Source of the DNA: Polytrichum commune
Lineage: Eukaryota > Streptophyta > Polytrichopsida > Polytrichales > Polytrichaceae
NCBI GenBank assembly: GCA_950295325.1
Contig: OX485803.1
Span: 15,192,001-15,256,000 of the forward strand
DNA: 64,000 bases
Direction of reading: 5' to 3'
Shown here piece after piece: positions 1-64,000 of this stretch (the first letter of the stretch is position 1; each line of letters opens with the position of its first letter). The translations under genes were made by a program, and so were the position numbers. The notes under the pieces are model-generated. The model saw only the letters and a list, made by a program, of their open reading frames with translations. It was not told the origin of the DNA and searched no databases.

Positions 1-2
1 AT

Positions 3-325
3 TCACTCTAGTTCAGTAAGGGTCCTCATACCAGCCGCAATGATTAGTTTGCGGTGCTGAGGGGCTGGTAGTGCTTTGGTGAGGACGTTGGCGATGTTGT
101 CTGCTGATGCAATCTTCTTGACCTCGATCTGCTTGGTCTCCATGAGGTCTTGAATATAGCCGATGAGGTGAGGACTGATGTGCTTGACACGGTCGGCTTT
201 GATGAATCCGGAGGAAACTTGCTCAATGCAGGCCGCGTTGTCTTCAAATATGGTCGTGGGTTTGTCCATCAATGGAAGACCACTCATTTGAAAGATGGCC
301 TGTTGCATAGTGCGTAGCCAAACGG
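3..325 (-). pseudogene. copia RNase H, C-terminal part
   Basis: This is the C-terminal part of the copia RNase H domain and the end of the polyprotein. The segment FEDNAACIE carries one of the catalytic aspartates. It is followed by KHISPHLI, a DLMETKQIEVKKI stretch and DNIANVLTKALP, a canonical copia tail. The stop codon lies at the window's left edge. The N-terminal part of the same domain lies beyond the nested insertion at 326-1475, and removing that insertion would bring both parts into one frame. The fragment is therefore a true exon of the old element and not an independent gene. Confidence 0.88.
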
Positions 326-1475
326 TGTCGTGACGTAAATACGTACACTATATAGATGTGTACGTATTTAATATTGCATTGTGATTCTTGGTCTTGGAGA
401 AAAATAATAAAGAATAGAAGTAGATTACTTTTTTTATTTACTCATAGTTTATTTTAGCTATCATTACCTAAGGATAGAAGTGGATAGAAGTTGCTTACCT
501 TTATGTTTACTCATAGTTACTCTTAGTTACCTTTACCAAATGATAGAAATAGATTACCTTTTTATTTACTCATAGTTTATTTTTGTCTTTTAGTTATCTT
601 GAGTTACTTTGGACCAATGGGTGATTAGAAGCCATGTGATGAGGATAAGAGAGAACTTTGTCTCTCGCATGGATAGGGAGAGGTGGTGAAGGAAAGATGT
701 TATGTGATTATTGAGGGAGAGAAGTTGTGGAGAGAGAGAGAAGTGGATTCGAAGCTCACGGTGTGAGTTGTTTTAAGAAGAATATGAAATAAAATACGAG
801 GGATTTGTGATTCATGAGAGATCTCACTTGTTGTTTTGGAAGTTAGCAATCAAGATTTGTGCTTGTTTGAGTGGAGGGAAGTCTGTTGGTTCTTAAAAGA
901 AGAGCTGAGACTTCGACCGACCATAGAAGACGGACAGATTAAAGAATTGAAGGCTTCAAGACTCGAATGTGTGGTTGCTTGTGGCACGTTGTCTTTTTCT
1001 TGTGTGTGTGATTCCAAGCCGGTTTTGGAGGCTAGTTGCATTTCATTTCTGCATCGTAATTTGTTTCTTGTGTGACAACGAAGTGGGATTAATGACCCAC
1101 AAGGTTGTTTGTGACAACGAAGTGGGATTAATCACCCACAAGGTTGTTTTCTGTCGTTCCCACTGGTGAGGCGCGATTGCTGGTCACCGTGGGTTTGAAA
1201 GTTTAGGAGCCAATCTTTCGGACGTCAGCTCGTGTTCTGACGTCCCGTTTTACCCGTCCGAAGCCCGTGGTTTCTTATCACACTACCCTTACCCTTTATC
1301 CATATAGAGCCGCAACAGGATAGGTCGACGGGAAAGAGGTTGAAGATTAGAAGAAATTGAAGACTAGAAGACCGGAAGATTCGATTGAAGATCAGAAGAT
1401 TCGACGGGTCCGATAAAATCTAGTTGCAGCCAGAAGCCCAGCGCTTTCCCAAGGCGGAACCCTCTCTACCCGACA
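326..1475. mobile_element. Nested solo-LTR-like insertion in copia RNase H
   Basis: A 1,150-bp segment begins TGTCG and ends CGACA, the TG...CA inverted ends typical of LTRs. It is flanked by a short direct repeat: ACGG at 322-325 and 1476-1479, or AACGG at 321-325 and 1475-1479 if the shared A is counted. Removing the segment and one repeat copy restores the RNase H frame exactly. It has no long ORF, no internal protease, integrase or RT sequence, and carries a 39-bp tandem duplication. A solo LTR left by recombination is the simplest reading. A TRIM-like element or another non-coding insertion is the alternative. Orientation is not determined. Confidence 0.75.
1072..1149. repeat. 39-bp tandem duplication inside the nested insertion
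   Basis: Two head-to-tail 39-bp copies (1072-1110 and 1111-1149) start GTGACAACGAAGTGGGATTA and differ at one position. Such subrepeats are common in LTR U3 regions, where they can act as enhancer repeats. Here that role is inference only. Confidence 0.9.
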
Positions 1476-2818
1476 ACGGGTTCACGGGAGGCCTCGTGGA
1501 ATGAGAGTAATTCAGCATGATTTGTGGACGTAGCTGTCACGGTGTGCTTGGTGGAACGCCATGAAATCGGTGCGCCATTTTTTATGAAGATATAGCCGGT
1601 TTGAGACTTGCCTGAAACGGGGTTTATCTTGAATCCAGAGTCTACGTATCCAATGATGTCACTGGAAGTATTCTTGCGAAAGTGTAGGCCGAGATCCTCC
1701 GTGCCGCGAAGGTCGCGTAGGAGATGCTTGACGCCCTGCCAATGCCGGGAGGTTGGTTTTTTACTGTGACGCGCGAGGACGCTGACGGCGAATGAGATGT
1801 CCGGCCGGGTATTCGTGGCAAAGTACAATAGAGCTCCAACTGCGGCCAAGTATTGTGGCTTGTCGATCTCCTCCTCCTCCTCATCTGCTGGCCGGTAGGG
1901 ATTGTCTTCAGTGCGACTTTTGCCAATCATGGGAGCTGAAAGCACGTTAGCGTTATCCATGTTGAATGTGCGGAGTAACTTTTTCACATATATTTGTTGA
2001 TGAAGTAATAAACTTCCGTCTGCATAATGTTTAATCTGTAGTCCAAGACAATAGGATGTGCGCCCCAACACTTTCATTTCAAAGTGTTTGGTTAGTAAAT
2101 TTTCTACATGCTTACTCAAAGTTGGGGTACCAATAGAGTTTAAGTCATCGACATAGACTGCGAGGATGACAAAACCGGTGGTGTCTTTGAGGACGAAGAC
2201 ACAAGATAGGGCAGGGTGAGTTTGGAACCCATGAGAAATCAAGAAGGACTTGAGATGATGGTACCATGCCCGGCCTGCTTGTTTTAGGCCATAAAGTGCT
2301 TTGCATATTCTCAATCCGGAAAAACACCCAGGTTGTGCGGGTGTAGTGTTTGGTAGGAAATCTGGAGGAGGTTTGATGTGAAGTTGGGCATCTAAGTCAC
2401 CGTAGAGATAGGTTGTGACTACATCAAGGAGACGGGTTTCTAATGCCATTTGGACTGCTAGACTTAGGAGGTAACGGAAGGATGTGCTATCCATAACAGG
2501 GGAATATGTTTGTTCAAAATCTATCCCGGGTTTTTGTGTGTAATCTTGAGCTACTAATCTTACTTTGAATCTAAGAATGTTACCATGTTCGTCTCGCTTA
2601 CGAGTGAAGATCAGTTTGTATCCTATCGGTTTGGTGATGAGATCGGTGACAAGGGGTCCAAATACACCTCATTTTCTAAGTGATTGGTACTCGGCATGTA
2701 TGGCTTTTTCCCATTGTGGCCAGTCTACACTCTTCTTGGCTTGGTCGAGTGTCATAGGATCTACATCAAGGTTGATGAGATATGACTCTAAGTCATCCCA
2801 CGGGATATCAGAAGGTTG
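1476..2818 (-). pseudogene. copia reverse transcriptase and N-terminal RNase H
   Basis: The longest open stretch spans 2494-1466 but the frame clearly continues upstream through FEQTYSPV, KVRLVAQ and the TRKRDEHGN region, all standard copia RT N-terminal blocks. RT motifs visible in order are YLYGDLD, ALYGLKQAGRAWY and the catalytic YVDD. These are followed by the YLAAVGALLYFATNTRPDI block and the start of RNase H (GYVDSGF, then AELLSFHEASRE). The frame is interrupted by an in-frame TGA at 2669-2671 and by the insertion whose right edge is at 1475. The last residues of the open frame (VVG and its stop) come from the inserted DNA and not from the element. Confidence 0.92.
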
Positions 2819-3265
2819 ACTATGCTGATCATACGGGTTGCAGTGGGTGTGCAGGAGGCACGTGTTCGGGTTTGCGAGGTGGCATTAAGCTTTCGTTTCT
2901 TGACTGGAGCTGCTGGAACAAGGTTGCTAGAGCTAGAACCGGGGCTCCTAACTATGCGTGGTCCCGAGTGGAAACCATCGGGAATGTTCTCAGCAAGGTG
3001 CTGGAGATGGAGGAGTTTTCTAACTTCTGAGTCTGCTAATGCTGTGCGAGGATCCGGGTTAAGAGCGTGCGTTTCTAAGTCTTTAAAATTCAAGCTTTGA
3101 TCGGTTTTACTTTGAGAGCCGGGAAATTTGTTTTCTATGAACTTACAATTTTGAAATCTAGCTTTTTAAATATCGTCACTCTGGGCCGGGGTAGTTTGTA
3201 ACGGATTATGCTAAGAGAGTCATAACCAAGGTAGATTCCTCGAATTCTATGGGGATGAAGATGTG
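2819..3265 (-). pseudogene. copia integrase C-terminal region, degenerate
   Basis: Reading the minus strand across frames gives HRIRGIYLGYD followed by an IRYK block, which matches the copia integrase C-terminal pattern, then CKFIENKFPG and a linker with LHLQHL and basic KKRK residues. It is broken by stops and at least one frameshift relative to the RT frame. Beyond about 3270 no further copia coding sequence could be read, so the element is truncated or unrecognisable there. Confidence 0.7.
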
Positions 3266-3270
3266 TTTGT

Positions 3271-6085
3271 GTGTGTTTGGATTGCATTATGTGCTTAGGG
3301 GTTAGATATTGGGGAGGTGCAAGGGGTTTTCAATGTATCATAGGTCCCAAGTTTATGGTTGTAGAACATGTTTCTAATGTTACTTATGGAGATGTTCATG
3401 TATTGTGTGGATAGAGTGTTGTTTAAGGAGGAGTTCGTTATGTGCAGGGTCACAAACCTCATTGTTTTTTAAGAGGTTTGCTTATGGTTCTTACTTGAGT
3501 TGTTGGAGTTGGGGTATTTTGATTCCTTGCCAATGGCATTAATACATATGTTTGGATTTCAGAATTCCATTCGAGTTGGGTTTGTAATTGATTTGGGCTC
3601 CACAGATGGCTTGTATGATAAAGATTTGTGCAGTTGGGTGATAGCCAATTTGGGTTGTGTAGGTGGAATGACAATTTATATGGTTGGGGAGAGTGGGTGA
3701 AGTAGGGAATAGGATGATAATGCAATAGCATTCGATTGGGAGCTTGTTCACATATGTCTTTACACTACACTTGAAGACCCATGATTGCAAAAAAATAATT
3801 TCATTTTTCATGGCACGAAATTCAAATGTGTTTGAAGGCCTCTAGATATTTCATGGTAATGGCCCTTTGCCATAGTGTAAGGTAGGCCAAGGAGTCTATA
3901 CAAGACTTGCACAATAATCCTCCATAGCAAGGCTTCATCATCCCACATGTATCTCCTTCAATCTTCAATTTGCTTGCCAATTTAGGTGTGGAGTTGGAGA
4001 TTGTTCAAAAATGTTATGAGGTGTATGCCTATGTTACACAATGGTCTACAAGTTGACTAAAGTGTACACAAATGACTTTGGACATTAGTATGCTCAAGAA
4101 TATCATCCTCTTGCATACTAAAATGTAAACACATGACACTTGCCGCTGGTTTGCTCATTAACATCTTATCCTTGCATACTAAAACGCAAAACTATCATCT
4201 CAAGTATCCCAATGAGCTACGATAAATGTCATAATATAAATATCTTTTTACTTAACCAAAAGTTACTTGTGTTGACAATTAATATCATATTGGCAATTAA
4301 CAGACATGGCACTTTGAGACCTCTAGGCATCTAGTTTAGGCCCTTCGCAAATACAATAGTACCTTTACCACTTCAACACTAATTAAACCATTTCTAAGAA
4401 AACCAATTTTTTTGGAAATTGTATTCTAGAAATCTAAAAAATTAATATGGACAACATTAATTTTTCATGTAGAGCCGAGAAAATGAAATCTAGAAAGGGA
4501 AATTATAATAATTTTTTTCCTTCTTATAAATAGATTGAACAATGGGAAAGCGATTGAACAATTTTTCATCCATAGCATGTAACTCAATAGTTGTATCAAA
4601 CAAACAATGATAAGAGCATAATAACTTAGCCACAATATGAAAAGAACAATTAAAGGGATCCCATGAGCGCTCTGAGAGCCTCCAATTTGTAAAAACCTAG
4701 AACCCAAGTGCAAACCCTAACATGAATGGATAGGTTAGTCATTGAGGACTAATATCATATGCCAACAATGGATGAGAATATGAATCGGATGAAATTAACA
4801 CATCTATGGTCAATTATTTCACCAAACCTTAGGGCCCCCTTTTGTACATCTACCTTTACTTCAAAAGTATTTAATAGCATTTTAAAATGTACACACTATA
4901 AAAAAGGAAATGGAAAAAGGAATGTCAATGTGTAATTTTACATGGACATGCAATGTCCATTCATCAACTCCTTCTCCATTTCGTTTGGGCACAAGGAGTA
5001 AAGGTGACTTAATACCCATGATTAGAAATAGTAGTTATGATATCACTGGTTGTAGGGAGGGTAACAGTAAGGGAGGTTATCCTAATGGTATCAGGGCTTG
5101 GTTTATTCTAATGTTCTTTTATTGAGAATAATGTGTGTGAGATATCAGATGGAGATTTGGGAGAGGTTTTCTATAAGTTTATGGACTTTGGTATTAGGAA
5201 TTTTGAGATCAACGAGGTTTTCAATGGGAGCAAGTGAATGGTACCTCTAATGCCTACTACGACAATGATAAGGGGACGGCATGTCCAACCTTGTTGCGTT
5301 AATGCCTCTTGGAGGGCTTCATATTTTGTTAGTTGTCTTGTGCTATTAGTTTGTGGGAATCGATCATTGTAGTATGTGAATTCAAATATTTGTACATTAA
5401 AGGTGGAGTGTGGTAGGAATGGGGCTCAGGTTGGTCACTCTTTAGGAAATTTGTGCATCACGTTTGGTTGAGGGCTATTTTTGTGAGGGCTATTTACCTC
5501 TACAACATGATTTAAAAGCTCCCTATAATTTCTTAATTCTCTAAAATGACCTATTTTATTCCACCATACCATTAGTTATATCACCAATGTTAATGCATTT
5601 TTCCATATTCTGCATTCCTTTAAAATGAAATATTGTAATTCAAAAGCATACACATTGGAAAAATGACACCAAAAAAATAACGACAAAAGGCATGATCCAT
5701 ACATACCATTGCAAAATCATACAAGTGCAACACTTTAGTTCCAAAGAAGCAAATCATTCCAGGAGTATACGATGAATGAAAAATGTAACAAGACAATTAA
5801 GCACAATTTTAAGACTACTTGTAAATTGACAATTTGGGGTTCAATATTACATTGTTCTCATGCATCACAAGAGAAGGCTTAAGGTGGAAACACAATAAAA
5901 GTGAATGTGTGTTAAAGTCTTACTACTTTCTGAAAATCAATGAGTTCAATAACAGAAAGACCTCCGGTATGATTGCACTTCATTGTTTCCACACTTTGGT
6001 TTGTAGAGTTCTGATCGTTGTAATTTTCATTACTGAACATGCACTCAAGTCCAAGAAGGTGGTCTGATTCTGGAGATTTCATCAT
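3271..6085. other. No gene recognised; A+T-rich intergenic DNA
   Basis: Only short unrelated ORFs occur on both strands, with no domain motif. A stretch near 3755-3880 (an ACACTACACTTGA segment followed by a CATGGTAATGGCCCTTTGCC segment) weakly resembles the right part of the dispersed elements at 47.3 and 58.8 kb. Otherwise I see nothing to annotate. Confidence 0.6.
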
Positions 6086-6089
6086 CCGA

Positions 6090-6605
6090 AAAATGGAGGG
6101 GCAAAATCAGCTCCCTCAAACTTCATCTAGCACCATTCGCCCAAAACTCTGCACCATGCCTCTGCGTCAATCAACTGTTGCGTCTGTCATGTTTGTACAA
6201 GAGATTCGCAAGCTGAGAAAACTTGCAGGATGAGTTGGGGGAGGATGCAAACCGTGCGCTTGAAGCTCTGCAAAAGGCAGTGGAATGCCTCAGGTTAATC
6301 AGCTCAAGCAGGTATGAACCACGATGCAGCTTCCACAATCAAGAAGCTGCAAGAGGAGATACATACCATGCATGATCTGTATACGACGACTTTGAGGATA
6401 CTGGGGTCGGAGAATAAGGAAGACGTGGCGTCTCTACGAGAATCTATATATCAGTTTGAATCATGTTACGTTGTAGCAAGAACTATCGAGGCTGGGAGAT
6501 AAAGACAGAACTGGTGTTGATGCTGCAAATGCTACATTGGAAGCTCAGCTGGAGAGTGTGCAAAGGTCCTTAGATGAAATAATTATTGACAATAACTATG
6601 CGAAT
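6090..6605 (+). pseudogene. Kinesin-7-like (plant KIN-7) tail fragment, frameshifted
   Basis: Pieces in different plus-strand frames line up with the post-motor coiled-coil region of plant kinesins of the KIN-7 family. The pieces are FVQEIRKL, then DELGEDANRALEALQKAVEC, then QAGMNHDAASTIKKLQEEI, then an SENKEDVASLRESI segment and ANATLEAQLESVQRSLDEI. The order and heptad-like spacing are right, but two frame changes (near 6225 and 6300) and later stops break it. No motor domain (P-loop, switch motifs) is nearby. In functional homologues this region dimerises the motor, whereas here it is a relic or a captured gene fragment. The family assignment comes from remembered motif similarity. A generic coiled-coil gene is the alternative. 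Confidence 0.6.
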
Positions 6606-9477
6606 TCATTAAAGTTATGACCTCAACTAGCCTCACCTAAACTGCCTTGTAAAAAGACTAAATCTTAACTTTGGCTCACTTAAACTGCCATGCGAAAGAC
6701 CAAATCTTGGATCAGACTCACACCTGGAGTGTTGCTAAGCACACATCTCAGCGGTGAAAGAACATGAAATTGTGTATAGGTGAAGTTGACCACTCTGTGA
6801 TCTTGGCTTCGTAAATTGCGCTCTGCAACATGTGTGCATGGCCTGAATCAAACGGCGCCTGAAACTCAAGGCTCAGATCACTTGCGAACTCGGAGGCTAA
6901 GCTGCCTCGGATGGATGACCTTCCTAGCACTTCTGATGCACTCTACCATTATGCTCCGCCCAATCATTGTGAGAGTATCCAGGTGAACCAGATGTTTTTA
7001 ACCAACCATGTGGAATATAGGGGAGTCGGACTCCTGTTCAAGGTGTTCACCTTTGAAGGGTGGCAGTAATCCTTAAGGTCCCTCTAATGCTTGCAATGTC
7101 CGTTTCAGAGTTACATACGATTTTGGACTAACTTGAAGATATAGCAATGCTATGATTCATGCTGGTGGCGACATCATAGTCATCTCTTTCTCTTCATTGC
7201 CTGATCTAAATTAATTACGTTGGGCAGGAGACTGGTGGAGATCACCTAAGACACCTGGAGTCAACAACGTACCTCCAAATTGAGCTTCAATTTACATATC
7301 TGGACCACACCTTACCCTAAACCGGTGTCCTTTGATACAATACCCACATGAGTCGAAACTAGACCACAGAATTAGAGTAAAGAAGTTTACGACTTGAGTC
7401 ACAGAGTGCAAAGAAGAAAATGGTGGGGATTCAGGTTGCCCTGCTACATGAACGTCCCTTGTGGAATTCTGTTTTTCACTGCAATACCTCTGGCCTTCAG
7501 AATGTGCGAGTTGCATCTGCTGATCTGGACGTTTGTATCGATCTCCGCTAGTTGAAATGTTGGTTGTTTGCACCAAAATCATAAGGGCTTCATGGAAGAG
7601 TAAACGATTGAGGATCTTGGAAAATCACCTAGTCTCTCATGCCCCTTTCTTGGATAGTAAACGGTTTAGGAACTTCCACGAGAACATCTTGTATTGATTT
7701 CGAATGTAAATGATATGATCTACATTCCCTGCAGATTGCAATTGTGGATGATACATTTTGTGAATGGAATTTTGTTGCAAGAAATCAGTGAGGAGACTCT
7801 AGTCAGGAGTAAGTAATGCTTAGAGTCTCCTTGCTGATTTCCTGCCACAAAAGTCCACCCACAAAATTGCATTTGGTTGAGTCACCTGGTCACAAATGAC
7901 TTCACACTGCACTTGAGGGCCGGTGGCCACACTACATGATTTTGGGAGTGTCTTAGCACGTGGCTTTTGGACACTTGGGCTTTCACAATTTCATGGTCAT
8001 GGCTCTTGGCTAGTGTGTGAAGTGGCCCTTAGTTAAGAAGTCCACATCTTAGATTCACAGTGCAGATAAAAGACAAACTGGATATCAGTCTCCGGTGCAA
8101 GATACAAGAAGCCAATAAAATAAGAATTCGTATGCAAGAAAAAGGAACGGCAAATCTATAACGAGCAGCTGCAACACGAAGAATGCAACTGGAGGAAAAA
8201 GAAGCAAGAAGATCCAACAACCTACATGTACCTCCGGAGAATTTTCAAAGTCTCTCTCTTTAGACTCAGAAGAACATCACTACAATTTCTAGAAACCAAC
8301 ATGCAAGGGTTTAGGGTTTATTTATGGTAGGTCTTCATTTCCCAATCTACCAAGTGGTTCACCTAGCTACTCGCTCACTCTATCTGCAACTTACAGCAAA
8401 GAGAAAACCCTAGCTTCCATGAAATCCCATCCCCATGACGAACAAAGTGCAAGTATGAATTATTTAACGCATTAAATCTCAACGGTGGCCATCAAACACG
8501 AATATAATCAACACATTCCTCCTGGTTTCACTAGATGGGAAAAAATGTGCCAGGAAGGCGCAGATCCCAGGAGAACCAAAAAAACCAAACAGCCAACATT
8601 GCAAAGACATTCAAGCTCCAAACCTTTGTCAAAAAGTGAAGTGAATTGTTGACTTGTGTCTCCAAGCTCCAAGCTCCAAACCCAAAAAACTCGAAGCTCT
8701 ATGTAGACTCGACTCTAAATGAGAGCAAAACCAAAGTGAGAAAAATGGAGAGAGAACAAAATGAGACAAAACCCTAGCTCTCTATAAGGTGGGGAAGATG
8801 ATTAGTGACTACATCCCAAATTTTCATCCGTTTTTCCACATACATTGATTGAAAATGTCACCCATATAACGTGCAACATGCTTAGTGCGTGCTTACAAAC
8901 AAATCATATTAAATATATTCCCTAAAATCCTAAACTTCAACCCCTATATTAGTTCTACTAGAAAGTAATGGTTCACATTTTATACTATCTACTTTATTTA
9001 TAATTGGATTGTCTACTTTTAATGGACCCTTCATTATTTGGAATTCCTTTATAATTTTTATTTCAATTAAATTTATTCCTCCCTATATTATGTCACATGC
9101 CGTTTTTAAAATACACTGAGTGACCTACCCTGGGAATGGGGGTTTATCTGTCGGTGTAGTGCCTAGGATGCATGACATATTCGGGTGAAGTCTAACTAGG
9201 CATTTACACATTGGGAGATAGCATGAGCATGGGAGGAGCCATGCATCTATGATGTTGTCCAATGCATTGTCTTGTATTTTGCCCGCAATTATAAGTGTAA
9301 AGTATCTTGTTGTGAGGTGGGCTAGAAGTATTTTGGCAATTGCATGTGTTGTCTTCTTGTGTCAGTTGATTTGGAGATTGATGTGTTTATTTGTGCAACA
9401 AGATAGTAAGTGTAGGCATATGTCATTTTCATTGAGTGGGCAAAAGTTACAGAGTGGGCAAATGCTTTGTTTGAAGG
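6606..9477. other. No gene recognised; scattered repeat fragments
   Basis: No ORF with a recognisable domain was found on either strand. The segment 6740-7050 is somewhat richer in G+C and could be further pseudogene sequence, but I could not assign it. A partial dispersed repeat lies at 7880-8027. Confidence 0.5.
7880..8027 (+). repeat. Partial copy of the TTCACAC-ended dispersed element
   Basis: This stretch runs from GACTTCACACTGCACTTGAG, through a CATGATTTTGGGAGTGTCTT segment, to a GTGTGTGAAGTGGCC end. It matches the right-hand ~150 bp of the full elements at 47324-47796 and 58812-59315. The left half of the element is absent or too diverged to see. Confidence 0.7.
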
Positions 9478-9497
9478 TGTGTGTGTGTGTGTGTGTT
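9478..9497. repeat. (GT)n microsatellite
   Basis: About ten GT dinucleotides followed by a short T run. It is visible directly and lies just outside the terminal repeat at 9523. Confidence 0.95.
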
Positions 9498-9522
9498 TTT
9501 AATAATTACCCATGTAATTGAA

Positions 9523-9560
9523 GGGAGCTAAGACATGAGCGATGAGCGGTGAGCGGTAAC
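9523..9560 (+). repeat. Terminal inverted repeat of an old MULE (one end)
   Basis: The sequence starts GGGAGCTAAG and continues through GAGCGATGAGCGGTGAGCGG. It matches the ends of the 19.3-kb element at 23673 and 42955, including the repeated GAGCGGT units and a following AGCTAAATTT block. As in the large element, the C-terminal (SWIM) end of the transposase faces this terminus. I did not find the partner terminus, so the element is probably truncated or interrupted on its right side. Confidence 0.7.
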
Positions 9561-10149
9561 ACATGAGCAATGAAGCTAAATTTAATAAATGTCCACAATC
9601 ATGAGATCTATACTTAAAATTTTTCACTTCTTTGCTTCCAATTCTCAAGTGTAAAGTACCAACATTTTAAAAGAATATGAGTGAAGGAGACCTATTACCA
9701 TTTGTAATAAACTATCAGTTTATTACTAATTTTTATTAAAAAAAAATCCACACCAGTTCATGTCACATGACCTTGTTGTAGGTGAATGTTGGAGCGTACA
9801 TGAACCATGGGGGGATCACTCCATTGTCAAGTTGAACACCACGTGCGACCAAAAAAAATCTTCTTTTGGTAAGTTGCACCACCAAAATGGGTCAAAATTT
9901 TATCAAATTTTTTTCATGAGTAGATATACACAGTACCTATGACATAGTTAAAAGTGGTAACTAAATTTGATGATTTGTTTTTTTCATAAAACATACCGTT
10001 TCTAACTAGAATGACACATAATTGAACTAAAACAATTACTAAAAAAATAAAGATGACTAAAAATTTCAAAAATATATACAAAAGATATTATCAATGGTTA
10101 TGTATATGTAGAAAAAATATCATAAATTTTAAAATTATATATGGCATGT

Positions 10150-12560
10150 AATATAGGGGTAGCAAACTTTGTCCGCACGTGGTGTCAACTTGACAATGAA
10201 GTGACCTCCCCGTGACATGAACTTATCATTATCATAGTCCACTTTGTATGAAAATCTAAATAAATAAAGAAGTTCACCCATTTTCCTCTCTTTCCCAAAG
10301 TTTGAGAGGATATTTTTGTAAAATCTAGGCATGTACAATGAAGGATGTCCCCAATTGTCACACGGTAGGAGTCGTCCTCCTTGGAGACGATGTTAATGAT
10401 TACTCCAAATTTGGGATATGGAATTGCTTTCACTCTAACCACATAATAAACATTCATGAGTTTGACACTCTCTCATTTATTTTTGTGATGTACCATGGGT
10501 GTTGATGGGTTGCGACGCATTGTCTTCAAGTACCTAGAAGGTGGGTGGACATCTAGATTTTGGGACACATTGAAATGCAAACGGGAGATCGGGAATGTTG
10601 CAATTCTAGGAAGCCTCCGACGCAACGAAAAGCGCCTCACTTTGCTACAATTGGAACCCAACATCTTCAAGCCCAACACCTCCTCCTTCAAGAGATTGGT
10701 ATCTATCCTCACCGGCCATGAGTTGGGTATTATAGGCTAGTCCAACACATACTTCCTCTTGCTGCTACTCACATGTCGTTTGGGCAAAACCAAAATTTGT
10801 ACTCCACATTGTTGGTGGAATGACACTCCTTCTTCATACCTTGTATGTGGGAACATGGTTGCCATGTTTGCCAGTTTTGACTTTGGTATTACACAAAGTC
10901 CATGTATTGGCATGCAATGCCCAACATCTTTTGGTTGAGTTAGGGGCAATCTAGCAATGTGCTATTGAGAGGCATGGCAATCAATCTTTAAAACAAACAT
11001 GTTGCGAGCTACACTATCTCTACAAATTTCAAGGACTCTTCTATGCATTATTTTTGCTTGAGTGTTAGGGCAAGGAATTGAATAATTCACTTAGTTGAAT
11101 TGAGGTGAGTTGCACTCAACATCGGGTAGCAAGTCCAAATTTTGTTTGGTGGATCTAAATAGCTCCAAGCCGTCCAAGGCACAATCCATGGTGTTAAGAT
11201 CTTCTGACCCATAATAAGACTTCATGGCATATGCAAGCAACTTGGGATCTCAACACTGTGTAGCAACCTTCAGTCTCAAAGATGTTGAATTGGGACCTTT
11301 ACTAGTAGATCCCCCTTGCAACCACAACATGTAATTTGTAATTTGCATGAACACACAAATCAAATTGTCCATTGTTGCTTCGTACACGCAAATTATCTTG
11401 TCGCCAGACTGTTGTAGCCAATTGTTGTGTATAGTTTCTACAAGGTTACACGTTAGCAGCTCTGCATGTTCATTTATTGCCATATTCTACAAATACCCAA
11501 AATTTGGTATAAAGTAATGCAATTATTTGGTATATTTATCTTAAATGAATGAAATTTTATATTTAAGATTATAGTTTAGTAATGAACTATAATAAGCATA
11601 TGGCTATCCCGTTGTTTGTAACATAATAACTAGAATCCCAATTACTTAGAGAGACCAAAAATGTTTACTTCCATGGCAGCTCCTGATGATAATTACAATG
11701 AACAAATCACATGATATCTAGTCTCAACTTTGTCAATAATTTGGGATCCTTATAATCCTTGTATATTTGCTTGTGTTGAAATTGTGAGAATGGTTTGTTG
11801 TACTTGATGATCAATGGAAAATACATGTGTGTTCACAACCAACCATGGGCATACTTGGATCTCCATCCCCATATATCTTCTTGATCGTATTCCGATTAGC
11901 CTAAGCATTGTCTACCATAAAGCCCTTGAAGTTGACGTTTGACACCCCATCCTCAACCATGACAACATTTAAGTTTTTGCACAAGAGAGTATGTGTTGTG
12001 CCATCCTTAGATTGCATGTCACAACACACAATCGTTAACACCTTATAGTACTTGTTGTCGTAGAAGTGGTCCAATCCTTCAAACATTTTATGTGATCAAG
12101 CATTATCCATGAATTCTCCATGTTTCTTCCAATTCGCATACATTTTACAAGATCCACACCACTCCCTAGAAGGCTCACATACGTTTTGAAGACAAACACT
12201 AGAAGGCAATCTAAAGACAAAGGTTAATTTGTCATTAGATTGCCTTGGGAACTTGTCATCATGGACATATTTGAAACTCGAATGTTCCTTCAGTACTACA
12301 TTATTATCCATTGTACCCATTCCACTACAAACAACTTGTTTTGAACCAGACACGAAGTTACAACAATTTGGAAAAGTAAGAGTATTGAATTTATTCATAC
12401 CCACATCTAATGATGAATCTACCAAGTGATGAAGTTCACCGTTTGATGGAAAGTTAAGAAGATAGTTTGGTAAGAATTGTTTGTTTTCTCCAATTACTAT
12501 AGCAAAGTTCTTGGCAAAAGGTGTTTCCATGACAATCTTAGCAATGCACTGATAAACCAT
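10150..12560 (-). pseudogene. Degenerate MULE transposase, relative of the one at 38.9-42.5 kb
   Basis: Minus-strand fragments in several frames align in order with the transposase of the 19.3-kb element. They are a FKYVHDDKFPRQ block, GSGVDLVKCM with ENSWIMLDHIK, a YDNKYYKVLTI block with CCDMQSKD holding the first catalytic Asp position, NFKGFMVD holding the second, NLVETIHNNWLQQSGDK, a NSWPVRIDTNLLKEEVL block, and a SWIM-like end CTCLDF...GKRGKW. Stops and frameshifts separate every block, so it is dead. Similarity looks moderate (many substitutions), meaning this is an older, separate family member and not a recent copy. The block order shows one continuous insertion of about 2.4 kb of coding sequence. 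Confidence 0.85.
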
Positions 12561-13054
12561 GTTAAGTTACCCACAACATGATGGTTATGTAGGACTAAAT
12601 GAATACAAGCCTTGGATATCATAAGGGATGTGCAGTAGGCATGTATGATGTGAGCATTGCACTAAACAATGCAAATAGATGTGGAATAACATACCCTATA
12701 CTCCAATCTTGATTTCTTGTGGACCACATTTCCAATAGAAAGTGGGATAGGAATTGACCCAATCCATTTGTTGTAGTTACCAACGCCTTATTACGATACA
12801 TGTAGTTATTGGACATTGTAGATGACCAACACAAGAAAAATGCATGAATAAGAATTCAAGATCATTCTAAATATTGGTTGTTTTTGTTGTGTATCAATTT
12901 CATCACGCATCTTGTCCATGCCATCCATGGAACAACATTGCGGAATACAAACAATACATCACCATCAAAAGTTGGCATCAAGAAAATCAATGTTGTCAAA
13001 GTCAATAGTTGTAAGATCAAATTTTGATGTTTTCTTGTATTTTGTTAAATTCAA
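12561..13054. other. Probable remainder of the old MULE, unassigned
   Basis: This lies upstream of the degenerate transposase on its minus strand. It may contain the N-terminal zinc-binding part, but I could not align it to the intact copy. There is no other recognisable gene. Confidence 0.4.
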
Positions 13055-13056
13055 TA

Positions 13057-13538
13057 GAGTTATCCGTAAAGTGAGCTGGTGTTTTGACAGATTTTGAGTG
13101 CACTATTCACACAAACCCATGGAAACGCAAAGTAAGGCTCTTGAATTCCGGGGCATAATACACAAGGCCAGGGTTTAGGGTCAGAGCTGGTCTGCTTGTT
13201 TTTGGATGAGAGAATCCTCCTATTCGTGGTTGAGGCCGTCATGCGTGCTTGCTGATTTTGGGCGTGCTTCACTACTTACTTAGTCTTGTCTGCACCCCTA
13301 ACAGAATTAGCGAAACAGGGCGACAAAATTAGCACCCTCTGACAAAACGACGCTAAATTCTCGGGGCGCGCTCGCAACACAGGAGCAAAAAAAAATTTCA
13401 CCATTTCCGGTCCCTCAAAAGATTTGTGCCTGTGTTTTTTTATAGCTACAGACACCTGCTCCACTTTTAGGGCCTGTCACACAATTTTCTCAAATCCAGG
13501 CCCAAAACCCTCTCTTCAGCTCACTTTACGGATAACTC
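13057..13538. mobile_element. Stowaway-like MITE with TA target duplication
   Basis: A 482-bp segment is bounded by perfect 22-bp inverted repeats beginning GAGTTATCCGTAAAGTGAGC and is flanked by TA on both sides (13055-13056 and 13539-13540). There is no internal transposase. The TA duplication with short terminal repeats fits a non-autonomous Tc1/mariner-type element. Its interior is more G+C-rich than its surroundings. Confidence 0.85.
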
Positions 13539-13540
13539 TA

Positions 13541-16059
13541 ATGTCTCCACAATATTTGTACTAAAGGAGGATGAAGAAGGTGCACATGTGGACGTTGGGA
13601 TGGATCCCTATCAGGCCAACCTCATGTAAAGTGGACTTTTAGGGGTTTATGAACATACAAATAGACTTTAGAAGGAGTAGGAGTTGTACTTCTAAAAGGC
13701 AAATGTGATTTGTCCGAAAGATCGATTGTATCACAAAAATCATCATCAAAATCAAACAATGTTAAAATATTTTGTCACTTGGCTCCAATTCAATAATGGC
13801 TACACTAGGGATTTGCATAGCGGAAGTGTCTAACTTGTTTATCAAAATGACAGTGGAGGCTTGCATCTAGGACTTTGAAAGATCTACAAACCGAAATGAA
13901 CTTGGACCCAAAATTCACAGTGAACCAACAACACTCTTGATTTTGTGCATCGAAATTGTTTCGGACACATTTCCATCTTCATTGTACATCTCTTGTTTGA
14001 TGTATATGGTTCCTATTTGCAAGTTAAATCGCAAAGAAGTGAATCCTCCAAAAAATCCACATGACCATCAATTGAAAGTGACAAAGTGAAGGGGACAAAG
14101 GATCCATAAGCCCATATGGTAGTCATGGTGTAGGAATGAAATAGATGCACACTAGAATGTGGACTAGTGCACATATTTGTATGAAGGACGTTTAGTGTGA
14201 TAATTGCTAAAGATTAAAACGAGATACAATTGTCCAATGATTATAACATCCAAAGGTAGTGGAAACAAAAATAAACCAATAATACACAAATATACAATGG
14301 ACAACAAAAATTGTGGGCCTTATCCAAACCCTAACTATGAACCCTTCATGATAGCGTTGTCAATGGAACTAATGAACAAAACTTCTGCATAACAACAAAG
14401 AGATGGATTAATGGTGGTCACAAACCATTACCCACTAGTTGGACATTGCACATACAAAGGATGTCACACAAATGCAAGAGGAAGGGTACACGACACCAGT
14501 GAAGCGAAGGAGGGGGGGGGGTTAAGTTCTTTAGCGTTAAGCAATTGAATTAGGGGAAAAATGAATCTTCGAATGGGTAGAATTACACATTGACACTACT
14601 CAAGCATTGAAATTTACTCCAATTGAGGATAATGAACAACCCCACATTTTTGGAAACAATGACAATGATAGAGTGAGCAACATCAAGAAAGATTTGTGAA
14701 ATGGTGAAGGAAAAGGAGATTCCATTTACATTGTTTTTTTTTTGTTTTTTTGTTTTTTCATTGATTTTGGATGTGTTGTACGTGTGAGTCCATTTCATAC
14801 CATGTTGAATAATGTGTTTGGTAATTGCCAATTTGTGTTTTCACTTCAATTTCCTGATAATTTCATTATAGTTTGTGTAGATATGTTTATAGGGAGTTGC
14901 TTGCAAAATATGCCATTGACCCACAAAGTTTGCCAACATTTTTAACACTTGGGGGTGCAAGCATGGTAAAGTGGAGCAAAGTAGTGCTCCGGTAGACTAA
15001 AATCATAATTTTTTTGGTCAAAGGCCTAAGAGTAGTAGCAAAGTGTTGTTTAAATTGGATTTTTTTATGATGATATTTTTTGTTGCCCTAAATACTCAAA
15101 TGTCAATTATCAAGTTAAGATCTTCAAAACTTATCATTACAAATGTTGCTCAAAAGCAGATGTTCGGATTTGGTTTTGGACGTAGATTTCATGACCCTAA
15201 ATATTTTGAAGTTGGATTTTTTTCATATTCCTATGGGGAGGTCACTCCCTCTTGAATTAATGCATACACATGCGCTCAGGACTTATTTGTCGGGGGGGGG
15301 GGGTATTTACCTTGCAGAAAAGATTATAAGGTATGGTATTTTTCAAAATAAGGTAAATGCTTGTATTTTAATACACCCTATTAGTCATTTTAAAATTTTG
15401 GTGGAATCATTTAAAAATACCCTATTTTATTTATACTGCAATTTTTTTCTTATACCCCAAGTAACCAATTTTTTTGACTTTACCCCAATTTGTTTTTCTC
15501 GGAGCCCAACTGTTATCCAATTTTTTTTCCCTTATAGTGCATTTTATTTCGTACACCTCATTTTTTTTGGTTCTGTAAGCGACCATTTTTTTCATGAAGG
15601 ACTTTTGTCTTCTTACAACCATAGATTGTGAAGTGTAGCCACAATGCTAAACTCACATGAACTAAATTAAAACAATAAACCTAAGGCAAAGGCATGCAAC
15701 TGAAGCATTGTCTTAGACTATGAAATAAAGTCAAATATGATATAGAAGTCAGTTTATGTTTAGGAACACAATGTATCCAGCCCCTTGCGGGTCCAATTTA
15801 GTCCAATTTAGTCCAATTCGGTCCAATTCGGTTCCTAAAGCTCGAGCAGAAACATTTCTAGTATGCAATGGTTGGACATTCCAAATCGCAACCACTAATT
15901 GGTTGTTACACGATTCACTTAACCTTGTTATTTTAGAGTACCTCCCACAATTATTGGCCTTAAAGGAACGAGACCTTAATTATCTATAGCCCACTGACTG
16001 CTTGTAAAGGAGTCATTGATGATTTGTAGCTCCTGCACCTGAAAGAAAGCCATTCAACA
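13541..16059. other. No gene recognised; G-tract and low-complexity DNA
   Basis: Long G runs occur at about 14508-14521 and 15291-15303, with T- and A-rich runs between them. ORFs here, for example plus-strand 15143-15631, are Phe/Leu-rich and compositionally driven. No domain was seen. The G run at 15291 resembles the termini of the MITEs at 43.7 and 52.2 kb, but I could not match a complete element. Confidence 0.5.
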
Positions 16060-16180
16060 TGTTCAGAGGATGATTTCCAATTAAACAACAATAAGCCAAA
16101 AGATGTTACATGTAACCTGTTGGACTTGGAAATGCTAGGATATCAACTGATTAGGTCCAAAGATTTCCTCAGACACTCAT
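16060..16180. repeat. Fragment related to the foldback at 49.86 kb
   Basis: The stretch reads GATGTTACATGTAACCTGTTGGACTTGG and continues through GCTAGGATATCAACTG to CAAAGATTTCC. It matches, with substitutions, the arm/loop junction of the foldback element at 49861-50228. No inverted partner is present here. Confidence 0.55.
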
Positions 16181-17380
16181 GCAAATTTCACCCTTTTTAA
16201 TACCACTTGGTATGGTATTTGATAAACTTTTTGTTATTCAATACCATATGGGTCTATGTGTCATGCAATAGATTCCATACTTACATAAAATCACCCTAGT
16301 ATTAATATAGTTTAAATGGCACTATTCTTCATTCATCCACCAAAAACTTACCGAACATGGAAGGTGTTGTATGCAAAACAACCAAATTTTGGTGGGAAAA
16401 AAATTCTTTGAGTTGATGTATGATAATTCTAATGAACAATATCATATGAGCTCCAAAAAGTACGAGAAAAATGGTTACGTGCACAATTCATATATGCTAC
16501 TCATATTGCACGAATTGCCCATTTCATATCTTACAAGAGATGGGTCCCCTCAATCCACTTGCACTTTCCATTGAGAAAGACATTAAAGACTTTCCTTTCA
16601 TAGAATGCATCAGAATAATTTGGCCTTCAAAAATTTTCCAAATTTTATAAAAACTTGTGGACCCTTCCATTAATGGATGTTTTTCCTAATTTCATCTATG
16701 GCGACTACGATTAACCACGTGCATGTCACTTGCATTATTATGATTTTAGGCACTATTTGAATGTTAATTCTTTTTTCTTTCGGAAACTCAACGAAATTAA
16801 TTTCCCAGAAATTTAGGCACCTTCATGAATGATCAAATAGAGTAAGTGGCAATAGTTTTTGCCCAAGCTTTTAGAGAGCTATGGTAAATAACGACTGAGA
16901 GGAGAATGGATAATGAGCCAGTATGGAAGCAACGAGTCATCCTACTACTCAAGACTAGTTATTGGTCATGATCAATCAACTCACGAACAAATGTTGGAAT
17001 CATGAATGATATCGCACCTACACAGATGAAACATCACGATGAATCCTCATAACCCTTATACTCTTGGATGAGCAATGAATTATGTGGTTAATAACGCATG
17101 AGGACGAGGACAATTCGAGAATAATGGCTTGCCCAAGTGCAGGAGCCCCAAGATAGGACCCTTATTCGTGGACTACCTTGGTCCGAGAGCATTATCGAAC
17201 ATTAAGCCAAGATCGGAGTTCAACCATTGGATGTGTGCCATGATCTACGGCTCATATGCGGTATGTTTTAAGGTCCCCTATGATACATGGCAGACAATTA
17301 TGGCATGTAAGGCGCCCGCTCATGATAATGAGAAAATTTTGAGCCAGGGCTTTACGAAGCTACACAAGGTGTCTCAGGCA
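16181..17380. other. No gene recognised; weak dispersed-repeat similarity
   Basis: A segment at about 16440-16500 (starting ATGAGCTCCAAAAAGTACGA) resembles repeats near 57.42, 57.71, 58.56 and 42.99 kb. The plus-strand ORF at 17129-17470 shows no known motif. Confidence 0.45.
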
Positions 17381-18362
17381 GGGGAACCAACGACTCCGTT
17401 CAACCGCCAACGACCGATATCGTCCCGTTCCTCGTTCGTCACACGCACAGGCGGCGACCGACGAAAATAATGGACGAAACAGTGTCTCCGGCCTCCACCT
17501 GCCGTCCATCCGTCCGTCCGTCGGTCGCCGGGCATACCTGCTGCGGTACATAGTACAAGCGCGCTTGTTGCGAGAGACGAATGGGGCGCCGCTAGTACAC
17601 TCCCCCCCCCCCCCCTCTACCTCTCCCTGATTGAATTCTTGCGAAGGGAGATCCATCGCTCTCCCGAATTGAAACATCCCCGGTCCACCGAGCTCCGTGT
17701 ACTACCCAATTACTTGCATTGTACTACCATATTACTTGCAAGTACACTCACAGTCTCTCTCTCTCTCCCTCTCTCTCTCTGGCCCACACACTCAATCGCC
17801 AACTGTAGTGCCGGGAAATTCCAAACTCTGTTCCTGTCTCTGCTGCCTTTTTTGTGGCACCGATTTTGCAGATTTCCGGGAAACTGGGACATGCGGGAAG
17901 CCTTTGAAATTCTTAGGAAGGAAAGAAGGAATGAATGAATCCGAGCGGAAAAGGGTAGTTACTATAAGCTACGAGTGTAGTTGTAGTTTGTAGTACCGAT
18001 GGCATGGGGGGTAGTACCGATGGCAACTTAGGTTGATTCAGTCTCGGTGTGTCGACATTGTACTGCCTCGTACTGGAGGTAGTGCAATGTAGTGCAAATT
18101 CGAGGAGGACGTAGGACTTGGAGTTATGTATACTTAAGAGGAAGGGGTGTTTGGAAGAGGAGCAGTATCGGATCATGGATGCACAGCGACCTGGTCATGT
18201 GAGGGTTAATTAGAAGGGGATGACGGGAATTCTGGAACAGGTTCACCGAATTTTGACTAACCATTCTGGACTTAAAGGGGGAGGAGTACCGGATGCACAG
18301 CGCCAAGGTTATGGTTATGTGTGTCATGAGAGGGTCAATTCGATGCAAGTTCTGGAATGGGT
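17381..18362. promoter_or_regulatory. GC-rich island with CT tract, possible promoter/5' UTR region
   Basis: The stretch is sharply richer in G+C and CpG than its neighbours, with GTCCGTCCGTCGGTCGC-like runs at 17510-17530 and a C14 run near 17605. A CT microsatellite lies at 17755-17782, of the kind often found in plant 5' UTRs. It also contains an imperfect duplication: GGATGCACAGCG with a following GGGAATTCTGGAACAGG block recurs as GGATGCACAGCGCC with TTCTGGAATGG. I could not identify a protein-coding gene downstream, so the target could be a non-coding RNA, a gene with unrecognised exons, or an old captured promoter. Confidence 0.35.
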
Positions 18363-18384
18363 TTACACAGGAGCTTTTTTCTCT

Positions 18385-18412
18385 CTCTCTTTTTTTTTTT
18401 TTTTTTTTTTTG
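18385..18412. repeat. CT-rich stretch followed by poly-T run
   Basis: A CTCTCTCTC stretch leads into about 23 consecutive T. Low complexity, seen directly. Confidence 0.95.
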
Positions 18413-18429
18413 TAAGAGTATTTCCACAT

Positions 18430-21400
18430 ATTTTACTATGTAGAGTTGTGATGTTTAATTTGTGCCTGACCTGTTTGTATATACCTGTTTGTGTTTTCTT
18501 TGTCATTGTTGGGGCAACTTAGTGCGTCTGTCCATTAAGGATTAGGGTTGTTTCACCACCATCCCGAGCAAACTGTATCTGCAACTGATCACTGCTGCTG
18601 TTCTCTCTATAATTGTATGAACTCTCATCGCACATTGTTGATGATATTTTGAGGATCGCCTGCTTATGTAGAGTTATATGGCCTCCTGGAATCTTAGTTC
18701 AGTGTCCCACCCGAAGGTCAGCGGATGATGTCTTGGCTAATATGGTTCTCATCAGCATTTTTGAAGTTTTAAGGATATTTTGTGGGAGTGCACCTTGAAA
18801 TTGGGACACACGTTGGAATATTAGATGTTGACCAAGTTTCTTGAAGAGGTGAATTGCGAGCTGCTCATTACTTCTGTGTGTGATAGATCGTGTCGTTACA
18901 CTATTCTTACTACACGATATAGAGACTAAGGTTTATAGTTTTCTAGATTGATGGACATAAGGGAAGTGCACAAGAAGGTTCTTTTGTTCCAATGTCACAT
19001 TTTTGTGCAAGTTAATGCTCTAGATCACTTTAGTGATCTTGTGGCATAGTCATGTTCCATTGTACACTTTCGTTATGCCGATTACAAGATATCGTGCTGT
19101 GAGTAGTGCCATATTTCTGTTACAGGTGTCTAGGGTGAGGCACGTGTTGCAATTCTGCTGTACATTTTGAAATTTTGGAATGGCAATGGTGCATGACCTA
19201 AAGTTTCAAAATGTTCAGCCTGTTGATGACAGCATTTTGAACAACCTAGAACAGTAATTCACATGCACGGGTGTAATGATGAGACGGCACATACACAAAC
19301 CAGTCCAGTTAAGAACTAGGTAATATATGCATGGAACCAAGCCACGGTTTGTAGGTAGGTAACTAGTGTAGAGTCACGGTAGCCACAAGGTAAATATTGG
19401 GTGCCTAATATAGCTTATGGGAGGACGACACATGTGCATTATCAAATGTAGTGGTTAGGCCATGGTAGGGTCGTCTATTACAAGTGATAACATGCATTCT
19501 CGTATCCAATCATGAATGTTATTTAAGTCACTTAGCTTGACCATAACATAGTTTCACTTGTTGAATATATGAATATGTGACAAGTGCATGAGATTAGGTT
19601 TGAGAATCTTTTTTTGTTTTTTGTTGTACAAGTATGTGCATGTTGGCTGCACAATGCACAATGAAGAATGTTGTTTGCCTTTTTGTTTGTTTTATCAAAA
19701 TTTTAGGTTAGTGATGGGATATAAATTTTTCCTAAAATTTGGAGTTAGGTCACAAGGGATAAGCTATTATGGTTGACGTGTTAGCGACAACATTAGTTAT
19801 GTATGTGCATTTGATGTGGAGCTGACACCTACCCACCAAACCGCATTGCTTTGTTGGGTTTTTGGACCAATTTTTTCAAGTTTTCGTTCTAAAGAAGAAA
19901 AATCACCTTCCTAGTTTTGATGCAAGTGGGGCTCTTGAAGCCAAAAAGAAGAGAACATTGGGTTTGAGAATTGCAGACACTCTTGACAATGATGGATTTT
20001 GTGGATGGTGCTCACGTGGCGTCCACTGGACAGGCATCGCTGCTGGTCTGCCGTGCTCATTAGATTCTTCCCTCAGGCTTGAACTTTAGGATGGAACTAG
20101 GCATAGGAGACCCGTCGCAATGCCTGACCTGTGGACTCTACTTGCCAATTGTTCCGTTGTGATGCATTGGGGGTTATTACATCCATCTATTCAAAGGTAA
20201 ACTCAAACTTGCGAGTTACCTCTAGGATATTATCGATGTGTGTTCTCCATGAACTGTGCATGCAAAGTTGGGATAAGTGATTTGTTGATGAGACAGGGAA
20301 GGTAGAGAAGTGACGAAGCCAGTGTGAGGCAAGGCATGACAATAACATGCTTAGATGATGCTAAGTATGTCGTCCTCATGCACTGCCTCTTCCCTGGCTT
20401 TTCTCTCTCCACTTTTCTCTTGTATCTCTCATTGGCAAAACCTTGTTCAGTGGATTGGTCAGTGAGTATTTAATTTTAGCAATAAAATAGCACACTTTAA
20501 AAGCATATGAGTGCTTAGTGTTCTCCTTGATTAATCTGAAGTTCCATGAGCATGGGAAATTCCTTCAATCAATCTCAATTTTTTATCGTCACTAATTCCT
20601 TTTCTTCTGGAACCTAGAATAAGGTATTGGGAAGTGAAGCCAAAACGAAGAAAGAATAATTTACTGGCTTGGGCAAGTACTACGTGTGCCAAATTAGCAT
20701 TATTAGTTTCATATTGAATTTTCTGTACATTGTTGAGAGTTTTTATTAGCCCAAGGCTAGTCATGACTCACAGAATAAATCGATGACTTGGGTATAGGAA
20801 CTTGAAAGATGACAGGCGCCGCATTCATCAAGGCACATGTGTATGTGTACACTACTCCATGCCAATTGTTAAACGATCAGAATATAAAGGTCCAAATACA
20901 ACAGACTTGCATAGAATCGTTGTTGAACCTTAAATTGTGTATTGAGGTCCTGCTATGTCTGAAATACACCAATCGCTCATGTGTAGAGACAATGTCCCAA
21001 ACACATCTCAACCATAGCTAAGATATACATGTATGCTTCAATTTTGCTTGAGACCTTTAAATGTCGTATGTCATTCCTGTATACACCTACCCTAGCTAGT
21101 GGGTACTCTCATTCAACATTGTTCTTATTCACGTGTTCAGAAGTTTCCTGTTTATGTTTAACTTTGGTTCTGACAATGAGCTGAGTATTCTCAAGTTCAC
21201 CACCCATTCACAATCAGCTATCTTGTAAAATGCTTTTAGCTATATTTTCCCTCTCTTGACTACGTCAGGAGGTACTATTCATGGAATTATCTTGTATTGC
21301 AGTGTTTGACAAATGGAAGTTTGACAGTGGAATGGTGGAAGGACATCTATTTTCATGGAAGAACGTGAACATATGAATGATATTAACGTCCACGATGGTC

Positions 21401-23660
21401 CAGGTAGACTGGATATGTGTCCACGAGGGGGAGGTATGAGAAACTGTGTGTGGAATTATTCACCATATCCACATGGGCGTTAATAGAATTCATACGTTCA
21501 TTCTTCCATTCAATTCCAAAGCCACAGATTACGTAGAGGTGAAGGGCCTTCAGGACTGCTTGACTCTTACAGATCAATTGCCCAATAGAATAGTTTTGGA
21601 CCTGATCATAGCCATGATCAAATATATACTTCAAAAACTCAAGTTTGAGTTGATGTGTATCAGCCACCTAGAGGTTAAGTGCCCATCAATTTAGACACAA
21701 ATTAGCATTCAGCATTTCAGTTGCTCTTGAATTGAGATTTTGAGACAAGAGTTGGAAGCATGCTCTTAGAGGATAGTTGTTCATTTGGACAATCCAAGCT
21801 GTGGGAACAGAGGCATTGTAGCAATACATTCCCAAAGTACTCATGCAATTCCTTATTAACGACATAATAGCTGCGATTGCTATTAAATTAGCTTCAGAAG
21901 CTTTCAGAATAAGCTTGCTTGCAGCTGTTCATGTTTTTATTTGGCGTGCTTATAATTTACCTAGTAGTACCTAGTGATTTCTTTTAGGGGAAAAGAAAAA
22001 GTTATGATTGGCTTATGCAAAACATCCACGCATCTAAAGTTCTCTTAGGAACAGTAAGAAGTTGTAGTTACGCCATTGGCAAATTCTTGACCTAGTATGT
22101 AAGACCACCTGGCAATCTATCTAGCTTCAAAAGCCATGCTTTGTGAATAATGTATTAGCAAGTATCTCTTTATATTTCTTGCTAATGAGTACTCCACAAA
22201 GTTGAGACTTGATTGAATGTCTGGTCAAATACATGGTGATTTGTTGTTAAAATATTATGTTCAGAAAGGTCAGTATACATCATTCAACTTTGTTTACCTA
22301 AACAATAGTCCCCTACAAATCTGAAGTTGCTATAGAAGAGGTTGACTAGGCTGCAAATCTACTTCAAACTTACATGTTGACTACTAGTAGTATTTGCCAC
22401 CTAGGAGATACACAAGACTCTAGTATGCTTTTTCTTCTTCGTCTTATAGGTCAGATGGTTCACAAGTAAAGTCGGTATTGCGGCATTCATTTACTACGTA
22501 ACATAGGCTTTGATATGGATTTAATGTTGTTTCAAATACAACTTTCATACAGCCTGTTCTTGATTCTTCTCTAAATACAAGCACATTGCATTCCATCCCT
22601 TCGTACTAGGTTGACAGTGGATAATTAACCTTACTCGAAAATTACATTCCTCACCTCCCACATCAAATTATAGTACTTTCCCTGATTTGCATGGTTGTAT
22701 TTGTCTGTCAAGGAATACAGTGATCTAATGGTGCTCCAAGGATTCAATCCGTATGCCTATTTGACTGTGTTTGATACGCAAGCTGTGAGTGGACATTGTT
22801 CTCAACTACCTCGAATAACAAGTCTATATTGTCTTTTCGCATGTCGGACTGACACTTTGATATTCAGGGTCTTGTGAAGGGCTTATAAAAGTCCAATTGA
22901 ATTTGGCTTCACCTTAGAATTTCTAACCCATGGATGATCCTTGTTGTTTGTCATTGTATTCGGAACGCGTTGGTTGATTATGGATAGGATAGATTGGTGT
23001 GACACAGTGAAATTGTAGTTAAAAGCTCCTATTGTCCAACAAGAAGTTTTGGGTAATTTTTAGGCCATTTGGGCCATTTAGAGAGTCGATTGCTTATTAC
23101 AGAGAGTTCACTAATACATGGAATTTCAAAGGCTATGGGTCTCATTTTATAATCTCCTCCAGTTTTGGGGTGTCTCCTTGGCAGTTGTAAGTTTATTTCA
23201 CTCTTGCATGGAAATACTTCAATTTGTACCCAAAGGAATTTAATTTGTAAAAAATGGTTTGATATGATGATTTAAGATAATTCTTGTTGCTCATACAACT
23301 ATCAGCTAATTTGTGTTATCAATGACATGACATTATTGAACTGTGCGTGATTGCTCTCTTTGAAAAGAAAGCCATGTCCAACTATCGTTACCTCAACATG
23401 AAGGAAGTCCTAAAGTAGCCAGTTGTTTCTATCCAACACCCCTGAAATGTGAGCACCTATATTTAAGTGGTGTGGTTTTCATGTGTTTATACTTATTTGT
23501 GTTGCTTGGCAGTTTAATCTCTTTCATCCTATCAGGTGCAAAAGATTACTTAGGTTTGAATTTTGAGAACAATTACCAAACATACATATACTCAAACTTA
23601 GTCAACCGTTATAGGTTCAGTAGTCAACATAACTAAGGGGACCTATATGAGCATTTAATG
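18430..23660. other. Long stretch with no recognised gene
   Basis: Five kilobases of moderately A+T-rich DNA without domain-bearing ORFs or clear repeats. The most protein-like short frame is plus 19862-20089 (75 codons, mixed composition), but it has no motif and a poor start context. Together with the GC-rich island upstream, spliced non-coding transcription is possible, though the sequence does not establish it. Confidence 0.5.
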
Positions 23661-23663
23661 ACC

Positions 23664-23672
23664 ATGAGAATG
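23664..23672. repeat. Target-site duplication, left copy
   Basis: ATGAGAATG immediately precedes the left terminus. The same nine bases follow the right terminus at 42956-42964. The match extends to 11 bp (CCATGAGAATG) if two adjoining C are counted. Nine to eleven bp is the normal duplication for Mutator-like elements. Confidence 0.88.
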
Positions 23673-23711
23673 GGGAAAAGCTATTTTGCGAGCGGTGAGC
23701 GGTGAGCGGTG
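23673..23711 (+). repeat. Left terminal inverted repeat
   Basis: GGGAAAAGCTATTTTGCGAG followed by GCGGTGAGCGGTGAGCGGT. It pairs with 42917-42955 apart from a 2-base length difference near the tip. The internal 7-bp GAGCGGT repeats could bind transposase, which is inference. Confidence 0.92.
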
Positions 23712-23867
23712 AGTTTTCTAGAATATTGAAAATTTGTGTGGTGAAACATGCCCTATGACCGCGGTGTAGAGCTAAATTTTGAAATATTTATTGACAATTT
23801 TATTGACAAAAAGAACCTATAACCGTGGTTGATGAACCTATACTGTATTTGCTTGCACCTTCTCTTA

Positions 23868-24640
23868 TAAGGTTTGTAGGTTGGGAATGGCTCTCGGATG
23901 GTTACAGGATGTCATATTTGAGGTCGATTAAGTCCCACTGGGAGAAGGCCTCGGATCCGAGGCCTCATGGCTGCGGTATCATTTCAGATTGGGTATAAGG
24001 TTTGTAGGTTGGGAATGGGTCTCGGATGGTTACAAGTTGTCATTTGAGGTGGATGAAGTCCCACTGGGAGAAGGCCTCGGACCCAAGGCCTCATGGCTTG
24101 AGCCCCTAAATTATGATTGTGTATAAAGTTGGTGGTTTCTGGGTGGGTCTCGGCATTTCAAGTGGAGGGGCTACTTTGCAGAAGGCCTCGGATCCGAGGT
24201 CTGTTGGCCTTGGGGTTTGCTATTTGATTTGAGGTCAAGTTTATGATTTCAGATGGAATGTAGGCATGCCATGTTTGGGTTTCATGTCTAGCTACATTCA
24301 ACCTGACTCCATAAATTTGAAACCGAATCATTGGTATCAATTTGGGTCTCGACATGCCCAATGGCTTAGATTTCATGTTCGGTCTCGGCATGGCCACTTT
24401 GGACAAGGCCTAGGGGTTTTATATTTAGGGTGAATTAAAGTTTATGGTTTCCGGTTGAATGTGGGCATGCCATGTTTGGGTTTCATGCTTAGCTACATTC
24501 AACCTGACTCCATAAATTTGACATGAAATCATTGGTTTCAGGTTGAGTTTCGGCATGCCAAGTGGTTCAGATTTCATGTGGGAGTGGCCACTTTGGATAT
24601 GGCCTCGGATTTCTTGGAGTTTGATGTTTGATTTGAACCA
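23868..24640. repeat. Left subterminal tandem repeats with palindromes
   Basis: A block reading GGTTTGTAGGTTGGGAATGG, then TCTCGGATGGTTAC, then CCCACTGGGAGAAGGCCTCG, occurs at about 23872 and 23996 and is diverged at 24126. A second block (GCATGCCATGTTTGGGTTTC and following) occurs at about 24265 and 24463. A perfect 20-bp palindrome AGGCCTCGGATCCGAGGCCT sits at 23946-23965, a 14-bp one (CCTCGGATCCGAGG) at 24186-24199, and degenerate versions at 24074 and 24602. TCTCGG half-sites recur between them. Confidence 0.85.
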
Positions 24641-25138
24641 AAAACATAGGATGATGTCCATATTTTATGCACAAGCCTTTTTTGGGTTATTCCATTCTTC
24701 TTCCATTCTATCTTCTGATTTTTTTATTCTTCCATTCTTCTTCCAGTCTATCTTCTTATTTTTTGTAATTCTAAAAAACGTATTGATATTCTATACTTAT
24801 CATCTTTAATTTTTTGGTTTAGTTTTTCGGTTTAGTTTTCCTTAGTCTTTGTTTCATGTTTTGATCTATATTTTTACAACTACATTTCTTTATGTTTTTT
24901 GGGTTTTGTTTTGAATTTTTTTACATGGATGATGCTATGGTGGATAATGAGGTAGTTTACCTCTATGTCTTATTGAATAATAGAGTGCAAGGAGGGTGTA
25001 GGGTAAGAATGTAAGAAGGCATTACAAAATATAATTCACTGTCTAAGGAAAACCATGAAGATTACCGCACTAAACGGACAATTAACAATCAAATGCAAAA
25101 ATATATTATTATACAAGCAATAAGACACAAAATTCTAC

Positions 25139-28100
25139 CTAAGACATATAATTGAAATCACAATTATCAGATAATGCTACAGAGACTTTAGAATCTGTAC
25201 TATCTGCATCTGAAGAACCTTCATCCTCAGACTCAACAGCTTCTAAATCAACATACTCTATACCGCTTAGCATCAACTCCTTAGGTCTAAAAGTACGATA
25301 TGAACCTTCCGCTAATTCATTGGCAACGTTATTTGCGTATGAAGGGAGCCGCCATGACTTTGGAGGGCTTGGATAGAACTTAGGGTCACAAAAAAAAGCG
25401 CGGTGATAAGGGTATCTCAAATTACCGCTTCTGCAAATGCAAATGGCAACATGGTCATAAAACTGCCTCATATGAAAGCAAATAAGAAAATATATCACTA
25501 GTAGTAGAAATAGTAGCTATACTCACTTACTAAACCTTGACTTCTTCACGATCTTCTGAACAACAATGATTTCGCTATCTGGATCCTCTGACATGACAAC
25601 ATCTCTTGATTTCACTTCTATGGCCGAAGCAGATCGAATTAGAGGAGCGATCAAGGCTTCAAAAATTGCCTTGTCAGCCTCTAATGCCGCAATGTGACGG
25701 TTCACATTGCGGCACGCATGAATAGAAACTCCTGCAAAATAAGAAAACAATGAAGTTCAGTTCTCAAACAACATAAAAATTAATTAACATGAAATGGTCA
25801 ACGGTTATTTACTTAAACATGAAGAGATGTTCAACGTACCCGTAGTTGTAGAGCAGTCTAGAACAATATCCCCGGGTGAAGAAGATGCCTGAATGAGCAT
25901 CTGTATAAGGGCGAGGGATTTTTCGCGAGGACCACGCCAAGGGGTGGATCCATCCATTAACTGATCCTCCCTTGACACCAGGTTCTGGAGAATGTCATCC
26001 CGTGCCACATCAACCCCGTGACGGTCTAGTGCAGGGATGTGTTGAAAGCAAAATCTGGAAGCACGCACCTCCGGAATGCTCCTCACAACTAAAGTTATTC
26101 CAAACCTCATGGTCTGCAGATTACAAAAACAATTAATTACTTTACTTACGAAATAAGATAAAAATCATTAAGCACATTCCAGCAAATGAAATGGAAGATT
26201 AGTTTCACAAGATTAATAACATAAGATACAGCTATCAATCAAATTAGCAATAAGTCATATCATAAAATGAACTCACAGTCAAGGCTGGATTAATTGGTGA
26301 AGTCAGATGAAGCTTGTTCATCCCCCACCACTCTTTGCGAACAGCAAATCCATATGTGGAACATAACCCAAGAATGATTGACTTTGTAGACATTCGAAAA
26401 GGATGGAACAAAACTATCGCCCCATCGTCTTGGAGGTGATGGTCTGCGAAATCAAAGATTGTTTGAAACCAATCCTCAGGTTCTATGTTCCAGGCGGGAA
26501 TAGACGAAGGTGGATTCGAAATTCCTGGAACAGGAAGGCCCTCTGGAAGATCTGCAAGAATCAAGTCCACACAGGGTACTTCCGCAGCAGATCCTTTGTA
26601 GCGTCGGCCTTTGTCACTTGAGTGCTGCGCATGAAAATAAATTTATCAAAACTCCGACAAGAAAATCAAAGATTGCACACATTCTAACTTGACACCATTC
26701 TGAATTAATGTGAATCAATTACTTGACTTCGAGATCAAATACATGAGAAGGAGATGTGTATGTAATGAAATCGCATATAACATACAAAAACAGATAGAAG
26801 TCAACGACTTAAGGAAGTGCTGAAGTTTTAATACAATGAAAACTAACAAAGAAATGTGTTGGATGTCATTGTAATGAGAATGATGACCTACGAATGATTG
26901 AAAGAAACTTGAGAACTCATTCATGGGACTCCGCAGCTTGAGAATTAGAATTGAATGAAAACATAAACAAAACAAAGCTGTTGAGCAGTATGGTACCTTA
27001 GAAATGAAGCTCTTTAACTCGTCATATAATGGACTCAAGTTGCCCGTGTCGCCACCAAGGACTTGCTCTAGTGAGAAGTTTTTAATCCACTCCCCAACTT
27101 GGCCATCATTCTCCTCAACCGATGTGAAAACAGGGATTCCTTGGCTTAACTGCTCATAGGAGGAATCGCGTTTGGTTCCTCTAGACTGAATTGGAGCATG
27201 AGAACCAGAGTCATGTGTAGGACTAGGCGCAGGTGGGCTCTTACATTCTGGCTCTGGAGGGGGGTTCATCTTCTTCTTCCCCCTCTTGTTAGTCTTCTCC
27301 AGAGAGTTGTGGAGTTTTGCCATCTCTTTTTGGGCCGCTTTCTCCTCAGCTTCCTTCACCTTAAGCGCTTTCTTCCTATCTTTTTCTAGACGTCGCGAGA
27401 GGGCCTTTGCCCTCTCGTGCTCGTCTTCAATGCCCTGTAAATCAACCATCTCAACACAAGACTCACCAACTGCATCCCTCGACTTCCTAAGTTCAGTTTC
27501 AAAGGAGGGAGTGAAACTAGGAGCACAGTCGAGGTACCATCCACCTCCTGTGAGATGCGAGGTAGACCACGTCCGCTGCTGATTTGCTGAGAACATGCAC
27601 GTTGAGTTCGACCTGTCAAGCCATGTAGAGAGAAATATTGGGAGATCTTCTTTTGTTATTGCTCCTTTTGCAAGGAGCTCGTACTTGAAAAACCTGCGGG
27701 TTAAAAAAAACCTCATCGTTATATACCTTGCAATCAAAATACATGCCATGTGAACAACCAAATCAATATGACAAATACAAGAATTCTAGTTGGAGAAGGA
27801 TAAATCTTACCGAAAGAGTACTCTTCTCACAATCAAGTCAGTTCCTTTGAAGCCCTGAAATTCGTGAGTTTTGTTAAAAGCATCTTGCCCTCGAAAGAAG
27901 GTGGGGAATGCATTGTCCCATAACTTCATTCTACAATCCTCGATGTATGCAACCAAGGATAAGGGCTCGCTGGGTACTTCAAAGTTGATAACCAGTCTAT
28001 CTTGACGCACTGTTTCTTCATAGATAATAGAAGCCTGCTCGGATATCTGTGGAAAGAAAATATAATAGAAGCTCCCCGAATTCAAATAAGCGCATATGCA

Positions 28101-31100
28101 CAATTCAGCTGACGCCTAATCACAACCTGAGTAACATTTAGCCTGAACTAAATTCAAAATCAAATCTGATTTCAGGCCCAATCACAACCTAAGAAACATA
28201 TAACCCAAACTCACTTCACACTTAAATCAGATTCAGGCCTAATCACAACCTTATCAACTTATAACCCAATTGATTTCACACTTAAGTCAGCCCACTTAAT
28301 ACCCTTGTCTAGGGTGTCTAGGGAGCGAGACACACTTTTTTGAACAAACCTAACTTTCAGAAATTTGATTTCAGGCCTTATATCAGCGTTTCCAACTTCA
28401 CACTCAAATCAGATTTCAGGCCTAACGACATTATTACCAACATCCAATTCAAACTCACTTCACACTTAAGGTTGATTTCAGGCCTAACAAAGACCTTACC
28501 AACATCCTACCCTAACTGATTTCAATCATAATTCAGCCCAGTTAAGACCTTGTCCAGGGTGTCTCGGGACCGAGACACAATATTTTGAACAATTCAAATT
28601 TCAGGCCTAATCACAACCTAAGAAACATATAACCCAAACTCATTTCACACTTAAATCAGATTCAGGCCTAATCACAACCTTATCAACTTATAACCCAATT
28701 GATTTCACACTTAAGTCAGCCCACTTAATATCCTTCTCAAGGGTGTCTCGGGACTGAGACACACTATTTTGAATAAAGCTAACATTAAGAGATTTGATTT
28801 CAGGCCTTATATGAGCCTTAACAACTTCACACTTAAATCAGATTCATGCCTAATCACAACCTAAGCTACATATAACCCAAACTCACTTCACACTTAAATC
28901 AGATTCAGGCCTCATCACAACCTTATGAACTTATAACCCAATTGATTTCACACTTAAGTCAGCCCACTTAATACCCTTCTCAAGGGTGTGTCGGGACCGA
29001 GACACACTATTTTGAATAACGCTAATATTAAGAGATTTGATTTCAGGCCTTATATGAGCCTTAACAACTTCAAACTTAAATCAGATTTCAGGCCTAATCA
29101 CAACCTAAGCTACATATAACCCAAACTCACTTCACACTTAAATCAGATTCAGGCCTAATCACAACCTTATCAACTTCTAGCCCAATTGATTTCACACTTA
29201 ATTCAGCCCACTTAATACCCTTGTCTAGGGTGTCTCGGGACCGAGACACACTATTTTGAACAAATGTGACTTTCAAAAATTTGATTTCAGGCCTTATAGC
29301 ATCCTTAACAACTTGACACTTAAACCAGATTTCAAGCCTAATCACAACCTAAGCAACATATAACCCAAACACACTTGACACTTAAATCAGATTTCAGGCC
29401 TAATCACAACATAAGCAACATATAACCCAAACTCACATCACACTTAAATCAGATTCAGGCCTAATCACAACCTTATCAACTTCTAACCCAATTGATTTCA
29501 CACTTAAGTCAGCCCACTTAATACCCTTCTCTAGAGTGTCTCAGGACCGAGACACACTTTTTTGAATAGACCTAACTTTGGGAAAATTGATTTCAGGCCT
29601 TATATCGGCTTTACCAACTTCACACTCAAATCAGATTTCAGGCCTAATGAAATTATTACCAACATCCAATTCAAACTCACTTCACACTTGAGGTTGATTT
29701 CAGGCATAACAAATACCTTACCAACAACCTACCCTAACTGATTTCACACATAATTCAGCCCAGTTAAGACCTTGTCCAGGGTGTCTCGGGACCGAGACAC
29801 ACTATTTTGAACAATTCAAATTTCAGGCCTAAACACAACCTAAGCAACATATAACCCAACCTCACTTCACACTTATATCAGAGTCGGGCCTAATCACAAC
29901 CTTATCAACTTCTAATCTGAAATCACTTCACACTTAATTCAGCCCACATAAGACCCTTGTCTAGGGTGTCTCGGGACCGAGACACACTTTTTTGAACAAA
30001 GATGACTTATAGAAATTTGATTTCAGGCCTTATGTCAGCCTTAACAACTTCAAACTTAAATCAGATTTCAGGCCTAATCACAACCTAAGCAACATATAAC
30101 CCAAAGTCACTTGACCCTTAAATCAGATTTCAGGCCTAATCACAACCTAAGCAACATATAACCCAAGTTCACTTCACACTTAAATCAGATTCAGGCATAA
30201 TCACAACCTTATCATCTTCTAACCCAATTGATTTCACACCGAAGTCAGCCCACTTAATACCCTTGTGTAGGGTGTCTCGGGACCGAGACACACTATTTTG
30301 AACAAATGTGACTTTCAAAAATTTGATTTCAGGCCTTATAGCAGCCTTAACAACTTGACACTTAAACTAGATTTCAGGCTTAATCACAACCTAAGCAACA
30401 TATAACCCAAACACACTTGACACTTAAATCATATTTCAGGCCTAATCACAACCTTATCAACATATAACCCAAACTCACTTGACACATAAAACAAATTCAA
30501 GCCTAATCACAACCATAGCAACATCTAACCCAATTGATTTCACACTTACTTCTGCCCACTTAAGACCCTTGTGTAGGGTCCAAGACCGAGACACCCCTTA
30601 TTAACCAAATCTTACTCTCAGAAATTTGATTTCAGGCCTACTAAACACCTTTACAACATGACACTTAAATTTCACACTCACATCAAATTCAGGCCTATTC
30701 ACAAGCTTACCAAAGTCTATCCATCACTCACTTCACACTGAAATCAGCTGTCGGGCATCATCACAAGCTAAGCAAAAAATATCCCAAACTCAGTTCACAC
30801 TTAGATCAGATTCAAGCCTAATCACAACCATAGCAACATCTATCCCAATTGATTTCACATTTAGTTCAGCCCACTTAGGACCCTTGTTGACCAAATCTTA
30901 ATGTCAGAAATTTGATTTCAGGCCTAATCACAACCTAAGCAACATATAACCCAAACAGTTTTCAGGCCTCAAGACAAACAAATTAAACGAATTGATTGGG
31001 AAGTATTAACTCACTCCGGCCCAAAAGCACGCCTTAGCTAGAAATGCACCTAGTTTCTCCTCGTTGGTGGGCTTAGGGGGCAGTTTGCGGGCCTCACGTG

Positions 31101-34100
31101 TAGATGCAGAGGAGTTTAAATATTCCAGCCATTTAACCTTAGAAGCGGCCGATGCTTTTGCAGTAACGATCAACTGCAATTTCTCCATATTGACCTTGGG
31201 TGTAATTGAGTTAAGACTATAGTGACGTCCAATCTGTGAAACATATAGCTATTTATTAGAATCTCAGGGGTCATTAAAGAACATGAAGATTGAAAAATGT
31301 GCTTGTAAAGTAGAGTTTATACCTCTCGAAGCCATCCATCCGTCAAGTCCGGGTTTGCCAGAGCAACTAGTTTCGACACTTTCTTATGAAGTGCCTTGGC
31401 TCTTTTCTTTGTAGCAACTTTCATATCGGTTGTTTTTTCAGCGGCGGATACTTCTACATCTGATTGCTCCACAAGTTGTCGAACACCCTCATCTGCAGCA
31501 AGTCCAAATTCATGCTGCACAGGGGTAGACTTAGTTAGTCATCCAAGTATACTGTAACCTAGGTGATCATTTGATTTTAGATAATGACAATATGTTAGTG
31601 ATTAAAACAATGCAGTACATATTATAGAGATCATACCCGGAAGATGAAGTTCGTGAATACTTGAAGATTCAATGTGTACCAAGTTTTTTTGGCATTTTGA
31701 GTTCTCTTGCACCTCTTCATCTCTGATGGAGTCAATATGTCTTGATAATGTTCGATTGGCATAAGACCATACTTTTGAATCCTAAAAAGGGTGTGAACAA
31801 AGTTGGTCTTGACGTGAGAGTCTTCAGTATGCCTGCAATTATCAATCAAAAAGGGCGGATTAGCACATGACATTAATGATATAACAAGAAGCATTTTACA
31901 TAGAAAGAAATACAAATTAATTAACAAAACTTACTTGTTGATGTTATGCATCACTTGCATAACAACCCCAACTTTGCCTTTTGTGTCAAGTAGGATGCAA
32001 TCCACCATATAATGCCAGGCCTCATCTGTTTTGTGAAGTCTTTCAATATGATTTAACCATGCCTTACGCCTATGGTTACCGTCACATACAAAGAACATCA
32101 AATCCTTGAAACCGGCTAACTCCAGAACAAACTGAAGATAGGAATTGAATTCTTCATTTTTTGAATTCCAAATGGGACCCCAAGATGCCTTATCAGCTTC
32201 AGATACCTCCTGTGTTTTGCCTTCTTCATCTGTTAATGTCATATAAAAAACTGAGGAGCCCTCTCTATACCCATGGACAAACTCCTGCTCCAATTTATCA
32301 AGATCAGTTGAGAGTGTTGGCCTCACCGTAGGCATGGCAAGCATTCTACATAAAGGAATATTGAACCTCGATGAACTGAAAGGTTTGACTCTCAATTGAG
32401 AGATCATGGCCACGGAATTCAATTTCTGACGGGATCTAAGTTCATCTTCATCCCCGTCAAACGTATCCTTATCTCCAAGCCCATCTTCATCCTCATCCTG
32501 ACCTTCATCAGAACTGTCAAGATCAATTGCAGTCTCTCTTGAAGCTTGAGTCGCTGCCGGTGAAGCCGGTGCCGGTGAGTCCTAGGGGGTGGGGCACTCG
32601 ACCTACAAAACACAGGTATGTATTTAAGACACAAAGTTGCATGGCATAAGGTACAACTAATTCACACATTATGTAACTACGTGAGTACTTACCTCTTCCC
32701 CAACATTCTGCTCATCATGGTCCATGATGCCTTCAATAGCATTTGAAACGTAAGTTTCAAGATCGGTAGCTCCCAAACTCTGCGGAAAATCCAATGCTTA
32801 CTTTTCCAATTTTGATGTCAGGCCTAATCACAGCCTTTCCAACAACCAACCCAAACTAAACTCAAAGTCAAATAATCTGTTTTGGCGTAATCAACATCTT
32901 GGCATATAAACTAAATTCACACTCAAATAAGATTTCAGGCCTAATTACAATCCAATAATCATTTAACCAACAATGAAATTTCAGATTTCAACTCTAAGCA
33001 CATTATAACCAACATCCAATTCAAATTCACTTCACAATTAAGGTTGATTTCTGGCCTAACTAAAACCTTACCAACATCCTAACCCAACTAATTTCACACA
33101 TAATTCAGCCAACAAGACACCCTTGTCTCGGGTGTCTCGGGACCGAGACACACTATTTTGAACAAATGTGACTTTCAAAAATTTGATTTCAGGCCTTATA
33201 TCAGCGTTGCCACCTTCACACTTAAATCAGATTTTAGGCCTAATCACATTATTGCCAACATCATATTCAAACTCACTTCACACTTAAGGTTGATTTCAGG
33301 ACTAACAAAAACCTTACCAACATCCTAACCCAACTGATTTCAAACATAGTTCAACCCAGTTAAGACCTTCTCTAGGGTCTCTGGGGACCGAGACACACTA
33401 TTTTGAACAATTCAGATTTCAGGCCTACACACAACCTATGCAACATACAACCCAAACTCACTTCACACTTAAATCAGATTTATGCCTAATCACAATCTTA
33501 TCGACTTCTAACCCAATTGATTTCACACTTAAGTCAGCACACTTAATACCCTTCTCAAGGGTGTCTCGGGACCGAGACACACTATTTTGAATAAAGCTAA
33601 CATTAAGAGATTTGATTTCAGGCCTTATATGAGGCTTACCAACTTCACACTTAAATCATATTCAGGCCTAGTCACAACCTAAGCTACATATAACCCAAAC
33701 TCACTTCACACTTCAATCAGATTCAGGCCTAATCACAACCTAAGCAACTTCTAACCCAATTGATTTCACGCTGAATTCAGCCCACTGAAGACCCTTGCCT
33801 CGGGTGTCTCGGGACCGAGACACACTATTTTGAACAATTCAAATTTCAGGCCTAAACACAACCTAAGCTACATATAACCCAAACACATCTTCATACTTAA
33901 ATCAGATTCAGGCCTAATCACAACCTAAGCAACATATATCCCAAGCTCACTTGACACTTAAATCAAATTCAGGCCTATTCACAACCTTTTCGACTTCTTA
34001 CCCAATCAATTTCACACTTAAGTCAGCCCACTTAATACCCTTCTCAAGGGTGTCTCGGGACTGAGACACACTATTTTGAACAAATGTGACTTTCAAAAAT

Positions 34101-37100
34101 TTGATTTCAGGCCTTATATCAGCTTTACCTACTTCAAACTTAAATCAGATTTTAGGCTTAATCACATTATTACCAACATCAAATTCAAACTCAATTCACA
34201 CTTAAGGTTGATTTCAGGCCTAACAAAAACCTTACCAACATCCTAACCCAACTGACTACAAATATTGTTCAACCCAGTTAAGACCTTCTCTAGGGTCTCT
34301 CGGGGCCGAGACACACTATTTTGAACAATTCACATTTCAGGCCTAATCAAAACCTAAGAAACATATAACCCAAACTCACTTCACACTTAAATCAGATTCA
34401 AGCCTAATCACAACCTAAGCAACATATATCCCAAGCTCACTTCACACTTAAATCAAATTCAGGCCTATTCACAACCTTATCGACTTCTAACCCAATCGAT
34501 TTCACACTTAAGTCAGCCCACTTAATACCCTTCTCAAGGGTGTCTCGGGACCGAGACACACTATTTTGAACAAATGTGACTTTCAAAGCTTTGATTTCAG
34601 GCCTTATATCAACTTTACCAACTTCAAACTTAAATCAGATTTTAGGCCTACTCACAACCTAAGCTACATATAACCCAAACTCACTTCACACTTAAATCAG
34701 ATTCAGGCCTCATCACAACGTTATCAACTTCTAACCCAATTGATTTCACACTGAATTCAGCCCACTGAAGACCCTTGCCTCGGGTGTCTCGGGACCGAGA
34801 CACACTTTTTTGAACAAAGCTAACTTTAAAAGATTTGATTTCAGGCCTTATATGAGCCTTGCCAACTTCACACTTAAATCAGATTCAGGCCTAATCACAA
34901 CCTAAGCTACATATAACCAAAACTCACTTCACACTTATATCAGATTCAGGCCTCATCACAACCTTATCAACTCCTAACCCAATTGATTTCACACTTAAGT
35001 CAGCCCACTTAATACCCTTCTCAAGGGTGTCTCGGGACTGAGACACACTATTTTGAATAAAGCTAACATGAAGAGATTTGATTTCAGGCCTTATATGAGC
35101 CTTGCCAAATTCACACTTAAATCAGATTTCAGGCCTAATCAAAACCTAAGAAACATATAACCCAAACTCACTTCACACTTAAATCAGATTCAAGCCTAAT
35201 CACAACCTAAGCAACATATATCCCAAGCTCACTTCACACTTAAATCAAATTCAGGCCTATTCACAACCTTATCGACTTCTAACCCAATCGATTTCACACT
35301 TAAGTCAGCCCACTTAATACCCTTCTCAAGGGTGTCTCGGGACTAAGACACACTATTTTGAACAAATGTGACTTTCAAAAATTTGATTTCAGGCCTTATA
35401 TCAGCTTTACCAACTTCAAACTTAAATCAAATTTTAGGCCTACTCACAACCTAAGCTACATATAACCCAAACTCACTTCACACTTAAATCAGATTCAGGC
35501 CTAATCACAACCTTATTAACATACAACCCAAACTCACTTCACACTTAAATCAGATTCAAGCCTAATCACAACCTAAGCAACATATAAACCAACCTCACTT
35601 CACACTTAAAACAGATTCATGCCTAATCACAACCATTTCGACCTCTAACCCAATGGATTTCACACTTAAGTCAGCCCACTTAATACCCTTCTCAAGGGTG
35701 TCTCGGGACCGAGACACACTATTTTGAACAAAGCTAACATTAAGAGATTTGATTTCAGGCCTTATATGAGCCTTACCAACTTCACACTTAAATCAGATTC
35801 AGGCATAATCACAACCTAAGCAACATATAACCCAAGTTCACTTCACACTTAAACCAGATTAAGGCCTAATCACAACCTTATCGACTTCTAACCCAATTGA
35901 TTTCACACTGAAGTCAGCCCACTCATTACCCTTGTCTAGGGTGTCTCGGGACCGAGACACATTTTTTTGAACAAACCTAACTTTCGGAAATTTGATTTCA
36001 GGCCTTATATCAGCTTTGCCAACTTCACACTTAAATCAGATTTCAGGCCTTATCAGATTATTACCAACATATGATTCAAACTCACTTCACACTTAAGGTT
36101 GATTTGAGGCCTACCAGAAACCTCAACAACATTATACCTAAACTGATTTCACACGTAATTCAACCCAGTTAATACCTTCTCTAGGGTCTCTCGGGACCAA
36201 GACACACTATTTTGAACAATTCAGATTCAGGCCTAATCACAACCTATGCTACATATAACCCCAACTCATTTCACTTTTAATTCATATTCACGCCTAATCA
36301 CAACATAAGCTACATATAACCCAAACTCACTTCACACTTAAATCGGATTCAGGCCTAGTCACAACCTAAGCAACATATACCCCAAACTCACTTCACACTT
36401 AAATCAGATTCAGGCCTAATCACTACCTAAGCAACTTCTAACCCAAATGATTTCACACCCATATCAGATTTCGGGCCAGAGCAACATCTAACCAACACTG
36501 AATTCACACTCACCTCAGATTCAAGCCTAATCACAACGTTATCAACTTCTAACCTTGCCTCACTTCACACTCACATCAGATTTCGGGCCTATTCATAACC
36601 TATGCAACATCAAACCAACACTCAATTGACACCCACATCAGATTCATGCCTTATCACAACCTTATTGACTTCTAACCTAAACTAAATTCACACTCACATC
36701 AGATTCAGGTCTAATCACAACCTTACCTAAGTGTACCCTAAACTCACTTCACACTCAATTCAGCCCACGTTAGACCCCCCCAAAGGGTATCTCGGAACCC
36801 TGACACACTTTGGAGAATAATGCTGGCTTTCATAAATCTGATTTCAGGACCGATAGCCACAAGTGGCAAGTGGCGCTCTACCTAAAATTCTCTCTCAGGT
36901 ATCCAAAAATATGGCTTGGGTCTCCAACTGTCTCTCTTCAAACCCTACATCAGAAACCATATTCAAGGAGCCTACCTCTTCCTCGAATTGCATCTCGTCA
37001 TTATCCATGGTCCCTTCGCAAAGGTCAGTTGCGTCCCGATCAAAATCTCCGAGTCCCTGTTCAGTGAATAAACTATTTTCGTTGGATAGAAACATTACCC

Positions 37101-37528
37101 TAATCCGAAAACCATAAAAGTCACCAATTGAAAACAATATTCACAAACCTGTTGCTCACTATGATCCGATGTTGAGGCACTCGAGGCTGCCCCAGGTTGA
37201 AGTTGTGTCTGTGTCATTCCCTATTCTAGATGCCCAATCCAAATCCTATTTACATTCCATCACCAAAAATAAAAACAACATAATGGAAAGCTATTGGGTC
37301 TCAACTGTTCTAATTATCCGTGAGAGTGGTTCACATTACGTTTTTGAAGAAAACAATATCATGAGGATTTTTGATAAACAACACCTCACTGCCCCCTTTG
37401 TCATCTGGGTTGTCTTCCTCCGTTACTGGAAATAAAACGATGGGAGCTACCGCTTCAACATCAAACGTCTTTTCCCCTTTGGAACCTCTACCTGTACCCT
37501 TAGAAGAAGTAACCCCTCTTCTACCCAT
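25139..37528 (-). CDS. ParB-like / DNA-methyltransferase-like fusion protein, 14 exons
   Basis: Exons by consensus GT-AG sites, in coding order, are 37528-37385, 37220-37149, 37056-36976, 32779-32693, 32581-31935, 31832-31637, 31514-31323, 31233-31015, 28046-27811, 27693-26997, 26624-26277, 26113-25840, 25731-25527 and 25430-25139. All junction phases agree, giving about 1,229 codons. The N-terminus is acidic and low-complexity. A ParB-like motif GNHRRKA (pattern GxxRxxA, in VCDGNHRRKAW) falls near residues 296-302, and a charged Lys/Glu coiled coil near 715-775. The C-terminus has the beta-class methyltransferase order: motif IV-like DLILADLPEG (about 877), then PGDIVLDCSTTTG (motif I-like, about 1053-1065), then ACRNVNRHIAALEAD. 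DLPEG replaces the usual (D/S)PPY, so activity is doubtful. ParB-methylase fusions are known from phages and bacterial mobile elements, and bacterial or phage ancestry is inference. The start ATG (37528) is the first in the frame below a TATA box. The exon-1 donor is uncertain (alternative near 37342). Confidence 0.72.
28090..30995. repeat. Intronic satellite-like array 1 with ~10 palindromes
   Basis: The 2.97-kb intron between 31015 and 28046 is almost entirely tandem repeats. Blocks such as CAGGCCTAATCACAACCTAA and CCCAAACTCACTTCACACTT recur with a basic spacing near 61 bp. Every 3-5 such blocks comes the palindrome GTGTCTCGGGACCGAGACAC or a close variant (for example 29230-29249, 29781-29800 and 29966-29985), about ten in total. 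Neighbouring palindromes are about 184, 245 or 306 bp apart. Confidence 0.95.
32785..36850. repeat. Intronic satellite-like array 2 with ~14 palindromes
   Basis: This belongs to the same repeat family as array 1 and fills the intron between 36976 and 32779. About fourteen palindromes are visible from about 33132 to 36785, mostly 245 bp apart, with some at about 184, 303 and 368 bp. The outer parts (32820-33110 and 36430-36850) are more diverged and lack perfect palindromes, as expected at the ageing edges of an array kept uniform by unequal exchange. Confidence 0.95.
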
Positions 37529-37666
37529 TGTTGTCCGCAAATTGTACGGCGTCCCTAAGCTTTCTCTTGATTCGCCTCTGTTTCTCACTATTCCTCCTTA
37601 CTTCTCGTTCTGCTCTTGCTCTCGACCTAGTGTTCATCTCTAACAAACATCTGGAGCAAACACATC

Positions 37667-37673
37667 TTATATA
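37667..37673 (-). promoter_or_regulatory. TATA box of the ParB/methyltransferase-like gene
   Basis: On the minus strand TATATAA (within GATATATAAGATG) lies about 140 bp upstream of the first ATG at 37528. No ATG intervenes, so a 5' UTR of roughly 100 nt is predicted. The call rests on consensus and position only. Confidence 0.5.
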
Positions 37674-37990
37674 TCATTTTCAAGTCTGTCAGAATTAACA
37701 TCTATGCGCCATCGTTATGTTCACATTTTCTTGTATTTAGATAGTTAATCTGCAGTTACTTAAAGTGATCCTTTGTTAATCCACCCTGCATTCATACACT
37801 ACAAAATCCTTTTCTACATAATCGTATCCTTCCATGTCAGATAATTCGTGGTGATAAAGGGATGACTACTATTGTAGTACATTCTATTCATACATGAAAC
37901 AGGTTGTCCAGAATTTACATAAATAACTATTGACTATTAATTGATCTATCAAGTTATCTAATATTCGGGCATTGCTATCTACCCTAGGTG

Positions 37991-37998
37991 TATATAAT
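37991..37998 (+). promoter_or_regulatory. TATA box of the plus-strand unit
   Basis: TATATAAT lies about 53 bp upstream of the ATG at 38051. With the minus-strand TATA box about 320 bp away, it defines a compact divergent promoter inside the transposon. Confidence 0.5.
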
Positions 37999-38050
37999 AC
38001 CCGATTACTTGTACCCATTCCTTCATCTCATCTCATCATATTCTTCTCCA

Positions 38051-38479
38051 ATGGGTACTGACTCAAGTCTTTCGAGCCTTGCTCCTTTAGGTGCTCCTAG
38101 TTCATCACAAATCCACACCACATCATCGATTGATGGTTTTCCAGACGTCAACAACATGAAGATTCCAAACCCACCTTACTGCTCAGTTACTCCGGCGGTC
38201 GCAGTTCAGAGTCCACATCCCGGAACTCCATCTTTGCAGACGGATGTTGCAACGCTGATAGATGACAAGTCTACTTTACAGACTCATGCCTATTCTAGAG
38301 TAGGGGTTATTAAACCGGGCACTTACTCTAGATCTCTATTAAGGCAGGCCCCACGTCCCCAAGGTCAGGGACTCGGTTGCGCAGGATGCACTGCAGTTCA
38401 TAGTTTAGGGATTGACCATTGTCATAAACATGACGGTGACAAAAATGGCAAAGGGCCCCATAAGCGTCTTTGTCGTTAA
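38051..38479 (+). CDS. Small Ser/Pro-rich protein with C-terminal Cys/His cluster
   Basis: A 142-codon ORF starts MGTDSSLSS, with a Ser/Thr/Pro-rich N-terminal half. The C-terminus is basic and carries CAGC, about ten residues, then CHKHD, which could form a zinc-binding knuckle. I do not recognise the family. It follows the plus-strand TATA box directly and lies upstream of the transposase, in the same direction. It could be an independent accessory gene or the first exon of the transposase transcript. Possible 3' splice sites just before 38855 (for example TTGTTTTGTTCAG) leave that open. A methionine further upstream (37988) is rejected because it lies before the TATA box. Confidence 0.5.
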   Translation: MGTDSSLSSLAPLGAPSSSQIHTTSSIDGFPDVNNMKIPNPPYCSVTPAVAVQSPHPGTPSLQTDVATLIDDKSTLQTHAYSRVGVIKPGTYSRSLLRQAPRPQGQGLGCAGCTAVHSLGIDHCHKHDGDKNGKGPHKRLCR

Positions 38480-38854
38480 TCACAATGTAGCATTCTAATA
38501 TTATTGCCGAGCTACTATCATGCTCTCCACATTATTCTTGGCTGCCGTCATTCTTATGACCTTATTTGCCAATATATATTATAATCAACAATGTTTAGAA
38601 TGTATGCTTGTTATTGGATTGTACTATTTGATATGTATGCCTGTTATAGGATTCTACTATTCGGTTTCTTGCCTATCTCGGACTTGCATCCAAAATTGGT
38701 TTTTCAGCCGTCTTTCAGTTTGCTCTGCATGACTCTGAAATTCCGCTTGCTGGTACATAAATTACCAGATTGCACAGTAAATTTTTTCCTGTTATATATT
38801 CTTTCCATTACAATGTTCACAGTACTTGTTTTGTTCAGAGTTCAGTGGTTTACT

Positions 38855-41800
38855 ATGGCCCTGCTTTGTGCTGAACCTCATTCTGTTCCGGTCCTCTTTC
38901 CATTAGGTGAAGACGGTCATGCTATAGTCACTTGTGCAACATTGAGTTTGAGGTTTCAGTATCGTGAGGTCACTATCTTTGTCGAAGAAGAAGTTTTTGA
39001 CGATCATACCGGTCTACTTTCACATGCAATTTGTCAAACTAGGGTAGAGAATGATGTCGGTGCGTTCTGGTTGCTGAAGCCTGGAAAATATCGTGTATAT
39101 GGAGTCTCAGAGTCTATGTTAGAGTGTTCGACTGAACTTCTAACACCTAAGGAGTCGTCCACTGTTAGCATTGAGAGACCGGTCCTGGCTAGGGTCAAAA
39201 TTGAGCCCGGTCTAAATACAATATATGAGTTGAGTGATGATTCCGACGGCGATGTTGAATTCCTAAAATCAGAGAGGAAAGTCCCAGCTTCGCTCTCTCC
39301 ACAAGTAGTTCGCAAGGAAACAACTCCTCCTGTTAGTCCGTCTCGTAATCCTGGTCAGTCCAATGTTGTGACAAGTCATGTTGTCAGTATCATTCATTCA
39401 TTGATGCGCCTTGGAGCTCGTAAGCGGTCCAAAAGTGTGTTCTCTCGTATTAACTTTAATGCGATCAGACTCCAGCTGGTTGAATACCTTCCCCCTCGTT
39501 ACGATGGGGACGTTATCTTCGAGTTTCCACCTTTAGGTGACCATGGCCAGAATACAAAGGCCAAGCTGCTTCGTGGAATGGATAGAAGGTACGATGGCCA
39601 TGCTTGGTCTCGCACAATTACAACCAATATTCAGAATGATCTCAAGCTTTTGTTTCGTACATCTTCTTGTTTGGGCCACCTCCGTTGCGACAATCCTGCT
39701 TGTGAGTATCTTCAGCAGGACTTCCCAAGTGAATGAAACAGAGTGGGAAGGATTATCTAAGAAATTGTTTGAAGTAGGGTCCAAGCCTCCAACTGGTTCC
39801 ACCGTTGTTTGCAAATCATGTAACGTCCCTCCCACCTGTGTTGCTGTTTGCACTGCCAAGATCTACTATGTTACTGCGACACCTCACATGACAAGGGTTT
39901 GTGTGCACTTGGGATCTCACGACCATCCCGTCAAGTCAGATGATCATCGGGACTTCATCGATTTGACAAACACCTTGATTGGGGATCAAGTCGAACGCAC
40001 CCCATCAGCCACTCGCTCCGCTATTGTGCTTGAAACTGCAAAGGAAGTATTGGGCCCACTCCTCCTTGCTAAAGAAGGTGACCCACAAAAGATCTTGGAG
40101 TTGGACGAGCTGCAAGTTATTTTCGATCGGTGTAAGCACCTCACCTCGCCCAACATTCGTAACGCAGTCACCACGTTCAGGACTATGCGTCGCTTTGGAG
40201 TCATGGACAGTATTACCAAGTTACGCGGTGCTAGCAATTGGAGGTTCGTGCAACATAATAGGTTTCCAGGGCAAGGAGCGGACATGGACAAGGTCTTTGT
40301 CTTCAAGATGTCTGAAGTTGGACCGGGCAGCGGAGTCGACCTGGTCCAACGAATGCAACCCGGTGGTGACTTGGAGAACTCCTGGATAATGTTTGACCAT
40401 GTCAAACGGGTCAGGTCGTGGACGACAATGGCTTGCCATGTGTAGGATTCCACATATTGCCGTGTCATGACCATCGCAGTATGCGACATGCAGTCTGAAG
40501 ATGTTGTAGTCCAGTCAGTCGTATGGAAGAACCTGAACGCTCTCATGGCTCAACATGGAGTGGACAAAGTCAATTTTAAAGGTTTCATGGCCGACAGTGC
40601 CCAAGCCAACTGGAATGTTGTTCGAATCATATACGGAAGTGGGGATGCGTCTGAGAAGATGGTGGATAGAGAGAGGACTTGTCTTTTCCATTGGACGCAG
40701 TCCTTGGAGAAACATACCAAGGCCGATATCCGTCAAGACCTGCAACATCAGCATCGAATACTATGCCAGCAATACAAGAATGCGAAATCGATGGCGGAGG
40801 CTGAGACAAAGTATTTGGCAATTCGGGCATGGTGGATGTCATCCGGGGCAGCAACTGAACAAGGTCTACCTCGACTTGAGCTCTGGCTGGCCTTCTGGCA
40901 TTTCCGTTACCGCCAATGGGGTGAATTTATGGAGTTGGTAAGTCTATACTTCCCTCTATATTTCCTGTATAGTTCCCACTTTATGGTTCAACTACATTGA
41001 TTCCGCCATTATTCTAATTCGGACTGTATGGGCATTGCAGGATCTAAGTGAAGCTGAACTAGCGGAAATGCCATCCTGTAACCTTGCTGAATCTATCCAC
41101 AACAAGTGGAAGCAGCAATCTGGCGATCGGGGCAGCGACCTTTATGTGGCAACAATCGATGACTTCGTGCGTGCTTTCATGCAGTGTTCAGCATATTCCC
41201 AATTCCTAAAGGGAGAGAACCCTGGAACTGGACCGTCGAAGGAGGAATTGAAGCTGAGGCGTGCTCAGAGGTCTGCCGTAAAAACAGGAATCTCGAAACC
41301 ACTGCATGAGGCCATCTTGAAGATGCCTGGCGGTGACGAGTGGTGCACCAGGACTCCCCACCTCGAAGGGGGAGAGGTATTTGTTTCTCTGAAGCGTAAA
41401 CCGGATACTGCTTTCGGTGACGAACGTGAATCTCACAGGCCAGACAAGATCAGTATATCCCGACCACGCGTCCAAACCAGATCTGCCCGACTGAACGATT
41501 ATCCACCTCTTGTGACAACTCCACATTCTCCCACAACTGCAGATGAAGACCAACCGCAATTTCCAACACACGACGCTCCGCAGCGGGTGGATCGGCACCA
41601 CGTCACCGCGATTGAGGAGACATTATGCAACCCTGCCCAGTGGCACATCGCACGGCTGCCTAAGACATCTGCGAAGGCTTGCTTTGCTCTACAAACAATC
41701 ACCAAGAAGAAGTGCGTCGCTCGGATTGTACAAAACGGGAAGAGCACCGCTGCACCTACCTACTCAGGCCTCATGGATAACTATCGGAAGAAGAGATTGG

Positions 41801-42489
41801 ACCCTCAAGACTTCTTTTTCTGCAATGACGACATTGAGAGATGCGTTAAGGGTACAAAAAGGAGGTGGGTGGTCTCAGTCCCGAACGTTCCGGAGGTATG
41901 GCCAGTTAAGGTGGGGACCAACTTAACCTGCAAAGAGATCCTCTCTTTAGAAAACGCAGGATTTAGACTGTCCCAGCGGAAGGAGATGACACCTTCCAGA
42001 ATTTTTCAGGACCACCCGTTACCTTTGGACTTAGCAAGCTACACGACTCTTACATATCCAGATGAGTTTCCCACCCGGCGTTCAGGGAAGTTGATTAGGC
42101 GCAACAAGAAGGCCCCGTCAACAAAACACGCCAATAATTGTGCCTCAACCCTATCACTGAAAGCCAAAGTGCACAAACTGTGCATGCTTCCAGCCCCTGC
42201 CTTAGGATGCATCGTCTCCTTGGATTCCGGCACGCCCCCAAAGGTTCAGCAATACTACTTGACGATTTCGCAGCTGCCAGCATGCACTTGTCCTAACTTC
42301 AAGGACATGGCGACTAAAGCAATTGGAAAAAGGGGTCAATGGGCCAACTGTAAGCATTTGTACTATTTGTTTACTGTAGTGTGTGGTTTGGACTCAGATT
42401 CAGACACGTTCATTCATGCAGCTAGTTTTAGCTTCAACGAAGTGAAGCGAGTTTTGGATGCTGGTTTATTGAAGTACCTTGACTCTTAG
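38855..42489 (+). pseudogene. MULE transposase, disrupted by a frameshift and a nonsense codon
   Basis: Reading from ATG 38855, a zinc-binding-like block CLGHLRCDNPACEYL (39668-39712) is followed by a one-base frame change near 39720-39735. The new frame continues with CKSCNVPPTC and a HLGSHDHPV block, then the DDE core. The first Asp is in DSTYCRVMTI (codon 40446-40448), directly after an in-frame TAG at 40443-40445. The second is in FMADSAQANW (40593-40595), and CLFH is the MULE CxxH signature. A 103-bp GT-AG intron (40938-41040) is followed by NLAESIHNKW. A SWIM zinc finger, CTC...CKH at about 42293-42357, ends the protein. The degenerate copy at 10.15-12.56 kb has Tyr where the TAG stands. 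The rest is well preserved, so inactivation looks recent. I did not pinpoint the catalytic Glu. Confidence 0.85.
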
Positions 42490-42916
42490 AGTTTTTTGTT
42501 TCTTTAAAGAAACATATGTATGCAAGATTTTTTATAATCATGATGTAGTGAGACTAAAAGGGCCACTACAAGACATTTGACGCACCACATGTATTTCTCT
42601 TTCGTTGTTCCAAAGTTGCGTGACCTTTTTGGAGTACCACTAATTCTCCTTGTACTGAAACAGTACGTGTTTGACTTGAGACAAACCCATATTTATTACT
42701 GATATTAGTTCCAAATGTTCAATTTAAGCCCCTAAACCATATTTTTCACTGATACAATAACATTTTTTCCTATATCATAGCCCTTAATTGTCCACGGTCA
42801 TAGGTCCCATTGTTCACTAAATTTAGAAGAAAAAAATTACTTAAAATACATTTAGTCCAAATATACCCTAAACTTACTGCTTAAAATAACATTTTAATCA
42901 AAATATCGCGGAAGTT

Positions 42917-42955
42917 ACCGCTCACCGCTCACCGCTCGCAAAATAGCTTCGTCCC
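42917..42955 (-). repeat. Right terminal inverted repeat
   Basis: Reverse complement of the left end: GGGACGAAGCTATTTTGCGA followed by GCGGTGAGCGGTGAGCGGT. It lies about 430 bp downstream of the transposase stop. Confidence 0.92.
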
Positions 42956-42964
42956 ATGAGAATG
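42956..42964. repeat. Target-site duplication, right copy
   Basis: ATGAGAATG, identical to 23664-23672. Identity of both copies suggests the insertion is not ancient. Confidence 0.88.
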
Positions 42965-42965
42965 T

Positions 42966-43690
42966 TCACTTTGATATTAAATAGCATATTCATAAGAGCT
43001 CAAAAATTATGAGGGAAATGGCTATGGACACGATTTGGATTTGCTATTGATAATCTTGCACTAATTACATTTTCACAACCTACAAGAAGTGGGTTCGATT
43101 AAGGCCCACTTACCTTATATCAATTTGAATCTAGATATTGGAGCACCAAGAGAATCACCTACAATGGGTCCCTACAATCCACCTAAAGGGTCAAAGGGCC
43201 CAAACGAAAGTACATACAACATCATTTGTTGCTTTCCTTCCATGGAACCGAGTGGAAGATTGCTTGAAAGCAGAGGAATTGGGCAAAAACGCCCCTTGCC
43301 ACTTCATTTGCCAAGGCACACCAACAAATTTGGAGGGGATATTGGCGTTTCCTCGGTGGAATTCATATCTATATTCTTTAGGTACACAATGTTACACGCA
43401 TGTGTTGCTTTGTTACTAGATGGACGTATTTCTACCATAACATCCCATTTCTTCTGTCCATCTAACGTCGACAACCTTGTAATTTTGTAGGTAGCACTAC
43501 CATTATGGACCGAATGAAAATTGTTCCCACATTCATGTTATTATTACTAGAATGTACAAGAAGAAATGGAAGTTGGGTGCAAAAGGATTATATATCTTTA
43601 ACGGCAAGGTTCCCACATGCCTTAAATATATGCTTGGAAAGTAGGTGAAGGACATTGACATGGTTACTAGCACGGGTTCAGAGTCAAACA
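42966..43690. other. No gene; copy of a dispersed repeat
   Basis: The first 170 bp (GAGCTCAAAAATTATGAGGG, then GGCTATGGACACGATTTGGA, then AAGGCCCACTTAC) resemble segments at 57.71 and 58.56 kb. The rest shows no feature that I can support. Confidence 0.5.
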
Positions 43691-43695
43691 TTTAT

Positions 43696-44036
43696 CTCGG
43701 GGGGGGCAATGTGTTAAAAAGTTAAGGATATAGGTGCGAACAACCACTATTTTATAGGGGGGTATTACTTTCAATTCTCTTCTTTTTTTCACATGCTATC
43801 ATTATGTAAATTTCTACTTTGGGTTAATAGAAAAATGGTTTGCATTACTTATAATTCCAAAGTACCTATTATTCCATACCCTATAGTACTTTAAAGATGT
43901 CCAGTGCCATTTTTGATACCCTATATTACTCTTAAGTCCATTTATAATTTTTAGCCCCCATGTTTTTAAAATACCCTATCATTTGTTCGCACGTATATTG
44001 CTACTCCAACCAATGACTGCCCCCCCCCCCCCCGAG
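43696..44036. mobile_element. G-tract-ended MITE, copy 1 (8-bp duplication)
   Basis: A 341-bp element starts CTCGGGGGGGGCAATG and ends with a C14 run followed by GAG, giving inverted G-tract termini. It is flanked by the 8-bp direct repeat ACATTTAT (43688-43695 and 44037-44044). An 8-bp duplication fits hAT-type transposition. There is no coding capacity. It is nearly identical to the copy at 52171-52508. Confidence 0.88.
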
Positions 44037-44044
44037 ACATTTAT

Positions 44045-45910
44045 GTATGAAGCTTGATATTGCATATTTCATTTACATGAAAATGGATCATGTCAACAAC
44101 AAACTTGTTGTATTGGTTCATGAATTGGTGAAAAAGGCAACAAATTTGATATTCTAGCCATATTTTCTCATAGATATGCGGATTCATTATGTCAGATCTT
44201 TGTCTTGGCCTCTTTATTTTGCAGATTATGGAAAAACCCAAGAAAACTTCATGGAAATGTGCAAGAGGGGGAAGAATTAAAAAGGAGTATCTTCATCTTT
44301 GAACAAACATCCATAACTTGGTTGGGTTGTTTGCCAAAGAGGCATAAAAAAAGTGTCAAAAACGACGCACAATCCATACAAATGTGGGTTAACATAAACA
44401 TATCCTTGTATTCTATAACAATGAGATTGGCGTCCATGTTACACAAACCCTAACATGAGATAACATCCCTTTTATTATATCAGATTTAGACCTCTTGACA
44501 ACATGGGATGATGCACAAGCACGGGCATTGGAAGGCAATCTCCATGGATGATATGTTTGCAACCAATAAGAACAAGGTGTCATTCTCATAATATTTTGTT
44601 GGTTGCTTGTGTGCCCCTTGCATGTCATGTAACATGCAAATCTAAATACGTGTGTGTGTGGTGTCTGTAGTTCTTTTGTACAATGTTGATGGTATTTGAC
44701 TCTTGGATTAGTGGGGTGCCTATTGCTTACAAATAACCCACTCTGCAACCTCCTTATTGGCAACCAACATGACACCTTGTCCACATTGAAGCCTTGGGAG
44801 GGATGGGGATAAAAGGGGTGTCCTATAGGAGAATTTCAAATATCATCCAAGAAGCAGCACAATCCAAGAGTTGGAACAATCTATGGTACCATGATGGTAG
44901 CGTTCAAGAGGAAGGCCTCCAATTTGGTGTGCTCCAACATACAAAGGTAGAACTAGAAACTTGCAAAGGGGATTCAAAATGAAAACTATTACCATGGGTG
45001 CCAACCCCACTTGTGTTGCAGATGTTGTGGGTATTGGCATATGTCAAAGTCTTTCAAGGCTAGTTCAATGGCGATTTGTACCTTTTCCAATATGTTTTGG
45101 TCCAATTGTGCCCGACTCCGCATCATTGATCTTTGGGTGAAGAGGTTTTTCACATGAACCACCAATGTTGTTAGCTCCATGGACATTGTTCTATCATCCT
45201 AGAGTCTTGTGACCGAGGTCGCTATGGAGCATTTGACGTCTTCTGTAGCATCCACTCTAGTATGAGAGGGGCACATGTGTAACATAGACAATATGTAACA
45301 TGCATGCCATACTTGTAACATGACTAAGAATTCAAATAGACTCTTAAAATGTAGAGAGCAAAACAACACAAACATTCGATACATAAAAGTATAATCTAGC
45401 GTAAACGATTGGAATGTGGTATTTATTTAAAATTGAAGATAAAGATTGGATTCTTGGAGATTAGGGCTGCAAAGATTGGACATGGACAACATATGGAGAG
45501 GGCATGCTCTACATCAGAGGGGACTTTGTTGTGTCCATTATAACGAAGCGTTGTGTTGCGCTTTGGACCTTCACATAGAAGGTTTGCCGTTCATTGTGGA
45601 GAACCCATAGAAGATCCATAGCAAACATGACAAGTAGCTCAAATTACGAAACTAAACATGGCCAATGGGTTGATAGGCCGCGCTAAAGATTCATCTCCAA
45701 TTGAATCATAACTTCACACGGAGGGAGTCTACACGTACCAAGTCACCTCGCTATAGGGATTCCTTCATATCTTTGCCATGGTTGGCCGTTTTGAGATGCA
45801 ACTAGACCGGGAGCTTGACCTTCATCCAAGCATAGAGATTGGAGTTGCATGACACCCATCGACGTGGTGGTCAGTCAACCTCAGTTCGCTCTGGAGCATC
45901 TCCCATACAA
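44045..45910. other. No gene recognised
   Basis: ORFs up to 123 codons on both strands show no motif or consistent composition. Nothing else was identified. Confidence 0.5.
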
Positions 45911-45914
45911 TACA

Positions 45915-46190
45915 CACACTGCCAATCGTCCCTGCCCTTCATGGTCATTCCTCCTGGTCCACATTCAATTTACACCTAGTGAGGGGCCCAAAAACTTTGA
46001 AAATCGATTCTTCAAGAAATCGGACCATGGAGAAAGGTCATCTTCCATCACACTGCCAATCGTCTCTACCCTTCATGGTCATTCCTCGTGGTCCACACTC
46101 AGTTTACACCTAGTGAAGAACCCAAAAACTTTGAAAATCGATTCTTCAAGAAATTGGACCACGGAGAAAGGCCATCTTCCATGGTCCGAC
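45915..46190. repeat. Tandem duplication of ~130 bp
   Basis: Two adjacent copies of about 130 bp share CACTGCCAATCGTC, CTTCATGGTCATTCCTC, a TTTACACCTAGTGA block and AAACTTTGAAAATCGATTCT. They differ at scattered positions. The plus-strand ORF across them is open through both copies but shows no recognisable domain. Confidence 0.85.
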
Positions 46191-46785
46191 TTCACGGTTA
46201 TCTGTGGTGTAAACCGGCCCTTATTCCAACACAAGCTGCGTAATGTTGCGACCCATTCTTGCAGGCAGTATACATTCAACCATGCGTCTACAGATCAACC
46301 TGTTGCCTATCTATCCATCCCAGGCTGATTCGACTGAATAGTGAACCTGATTCAGCATGATTGATTAGGGTCACCTGAACTGCCATGCTGCTTGCAGTTG
46401 GCCAAAACTGGGAATCTTGAGCGCTTCTAAGCTCTCCCGATCTTGGCGCTTATAAATTCGTAGCCATGGAAAGCCTGTGCAAGCTCCGGCTTGTAAGCAG
46501 CAGGTGTTCCACATTCAATTTTCCTGCTCATCTGCCACACAGCCTGGTCTGCTGATCCCTGCCTGGCCACAGTTAACATTCGTCTGCCGTAAGTACGAAG
46601 TACCCAATCTCTCTCTATATTGTTGACTGGAGCTCTGTCTGGACCATAATATAAAGTCCTGCCCGGTTCCGGATTCCAAGATTTCAAGAGATACAGGTAA
46701 GTTGTTATGATCTTCTCGAATCCGTTGGATCCCTATCTCAAGTCTCGTAAGCCTGGACAAAAGTCTGCTAGTTCGAACCATGGAG

Positions 46786-46825
<40 letters not shown>

Positions 46826-47320
46826 TATGTAGGCGGGCCGGGCCTGTAACGGACACTTCCGATTCTACGTATGTTTTTAAGGCCGCTGGATCAGAGTGTG
46901 AATCGTGTCATCCAGTTAGCAATTGTGAATCATGAAAATCGTCATTTCATGTGTCGAAATCGGAGTTGAATTGTGAGAATTAGAAGAGTTTGAAGTATTT
47001 AGGCGTTTGCATAAGACTAGTGTTCGATGATACCTTTTATGCTGATAATGTGGATCACAAAGTCTATCTAAACTGATGCATCCACATTTAAGGTTAATGT
47101 GGATCACCATAATGATTCTAGAATCATCACTAATGTTAATCTTCAAGTAGTCGTATGTTCTTGGCATCTGTCACATGAGATATCTTGGTTTGAAGTGGGT
47201 TTGCATTAGAGTTTGGGTTCAAAATTAAAACATGAGAACCACCTCTTTATGAACCTTACTCATGGACTCGAGATCGGACATAACATTATTGAGCGGTGTG
47301 CGTTCGTTCATGTGCGTCCT
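46191..47320. other. No gene recognised; one unassigned minus-strand ORF
   Basis: The region 46330-46760 is somewhat more G+C-rich. The minus-strand ORF 46687-46427 (86 codons, mixed composition) contains WNPEPGRTLYYGPDRAPVN and could be an exon or relic of an unknown gene, but no motif or supporting splice structure was found. An (AT)n tract sits just upstream of it on that strand. Confidence 0.4.
46787..46823. repeat. (AT)n microsatellite
   Basis: About 18 TA dinucleotides, seen directly. Confidence 0.95.
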
Positions 47321-47323
47321 CAT

Positions 47324-47796
47324 GGCCACTTCACACACGAGACTGAGGGCTTGTGACCGTTGCACTTCAAGCACTTTCATTGGTGGAAAAGGTGGAGCCG
47401 GTCCAAGTTCGCTTTCACACTATGCTTGAAGGACCAACGGAGTAAGTGAATGCAAGATGGATGTAAAGGCTACATGGATTCTTACATGGCATCAAATAGA
47501 TCATGCTTCCTAGTCACTTGGACTGTTTTCACGTAAAACCACCTCTTGGAAGTAGGCCTAACACAAAACTAGGAGACCATGGCACTCCACAATCTCACAA
47601 CCATTGATTTATTGTGTGAGGACCTTGCATGGATAGGATTTAATTGACGGCCCGGTTACTTATGACTTCACGCTACACTTGAGGGCCAATGATCACACTA
47701 TATGATTTTGGAAGTGTCTTGGGATGGCCTATGGACACTTCTTTCAGGCTCTCACAATTTCATGGTCATAGCTCTTTGTTTGTGTGTGAAGTGGCC
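47324..47796 (+). mobile_element. Non-autonomous element with TTCACACA termini, copy 1
   Basis: A 473-bp segment starts GGCCACTTCACACACGAG and ends GTGTGTGAAGTGGCC, giving inverted termini of about 15 bp. Internally it shares long blocks with 58812-59315, such as AAGGTGGAGCCGGTCCAAGT, TGCAAGATGGATGTAAAG and CACCTCTTGGAAGTAGGCCT. No ORF with a domain. I could not find a convincing target duplication, so the superfamily is unassigned. Confidence 0.75.
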
Positions 47797-48390
47797 TAAG
47801 AATATAATGATCATGGGAATGCCCCAACCTAGTGCAGGTCCAAACTTACTTTGAGTCCCTTAAACAAGGTTGGGGCATCCCATGGTTATATGCTTCGGGC
47901 CCACGTGAACAAACACACATTGGTTAATAACATTATGACCCAAGCAAACTCGAAATACAGTTTTCTAGAATTTTATGTTACTTGTGAATACTTTCAAAAG
48001 TTGAAACATCAACACTTCAAAGTTCAAACTAATTTGTGCCTAACAACTTCAAAGTCCAAAGTTTGAACTCATATAATAATTAAGGTAAGTAGTGGACATG
48101 AATGACTTTCATTGCAACATGATTGTACATTATTCAACTTCATGGTTGTGTTCCAGTCTATACTTAGCATCTAACATGAGCCTCCATTGTCTTACCTTCA
48201 TGGGAAGAAACTTAGAAAATAAGAAGAAACCGATGCCCGTACAAACAACAAATAATGCTGTTTGAATAGTACGAATATTGTGAATAGTGTCAGTATTTTC
48301 AAACATATGATTTTCCTATTCATAGTCATGTCAAAATTTTATACTATAATGAGCATTGGTTTCCGGTGAATTTTCTCAGAATGAACAATA
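47797..48390. other. No gene recognised
   Basis: Contains only a short 71-codon ORF without a motif, and an internal repeat of TTGGGGCATCCCATGG type. Nothing else to annotate. Confidence 0.5.
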
Positions 48391-49678
48391 ATTCATGCGC
48401 ATAGTGGCGGGAGTATAACTCCACCCAGATCTCCAAGTTCAACCTGAACGTATGAATAATAAACAAATACTCACCGTTTGTTTGAGGGACCCATAAAATA
48501 TAATTGACACATTCCAGTGTCATGAAACCGATTCACAAGACTAAATAATGTTATCATGCACACAAGTAACTCAAATCGAAGTCTTTGAATTGAAGTTGTT
48601 GTTGTTGTTGCTGCAGGGTGGCTCCTGTGCCCACACTTTGGAGCACCTAGTATTCAACCACAACTTGTAAGTACGTGTGCGCATAATTCATGCGCATAGT
48701 GACGGGAGTATAACTCCACCCAGATCTCCAAGTTCAACCTAAACATATGAATATTTAACAAATACTCACAGTTCGTTCGAAGGACCCACATGATATAATC
48801 AACATATTCCAGTGTCATGGAACCGATCCACGTGGCTAAACAATGTTATCATGCACACAAGTAACTTAAATTGAAGTCTTTGAATCGAAGCTGCTGTTGT
48901 TGCTGCTGCAGGGTGGCTCATGTGCCCACACTTTGGAGCACCTGGTATTCAACCACAACTTGTAAGTACGTGTGCGCATAATTCATGCACATAGTGACGG
49001 GAGTATAACTCCACCCAGATCTCCAAGTTCAACCTAAACATATGAATATTTAACAAGAAAACGGTAGAACCGTGAGGCTCTGTCCTTTGATATGAAAGAC
49101 TACAATTGTAGCTGATTACTTTGCTCATGGCTATTCACTATACCAAACCTTTCTTGAATTTTGTGCACCTTCTTCTCGAATACGGGTCAAGGATTGAAGC
49201 TACTCATTTATCACCCAAAATTAATAAAACAAATAAACAAGAACTGCCAAAATAACTATAGTTAACTAGATTTCTTTCAATACATTTTAGGGAGAACTTA
49301 TATATATATATATGTATACTATAGATAACATCCACACTAAATAAAGTGGACCAAACATAACAAGAACAAGTAACATCCAAGTGTGAACACAAAGTAGTTA
49401 GGAAATTTGCTCTTGAAACGAAGAAGTTGATGCATAGTCTCTGTCCTACAGACAGAGCCAACAAATACTCACAGTTCGTTCGAAGGACCCACATGATATA
49501 ATCAACATATTCCCGTGTCATGGAACCGATCCACATATATGACTAAACAATGTTATCATGCACACAAGTAACTTAAATTGAAGTCTTTGAATTGAAGCTG
49601 CTGCTGTTGCTGCTGCAGGGTGGCTCCTGTGCACACACTTTGGAGCACCTGGGATTCAACGACAATTTGTAAGTACAT
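48391..49678. repeat. 295-bp tandem array, three copies, the third interrupted
   Basis: Copies start at 48391, 48686 and 48981, exactly 295 bp apart, each beginning ATTCATGCGCATAG or a close variant. Each holds a GTTGTTGCTGCAGGGTGGCT stretch whose trinucleotide tract varies between copies. The third copy is split at 49056 by a ~400-bp insertion and resumes at 49460. Confidence 0.93.
49057..49459. mobile_element. ~400-bp insertion in the third 295-bp repeat
   Basis: The uninterrupted copies read TTTAACAAATACTC. Here AACAA occurs on both sides (49052-49056 and 49460-49464), a 5-bp direct repeat. Near the ends, GGCTCTGTC (49076) and GACAGAGCC (49451-49459) form a short inverted pair. No coding sequence. 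The element class is not determined. Confidence 0.75.
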
Positions 49679-49860
49679 GCGACTTGATTGCCGTGCGTAC
49701 TAGCTACTAACTTCCTTGAAGCTCTTGGTGATGGGCTAACTTTGATTCCTGTCGTGAGCCCTATGATGCATTAGATCCGGTGCCCAGGAAGTTTTTAAGC
49801 ATAGTTGGGCACGATCCTCGTGATTCTAAATCCAACCGGTTACATGTTGACCTATGATCA

Positions 49861-50228
49861 GGGAGAACCGGCAGTTAGTTACAGATGAACCGGTTGAGTT
49901 TGAGAAATCGCCGGTTGAAGTTCAAGACTTCGGGAGAATTACCGATCGTTTTAGAGGAATCTATAGAAGAATATACCCCAATTTCATAAAGGAAAACCGA
50001 AGGATGTCAACATGTAACCGGTTGGAGTTGCAAACACTAGGATCTCAACTGGTTATGCCCAAAAATCTCCCCGATCACTGATGTTGACATCCTCCAGTTT
50101 TGCTTTTATTCATTTGGGTATATTCTTCTATAGATTCCTCTAAAATGATTGATAATTCTCTTGAAGTCTTGAACTTCAACCAGTTATTTCTCAAACTCAA
50201 CCGGTTCATCTACAACCGTTGATTCTCC
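49861..50228. repeat. Large foldback (arms ~140-150 bp, loop ~77 nt)
   Basis: The left arm 49861-50013 and the right arm 50091-50228 are inverted copies. Matching blocks include GATGAACCGGTTGAGTTTGA, GGTTGAAGTTCAAGACTT, TTTTAGAGGAATCTATAGAA and GGATGTCAACAT. The arms differ by scattered substitutions. A transcript across it would form a long hairpin. It may be a foldback MITE or a young small-RNA locus. No target duplication was identified. Confidence 0.9.
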
Positions 50229-50234
50229 TCGAGC

Positions 50235-51330
50235 GCTAGTTAGGTCATCCCCAACTTAGCAAGTCGAAATTGAGTCACTCGTTGACTTGACATCACCTAC
50301 TACAAAGCTCAGGGGGGACACTTCACTATACTTTGTGTGAACACGTGCGTTAAAGGGGTATTTAAATGAGGCTATCACATAATTGGAATATTTGAGGTAT
50401 ATTCTTGCTATATTCTCTAATTATTCCTTACTTGAATTTTAAGCATCCTATATTACATCTAAATTTTTCTAAATTTTATTGCTCATGAATAAAATACACC
50501 CTATATTTTAACGCACCATGTTTACTAATTTTCCTAAGTGTCCTCCCCGAGCTACAAAGGTGAGCGCACCTATTTGAACACTTTGTGGATTTTCAGTATA
50601 TGTAAAAATTTGATAACAATCTATAACTACATCACCGTATTAGCAAATCCAAATGAGGAACTTCAGAGTTGATCTTGTTGTTTTTCAAGTCAAGGTGAAT
50701 ATAAGTTCTTATTTCTTGCAGTAAATGTCATAGAATCTGTGATTAATCATGGTTTTCTTTCAGATGTGTACATTTGAGACTTGGAAAATGAAGTGCATTT
50801 TGAAAATCTTGTATGTTAGAGTCCATTATGCCTAGGTCATGGTTCATGTTAGGTGCACTACTCACCTTGAAGTTGTGCTAGCATGTAGGGGATTGTGCAA
50901 CTCATGTCGGGCTTTGTTTAATCCTTACAATCCCAAGGGTCGCTATAGAAATTGTGGGGTTTTATCATTGGTTTTTTTTCCATTATCTTATGCAGCTTCT
51001 AAAATTTATGAATATGGATTGGAGATTAAGTATTATAGTAATAGATCACAAAACCATATAGTGGAAGAAATTTAATGGTAAGACCACGTGGTCCCCATAA
51101 TGGGTACACCTCAAACCAAAGATGTAGTACAAAATATTAATTTTACACACCAAGCTTGGAGTTCAAATACAAAAGAAGTTTATGAATGGTGATGATTAAA
51201 CTGCATTGGACCACATGGTTAGAAATAGCAAATGTAGGTGTGCACAAGGTGCTTGGGGGATGTGCCCATTAGCATGCACCATGGCATGTAACTTTGACCA
51301 AAGGTTGTTTTTATTTTTTTGAAACGTTTT
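50235..51330. other. No gene recognised
   Basis: A+T-rich DNA. A 78-codon plus-strand ORF at 50839 shows no motif. No repeat copy identified. Confidence 0.5.
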
Positions 51331-51334
51331 ATTG

Positions 51335-51371
51335 AATACATACATACATACATACATACATACATACACAT
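51335..51371. repeat. (TACA)n microsatellite
   Basis: About nine tetranucleotide units, seen directly. Confidence 0.95.
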
Positions 51372-51394
51372 AGAGAGCTGACTTTTCAAAACTT

Positions 51395-53950
51395 CCACAA
51401 AGTTTGAACTTCCTCTTTTCAGAGGCCAAATCCTTCAAGTTCTTCTTCATTGTAATGCAAGGGTGGGTGGGTGGGAATGTTTACAAGACTCTTTCTAAGA
51501 ACTCACCTTGCCCTATTTCACCATTACATAATGCTTTGCATAAGAGAGTCTTTTGCAATCATATATTGATGGGTGTATTGTATCACCTAAGTATTCTATG
51601 CCATATCCTAACTTGCCTTGCAATGATGAGTACCTCATTTAAATGCTTTGTGAACAAATGGTTTTCATTACCCATTTGTATGGTTCCATTTATCCCATGC
51701 TTTGGAGTCTAATCCCCAACCTTCCTGCTCTAATGCAAAATGTATTTATCTAATCCACTACATGTATGAGGTACTTACAAAGAGGAAATAATCCTATTAG
51801 CCTCAACCAATGGAAATGCATAAAATGTCATAATCACAAAACATTACTGCATTGAACGTGTGAAGGGCCTGCCTCACCTGTGCCCATGCAACCAACCAAC
51901 AAAAAATGAGGATTAGTTACGTACACGAGGTAAATAACAGCAGGACCCAGTTGTTATCCATGTCGCACACTTAGACTCCATTTCAAAAAACATCAAAGTA
52001 TTTCAAAAAAATTACACTCATTGTCAAACCACATATGAGTGTTCAAACCTGTTCTTTTGCCATGATGGGGTAACTCCAAGTAGAATACTCTTCTTGGTGG
52101 TGACTCCTAATCCTTCACTTCTTAGCACTTAACTAAATACCCTAATTCACACTAAGTTGGCCGCACCTTCCCTCGGGGGGGGCAGTGTGTTAAAAAGTTA
52201 AGGATATAGGTGCGAACAACCATTATTTTATAGGGGGGTATTACTTTCAATTCTCTTCTTTTTTCACATGCTATCATTATGTAAATTTCTACTTTGGGTT
52301 AATAGAAAAATGGCTTGCATTACTTATAATTCCAAATTACCTATTATTCCATACCCTATAGTACTTTAATGATGTCCAGTGCCATTTTTGATACCCTATA
52401 TTACTCTTAAGTCCATTTATAATTTTTAGCCCCCATGTTTTAAAAATACCCTATCATTTGTTCGCACGTATATTGCTACTCCAACCAATGACTACCCCCC
52501 CCCCCCAAGCACCTTCCACTACCGTGAATAGTAGAAAAGAGACTCCGTTTTAGGGTTAAGGGTTTATATTGGAGTTCTTACCTATGGTAAGTTCTCTCAA
52601 CCCTAATTTTGGCTTAGGTTTGAGACGTGGGTCCCGTCTGTCACTAAGCTCATATCATCTTTTTCATCCATTCCTCCGTAGTGTTTGCTTCATGGTAAGT
52701 ACAAATTCTTGCCATGTGCTTGGGTCTTAGTATTTTTTGGCTTATTGGTCATTTATGCTATCAATAAAGACCATTGCCACGTGCTTGATCATAAAGGTAG
52801 TTTATGAATTTCAGAAAACTATATGGTAAGACATTAAACAAGAACTAAAGAGAGAGTTGTATTTTTCAGAGCTTTTTTCAGAGCTTGATCTTCCTCTTTT
52901 CAGAGGCCCTTTCCTTTCTATTCTTCATCAAAATAAAGCAAGGGTGGGTGGGTGGGATTTTCATTCAACACAAATATGTTTTCTTATCAAGTCATAGTAC
53001 TTATCAATGTAACTATGCTTGTGTTGCTAAGTTTTGTATAACATGGAATAACTTGCAATAACTTGCATTCTCAAGGAGGAACATGTATCCTCACCATCAT
53101 GCTTCCTTCAAATCAAATCAACTCAAATCATTTTGAAACCCTAGCTGTGAGGTATAAGTGGTCAGAATGTAATGATATGCTCATCACATGACTTTGTATA
53201 CAGTAGCATAGTCTGGAATAGAATCTAACTATGCAATGCATTGTGCTTGGTAGTCAATGTAACTAATGTTACTAATGTTACCAATGTTACCATCAAGTAA
53301 TAGGTTGAGTATGTAAGATGTAAGCTTACATATATGTATCCATACTATCTCAACTACTTTGTAGTGTTTGTGTGCTAATCAAAATACTATTTCAAAGCAG
53401 TAAATAAGCTTTCATACTTATCACATAATAAGGTGAAAGAGTATTCAAACTTGAACAATGTGCTATTGTTGGTGTAGAAAATGTGAAGAGCTAGCCTCAC
53501 CTGCACCCGTGCCAACCCAAACATACAAATGTGTGTTAGAAAGGCGTGTGTCAGGTGTCTTCAACTAAGCTCAGTTGCTATCCATGTCACACATTAACCT
53601 CACCTGTCAAGTCCATTGATAGTTTACAACATCAATACTCATTACAAATCAATGAGTATACTTACATGCTCTTTTGCCATGTTGTATAACTTGATAGTAA
53701 CAATCTTTAGTACACCAAATGTCAATTTTTCACCTCCCCTCCAACCTTGGTCTCACACTCAAAGTTAAGCGTTTTCCTTCACGCATGTAAAAGAGTTTTC
53801 ACATGGAAGAACGAGAAGCTTAAGTATTGGTGTGGTCAAGCAAAGAGGTTGTTTTAGGTCACAGAAACCCTAAAAATGCGGAGTATGGTAACTATTCTTT
53901 ACCATAGTATTTTAACCCATGGTTAAGTTTAGTTCAGCCTTTTAACTGTG
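51395..53950. repeat. Two diverged copies of a ~1-1.5-kb segment in direct order
   Basis: Matching landmarks occur in the same order about 1.5-1.6 kb apart. CTTCCTCTTTTCAGAGGCC with AAGGGTGGGTGGGTGGGA lies at 51407-51476 and at 52887-52956. GCCTCACCTG...GTTGCTATCCATGTC-type blocks lie at about 51868-51968 and 53490-53590. TTTTGCCATG blocks lie at about 52056 and 53672. The copies are diverged. A MITE (52171-52508) sits in or just after the first. There is no gene in either copy. Confidence 0.65.
52171..52508. mobile_element. G-tract-ended MITE, copy 2 (8-bp duplication)
   Basis: A 338-bp element starts CCTCGGGGGGGGCAGTG and ends in a long C run plus AA, flanked by GCACCTTC at 52163-52170 and 52509-52516. 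It matches the copy at 43696-44036 with only a few differences, which implies recent mobilisation of this family. Confidence 0.9.
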
Positions 53951-55890
53951 GTGTGGATTCCCTTTAGGTGTCTTAGCCCTATTGGAATGCTCATATTAGA
54001 TTATCAATAATGTTACTTTTTAATTTAAAGGCAAAATCAAGAGCAAAGCGGGAGAGAGAGAGAGAGAGAGAGAGAGATTCCAAGGATTTGAGCTAGTTTT
54101 GTCCCCTTGGAAGGTCTTGAGCTCCCATGCAAGGTCTATCTTGCAAGATGGTTCCACATGCCAGCTCCAAGAACCCAATTTTTTTGATAAGCCATAGCAA
54201 GCTCATTCATCCATCAAATGAGGCAAGTAATTTATTGTTTGAAAGCTCTTCCAATTATGCTTCTAGTGGTATAGAATGTGCTTCCTAATCTAAACAAATG
54301 AATGCAATCTCTAGAGGGTGCACTCTTCAAATGAGTGTAAAAAAAGGTATTTAATTTCGAGGCATTCATGTGCATAGTATACATAGGGGGAAGGTTGATT
54401 ATTTTCTTCTAGTGTGCACATATAAAAAGGTTGTTGAGAATTCAAAGTAGAGGTAGATGTACAAAATGAGTTCCTAGGGTTTAGAGGGGGGAAAACGATA
54501 ATCGATGTGCTAGTTTCATCCAATGTACATTGGCATCCATGCTGTCATTTGCTTATTGGCCCAATGACTACTTGGTCCATTCTTGTAAGGGTTTCCTTAA
54601 TGTTCTTGGTTTGTCTAACTAGAGGCTCTTCAAGTGCTTCTTGGCTCCCTTCAATTATGCTTTCCATATTGCACTATTGCCGTTGGAGACTATCTAATTC
54701 TACAAAGCCCTTTGACTACCAACTCTTGGTATATTGCAAGGGTTCATGGAATGCGCCCAAAATTTGGTAATAGGTGGGTAGAATATAAAGAACCTATTGA
54801 CCTAATAGCCCGCCTTTCACATACTATGGAGATAAGATTATGTTTGTATTGAAATCTAAATGAGCCAAATTGGACTTATGACTTAATGGATTGTTTCCTA
54901 GTAAACTTAGATGTTGTTATTGCCCTAGCTCGAATAACAGATGATTGAAGGTTAGATTATTATGAGTTACATCCTATGGATGATATTTTCTACACCCGGG
55001 TTTTTAGCCATGAGTGGGTGCTAGCCCATATTATTTGTTTTTGTGAAAAGTAGTAGGTTCATGGGGGGCACACTCATTGTTAGAACCAGGAACCACATAC
55101 ATGCTTGATTCTAAAATTAACAAGATCTTCCCCCTCTTAAAAATGATAAACGTGCAATATGTAGTTGGAAAATCCCCTCAAATATACACACAAGTGAGAA
55201 ATAAATAAATCATATTGACCCCAATCATTTGTATACATTGGAATGATCATACGGAAAACATGGCTAAAATAATCTTAGCAGACATATTTATTTATCATTG
55301 ATGGAAATCATTGAACACTTGTTCATCCATTGGACATAACTCATAAAAATTTGTTTCTACAATATTAGACATTGTAGTCAATGCAATGATGGGTTTTCAA
55401 CTCTACCATCAAATGATTACTCAAATCATAGGTCCACATTGACCCATTCTTATTTTGATGCCAACAAGATCTTATTTTCATAGTGGAAGGCCGATTCTAG
55501 AGGTCAATTAGTGGTCAAAACTCAATCCATGTGTTGCCATGGCACATTCAAATGCCAAGTATTGGTGGTCAACTTTTTGGCGGACATTAAGTTTCCCCAT
55601 ACGAACTATGGGGCATGTCAGATCCAGGCGGGGGCAGCCTCCAGTGAAATTTTTGAACCCGACCGAAAACTGCTGCCCGCCCCGCCCAACTTCAAAAAAA
55701 ATATTGCCCTTGCATTCTTGAAGGCCGCTTGACTACAAATCCCATATTGAGTGCACTTCACCTTCAAGGTCTAAAACCCAATATATGTGTGCACTTCCAA
55801 CAATTAAATAAGCAATTCATTGGGATTTCATTCCGGAAGTGAAACCATCAATGAAGCACGTAATTAATTTGGAGGTCAAATAAAATTATA
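53951..55890. other. No gene recognised; (GA)n tract
   Basis: A GA microsatellite occupies about 54051-54078. Short ORFs at 54507-54852 and 55511-55732 lack motifs. Nothing else supported. Confidence 0.5.
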
Positions 55891-55899
55891 AATTCCTTA

Positions 55900-57290
55900 T
55901 TAACATTGAGGTTATAACATTTACAATACATATTCTGGCCCCATGTATTGTGCAAATCTAAATTTAAATGTTTGGGTGATTTGGGCATCTATCACATTTT
56001 CATTTTTCCAGAAGTGGTTGGATAGATGTTGGTGTATTTTGGTATTCAATAACCACTTGTCCACATATGGGAATTTGGTTTTGGTTGTTTCTGCTTTGCG
56101 TTTTTGGTGTTTTTTTATTTTATTATGTGTGTATGTGGAGATTACGGATGGCTCCATCATGTGTGGTTGTCGGGCAACTTGCTAGCCAGTATGGGATGGG
56201 GTGTGTTGTGTGTATGCATGGGGTGGTGGTTGGTTTTTCTTTAAGTGTGCCCTCATTGGCTAGGGCATCAACTATTTCGTTTTTAGTAATACCAACGTGT
56301 GCGCGCACTTTGTGTATGTGGATGATGTGTGGGGTCCAATATATCTAGTGTATTATTGTTGTTATTAGTAGTTTATTTGGGTGGTGGTGTTGTGATGTCA
56401 GGTGTTGGATGTGAATACTGATTATAAATATAGTATTAAGGCTATCTGTAAATATGTGTATGTCTAATTGGGTGGATCTTATGTTTTTGATGGCAGTGAA
56501 TATTGCGTTAAGTTCGGCTCTTAGTATATTTTGATAGCTTGGCAGTCACTCTGCTATTCGGGTGTTGTTATCAGGGCTATATATATACTCCTGAGCCTGC
56601 TATATTGCCCTCTATATGGCCTGCAGAGTTTTTGGTGGGTGGAATAAATGAGCCATCTGTGTAGATGCATTGTTGTGGGTGATAGTTTAGGGGATGGATG
56701 TACTTGTATTTATCTGGTATGGGTGTTTGGGGGGTGTTATTTGGGGTAGGAGGTGTTGTTTTAAGGGCCTCTTTCCATGCTCTGGGGAAAGAGGCCCTTA
56801 AAACGTTGGTAGTTTGTGGGGGTGTGTTGAATGGGGTATGTGTTGACGTGTATGTTAATTGTGATTTTTAGGACATTTTGGAGTTCACGTGGGGTCTGTA
56901 AGTTCATTGTGGGGTTGATTTGGTTATGTATGCATATTATTGAGGTTAGGGATGGCTCCCCATATCTATAGTATCTAGGCCATTTTGGTGCGAGGTCATA
57001 ATGTATAGCATGGGGTGGGATGGTTGCATTTGTGTGTATGTCTACGTTTGCAGTGATTGGGAGTTGTTGTGATGTCCAATCACTGTGCTTGATTATTAGG
57101 ATGGTGATTGTGTGTGCGTCTTCTTTGGTTTCCATTCGAGCCCAGTGCATGGCTTCGAGGGATATGTTATGGTCTATGGGATATGCTAGACCTATTCATC
57201 TAGAGGATTTTGCATGTCCCATGGAGCCAAATATTATATCCCGGTTGTGAAGCGAGTTGTATTGTGTAAGTTGGATGGGACAAATGAGCG
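55900..57290 (-). pseudogene. LINE (non-LTR) retrotransposon 3' end with RNase H
   Basis: Minus-strand frames give, in order, an unassigned linker (57150-56761, containing HYDLAPKWPRYYRYG), then an RNase H domain. Its residues are recognisable: YTDGSF (first Asp, about 56665), RAELNAIFTAI (Glu), IFTDSL (second Asp), then VRAHVGITKNEIVDALANEG (His, final Asp, about 56250-56310). The tail has KWLLNTKIHQHLSNHFWKN and DAQITQTFKFRFAQY, as seen at LINE ORF2 C-termini. Stops and a frame break near 56340-56350 interrupt it. The reverse transcriptase and endonuclease are absent, as expected for a 5'-truncated LINE. No clear poly-A tail was seen at the 3' side. Confidence 0.82.
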
Positions 57291-57299
57291 GGGAGGAAT

Positions 57300-57920
57300 A
57301 ATATGAGTGTGATTTTGAAAGATTCTATTTATAGTTTTATGATTTCCGGGTGTAGTGTGTGGTGGTTATTGTTAGGTTGGATGGTTTTCGCTTTGATAAT
57401 GAGTAAGATATTCAGATGAGCTCCAAAAAGTATGACAAAACTGGCTATGACTGAGATTTTACATGTGTCCTTTACATTGTAAGGAAGGAGAAGAAGAATA
57501 AGAAACAAACTTCCATACTGAACTTCTCTACCACAATATTATAACAATTAGGAACTGTTATGAGGTTTGTGAAGAAGTAAGTGACCACTTTTGAATTTGT
57601 CACTGGGGACTTTTAGGGAACAAAATTGCAAGTCAAAGAATTGCAAGATATTATTTTCCCATGGCGGGACGGGTATGATGCAAGTAAGCATGACCTAGTT
57701 AGTTACAAGTTAGTCAGAATATGAGGAAAATGGCTATGGCTGTGATTTGAATTTGCTAAACACATGTTTTGCATCTTAGGAGGACTAGGTGTAAAATTAA
57801 AAGCGTCCATTTTAGGCCCACTTACTTAATATTGTAAGGAAGAGGCAAGATAAGAAATATTTTTATCATATCGGAGTTTCTTATCATAAAATTATGACAA
57901 GTAGAAAGTATGAGGTATGT
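57300..57920. repeat. Copies of a ~300-bp diverged dispersed repeat
   Basis: Two related stretches start near 57415 (GATGAGCTCCAAAAAGTATG) and 57715 (ATATGAGGAAAATGGCTATGG, then TTTTAGGCCCACTTACTTAA). A third begins near 58562, with weaker relatives at 16.44 and 42.98 kb. They share GGAAGGAGAAG/GGAAGAGGCAAG blocks and TAAGAAA-type segments. No coding potential and no clear termini. Confidence 0.6.
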
Positions 57921-57922
57921 GA

Positions 57923-58268
57923 ACTACACTAAATAGGTAGATTAGTGTTAGATGAAGATTAGTGTTAGATGCAATAGTGACCTAAAACACTAATTTTCAA
58001 CTGATATTATAATTAGTGCTTGAATAGGGTTTGAACAAATTATACATTTTACGAGGTTCTCATATTCTTCTTCCTTAAATTCTTCATTCCAAGATTTACA
58101 AAATATCATCTAACACTAAATGCGCTCATGGAAATATTTAAAGTTACTACTTGGTACAAATAGTGTTAGAGTTGACATTTAGTGTTCTAACACTATAGAG
58201 ACAATTTACATTTAGCGTTTTCGTCAACTATTAGTGTTTCCAACACTAATCTACCTATTTAGTGTAGT
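57923..58268. mobile_element. 346-bp MITE with ACTACACTAAATAGG termini
   Basis: ACTACACTAAATAGGTAGAT at the left end matches inversely ATCTACCTATTTAGTGTAGT at the right end, giving terminal repeats of at least 26 bp. The interior repeats AGTGTTAGA/AACACTAA motifs, adding internal pairing. There is no ORF. I could not define a target duplication, so the superfamily stays open. Confidence 0.85.
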
Positions 58269-58561
58269 GATTGGTGACCGTGTTTTAGCCACTCAGGACT
58301 TCATGGAATAAAACCATAAATCAAAGAAAAACACATTATTTTCCCACGTTGGTACAAGTATGATGTTATGAGTGACTTATTTACAAGCTAGTCAAGCACC
58401 ACATGCATTTTGAGTCATTGGAAACTTGTCCTAGGTAATTGACCAACGTCACTGGAGACTTGTCCCATGTAACTAGAAAATTTGTAATTCTAACATAACG
58501 GTAGATTTTCATTGTTCTTTCATCGACATGGGACAACTGCGTAGGACTTGTATGCTAGGAG

Positions 58562-58800
58562 TGAGAGTATGAAGAATATGACTGTGATTCGGATTTGCTA
58601 ATCACGTATTTCATACCCTACAAGGAGTAGGTGGAGAGTTAAAAGTGTCTATTTTAGGCCCACTTACTTAATAATGCAAGGAAGAAGCAAGATAAGAAAT
58701 AATGAACCCTATCGAAGTTCCAATCACAATACTATGACAAGTAGGAGTTATGAGGAATTTGGAAAAGTAAGTCAAGGCCACTTTTTAGTAGTTGCGTGCT
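58562..58800. repeat. Third copy of the ~300-bp dispersed repeat
   Basis: Starts GAGAGTATGAAGAATATGAC, continues through GATTCGGATTTGCTAATCAC and TTTTAGGCCCACTTACTTAA, and parallels 57715-57900. Confidence 0.65.
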
Positions 58801-58811
58801 CAAGACTTTTA

Positions 58812-59315
58812 GGCCCACTTCACACACGATACTGAGAGCCCGTGACCATTACACTTCAAGCACTCTCGTTGATGGAAAAGGTGGAGCCGGTCCAAGTTGG
58901 CTTCACAGTACGCTTGAGGGACTAACGGAGTATATAAGTCAATGCAAGATGGATGTAAAGTCTACACGGATTCCTACATGGCATCGAATGGATCATGCTT
59001 CATGGCTACTTGGACTATTTTCAAAAACCACCTCTTGGAAGTAGGCCTCACACAAAACCACCAGGAGACCACGGTACTCCGAACGCTCACAACCGTTGGT
59101 TTATTCTACTTTATCATGTGCGAGGACCCTCATGAATGGAAATTCATTGAAATAGCAATTGGTTGAGGGCCCAGTCACATATGACTTCACACTATACTTG
59201 AGGGTGTTTGACCACACTACATGAGTTCGGAGGTGTGTTGGGACGGCCTTTAGACACTTTCTTTTTGGTTCCACAATTTTATGGTCACAGCTCTTGGCTT
59301 GTGTGTGAATTGGCC
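58812..59315 (+). mobile_element. Non-autonomous element with TTCACACA termini, copy 2
   Basis: A 504-bp segment starts GGCCCACTTCACACACGATA and ends GTGTGTGAATTGGCC. It is collinear with 47324-47796 over its whole length with scattered substitutions. It abuts, within 20 bp, the 81-bp tandem array element, whose ends also read CTTCACAC. Confidence 0.75.
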
Positions 59316-59332
59316 TCTAGGATGTAAGGGGT

Positions 59333-60444
59333 GCTTCACACTATGGCCGAAGGTCGAGAGGCCGTCAATTTCCACCAATCATATTGCAAGAAACCAGGAG
59401 TTCAACCTCTCGACCCTTCACACTAAGGCCAAGTCCAAAGGCCATCGCAATTTAAAATGCTTGCTTTTCGACGAAGGTGACGGACTCTCAAAGGAAGTAT
59501 GGGTCAGACGGGAATGGAAACCCAAACTATGGTTGAGAGGCATAAAAAAAATCAATCATCGACAAGATCTCGGCTGTTAGATCGGAGGGGTTGTTTTGGG
59601 CAAGGATTAAAGTGGAATGCTCGTTTGGGTTTGGACTTTGAGCTTGGCCTTTGGAGGCTTCACACTATGAATGTCTAAGTCGAGAGACCGTGGGAGTTCA
59701 TGGCCAAAGGTTTTGGACTTTGGGCTTGGCCTTTGGAGGCTTCACACTATGGCTGTCCAAGTCGAGAGACCGTGGGAGTTCATGGCCAAAGGTTTGGACT
59801 TTGGGCTTGGCCTTTGGAGGCTTCACACTATGGTTGTCCAAGTCGAGAGCCCGTGGGAGTTCATGGCCAAAGGTTTGGACTTTGGGCTTGGCCTTTGGAG
59901 GCTTCACACTATGGCTGTCCAAGTCGAGAGGCCGTGGGAGTTCATGGCCAAAGGTTTGGACTTTGGGCTTGGCCTTTGGAGGCTTCACACTATGGCTGTC
60001 CAAGTCGAGAGGCCGTGGGAGTTCATGGCCAAAGGTTTGGACTTTGGGCTTGGCCTTTGGAGGCTTCACACTATGGCTGTCCAAGTCGAGAGCCCGTGGG
60101 AGTTCATGGCCAAAGGTTTGGACTTTGGGCTTGGCCTTTGGAGGCTTCACACTATGGCTGTCCAAGTCGAGAGCCCGTGGGAGTTCATGGCCAAAGGTTT
60201 GGACTTTGGGCTTGGCCTTTGGAGGCTTCACACTATGGTTGTCCAAGTCGAGAGGCCGTGGGAGATCATGGCCAAAGGTTTGGACTTTGAACTTGACGTT
60301 GGAAGCTTCACACTGTCCCCGGCCGAAGGCTCCAATTCTTACATTGTATTCGCTATGTAATTCCAGCCCATTTCTTTGGACTCTCAACGAAGTTTGGCCA
60401 CTCAATCCCACGGCCTCTCGACTTCGACGGCCATAGTGTGAAGC
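59333..60444. mobile_element. Inverted-repeat-bounded element with internal 81-bp tandem array
   Basis: The left end GCTTCACACTATGGCCGAAG with GTCGAGAGGCCGT is the inverse of the right end, which reads (reverse complement) GCTTCACACTATGGCCGTCG with AAGTCGAGAGGCCGT. The 1.1 kb between is mostly the tandem array 59640-60310. The tandem unit itself contains GGCTTCACACTATGG and GTCGAGAGGCCGTGGGAG, so the array appears to have grown from the terminal sequence. No transposase. No target duplication found. Confidence 0.8.
59640..60310. repeat. 81-bp tandem repeat, about 8 copies
   Basis: Units begin with TTCACACTATGG at 59659, 59741, 59822, 59903, 59984, 60065, 60146 and 60227. Spacing is exactly 81 bp after the first (82). 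Copies are nearly identical, differing at AGAGGCCG/AGAGCCCG-type positions. Because 81 is divisible by three, the array is open in several frames on both strands, which explains long ORFs that are not genes. Confidence 0.97.
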
Positions 60445-61430
60445 CGCGGCCCTAAAACCACGAGCGAAGAAGGAAGACGAAGAAGACGATAAGATCTCCT
60501 CCATGTCGGTATCGGTATGCAGGCAATGATGCAATTGAGCAAGGAGTCAGTTAAAAAAGTGGCTTCAGAATATGGGCAGATCACGTATACAAAGTAAATG
60601 AAATTAAATGGCGAGCGGGCAGTCGTAAGATGGGAGATTTTTGGCAGATCATATTGATGGCCCCTCACGTGCGGAAGAAGGGCAAGGGTAAGGACGGCCC
60701 AACACAAGCCACACTTTCCTTTCCTTTCCTTTCCTTTTTTTCCCTTTCCTCCACTGCACCAGCCACCCTTTACGAGCCCCGTACCTCATAGCGAGAGGCC
60801 CATCAAAATGGTGTTGGCTTGCGTACTCACACTAAAATTCAGCAGTGCTTTTTGGCAACTAGAAAAGGGTGAGTACTCACACTATATGTAGTCCCGGGGG
60901 GAGGGGTCATATCGACATGTGATCAATCCATGGCATTGTTATGTCGACATGTGATCGAGTTAAATGAATTCTCTATGTTTAAGAGATTTATGTACGTCCT
61001 TCGTAGTTGGTTGCTTGTGAAGGACCCGAGGTCTTAACATCACTCAATTATGTGAGCGTTTTTTGGTGGGGTGGGGATTGTGCATGCACTAGAGTTATTT
61101 GTAGACTAAAGCAGATGAAACCATGAGGTTATGAGGGTTAACACAAAGTCACCCAAGTTTCGTTCATGCTTAGACTAACATACAGAGTGAGTGGTGTGAC
61201 TGGTGTCGAGTTATTAAAAACCGGCTTCTCCTACTGGACTGGGTGGGTCAAGATAGACTTGCACAGACCAATCCGGGATTGATGAAAACGGGTCCCATGT
61301 GCATACCCTATTTCAGATCCCGTAATTTTTTCAAAGTTTACAAAGTGGAAAGAGGAAATTCCAAAAGTTTCACCCAACTTTTAAAATACGCTCCAAATGT
61401 ACTACGACGACAAGCTAAGGAGCTCTTTCC
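60445..61430. other. No gene recognised; (TTTCC)n tract
   Basis: A CTTTC pentanucleotide tract lies at about 60715-60745. Short G runs occur at 60895. No ORF with a motif. Confidence 0.5.
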
Positions 61431-61503
61431 TAGTAAGTTTTCTCAAAGAAAGATGAAACCCACGGTTTCGTCCCTCTTTGAGAAAACTTTACGGACAACT
61501 CTA
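61431..61503. repeat. Hairpin with a Stowaway-like terminus
   Basis: AAGTTTTCTCAAAGA and TCTTTGAGAAAACTT pair across a short GAAACC...GGTTTC inner stem, forming a ~55-bp hairpin. The right side continues as TTACGGACAACTCTA, the inverse of GAGTTGTCCGTAA. This resembles the end of the MITE at 13057 (GAGTTATCCGTAAAGT). A matching left terminus was not found. Confidence 0.7.
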
Positions 61504-63490
61504 TTATGCGTCATTATTCCCCATTTCTTGTGATATCAACATGTCTATTGTTCATCGATCTTATCTGAGTCACCAACATTTATGAATGCATGTAGTTGTG
61601 TCGACCGGCTTCCGGGGCCGAAATAAACAACTTGGGCAGCCTATTGTACGGGTGGTTGGGCTTACTTCTAGCTTGTCTTTCTCCCCGGATTTTGTAGATT
61701 TTTCACTACAGCCGATTTACCAAAATGGCAACTCAAAAGATGTGGAGTTTACCATTGAATTTGCTCCATTCATATTAGCAAGGGCACATAGATTTTACTC
61801 ATGTGAGTAATGTTATGGGTGGAAACATATGGGATACGTGAATGGTTCAAGATGATCCTAAACTACTGGATGACAGTGGAGAGGTACCCAAATCTGAATG
61901 AAGAGGTTGGCGGTTCGATTCCTAGCTGTGAAATCTTCTCTCTACTTGACGGCAAAATCAAGAGTCCATCCACCGCAAGGTAGGTAGTAAACCCCACCCT
62001 TCACCAAGGAGATTCTTTAACATGGTAAGATCAACAGACTCAAATTCACATCGGATTACTCGACGTTGTATATTATCATTATTATTATTATTATTATGGA
62101 ATACGTGACAAATGTTGAAATGATATTCTATGTGGTATATGGTATTGAAACCACATCTCATGTAACCTATTAAAAAGAGGAAGTTGTGGAAATGGAAGTC
62201 ATAAGTGAGATCGGTGATCAAAATATCGTACTCAATTCGGCAATGCCTTTTGGCAAGAAGAAAGGGGTAAGTAGTACCGAGTAATTTATATCAACATGTG
62301 ATCGACTATCTACAACCTTGTTATCAATATTTAGTCGATTTCAATCAACCTTCTATGCTAAAGTAAAAGGACTATGTACCTTAGATATATCAACCCTTAG
62401 AGGGTTGGGTGCGTTCATACATAATACATGAGAAGTAATGAACTGGTATTTTGTTTGGTCTGTGATATTAAAACCATTAGCTAGTGCAACCTATTAATTG
62501 AAAGGAATCCGTGAAAATAAAGACAAAAGTGGCAACGATGGTTGCATACATGTGGTGAAAAAATTTGCGTCTAGGTCATTAATATGAGCTCAAATGTTCC
62601 TATAAATCATTTTACATATATGCATGCTCCAACTAGATTAGTGCATATAATATATGTGTTTTTCCCAAGCTTGTGCCATGTATCATGTGCACTTTGGAGA
62701 GAACCTCTAAAGCTTTATGCATGTCTAATAAACACATACCTAATTTTTTTTCAAAGAGATGTCAACCTAACCTCATTGGCACATACGGTATATAACCACA
62801 TACACTCTAGAATTGCATGTTCACTATCATTGGTGCTCTTCCACTAGATCCATATGAGTGTGGATTTAGAATCTATGATTAAAGTAGATGATGAAACCAT
62901 ATAATGCAAGTGAACTACACTAATTATTCCAATTTAGTGCATGTTACTATTTGGAATCACACAATGCAATAATGTCCTACTCATGAATTTGATTTTTATT
63001 AATGAAAGTTCAATAGGTTGTTTGGACATTATAGAACATGAATGACTTTGCTTGGCAAAATATTACATTCTCATCAAATAGTTATAGCACTAAGTAACTC
63101 TGAATAGTATCACACACTAAATGGGATAATGAATGTAGAGGTAAAACCACATGATCCATGTCATGATTGATAGGGTGCAAGGGAGTTGTTTCATCATTCC
63201 ATCATTAAGGTAGGTGAGGCGAATTTGGTTAGCTTCCTTAACTTGACATCTACTTTTAGCTCTTAATCGGTAGTACAACCGCTCTAATTTGGTAAGCGAG
63301 TAATACATGGTGATTTAGCTACTACCTTGATGACATCTTGTTAGTCACCTTTGCAAAAATCAAAGTACACCCACCATCCTCCATAATTATGAGTGTTATG
63401 CTTGATTTTTGTGGGTGAGGTGGGCAAATTAGGAGGTGGCATGTGGCTATGAGGTGCCGACCAACATGTATTGTGGGAATTCTATACAAA
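61504..63490. other. No gene recognised; (ATT)n microsatellite
   Basis: An ATT tract lies at about 62069-62097. ORFs up to 87 codons show no motif. Two similar stretches, near 60835-60990 and 62235-62345 (GGCAAC/GGCAAG...AAAGGG(T/G)GAGTA, then CAACATGTGATCGA), suggest a weak dispersed repeat. Confidence 0.5.
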
Positions 63491-63496
63491 AAAGCC

Positions 63497-63650
63497 AATC
63501 ATAACATTATTTAGATCCATAACAGTGTTATGTGGGAGTGAAAATATTCCACATAATATTCCCCATATATCCATCTGAATGTGGGGAATATTCCACATAA
63601 TAATGTCAATCCCACAGAACATTGTTATGGATCTGTATAATGTTATGATT
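63497..63650. repeat. 154-bp inverted-repeat hairpin (MITE-like)
   Basis: AATCATAACATTAT, AGATCCATAACA and GTGGGA blocks on the left pair with TCCCAC, TGTTATGGATCT and ATAATGTTATGATT on the right. The stem is about 65 bp with a few mismatches and an inner ATTCCCC...GGGGAAT pairing. Target duplication not resolved. Confidence 0.85.
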
Positions 63651-64000
63651 CGGCAACATTTTATCTTACATGTTACCACCTTAGAGATGTGACATGACCA
63701 ATATTTGGCATTAAACTTTGTTTTCATTAGCAATTGACCCATGCAGAATTTGCTAATGATGTCATCCACTCACACAACATTGAACAATAAAAGATTTCCC
63801 CCCTAAAACACCAAAATGGGAAGCAAAGAATCTAGCTTTGATTCCGGAGGCGAGATCAACACCTTCCTCAACTCCGATTTCAACTATTTCAAATTCTTTT
63901 GTCTTGATTTGCAATTGCTAAAATGCTCAAGCTTCTAATACTTAACTCAATCGGTTGGATGATTCCACAAAGTTGGAGATGTCCATATTAGCCTCATCTA
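63651..64000. other. No gene recognised
   Basis: The window ends in A+T-rich DNA. Nothing to annotate. Confidence 0.5.

Follow-up and report, generated by a model that had tools for sequence, protein, structure and literature searches.

The window, by which we mean the whole 64,000-nucleotide stretch of Polytrichum commune contig OX485803.1 under analysis, holds a DNA transposon with a long accessory gene and, transcribed away from it, a transposase gene (Table 1). A 9-bp target-site duplication (TSD), CATGAGAAT, flanks the element on both sides and occurs nowhere else within the window. Directly inside it lie terminal inverted repeats (TIRs) with 57-nt arms that are 82% complementary. The right-hand terminus, GGACGAAGC, was set by copy-to-copy comparison: in nine of the 12 copies fetched, identity to the window drops from 96–100% inside to 22–29% outside, with the break exactly at this terminus, and the remaining three were unreadable with the anchor used. 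For the right TIR, 40 genomic matches were scored of 169 candidates, and the element is a member of a large multi-copy plant family. MULEs are defined by TIRs and a TSD of 8–11 bp, and the element has both.

Table 1. Positions within the window of the element, its genes and its repeats
Feature	Position	Strand	Remarks
Whole element, MULE-like DNA transposon	23672..42954 (19,283 bp)	.	9-bp TSD and TIRs
Left TSD, CATGAGAAT	23663..23671	+	
Right TSD, CATGAGAAT	42955..42963	+	
Left TIR	23672..23715	+	arm of repeat I1
Right TIR	42912..42954	-	arm of repeat I1
ParB-like/methyltransferase-like gene, 14 exons, 1,244 aa	25139..37528	-	one frame, 13 GT-AG introns
Exon completing motif I (GVSIHACRN..RHIAALEAD)	25527..25731	-	
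Exon with PWRGPREK and first part of motif-I-like DCSTTTG	25840..26113	-	PF01555
Exon with motif-IV-like DLPEG	26277..26624	-	
Intron tandem-repeat array, palindrome GTGTCTCGGGACCGAGACAC	28314..30291	.	9 sites, up to 2 mismatches
Exon B, with [DE]G[ND]HxxxAW domain (GxxRxxA, ParB/Srx-like motif)	31935..32581	-	alignments A2, A3
Second intron array, palindrome GTGTCTCGGGACCGAGACAC	33132..36205	.	13 sites, up to 2 mismatches
Divergent transposase gene, DDE-like residues and SWIM-like CxC..CxH	38840..42489	+	motifs read by eye

In the transposase, the DDE-like region is followed by a SWIM-like CxCx(n)CxH signature, read by eye as CTC..CKH in the window and in two relatives, L020 and L028. The window copy is broken by a frame change near 39712–39717 and a TAG codon at 40443–40445. 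For the open transposase of L020, Pfam yielded nothing at E ≤ 1, the SWIM and MULE transposase (PF10551) families included, and the window's place was absent among the 142 matches of a genome search with PF10551, for which 150 of 271 candidates were scored. Profile-based MULE identity was set aside after hhalign of the transposase with nine further MULE-type loci from this genome gave scores not above those of shuffles; as a separate observation, the same alignments pair the second D and the CxxH. The MULE identity given in the initial annotation is thus upheld by anatomy (TSD, TIRs, and the DDE and SWIM-like motifs seen by eye) but not by Pfam or profiles. Across 36 gene clusters, the nearest listed transposase lay upstream and divergent in 22, at distances of 3.9–40.7 kb with a limit of 60 kb; 12 were without a listed transposase within 60 kb, and two showed another orientation (rows entering this count: 47 of 117 for the gene and 91 of 150 for the transposase). 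The accessory gene is carried within the element together with the transposase, as had been claimed when it was called transposon-encoded; the best explanation is a plant DNA transposon with two genes arranged head to head, of which this is the accessory one.

Splicing of the accessory gene yields one open frame with a single terminal stop. All 13 introns run from GT to AG and keep the frame, in agreement with the initial annotation; the single long product that it had predicted also stands, with a computed length of 1,244 aa rather than 1,229 residues. Among the last 11 exons, to which the comparison was confined (the first three being left out), the boundaries are found again, in many cases at the same residue, in copies that are ∼58–93% identical and differ in intron length. 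Over all exons, dN/dS was 0.07–0.23 against the nine diverged copies for which the ratio was defined. Against diverged copies, the methyltransferase exons gave the same range and exon B gave 0.10–0.23. Constraint was weaker in the last exon (0.30–0.78), and young copies gave 0.27–0.84. The gene structure lies beyond chance because exons recur in many copies and dN/dS is this low, and the ratios indicate purifying selection on most of the gene across diverged copies.

Many copies contain a subfamily-specific, dyad-symmetric motif in tandem repeats located in introns or 5′ of the accessory gene. In the window, this motif is GTGTCTCGGGACCGAGACAC, with 12 perfect sites, or 22 when up to two mismatches are allowed, every one of them in two introns. 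Agreement between repeat units is 0.96 for the palindrome, as against 0.82 and 0.80 for its ungapped flanks, and 997 sites were counted genome-wide (reversed control, 0). A recurrent perfect palindrome, within or 5′ of the accessory gene, was seen in 16 of 27 family loci and differs by subfamily, with GGTTTCGG, TGTTTCGG, GTTTGGGTCG or TGTGCG half-sites. The stretches fetched for the other 11 loci showed no recurrent perfect palindrome, and three of these loci (L004, L006 and L009) have imperfect repeated cores; no recurrent palindrome was seen in the diverged L040–L043 and L045. For the L044-type palindrome, 13 of 16 genomic clusters lie 0.2–3.6 kb 5′ of an L044-type exon. Because palindromes move with the element, their proximity is evidence of membership in it and not of binding by the protein.

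The palindrome core is conserved and the arms covary. At sites picked by the core alone, the arms were symmetric in 16, 15, 13 and 15 of 17 loci at offsets 1–4 and in 12, 6 and 8 at offsets 5–7, offsets 1, 2 and 4 having two pair types each; arm covariation was 0.309, as against a maximum of 0.158 when slid, and none of 500 shuffles reached 0.309, in samples that include close relatives (the 17 loci, and the 12 rows of alignment A7, which was partly selected for symmetry). Sites of the form TCGG-NN-CCGA have a fixed 2-bp centre, and a G-U occurs once among the 96 cells that make up the inner eight pairs. These details bear on the possibility, which we regard as unlikely, that the palindromes are host-factor sites or RNA hairpins and that the protein is a TIR-acting transposition co-factor. 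TGTCTC is a known auxin-response half-site, and the intronic arrays would be transcribed. The auxin-response reading was rejected on the palindromes of the other subfamilies, which are without TGTCTC, and the fixed centre and the single G-U are easier to reconcile with a DNA dyad than with a hairpin. As for a co-factor, accessory proteins of MULEs do exist, with mutB and vanB named in the part of PMC6446971 drawn on here.

The initial annotation had read GNHRRKA, at residue 311 of the product, as a ParB box. The GxxRxxA motif itself stands up well: in alignment A3, the G and A are invariant and the R is present in 10 of 11 rows. Homology to ParB does not. Searches with the B-exon domain found no ParB in Pfam or among PDB profiles and nothing in NCBIfam, and a PHROG ParB matched only at E 0.09. 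Hhalign of two family alignments with 11 bacterial and phage ParBs gave Prob 0.2–0.3, within the range of shuffled controls (8 and 30, run alongside reversed ones). ParB homology was therefore dropped from the support. AF2 on the single exon sequence, without an alignment, returned a mean pLDDT of 36.9, and neither an HTH nor another recognised DNA-binding domain was found in the accessory protein. The genome has three PF02195 matches, on small contigs C12 and C23; a scan of the genome's contigs with the ParB-methylase of C12 as query brought up no relative.

We consider it unlikely that exon B encodes a genuine ParB/Srx (CTPase) fold with the palindromes as its parS-like sites, the two forming a centromere-like system with spreading that was acquired from the ParB-methylase of a phage or plasmid. 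Such a system would suit the conserved motif, the marginal PHROG match and the half-site of the L005 type, TGTTTC, equal to that of bacterial parS, but sits poorly with hhalign scores inside those of shuffles, with the lack of a ParB match in Pfam, NCBIfam and PDB, and with the lack of a recognised HTH. Also in its favour, fusions of ParB and methylase are found in phages and on one small, probably contaminant, contig. The phage fusions (for example OP947158, 'ParB-like partition protein') likewise have a G..R..A region before a permuted amino-methyltransferase domain, and their methyltransferase parts are homologous to the plant domain. The ParB-methylase comparator L021 has DPPYG, a GxG motif I and a PF02195 match; the plant domain, unlike it, is not PF02195.

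Profile comparisons place the C-terminal part of the product as a homologue of bacterial and phage beta-class N6/N4 amino-methyltransferases. The window member matches PF01555 at 36.1 bits (cut-off 26.7, E 8.3e-9), a value obtained with the PWRGPREK exon spliced to its neighbours; the open frame around that exon gave 6.6e-5, below the cut-off. All eight members of alignment A1 match PF01555 at E up to 1, L001 scores 32.4 bits, and the L018 exon alone scores 14 bits, below the cut-off. The PDB profiles matched were DpnA and CcrM, phage DNA methylases match as well, and hhalign to bacterial and phage amino-methyltransferases reached Prob 97.6 (E 3.2e-12). The permuted order proposed at the outset was also recovered, with DLPEG (897) ahead of DCSTTTG (1074) and then ACR..ALE, aligned to bacterial DPPYG and motif I.

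It is the catalytic motifs that have been replaced. The aromatic position of (D/N/S)PP(Y/F/W) is taken by Glu in 16 of the 20 loci read (12 of the 20 spell motif IV D[LI]PEG) and by Asp in three (DIPDG in L013, QFPDG in L018 and L030); only L001 has DIPYG. Most loci also depart from FxGxG in motif I, where DCSTTTG, DCTAATG and DLTCSTG keep the second glycine only; L001 (DLSVGTG) and L045 (DWKAGTG) keep both. The methyltransferase-like domain is probably not a catalyst, because Glu replaces the DPPY aromatic and the first FxGxG glycine is usually missing; the L001 type, which retains DIPYG and DLSVGTG, is a counterweight. An active amino-methyltransferase that marks or protects the element with 6mA or 4mC, with DLPEG and DCSTTTG as working variants, would accord with the PF01555 score, the purifying selection, the motifs retained in L001 and L045, and the adenine methylases known on DIRS elements (PMC5890265, in part), but the replaced aromatic and lost glycine make it quite improbable.

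We favour, with a probability of about 0.45, the explanation that the accessory protein serves sequence-specific self-recognition, probably in anti-silencing, on a reused methyltransferase fold. Acting as a dimer or oligomer, the protein would bind the palindromes of its own subfamily, and this binding would keep the element's non-coding DNA clear of host silencing or mark the DNA for the transposase. The methyltransferase-like domain would then serve DNA or nucleotide binding instead of catalysis. The mode is likened to that of VANC proteins, which bind motif arrays of VANDAL elements. In Arabidopsis, according to the passages drawn on from PMC5735166 and PMC10398659, VANDALs also place an accessory gene next to a MULE-type transposase and carry family-specific short motifs in tandem repeats of the introns and 5′ regions of their own genes; for VANC21, the motif arrays are found in VANC21 and VANB21 introns and upstream of VANA21 (PMC5735166). 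The element's family shares such arrays in its own non-coding repeats (the 16 of 27 loci above), which strengthens the VANDAL analogy of the initial annotation as a likeness of layout. The element departs from VANDALs in having a perfect palindrome as its motif, a protein with a domain derived from a beta-class methyltransferase, and clear TIRs; those of VANDALs are absent or degenerate in the portions of PMC6446971 and PMC10398659 used.

More tentatively, and short of what we would call probable, anti-silencing or self-recognition may have arisen here outside the VANC paradigm: a phage-type amino-methyltransferase would have become a catalytically silent, sequence-specific reader, and each subfamily's reader would co-evolve with its own parS-like palindrome array, splitting the large family into many mutually private cis/trans pairs. 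What is new here is that subfamily-specific recurrent palindromes are tied to an accessory gene. If the explanation holds, transposon anti-silencing would have arisen in plants through a protein that derives from a bacterial modification enzyme and now reads DNA. Diverged protein/palindrome pairs within one genome would then offer a test of the co-evolution of DNA-binding proteins and their sites, and would allow us to ask how private recognition splits transposon families. Where PF01555 matches a plant genome, the gene may be a non-catalytic one carried by a transposon, and the match should not be taken as evidence of 6mA or 4mC writers.

Among the papers listed from the open-access literature, as distinct from subscription papers and preprints, none was recognisable by its title and the beginning of its abstract as describing a MULE-type element that carries a gene for a ParB-like protein or an N6/N4-methylase. 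DNA methyltransferase domains do occur on other eukaryotic transposons: the part of PMC5890265 drawn on describes Dam-like adenine methylases on DIRS retrotransposons and DNMTs on other retrotransposons, which differ from the present case in methyltransferase class and in not being DNA transposons. Bdelloid N4CMT, in the corresponding part of PMC8885841, is likewise a bacterial PF01555 permuted amino-methyltransferase inside a eukaryote. It belongs to the host (as an allelic pair), has SPPY and adds 4mC at transposons, whereas the plant gene is borne by a transposon and its motifs are altered.

The gene lies inside a DNA transposon with well-defined ends. A 57-nt inverted repeat (82% identity) covers both termini, and the flanking 9-bp direct repeat CATGAGAAT has no third occurrence in the window. 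At least 40 genomic places were scored as matches to the right-hand end, among 169 candidates. The flanks of 12 were fetched and nine could be anchored; in these, identity to the window fell from 96–100% inside to 22–29% outside. The drop falls precisely at GGACGAAGC and thereby defines both terminus and duplication. The element also holds a divergently oriented transposase-like gene (at least 150 genomic matches scored among 1,450 candidates), which bears the motifs D..D..CxxH..E and CxC..CxH by eye and, compared with L020, an open copy, is interrupted in the window by a frame change and a TAG codon. The initial annotation's view of a transposon-encoded gene is thus borne out by inverted repeats, target-site duplication and divergent partner. 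Its assignment to the MULEs agrees with the anatomy, but neither Pfam nor profile comparison identified the transposase as MULE, which leaves anatomy as the basis of the superfamily name.

All family counts are lower bounds. The genome searched comprises 408 Mb in 64 contigs, at least seven of them 42 to 78 Mb, and its 58 matches to PF00504, the light-harvesting family, mark it as that of a plant. The first exon search scored 41 of 3,682 candidates and gave at least 117 matches, and the ParB-like-domain exon (exon B) of two other subfamilies returned at least 150 each (scored among 1,165 and 1,339); these numbers make the family a large one. Gene and transposase travel as a pair. Among 36 gene clusters, built from 47 of the 117 gene-exon matches and compared with 91 of 150 listed transposase matches, the nearest listed transposase within 60 kb is upstream and divergent in 22, at 3.9–40.7 kb; 12 have none listed within that distance and two have one in another orientation. 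One L018-type element carries two open transposase frames divergently upstream of the gene.

The predicted gene has 14 exons, and removal of 13 GT..AG introns leaves a single 1,244-aa frame with one terminal stop, in agreement with the consensus-site, phase-keeping introns annotated initially. The ends of the last 11 exons recur in relatives ∼58 to 93% identical, and comparison thus supports the model over this stretch. In L001-type copies the counterparts of exons G to I share one open frame, which implies gain or loss of introns from one subfamily to another.

The methyltransferase-like region is homologous to bacterial enzymes, as had been proposed. The open frame around exon I, where motif I begins, matched PF01555 under the cut-off (E 6.6e-5); the spliced domain matched it above the cut-off (36.1 bits, E 8.3e-9), and all eight aligned family members matched at E up to 1. 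Profile searches of the PDB found DpnA (2.6e-8 and, in another search, 3.3e-9) and CcrM (1.8e-5, spanning positions 14–224 of 239), followed by unrelated chains at E 0.03 and weaker. At E up to 1, 362 phage records matched, the best 15 covering residues 17–19 to 231–242 of 242 at 24.6–26.9% identity (E 3e-6 to 3e-4). A comparison by hhalign against six bacterial or phage ParB-methylases gave Prob 97.6, E 3.2e-12 and a score of 85, versus at most 19.5 for 20 shuffles, pairing DLPEG of the window copy with motif IV (DPPYG) and DCSTTTG with motif I. Motif IV could be read in 20 loci. Its aromatic position is Glu in 16 (12 D[LI]PEG, the rest DQPEG, DILEG, DIPES and DIPEN); the other four read DIPYG (L001), DIPDG (L013) and QFPDG (L018, L030). 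Of motif I (FxGxG), mostly the second glycine alone is retained, both being kept in L001 and L045. Glu is kept rather than lost at random, which argues for a new role and against decay. The domain is probably not a catalyst.

The ParB-like label fared less well. The annotated ParB box, GxxRxxA, is retained: aligned rows keep [DE]G[ND]HxxxAW, and in 10 of the 11 the H is followed by R. Nothing else favours ParB. Searches with this domain found no ParB in Pfam or among PDB matches and no match in NCBIfam; PHROG gave a ParB match at E 0.09, and hhalign scores against ParBs fell inside the range of shuffled alignments. With alignments this shallow (Neff 1.9 and 2.6), these outcomes leave ParB unsupported but do not refute it. 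Contigs C10, C12 (61 kb; a 443-aa ParB-methylase) and C23, which carry ParB and methylase frames of bacterial type, are likely bacterial contamination.

Both large introns of the gene contain tandem repeats, mostly of a ∼244-bp unit, carrying the palindrome GTGTCTCGGGACCGAGACAC. They hold 12 perfect sites and 22 with at most two mismatches; the rest of the window has none. Repeat units agree at 0.96 over the 20 palindrome positions versus 0.82 and 0.80 in the flanks (40 ungapped bases per side, where indels would lower the values). Genome-wide, GTGTCTCGGNNCCGAGACAC is found 997 times and its reversed control not at all. Palindromes differ between subfamilies, as comparison of family loci shows, and 16 of 27 loci have recurrent perfect ones. 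None was found in the stretch read of L004, L006, L008, L009, L013, L018, L040–L043 and L045 (11 of 27), but L028, another part of the L018 element, has them. Neither the 44.6 kb of window outside the element nor three other MULE loci contain a recurrent one.

Positions of features and palindromes by locus
Feature	Position or locus	Remark
Gene (-)	37528 to 25139	14 exons
Inverted repeat	23659-23715 / 42912-42968	
Direct repeat	23663-23671, 42955-42963	
Transposase frame change	near 39712-39717	
Transposase TAG	40443-40445	
L018-type transposase frames	L028:2212-3576, 3920-6145	
Counterparts of exons G to I in one frame	L001:727-2457	577 aa
Apparent duplicate exons	37056-36976, 32779-32693	by eye
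Different palindrome AGGCCTCGGATCCGAGGCCT	23946-23965; L011	near element's left end
Copia-type reverse transcriptase/RNase H frame	1466-2668 (-)	by eye
Open frame, probable relic of L018-type transposase	12096-12566 (-)	resembles 742-aa frame of L028 (HHLVGSSLEV..MDKFSTL..NCRNFVSGSK; by eye)
Tandem repeat	59642-60436	satellite-like, simple; open in several frames on both strands
Palindrome AAGTGTTTCGGGCCCGAAACACTT	L005, L010	
Palindrome GACTGTCTCGGAACCGAGACAGTC	L008	one exact site
Palindrome GGTTTCGGGACCGAAACC	L017/L038, L039	
Palindrome GGGTTTCGGTACCGAAACCC	L044	
Palindrome GGTGTCTCGGTACCGAGACACC	L029	
Palindromes GTTTGGGTCGANCGACCCAAAC and TGTGCGTTAACGCACA	L018-type, L028, L030	
Palindrome TGTTTGTGCGC..GCGCACAAACA	L001-type, L012	

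Symmetry persists as the sequences change. With sites picked by the core TCGGNNCCGA alone in 17 loci (several close relatives, two mixing different sites), the consensus is symmetric in 16, 15, 13 and 15 loci at offsets 1 to 4; for offsets 5 to 7 the numbers are 12, 6 and 8. Pair types across loci include C-G/T-A at offset 1, T-A/C-G at 2 and T-A/G-C at 4. Covariation on 12 rows, partly picked for symmetry, was 0.309, whereas shuffling gave 0.131 and sliding no more than 0.158; these rows omit L010, L011, L014, L015, L030 and L039 (near-duplicate or mixed) and add L007 (one site). The L044 palindrome has 35 genomic sites in 16 clusters, 13 of which lie 0.2–3.6 kb 5′ of an L044-type exon (25 of 150 listed exon matches used; chance ∼0.001 per cluster). 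Conversely, 13 of 19 L044-type genes at ≥70% identity have such a cluster within 10 kb. The L005/L010 half-site, TGTTTC..GAAACA, is also that of bacterial parS, perhaps by coincidence.

Compared with diverged copies, window exons gave Nei–Gojobori dN/dS values, wherever these were defined (many dS were saturated or undefined, and stop-containing codons were skipped), of 0.10–0.23 for exon B, 0.07–0.29 for exon G, and 0.07–0.23 both for the methyltransferase exons and for all exons. The last exon is under weaker constraint (0.30–0.78). Close copies L014 and L015 gave 0.27–0.84, as is usual for copies decaying after insertion. In L003, L008 and L011, dS to the window copy is very different for N- and C-terminal exons; this suggests that subfamilies have exchanged gene halves, with the repeat arrays of the introns as a possible route.

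Excerpts of PMC5735166 and PMC10398659 describe a similar layout in VANDAL elements: VANC21 binds YAGTATTAY, and tandem repeats with this motif sit upstream of VANA21 as well as within VANC21 and VANB21 introns; the motif varies from family to family, and VANC causes methylation loss. The Polytrichum element has the same motif-array layout; unlike there, its motif is palindromic and its protein carries a methyltransferase-like domain. By this analogy, the most likely role of the gene product is self-recognition with anti-silencing: it would bind the palindromes, presumably as a dimer, and relieve silencing of its own element. Retrotransposons carry methyltransferases, including Dam-like enzymes in DIRS and DNMTs in dinoflagellates and charophytes (PMC5890265, in part); the present gene is likewise transposon-borne, but in a DNA transposon. 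The bacterial PF01555 enzyme captured by bdelloid rotifers (PMC8885841, in part) is a host gene, whereas ours is transposon-borne. Consistent with the initial statement that no described plant MULE is known to carry such a gene, we recognised no DNA transposon of this kind among titles and abstract openings of the open PMC literature, a scope that leaves aside closed literature and preprints.

Several smaller features were seen in family copies. The N-terminal part of the transposase (window 38840-39712 (+), L020, L028) contains an internal duplication, two L020 segments matching overlapping window DNA, and, by eye, a SUMO-site-like VKVEP with acidic LSDDSD-like stretches after it. At L062 (C6:35287040-35287340), the flank outside the inverted-repeat end resembles exon G of another gene copy, by eye a nested insertion into the same gene. 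At L012:1600-2761, on the 5′ side of the ParB-like exon of L001-type, there are protein-kinase-like stretches (GRGSYGVVWK, HCDLSFTNI; Pfam kinase E 0.21), a putative captured gene or fusion.
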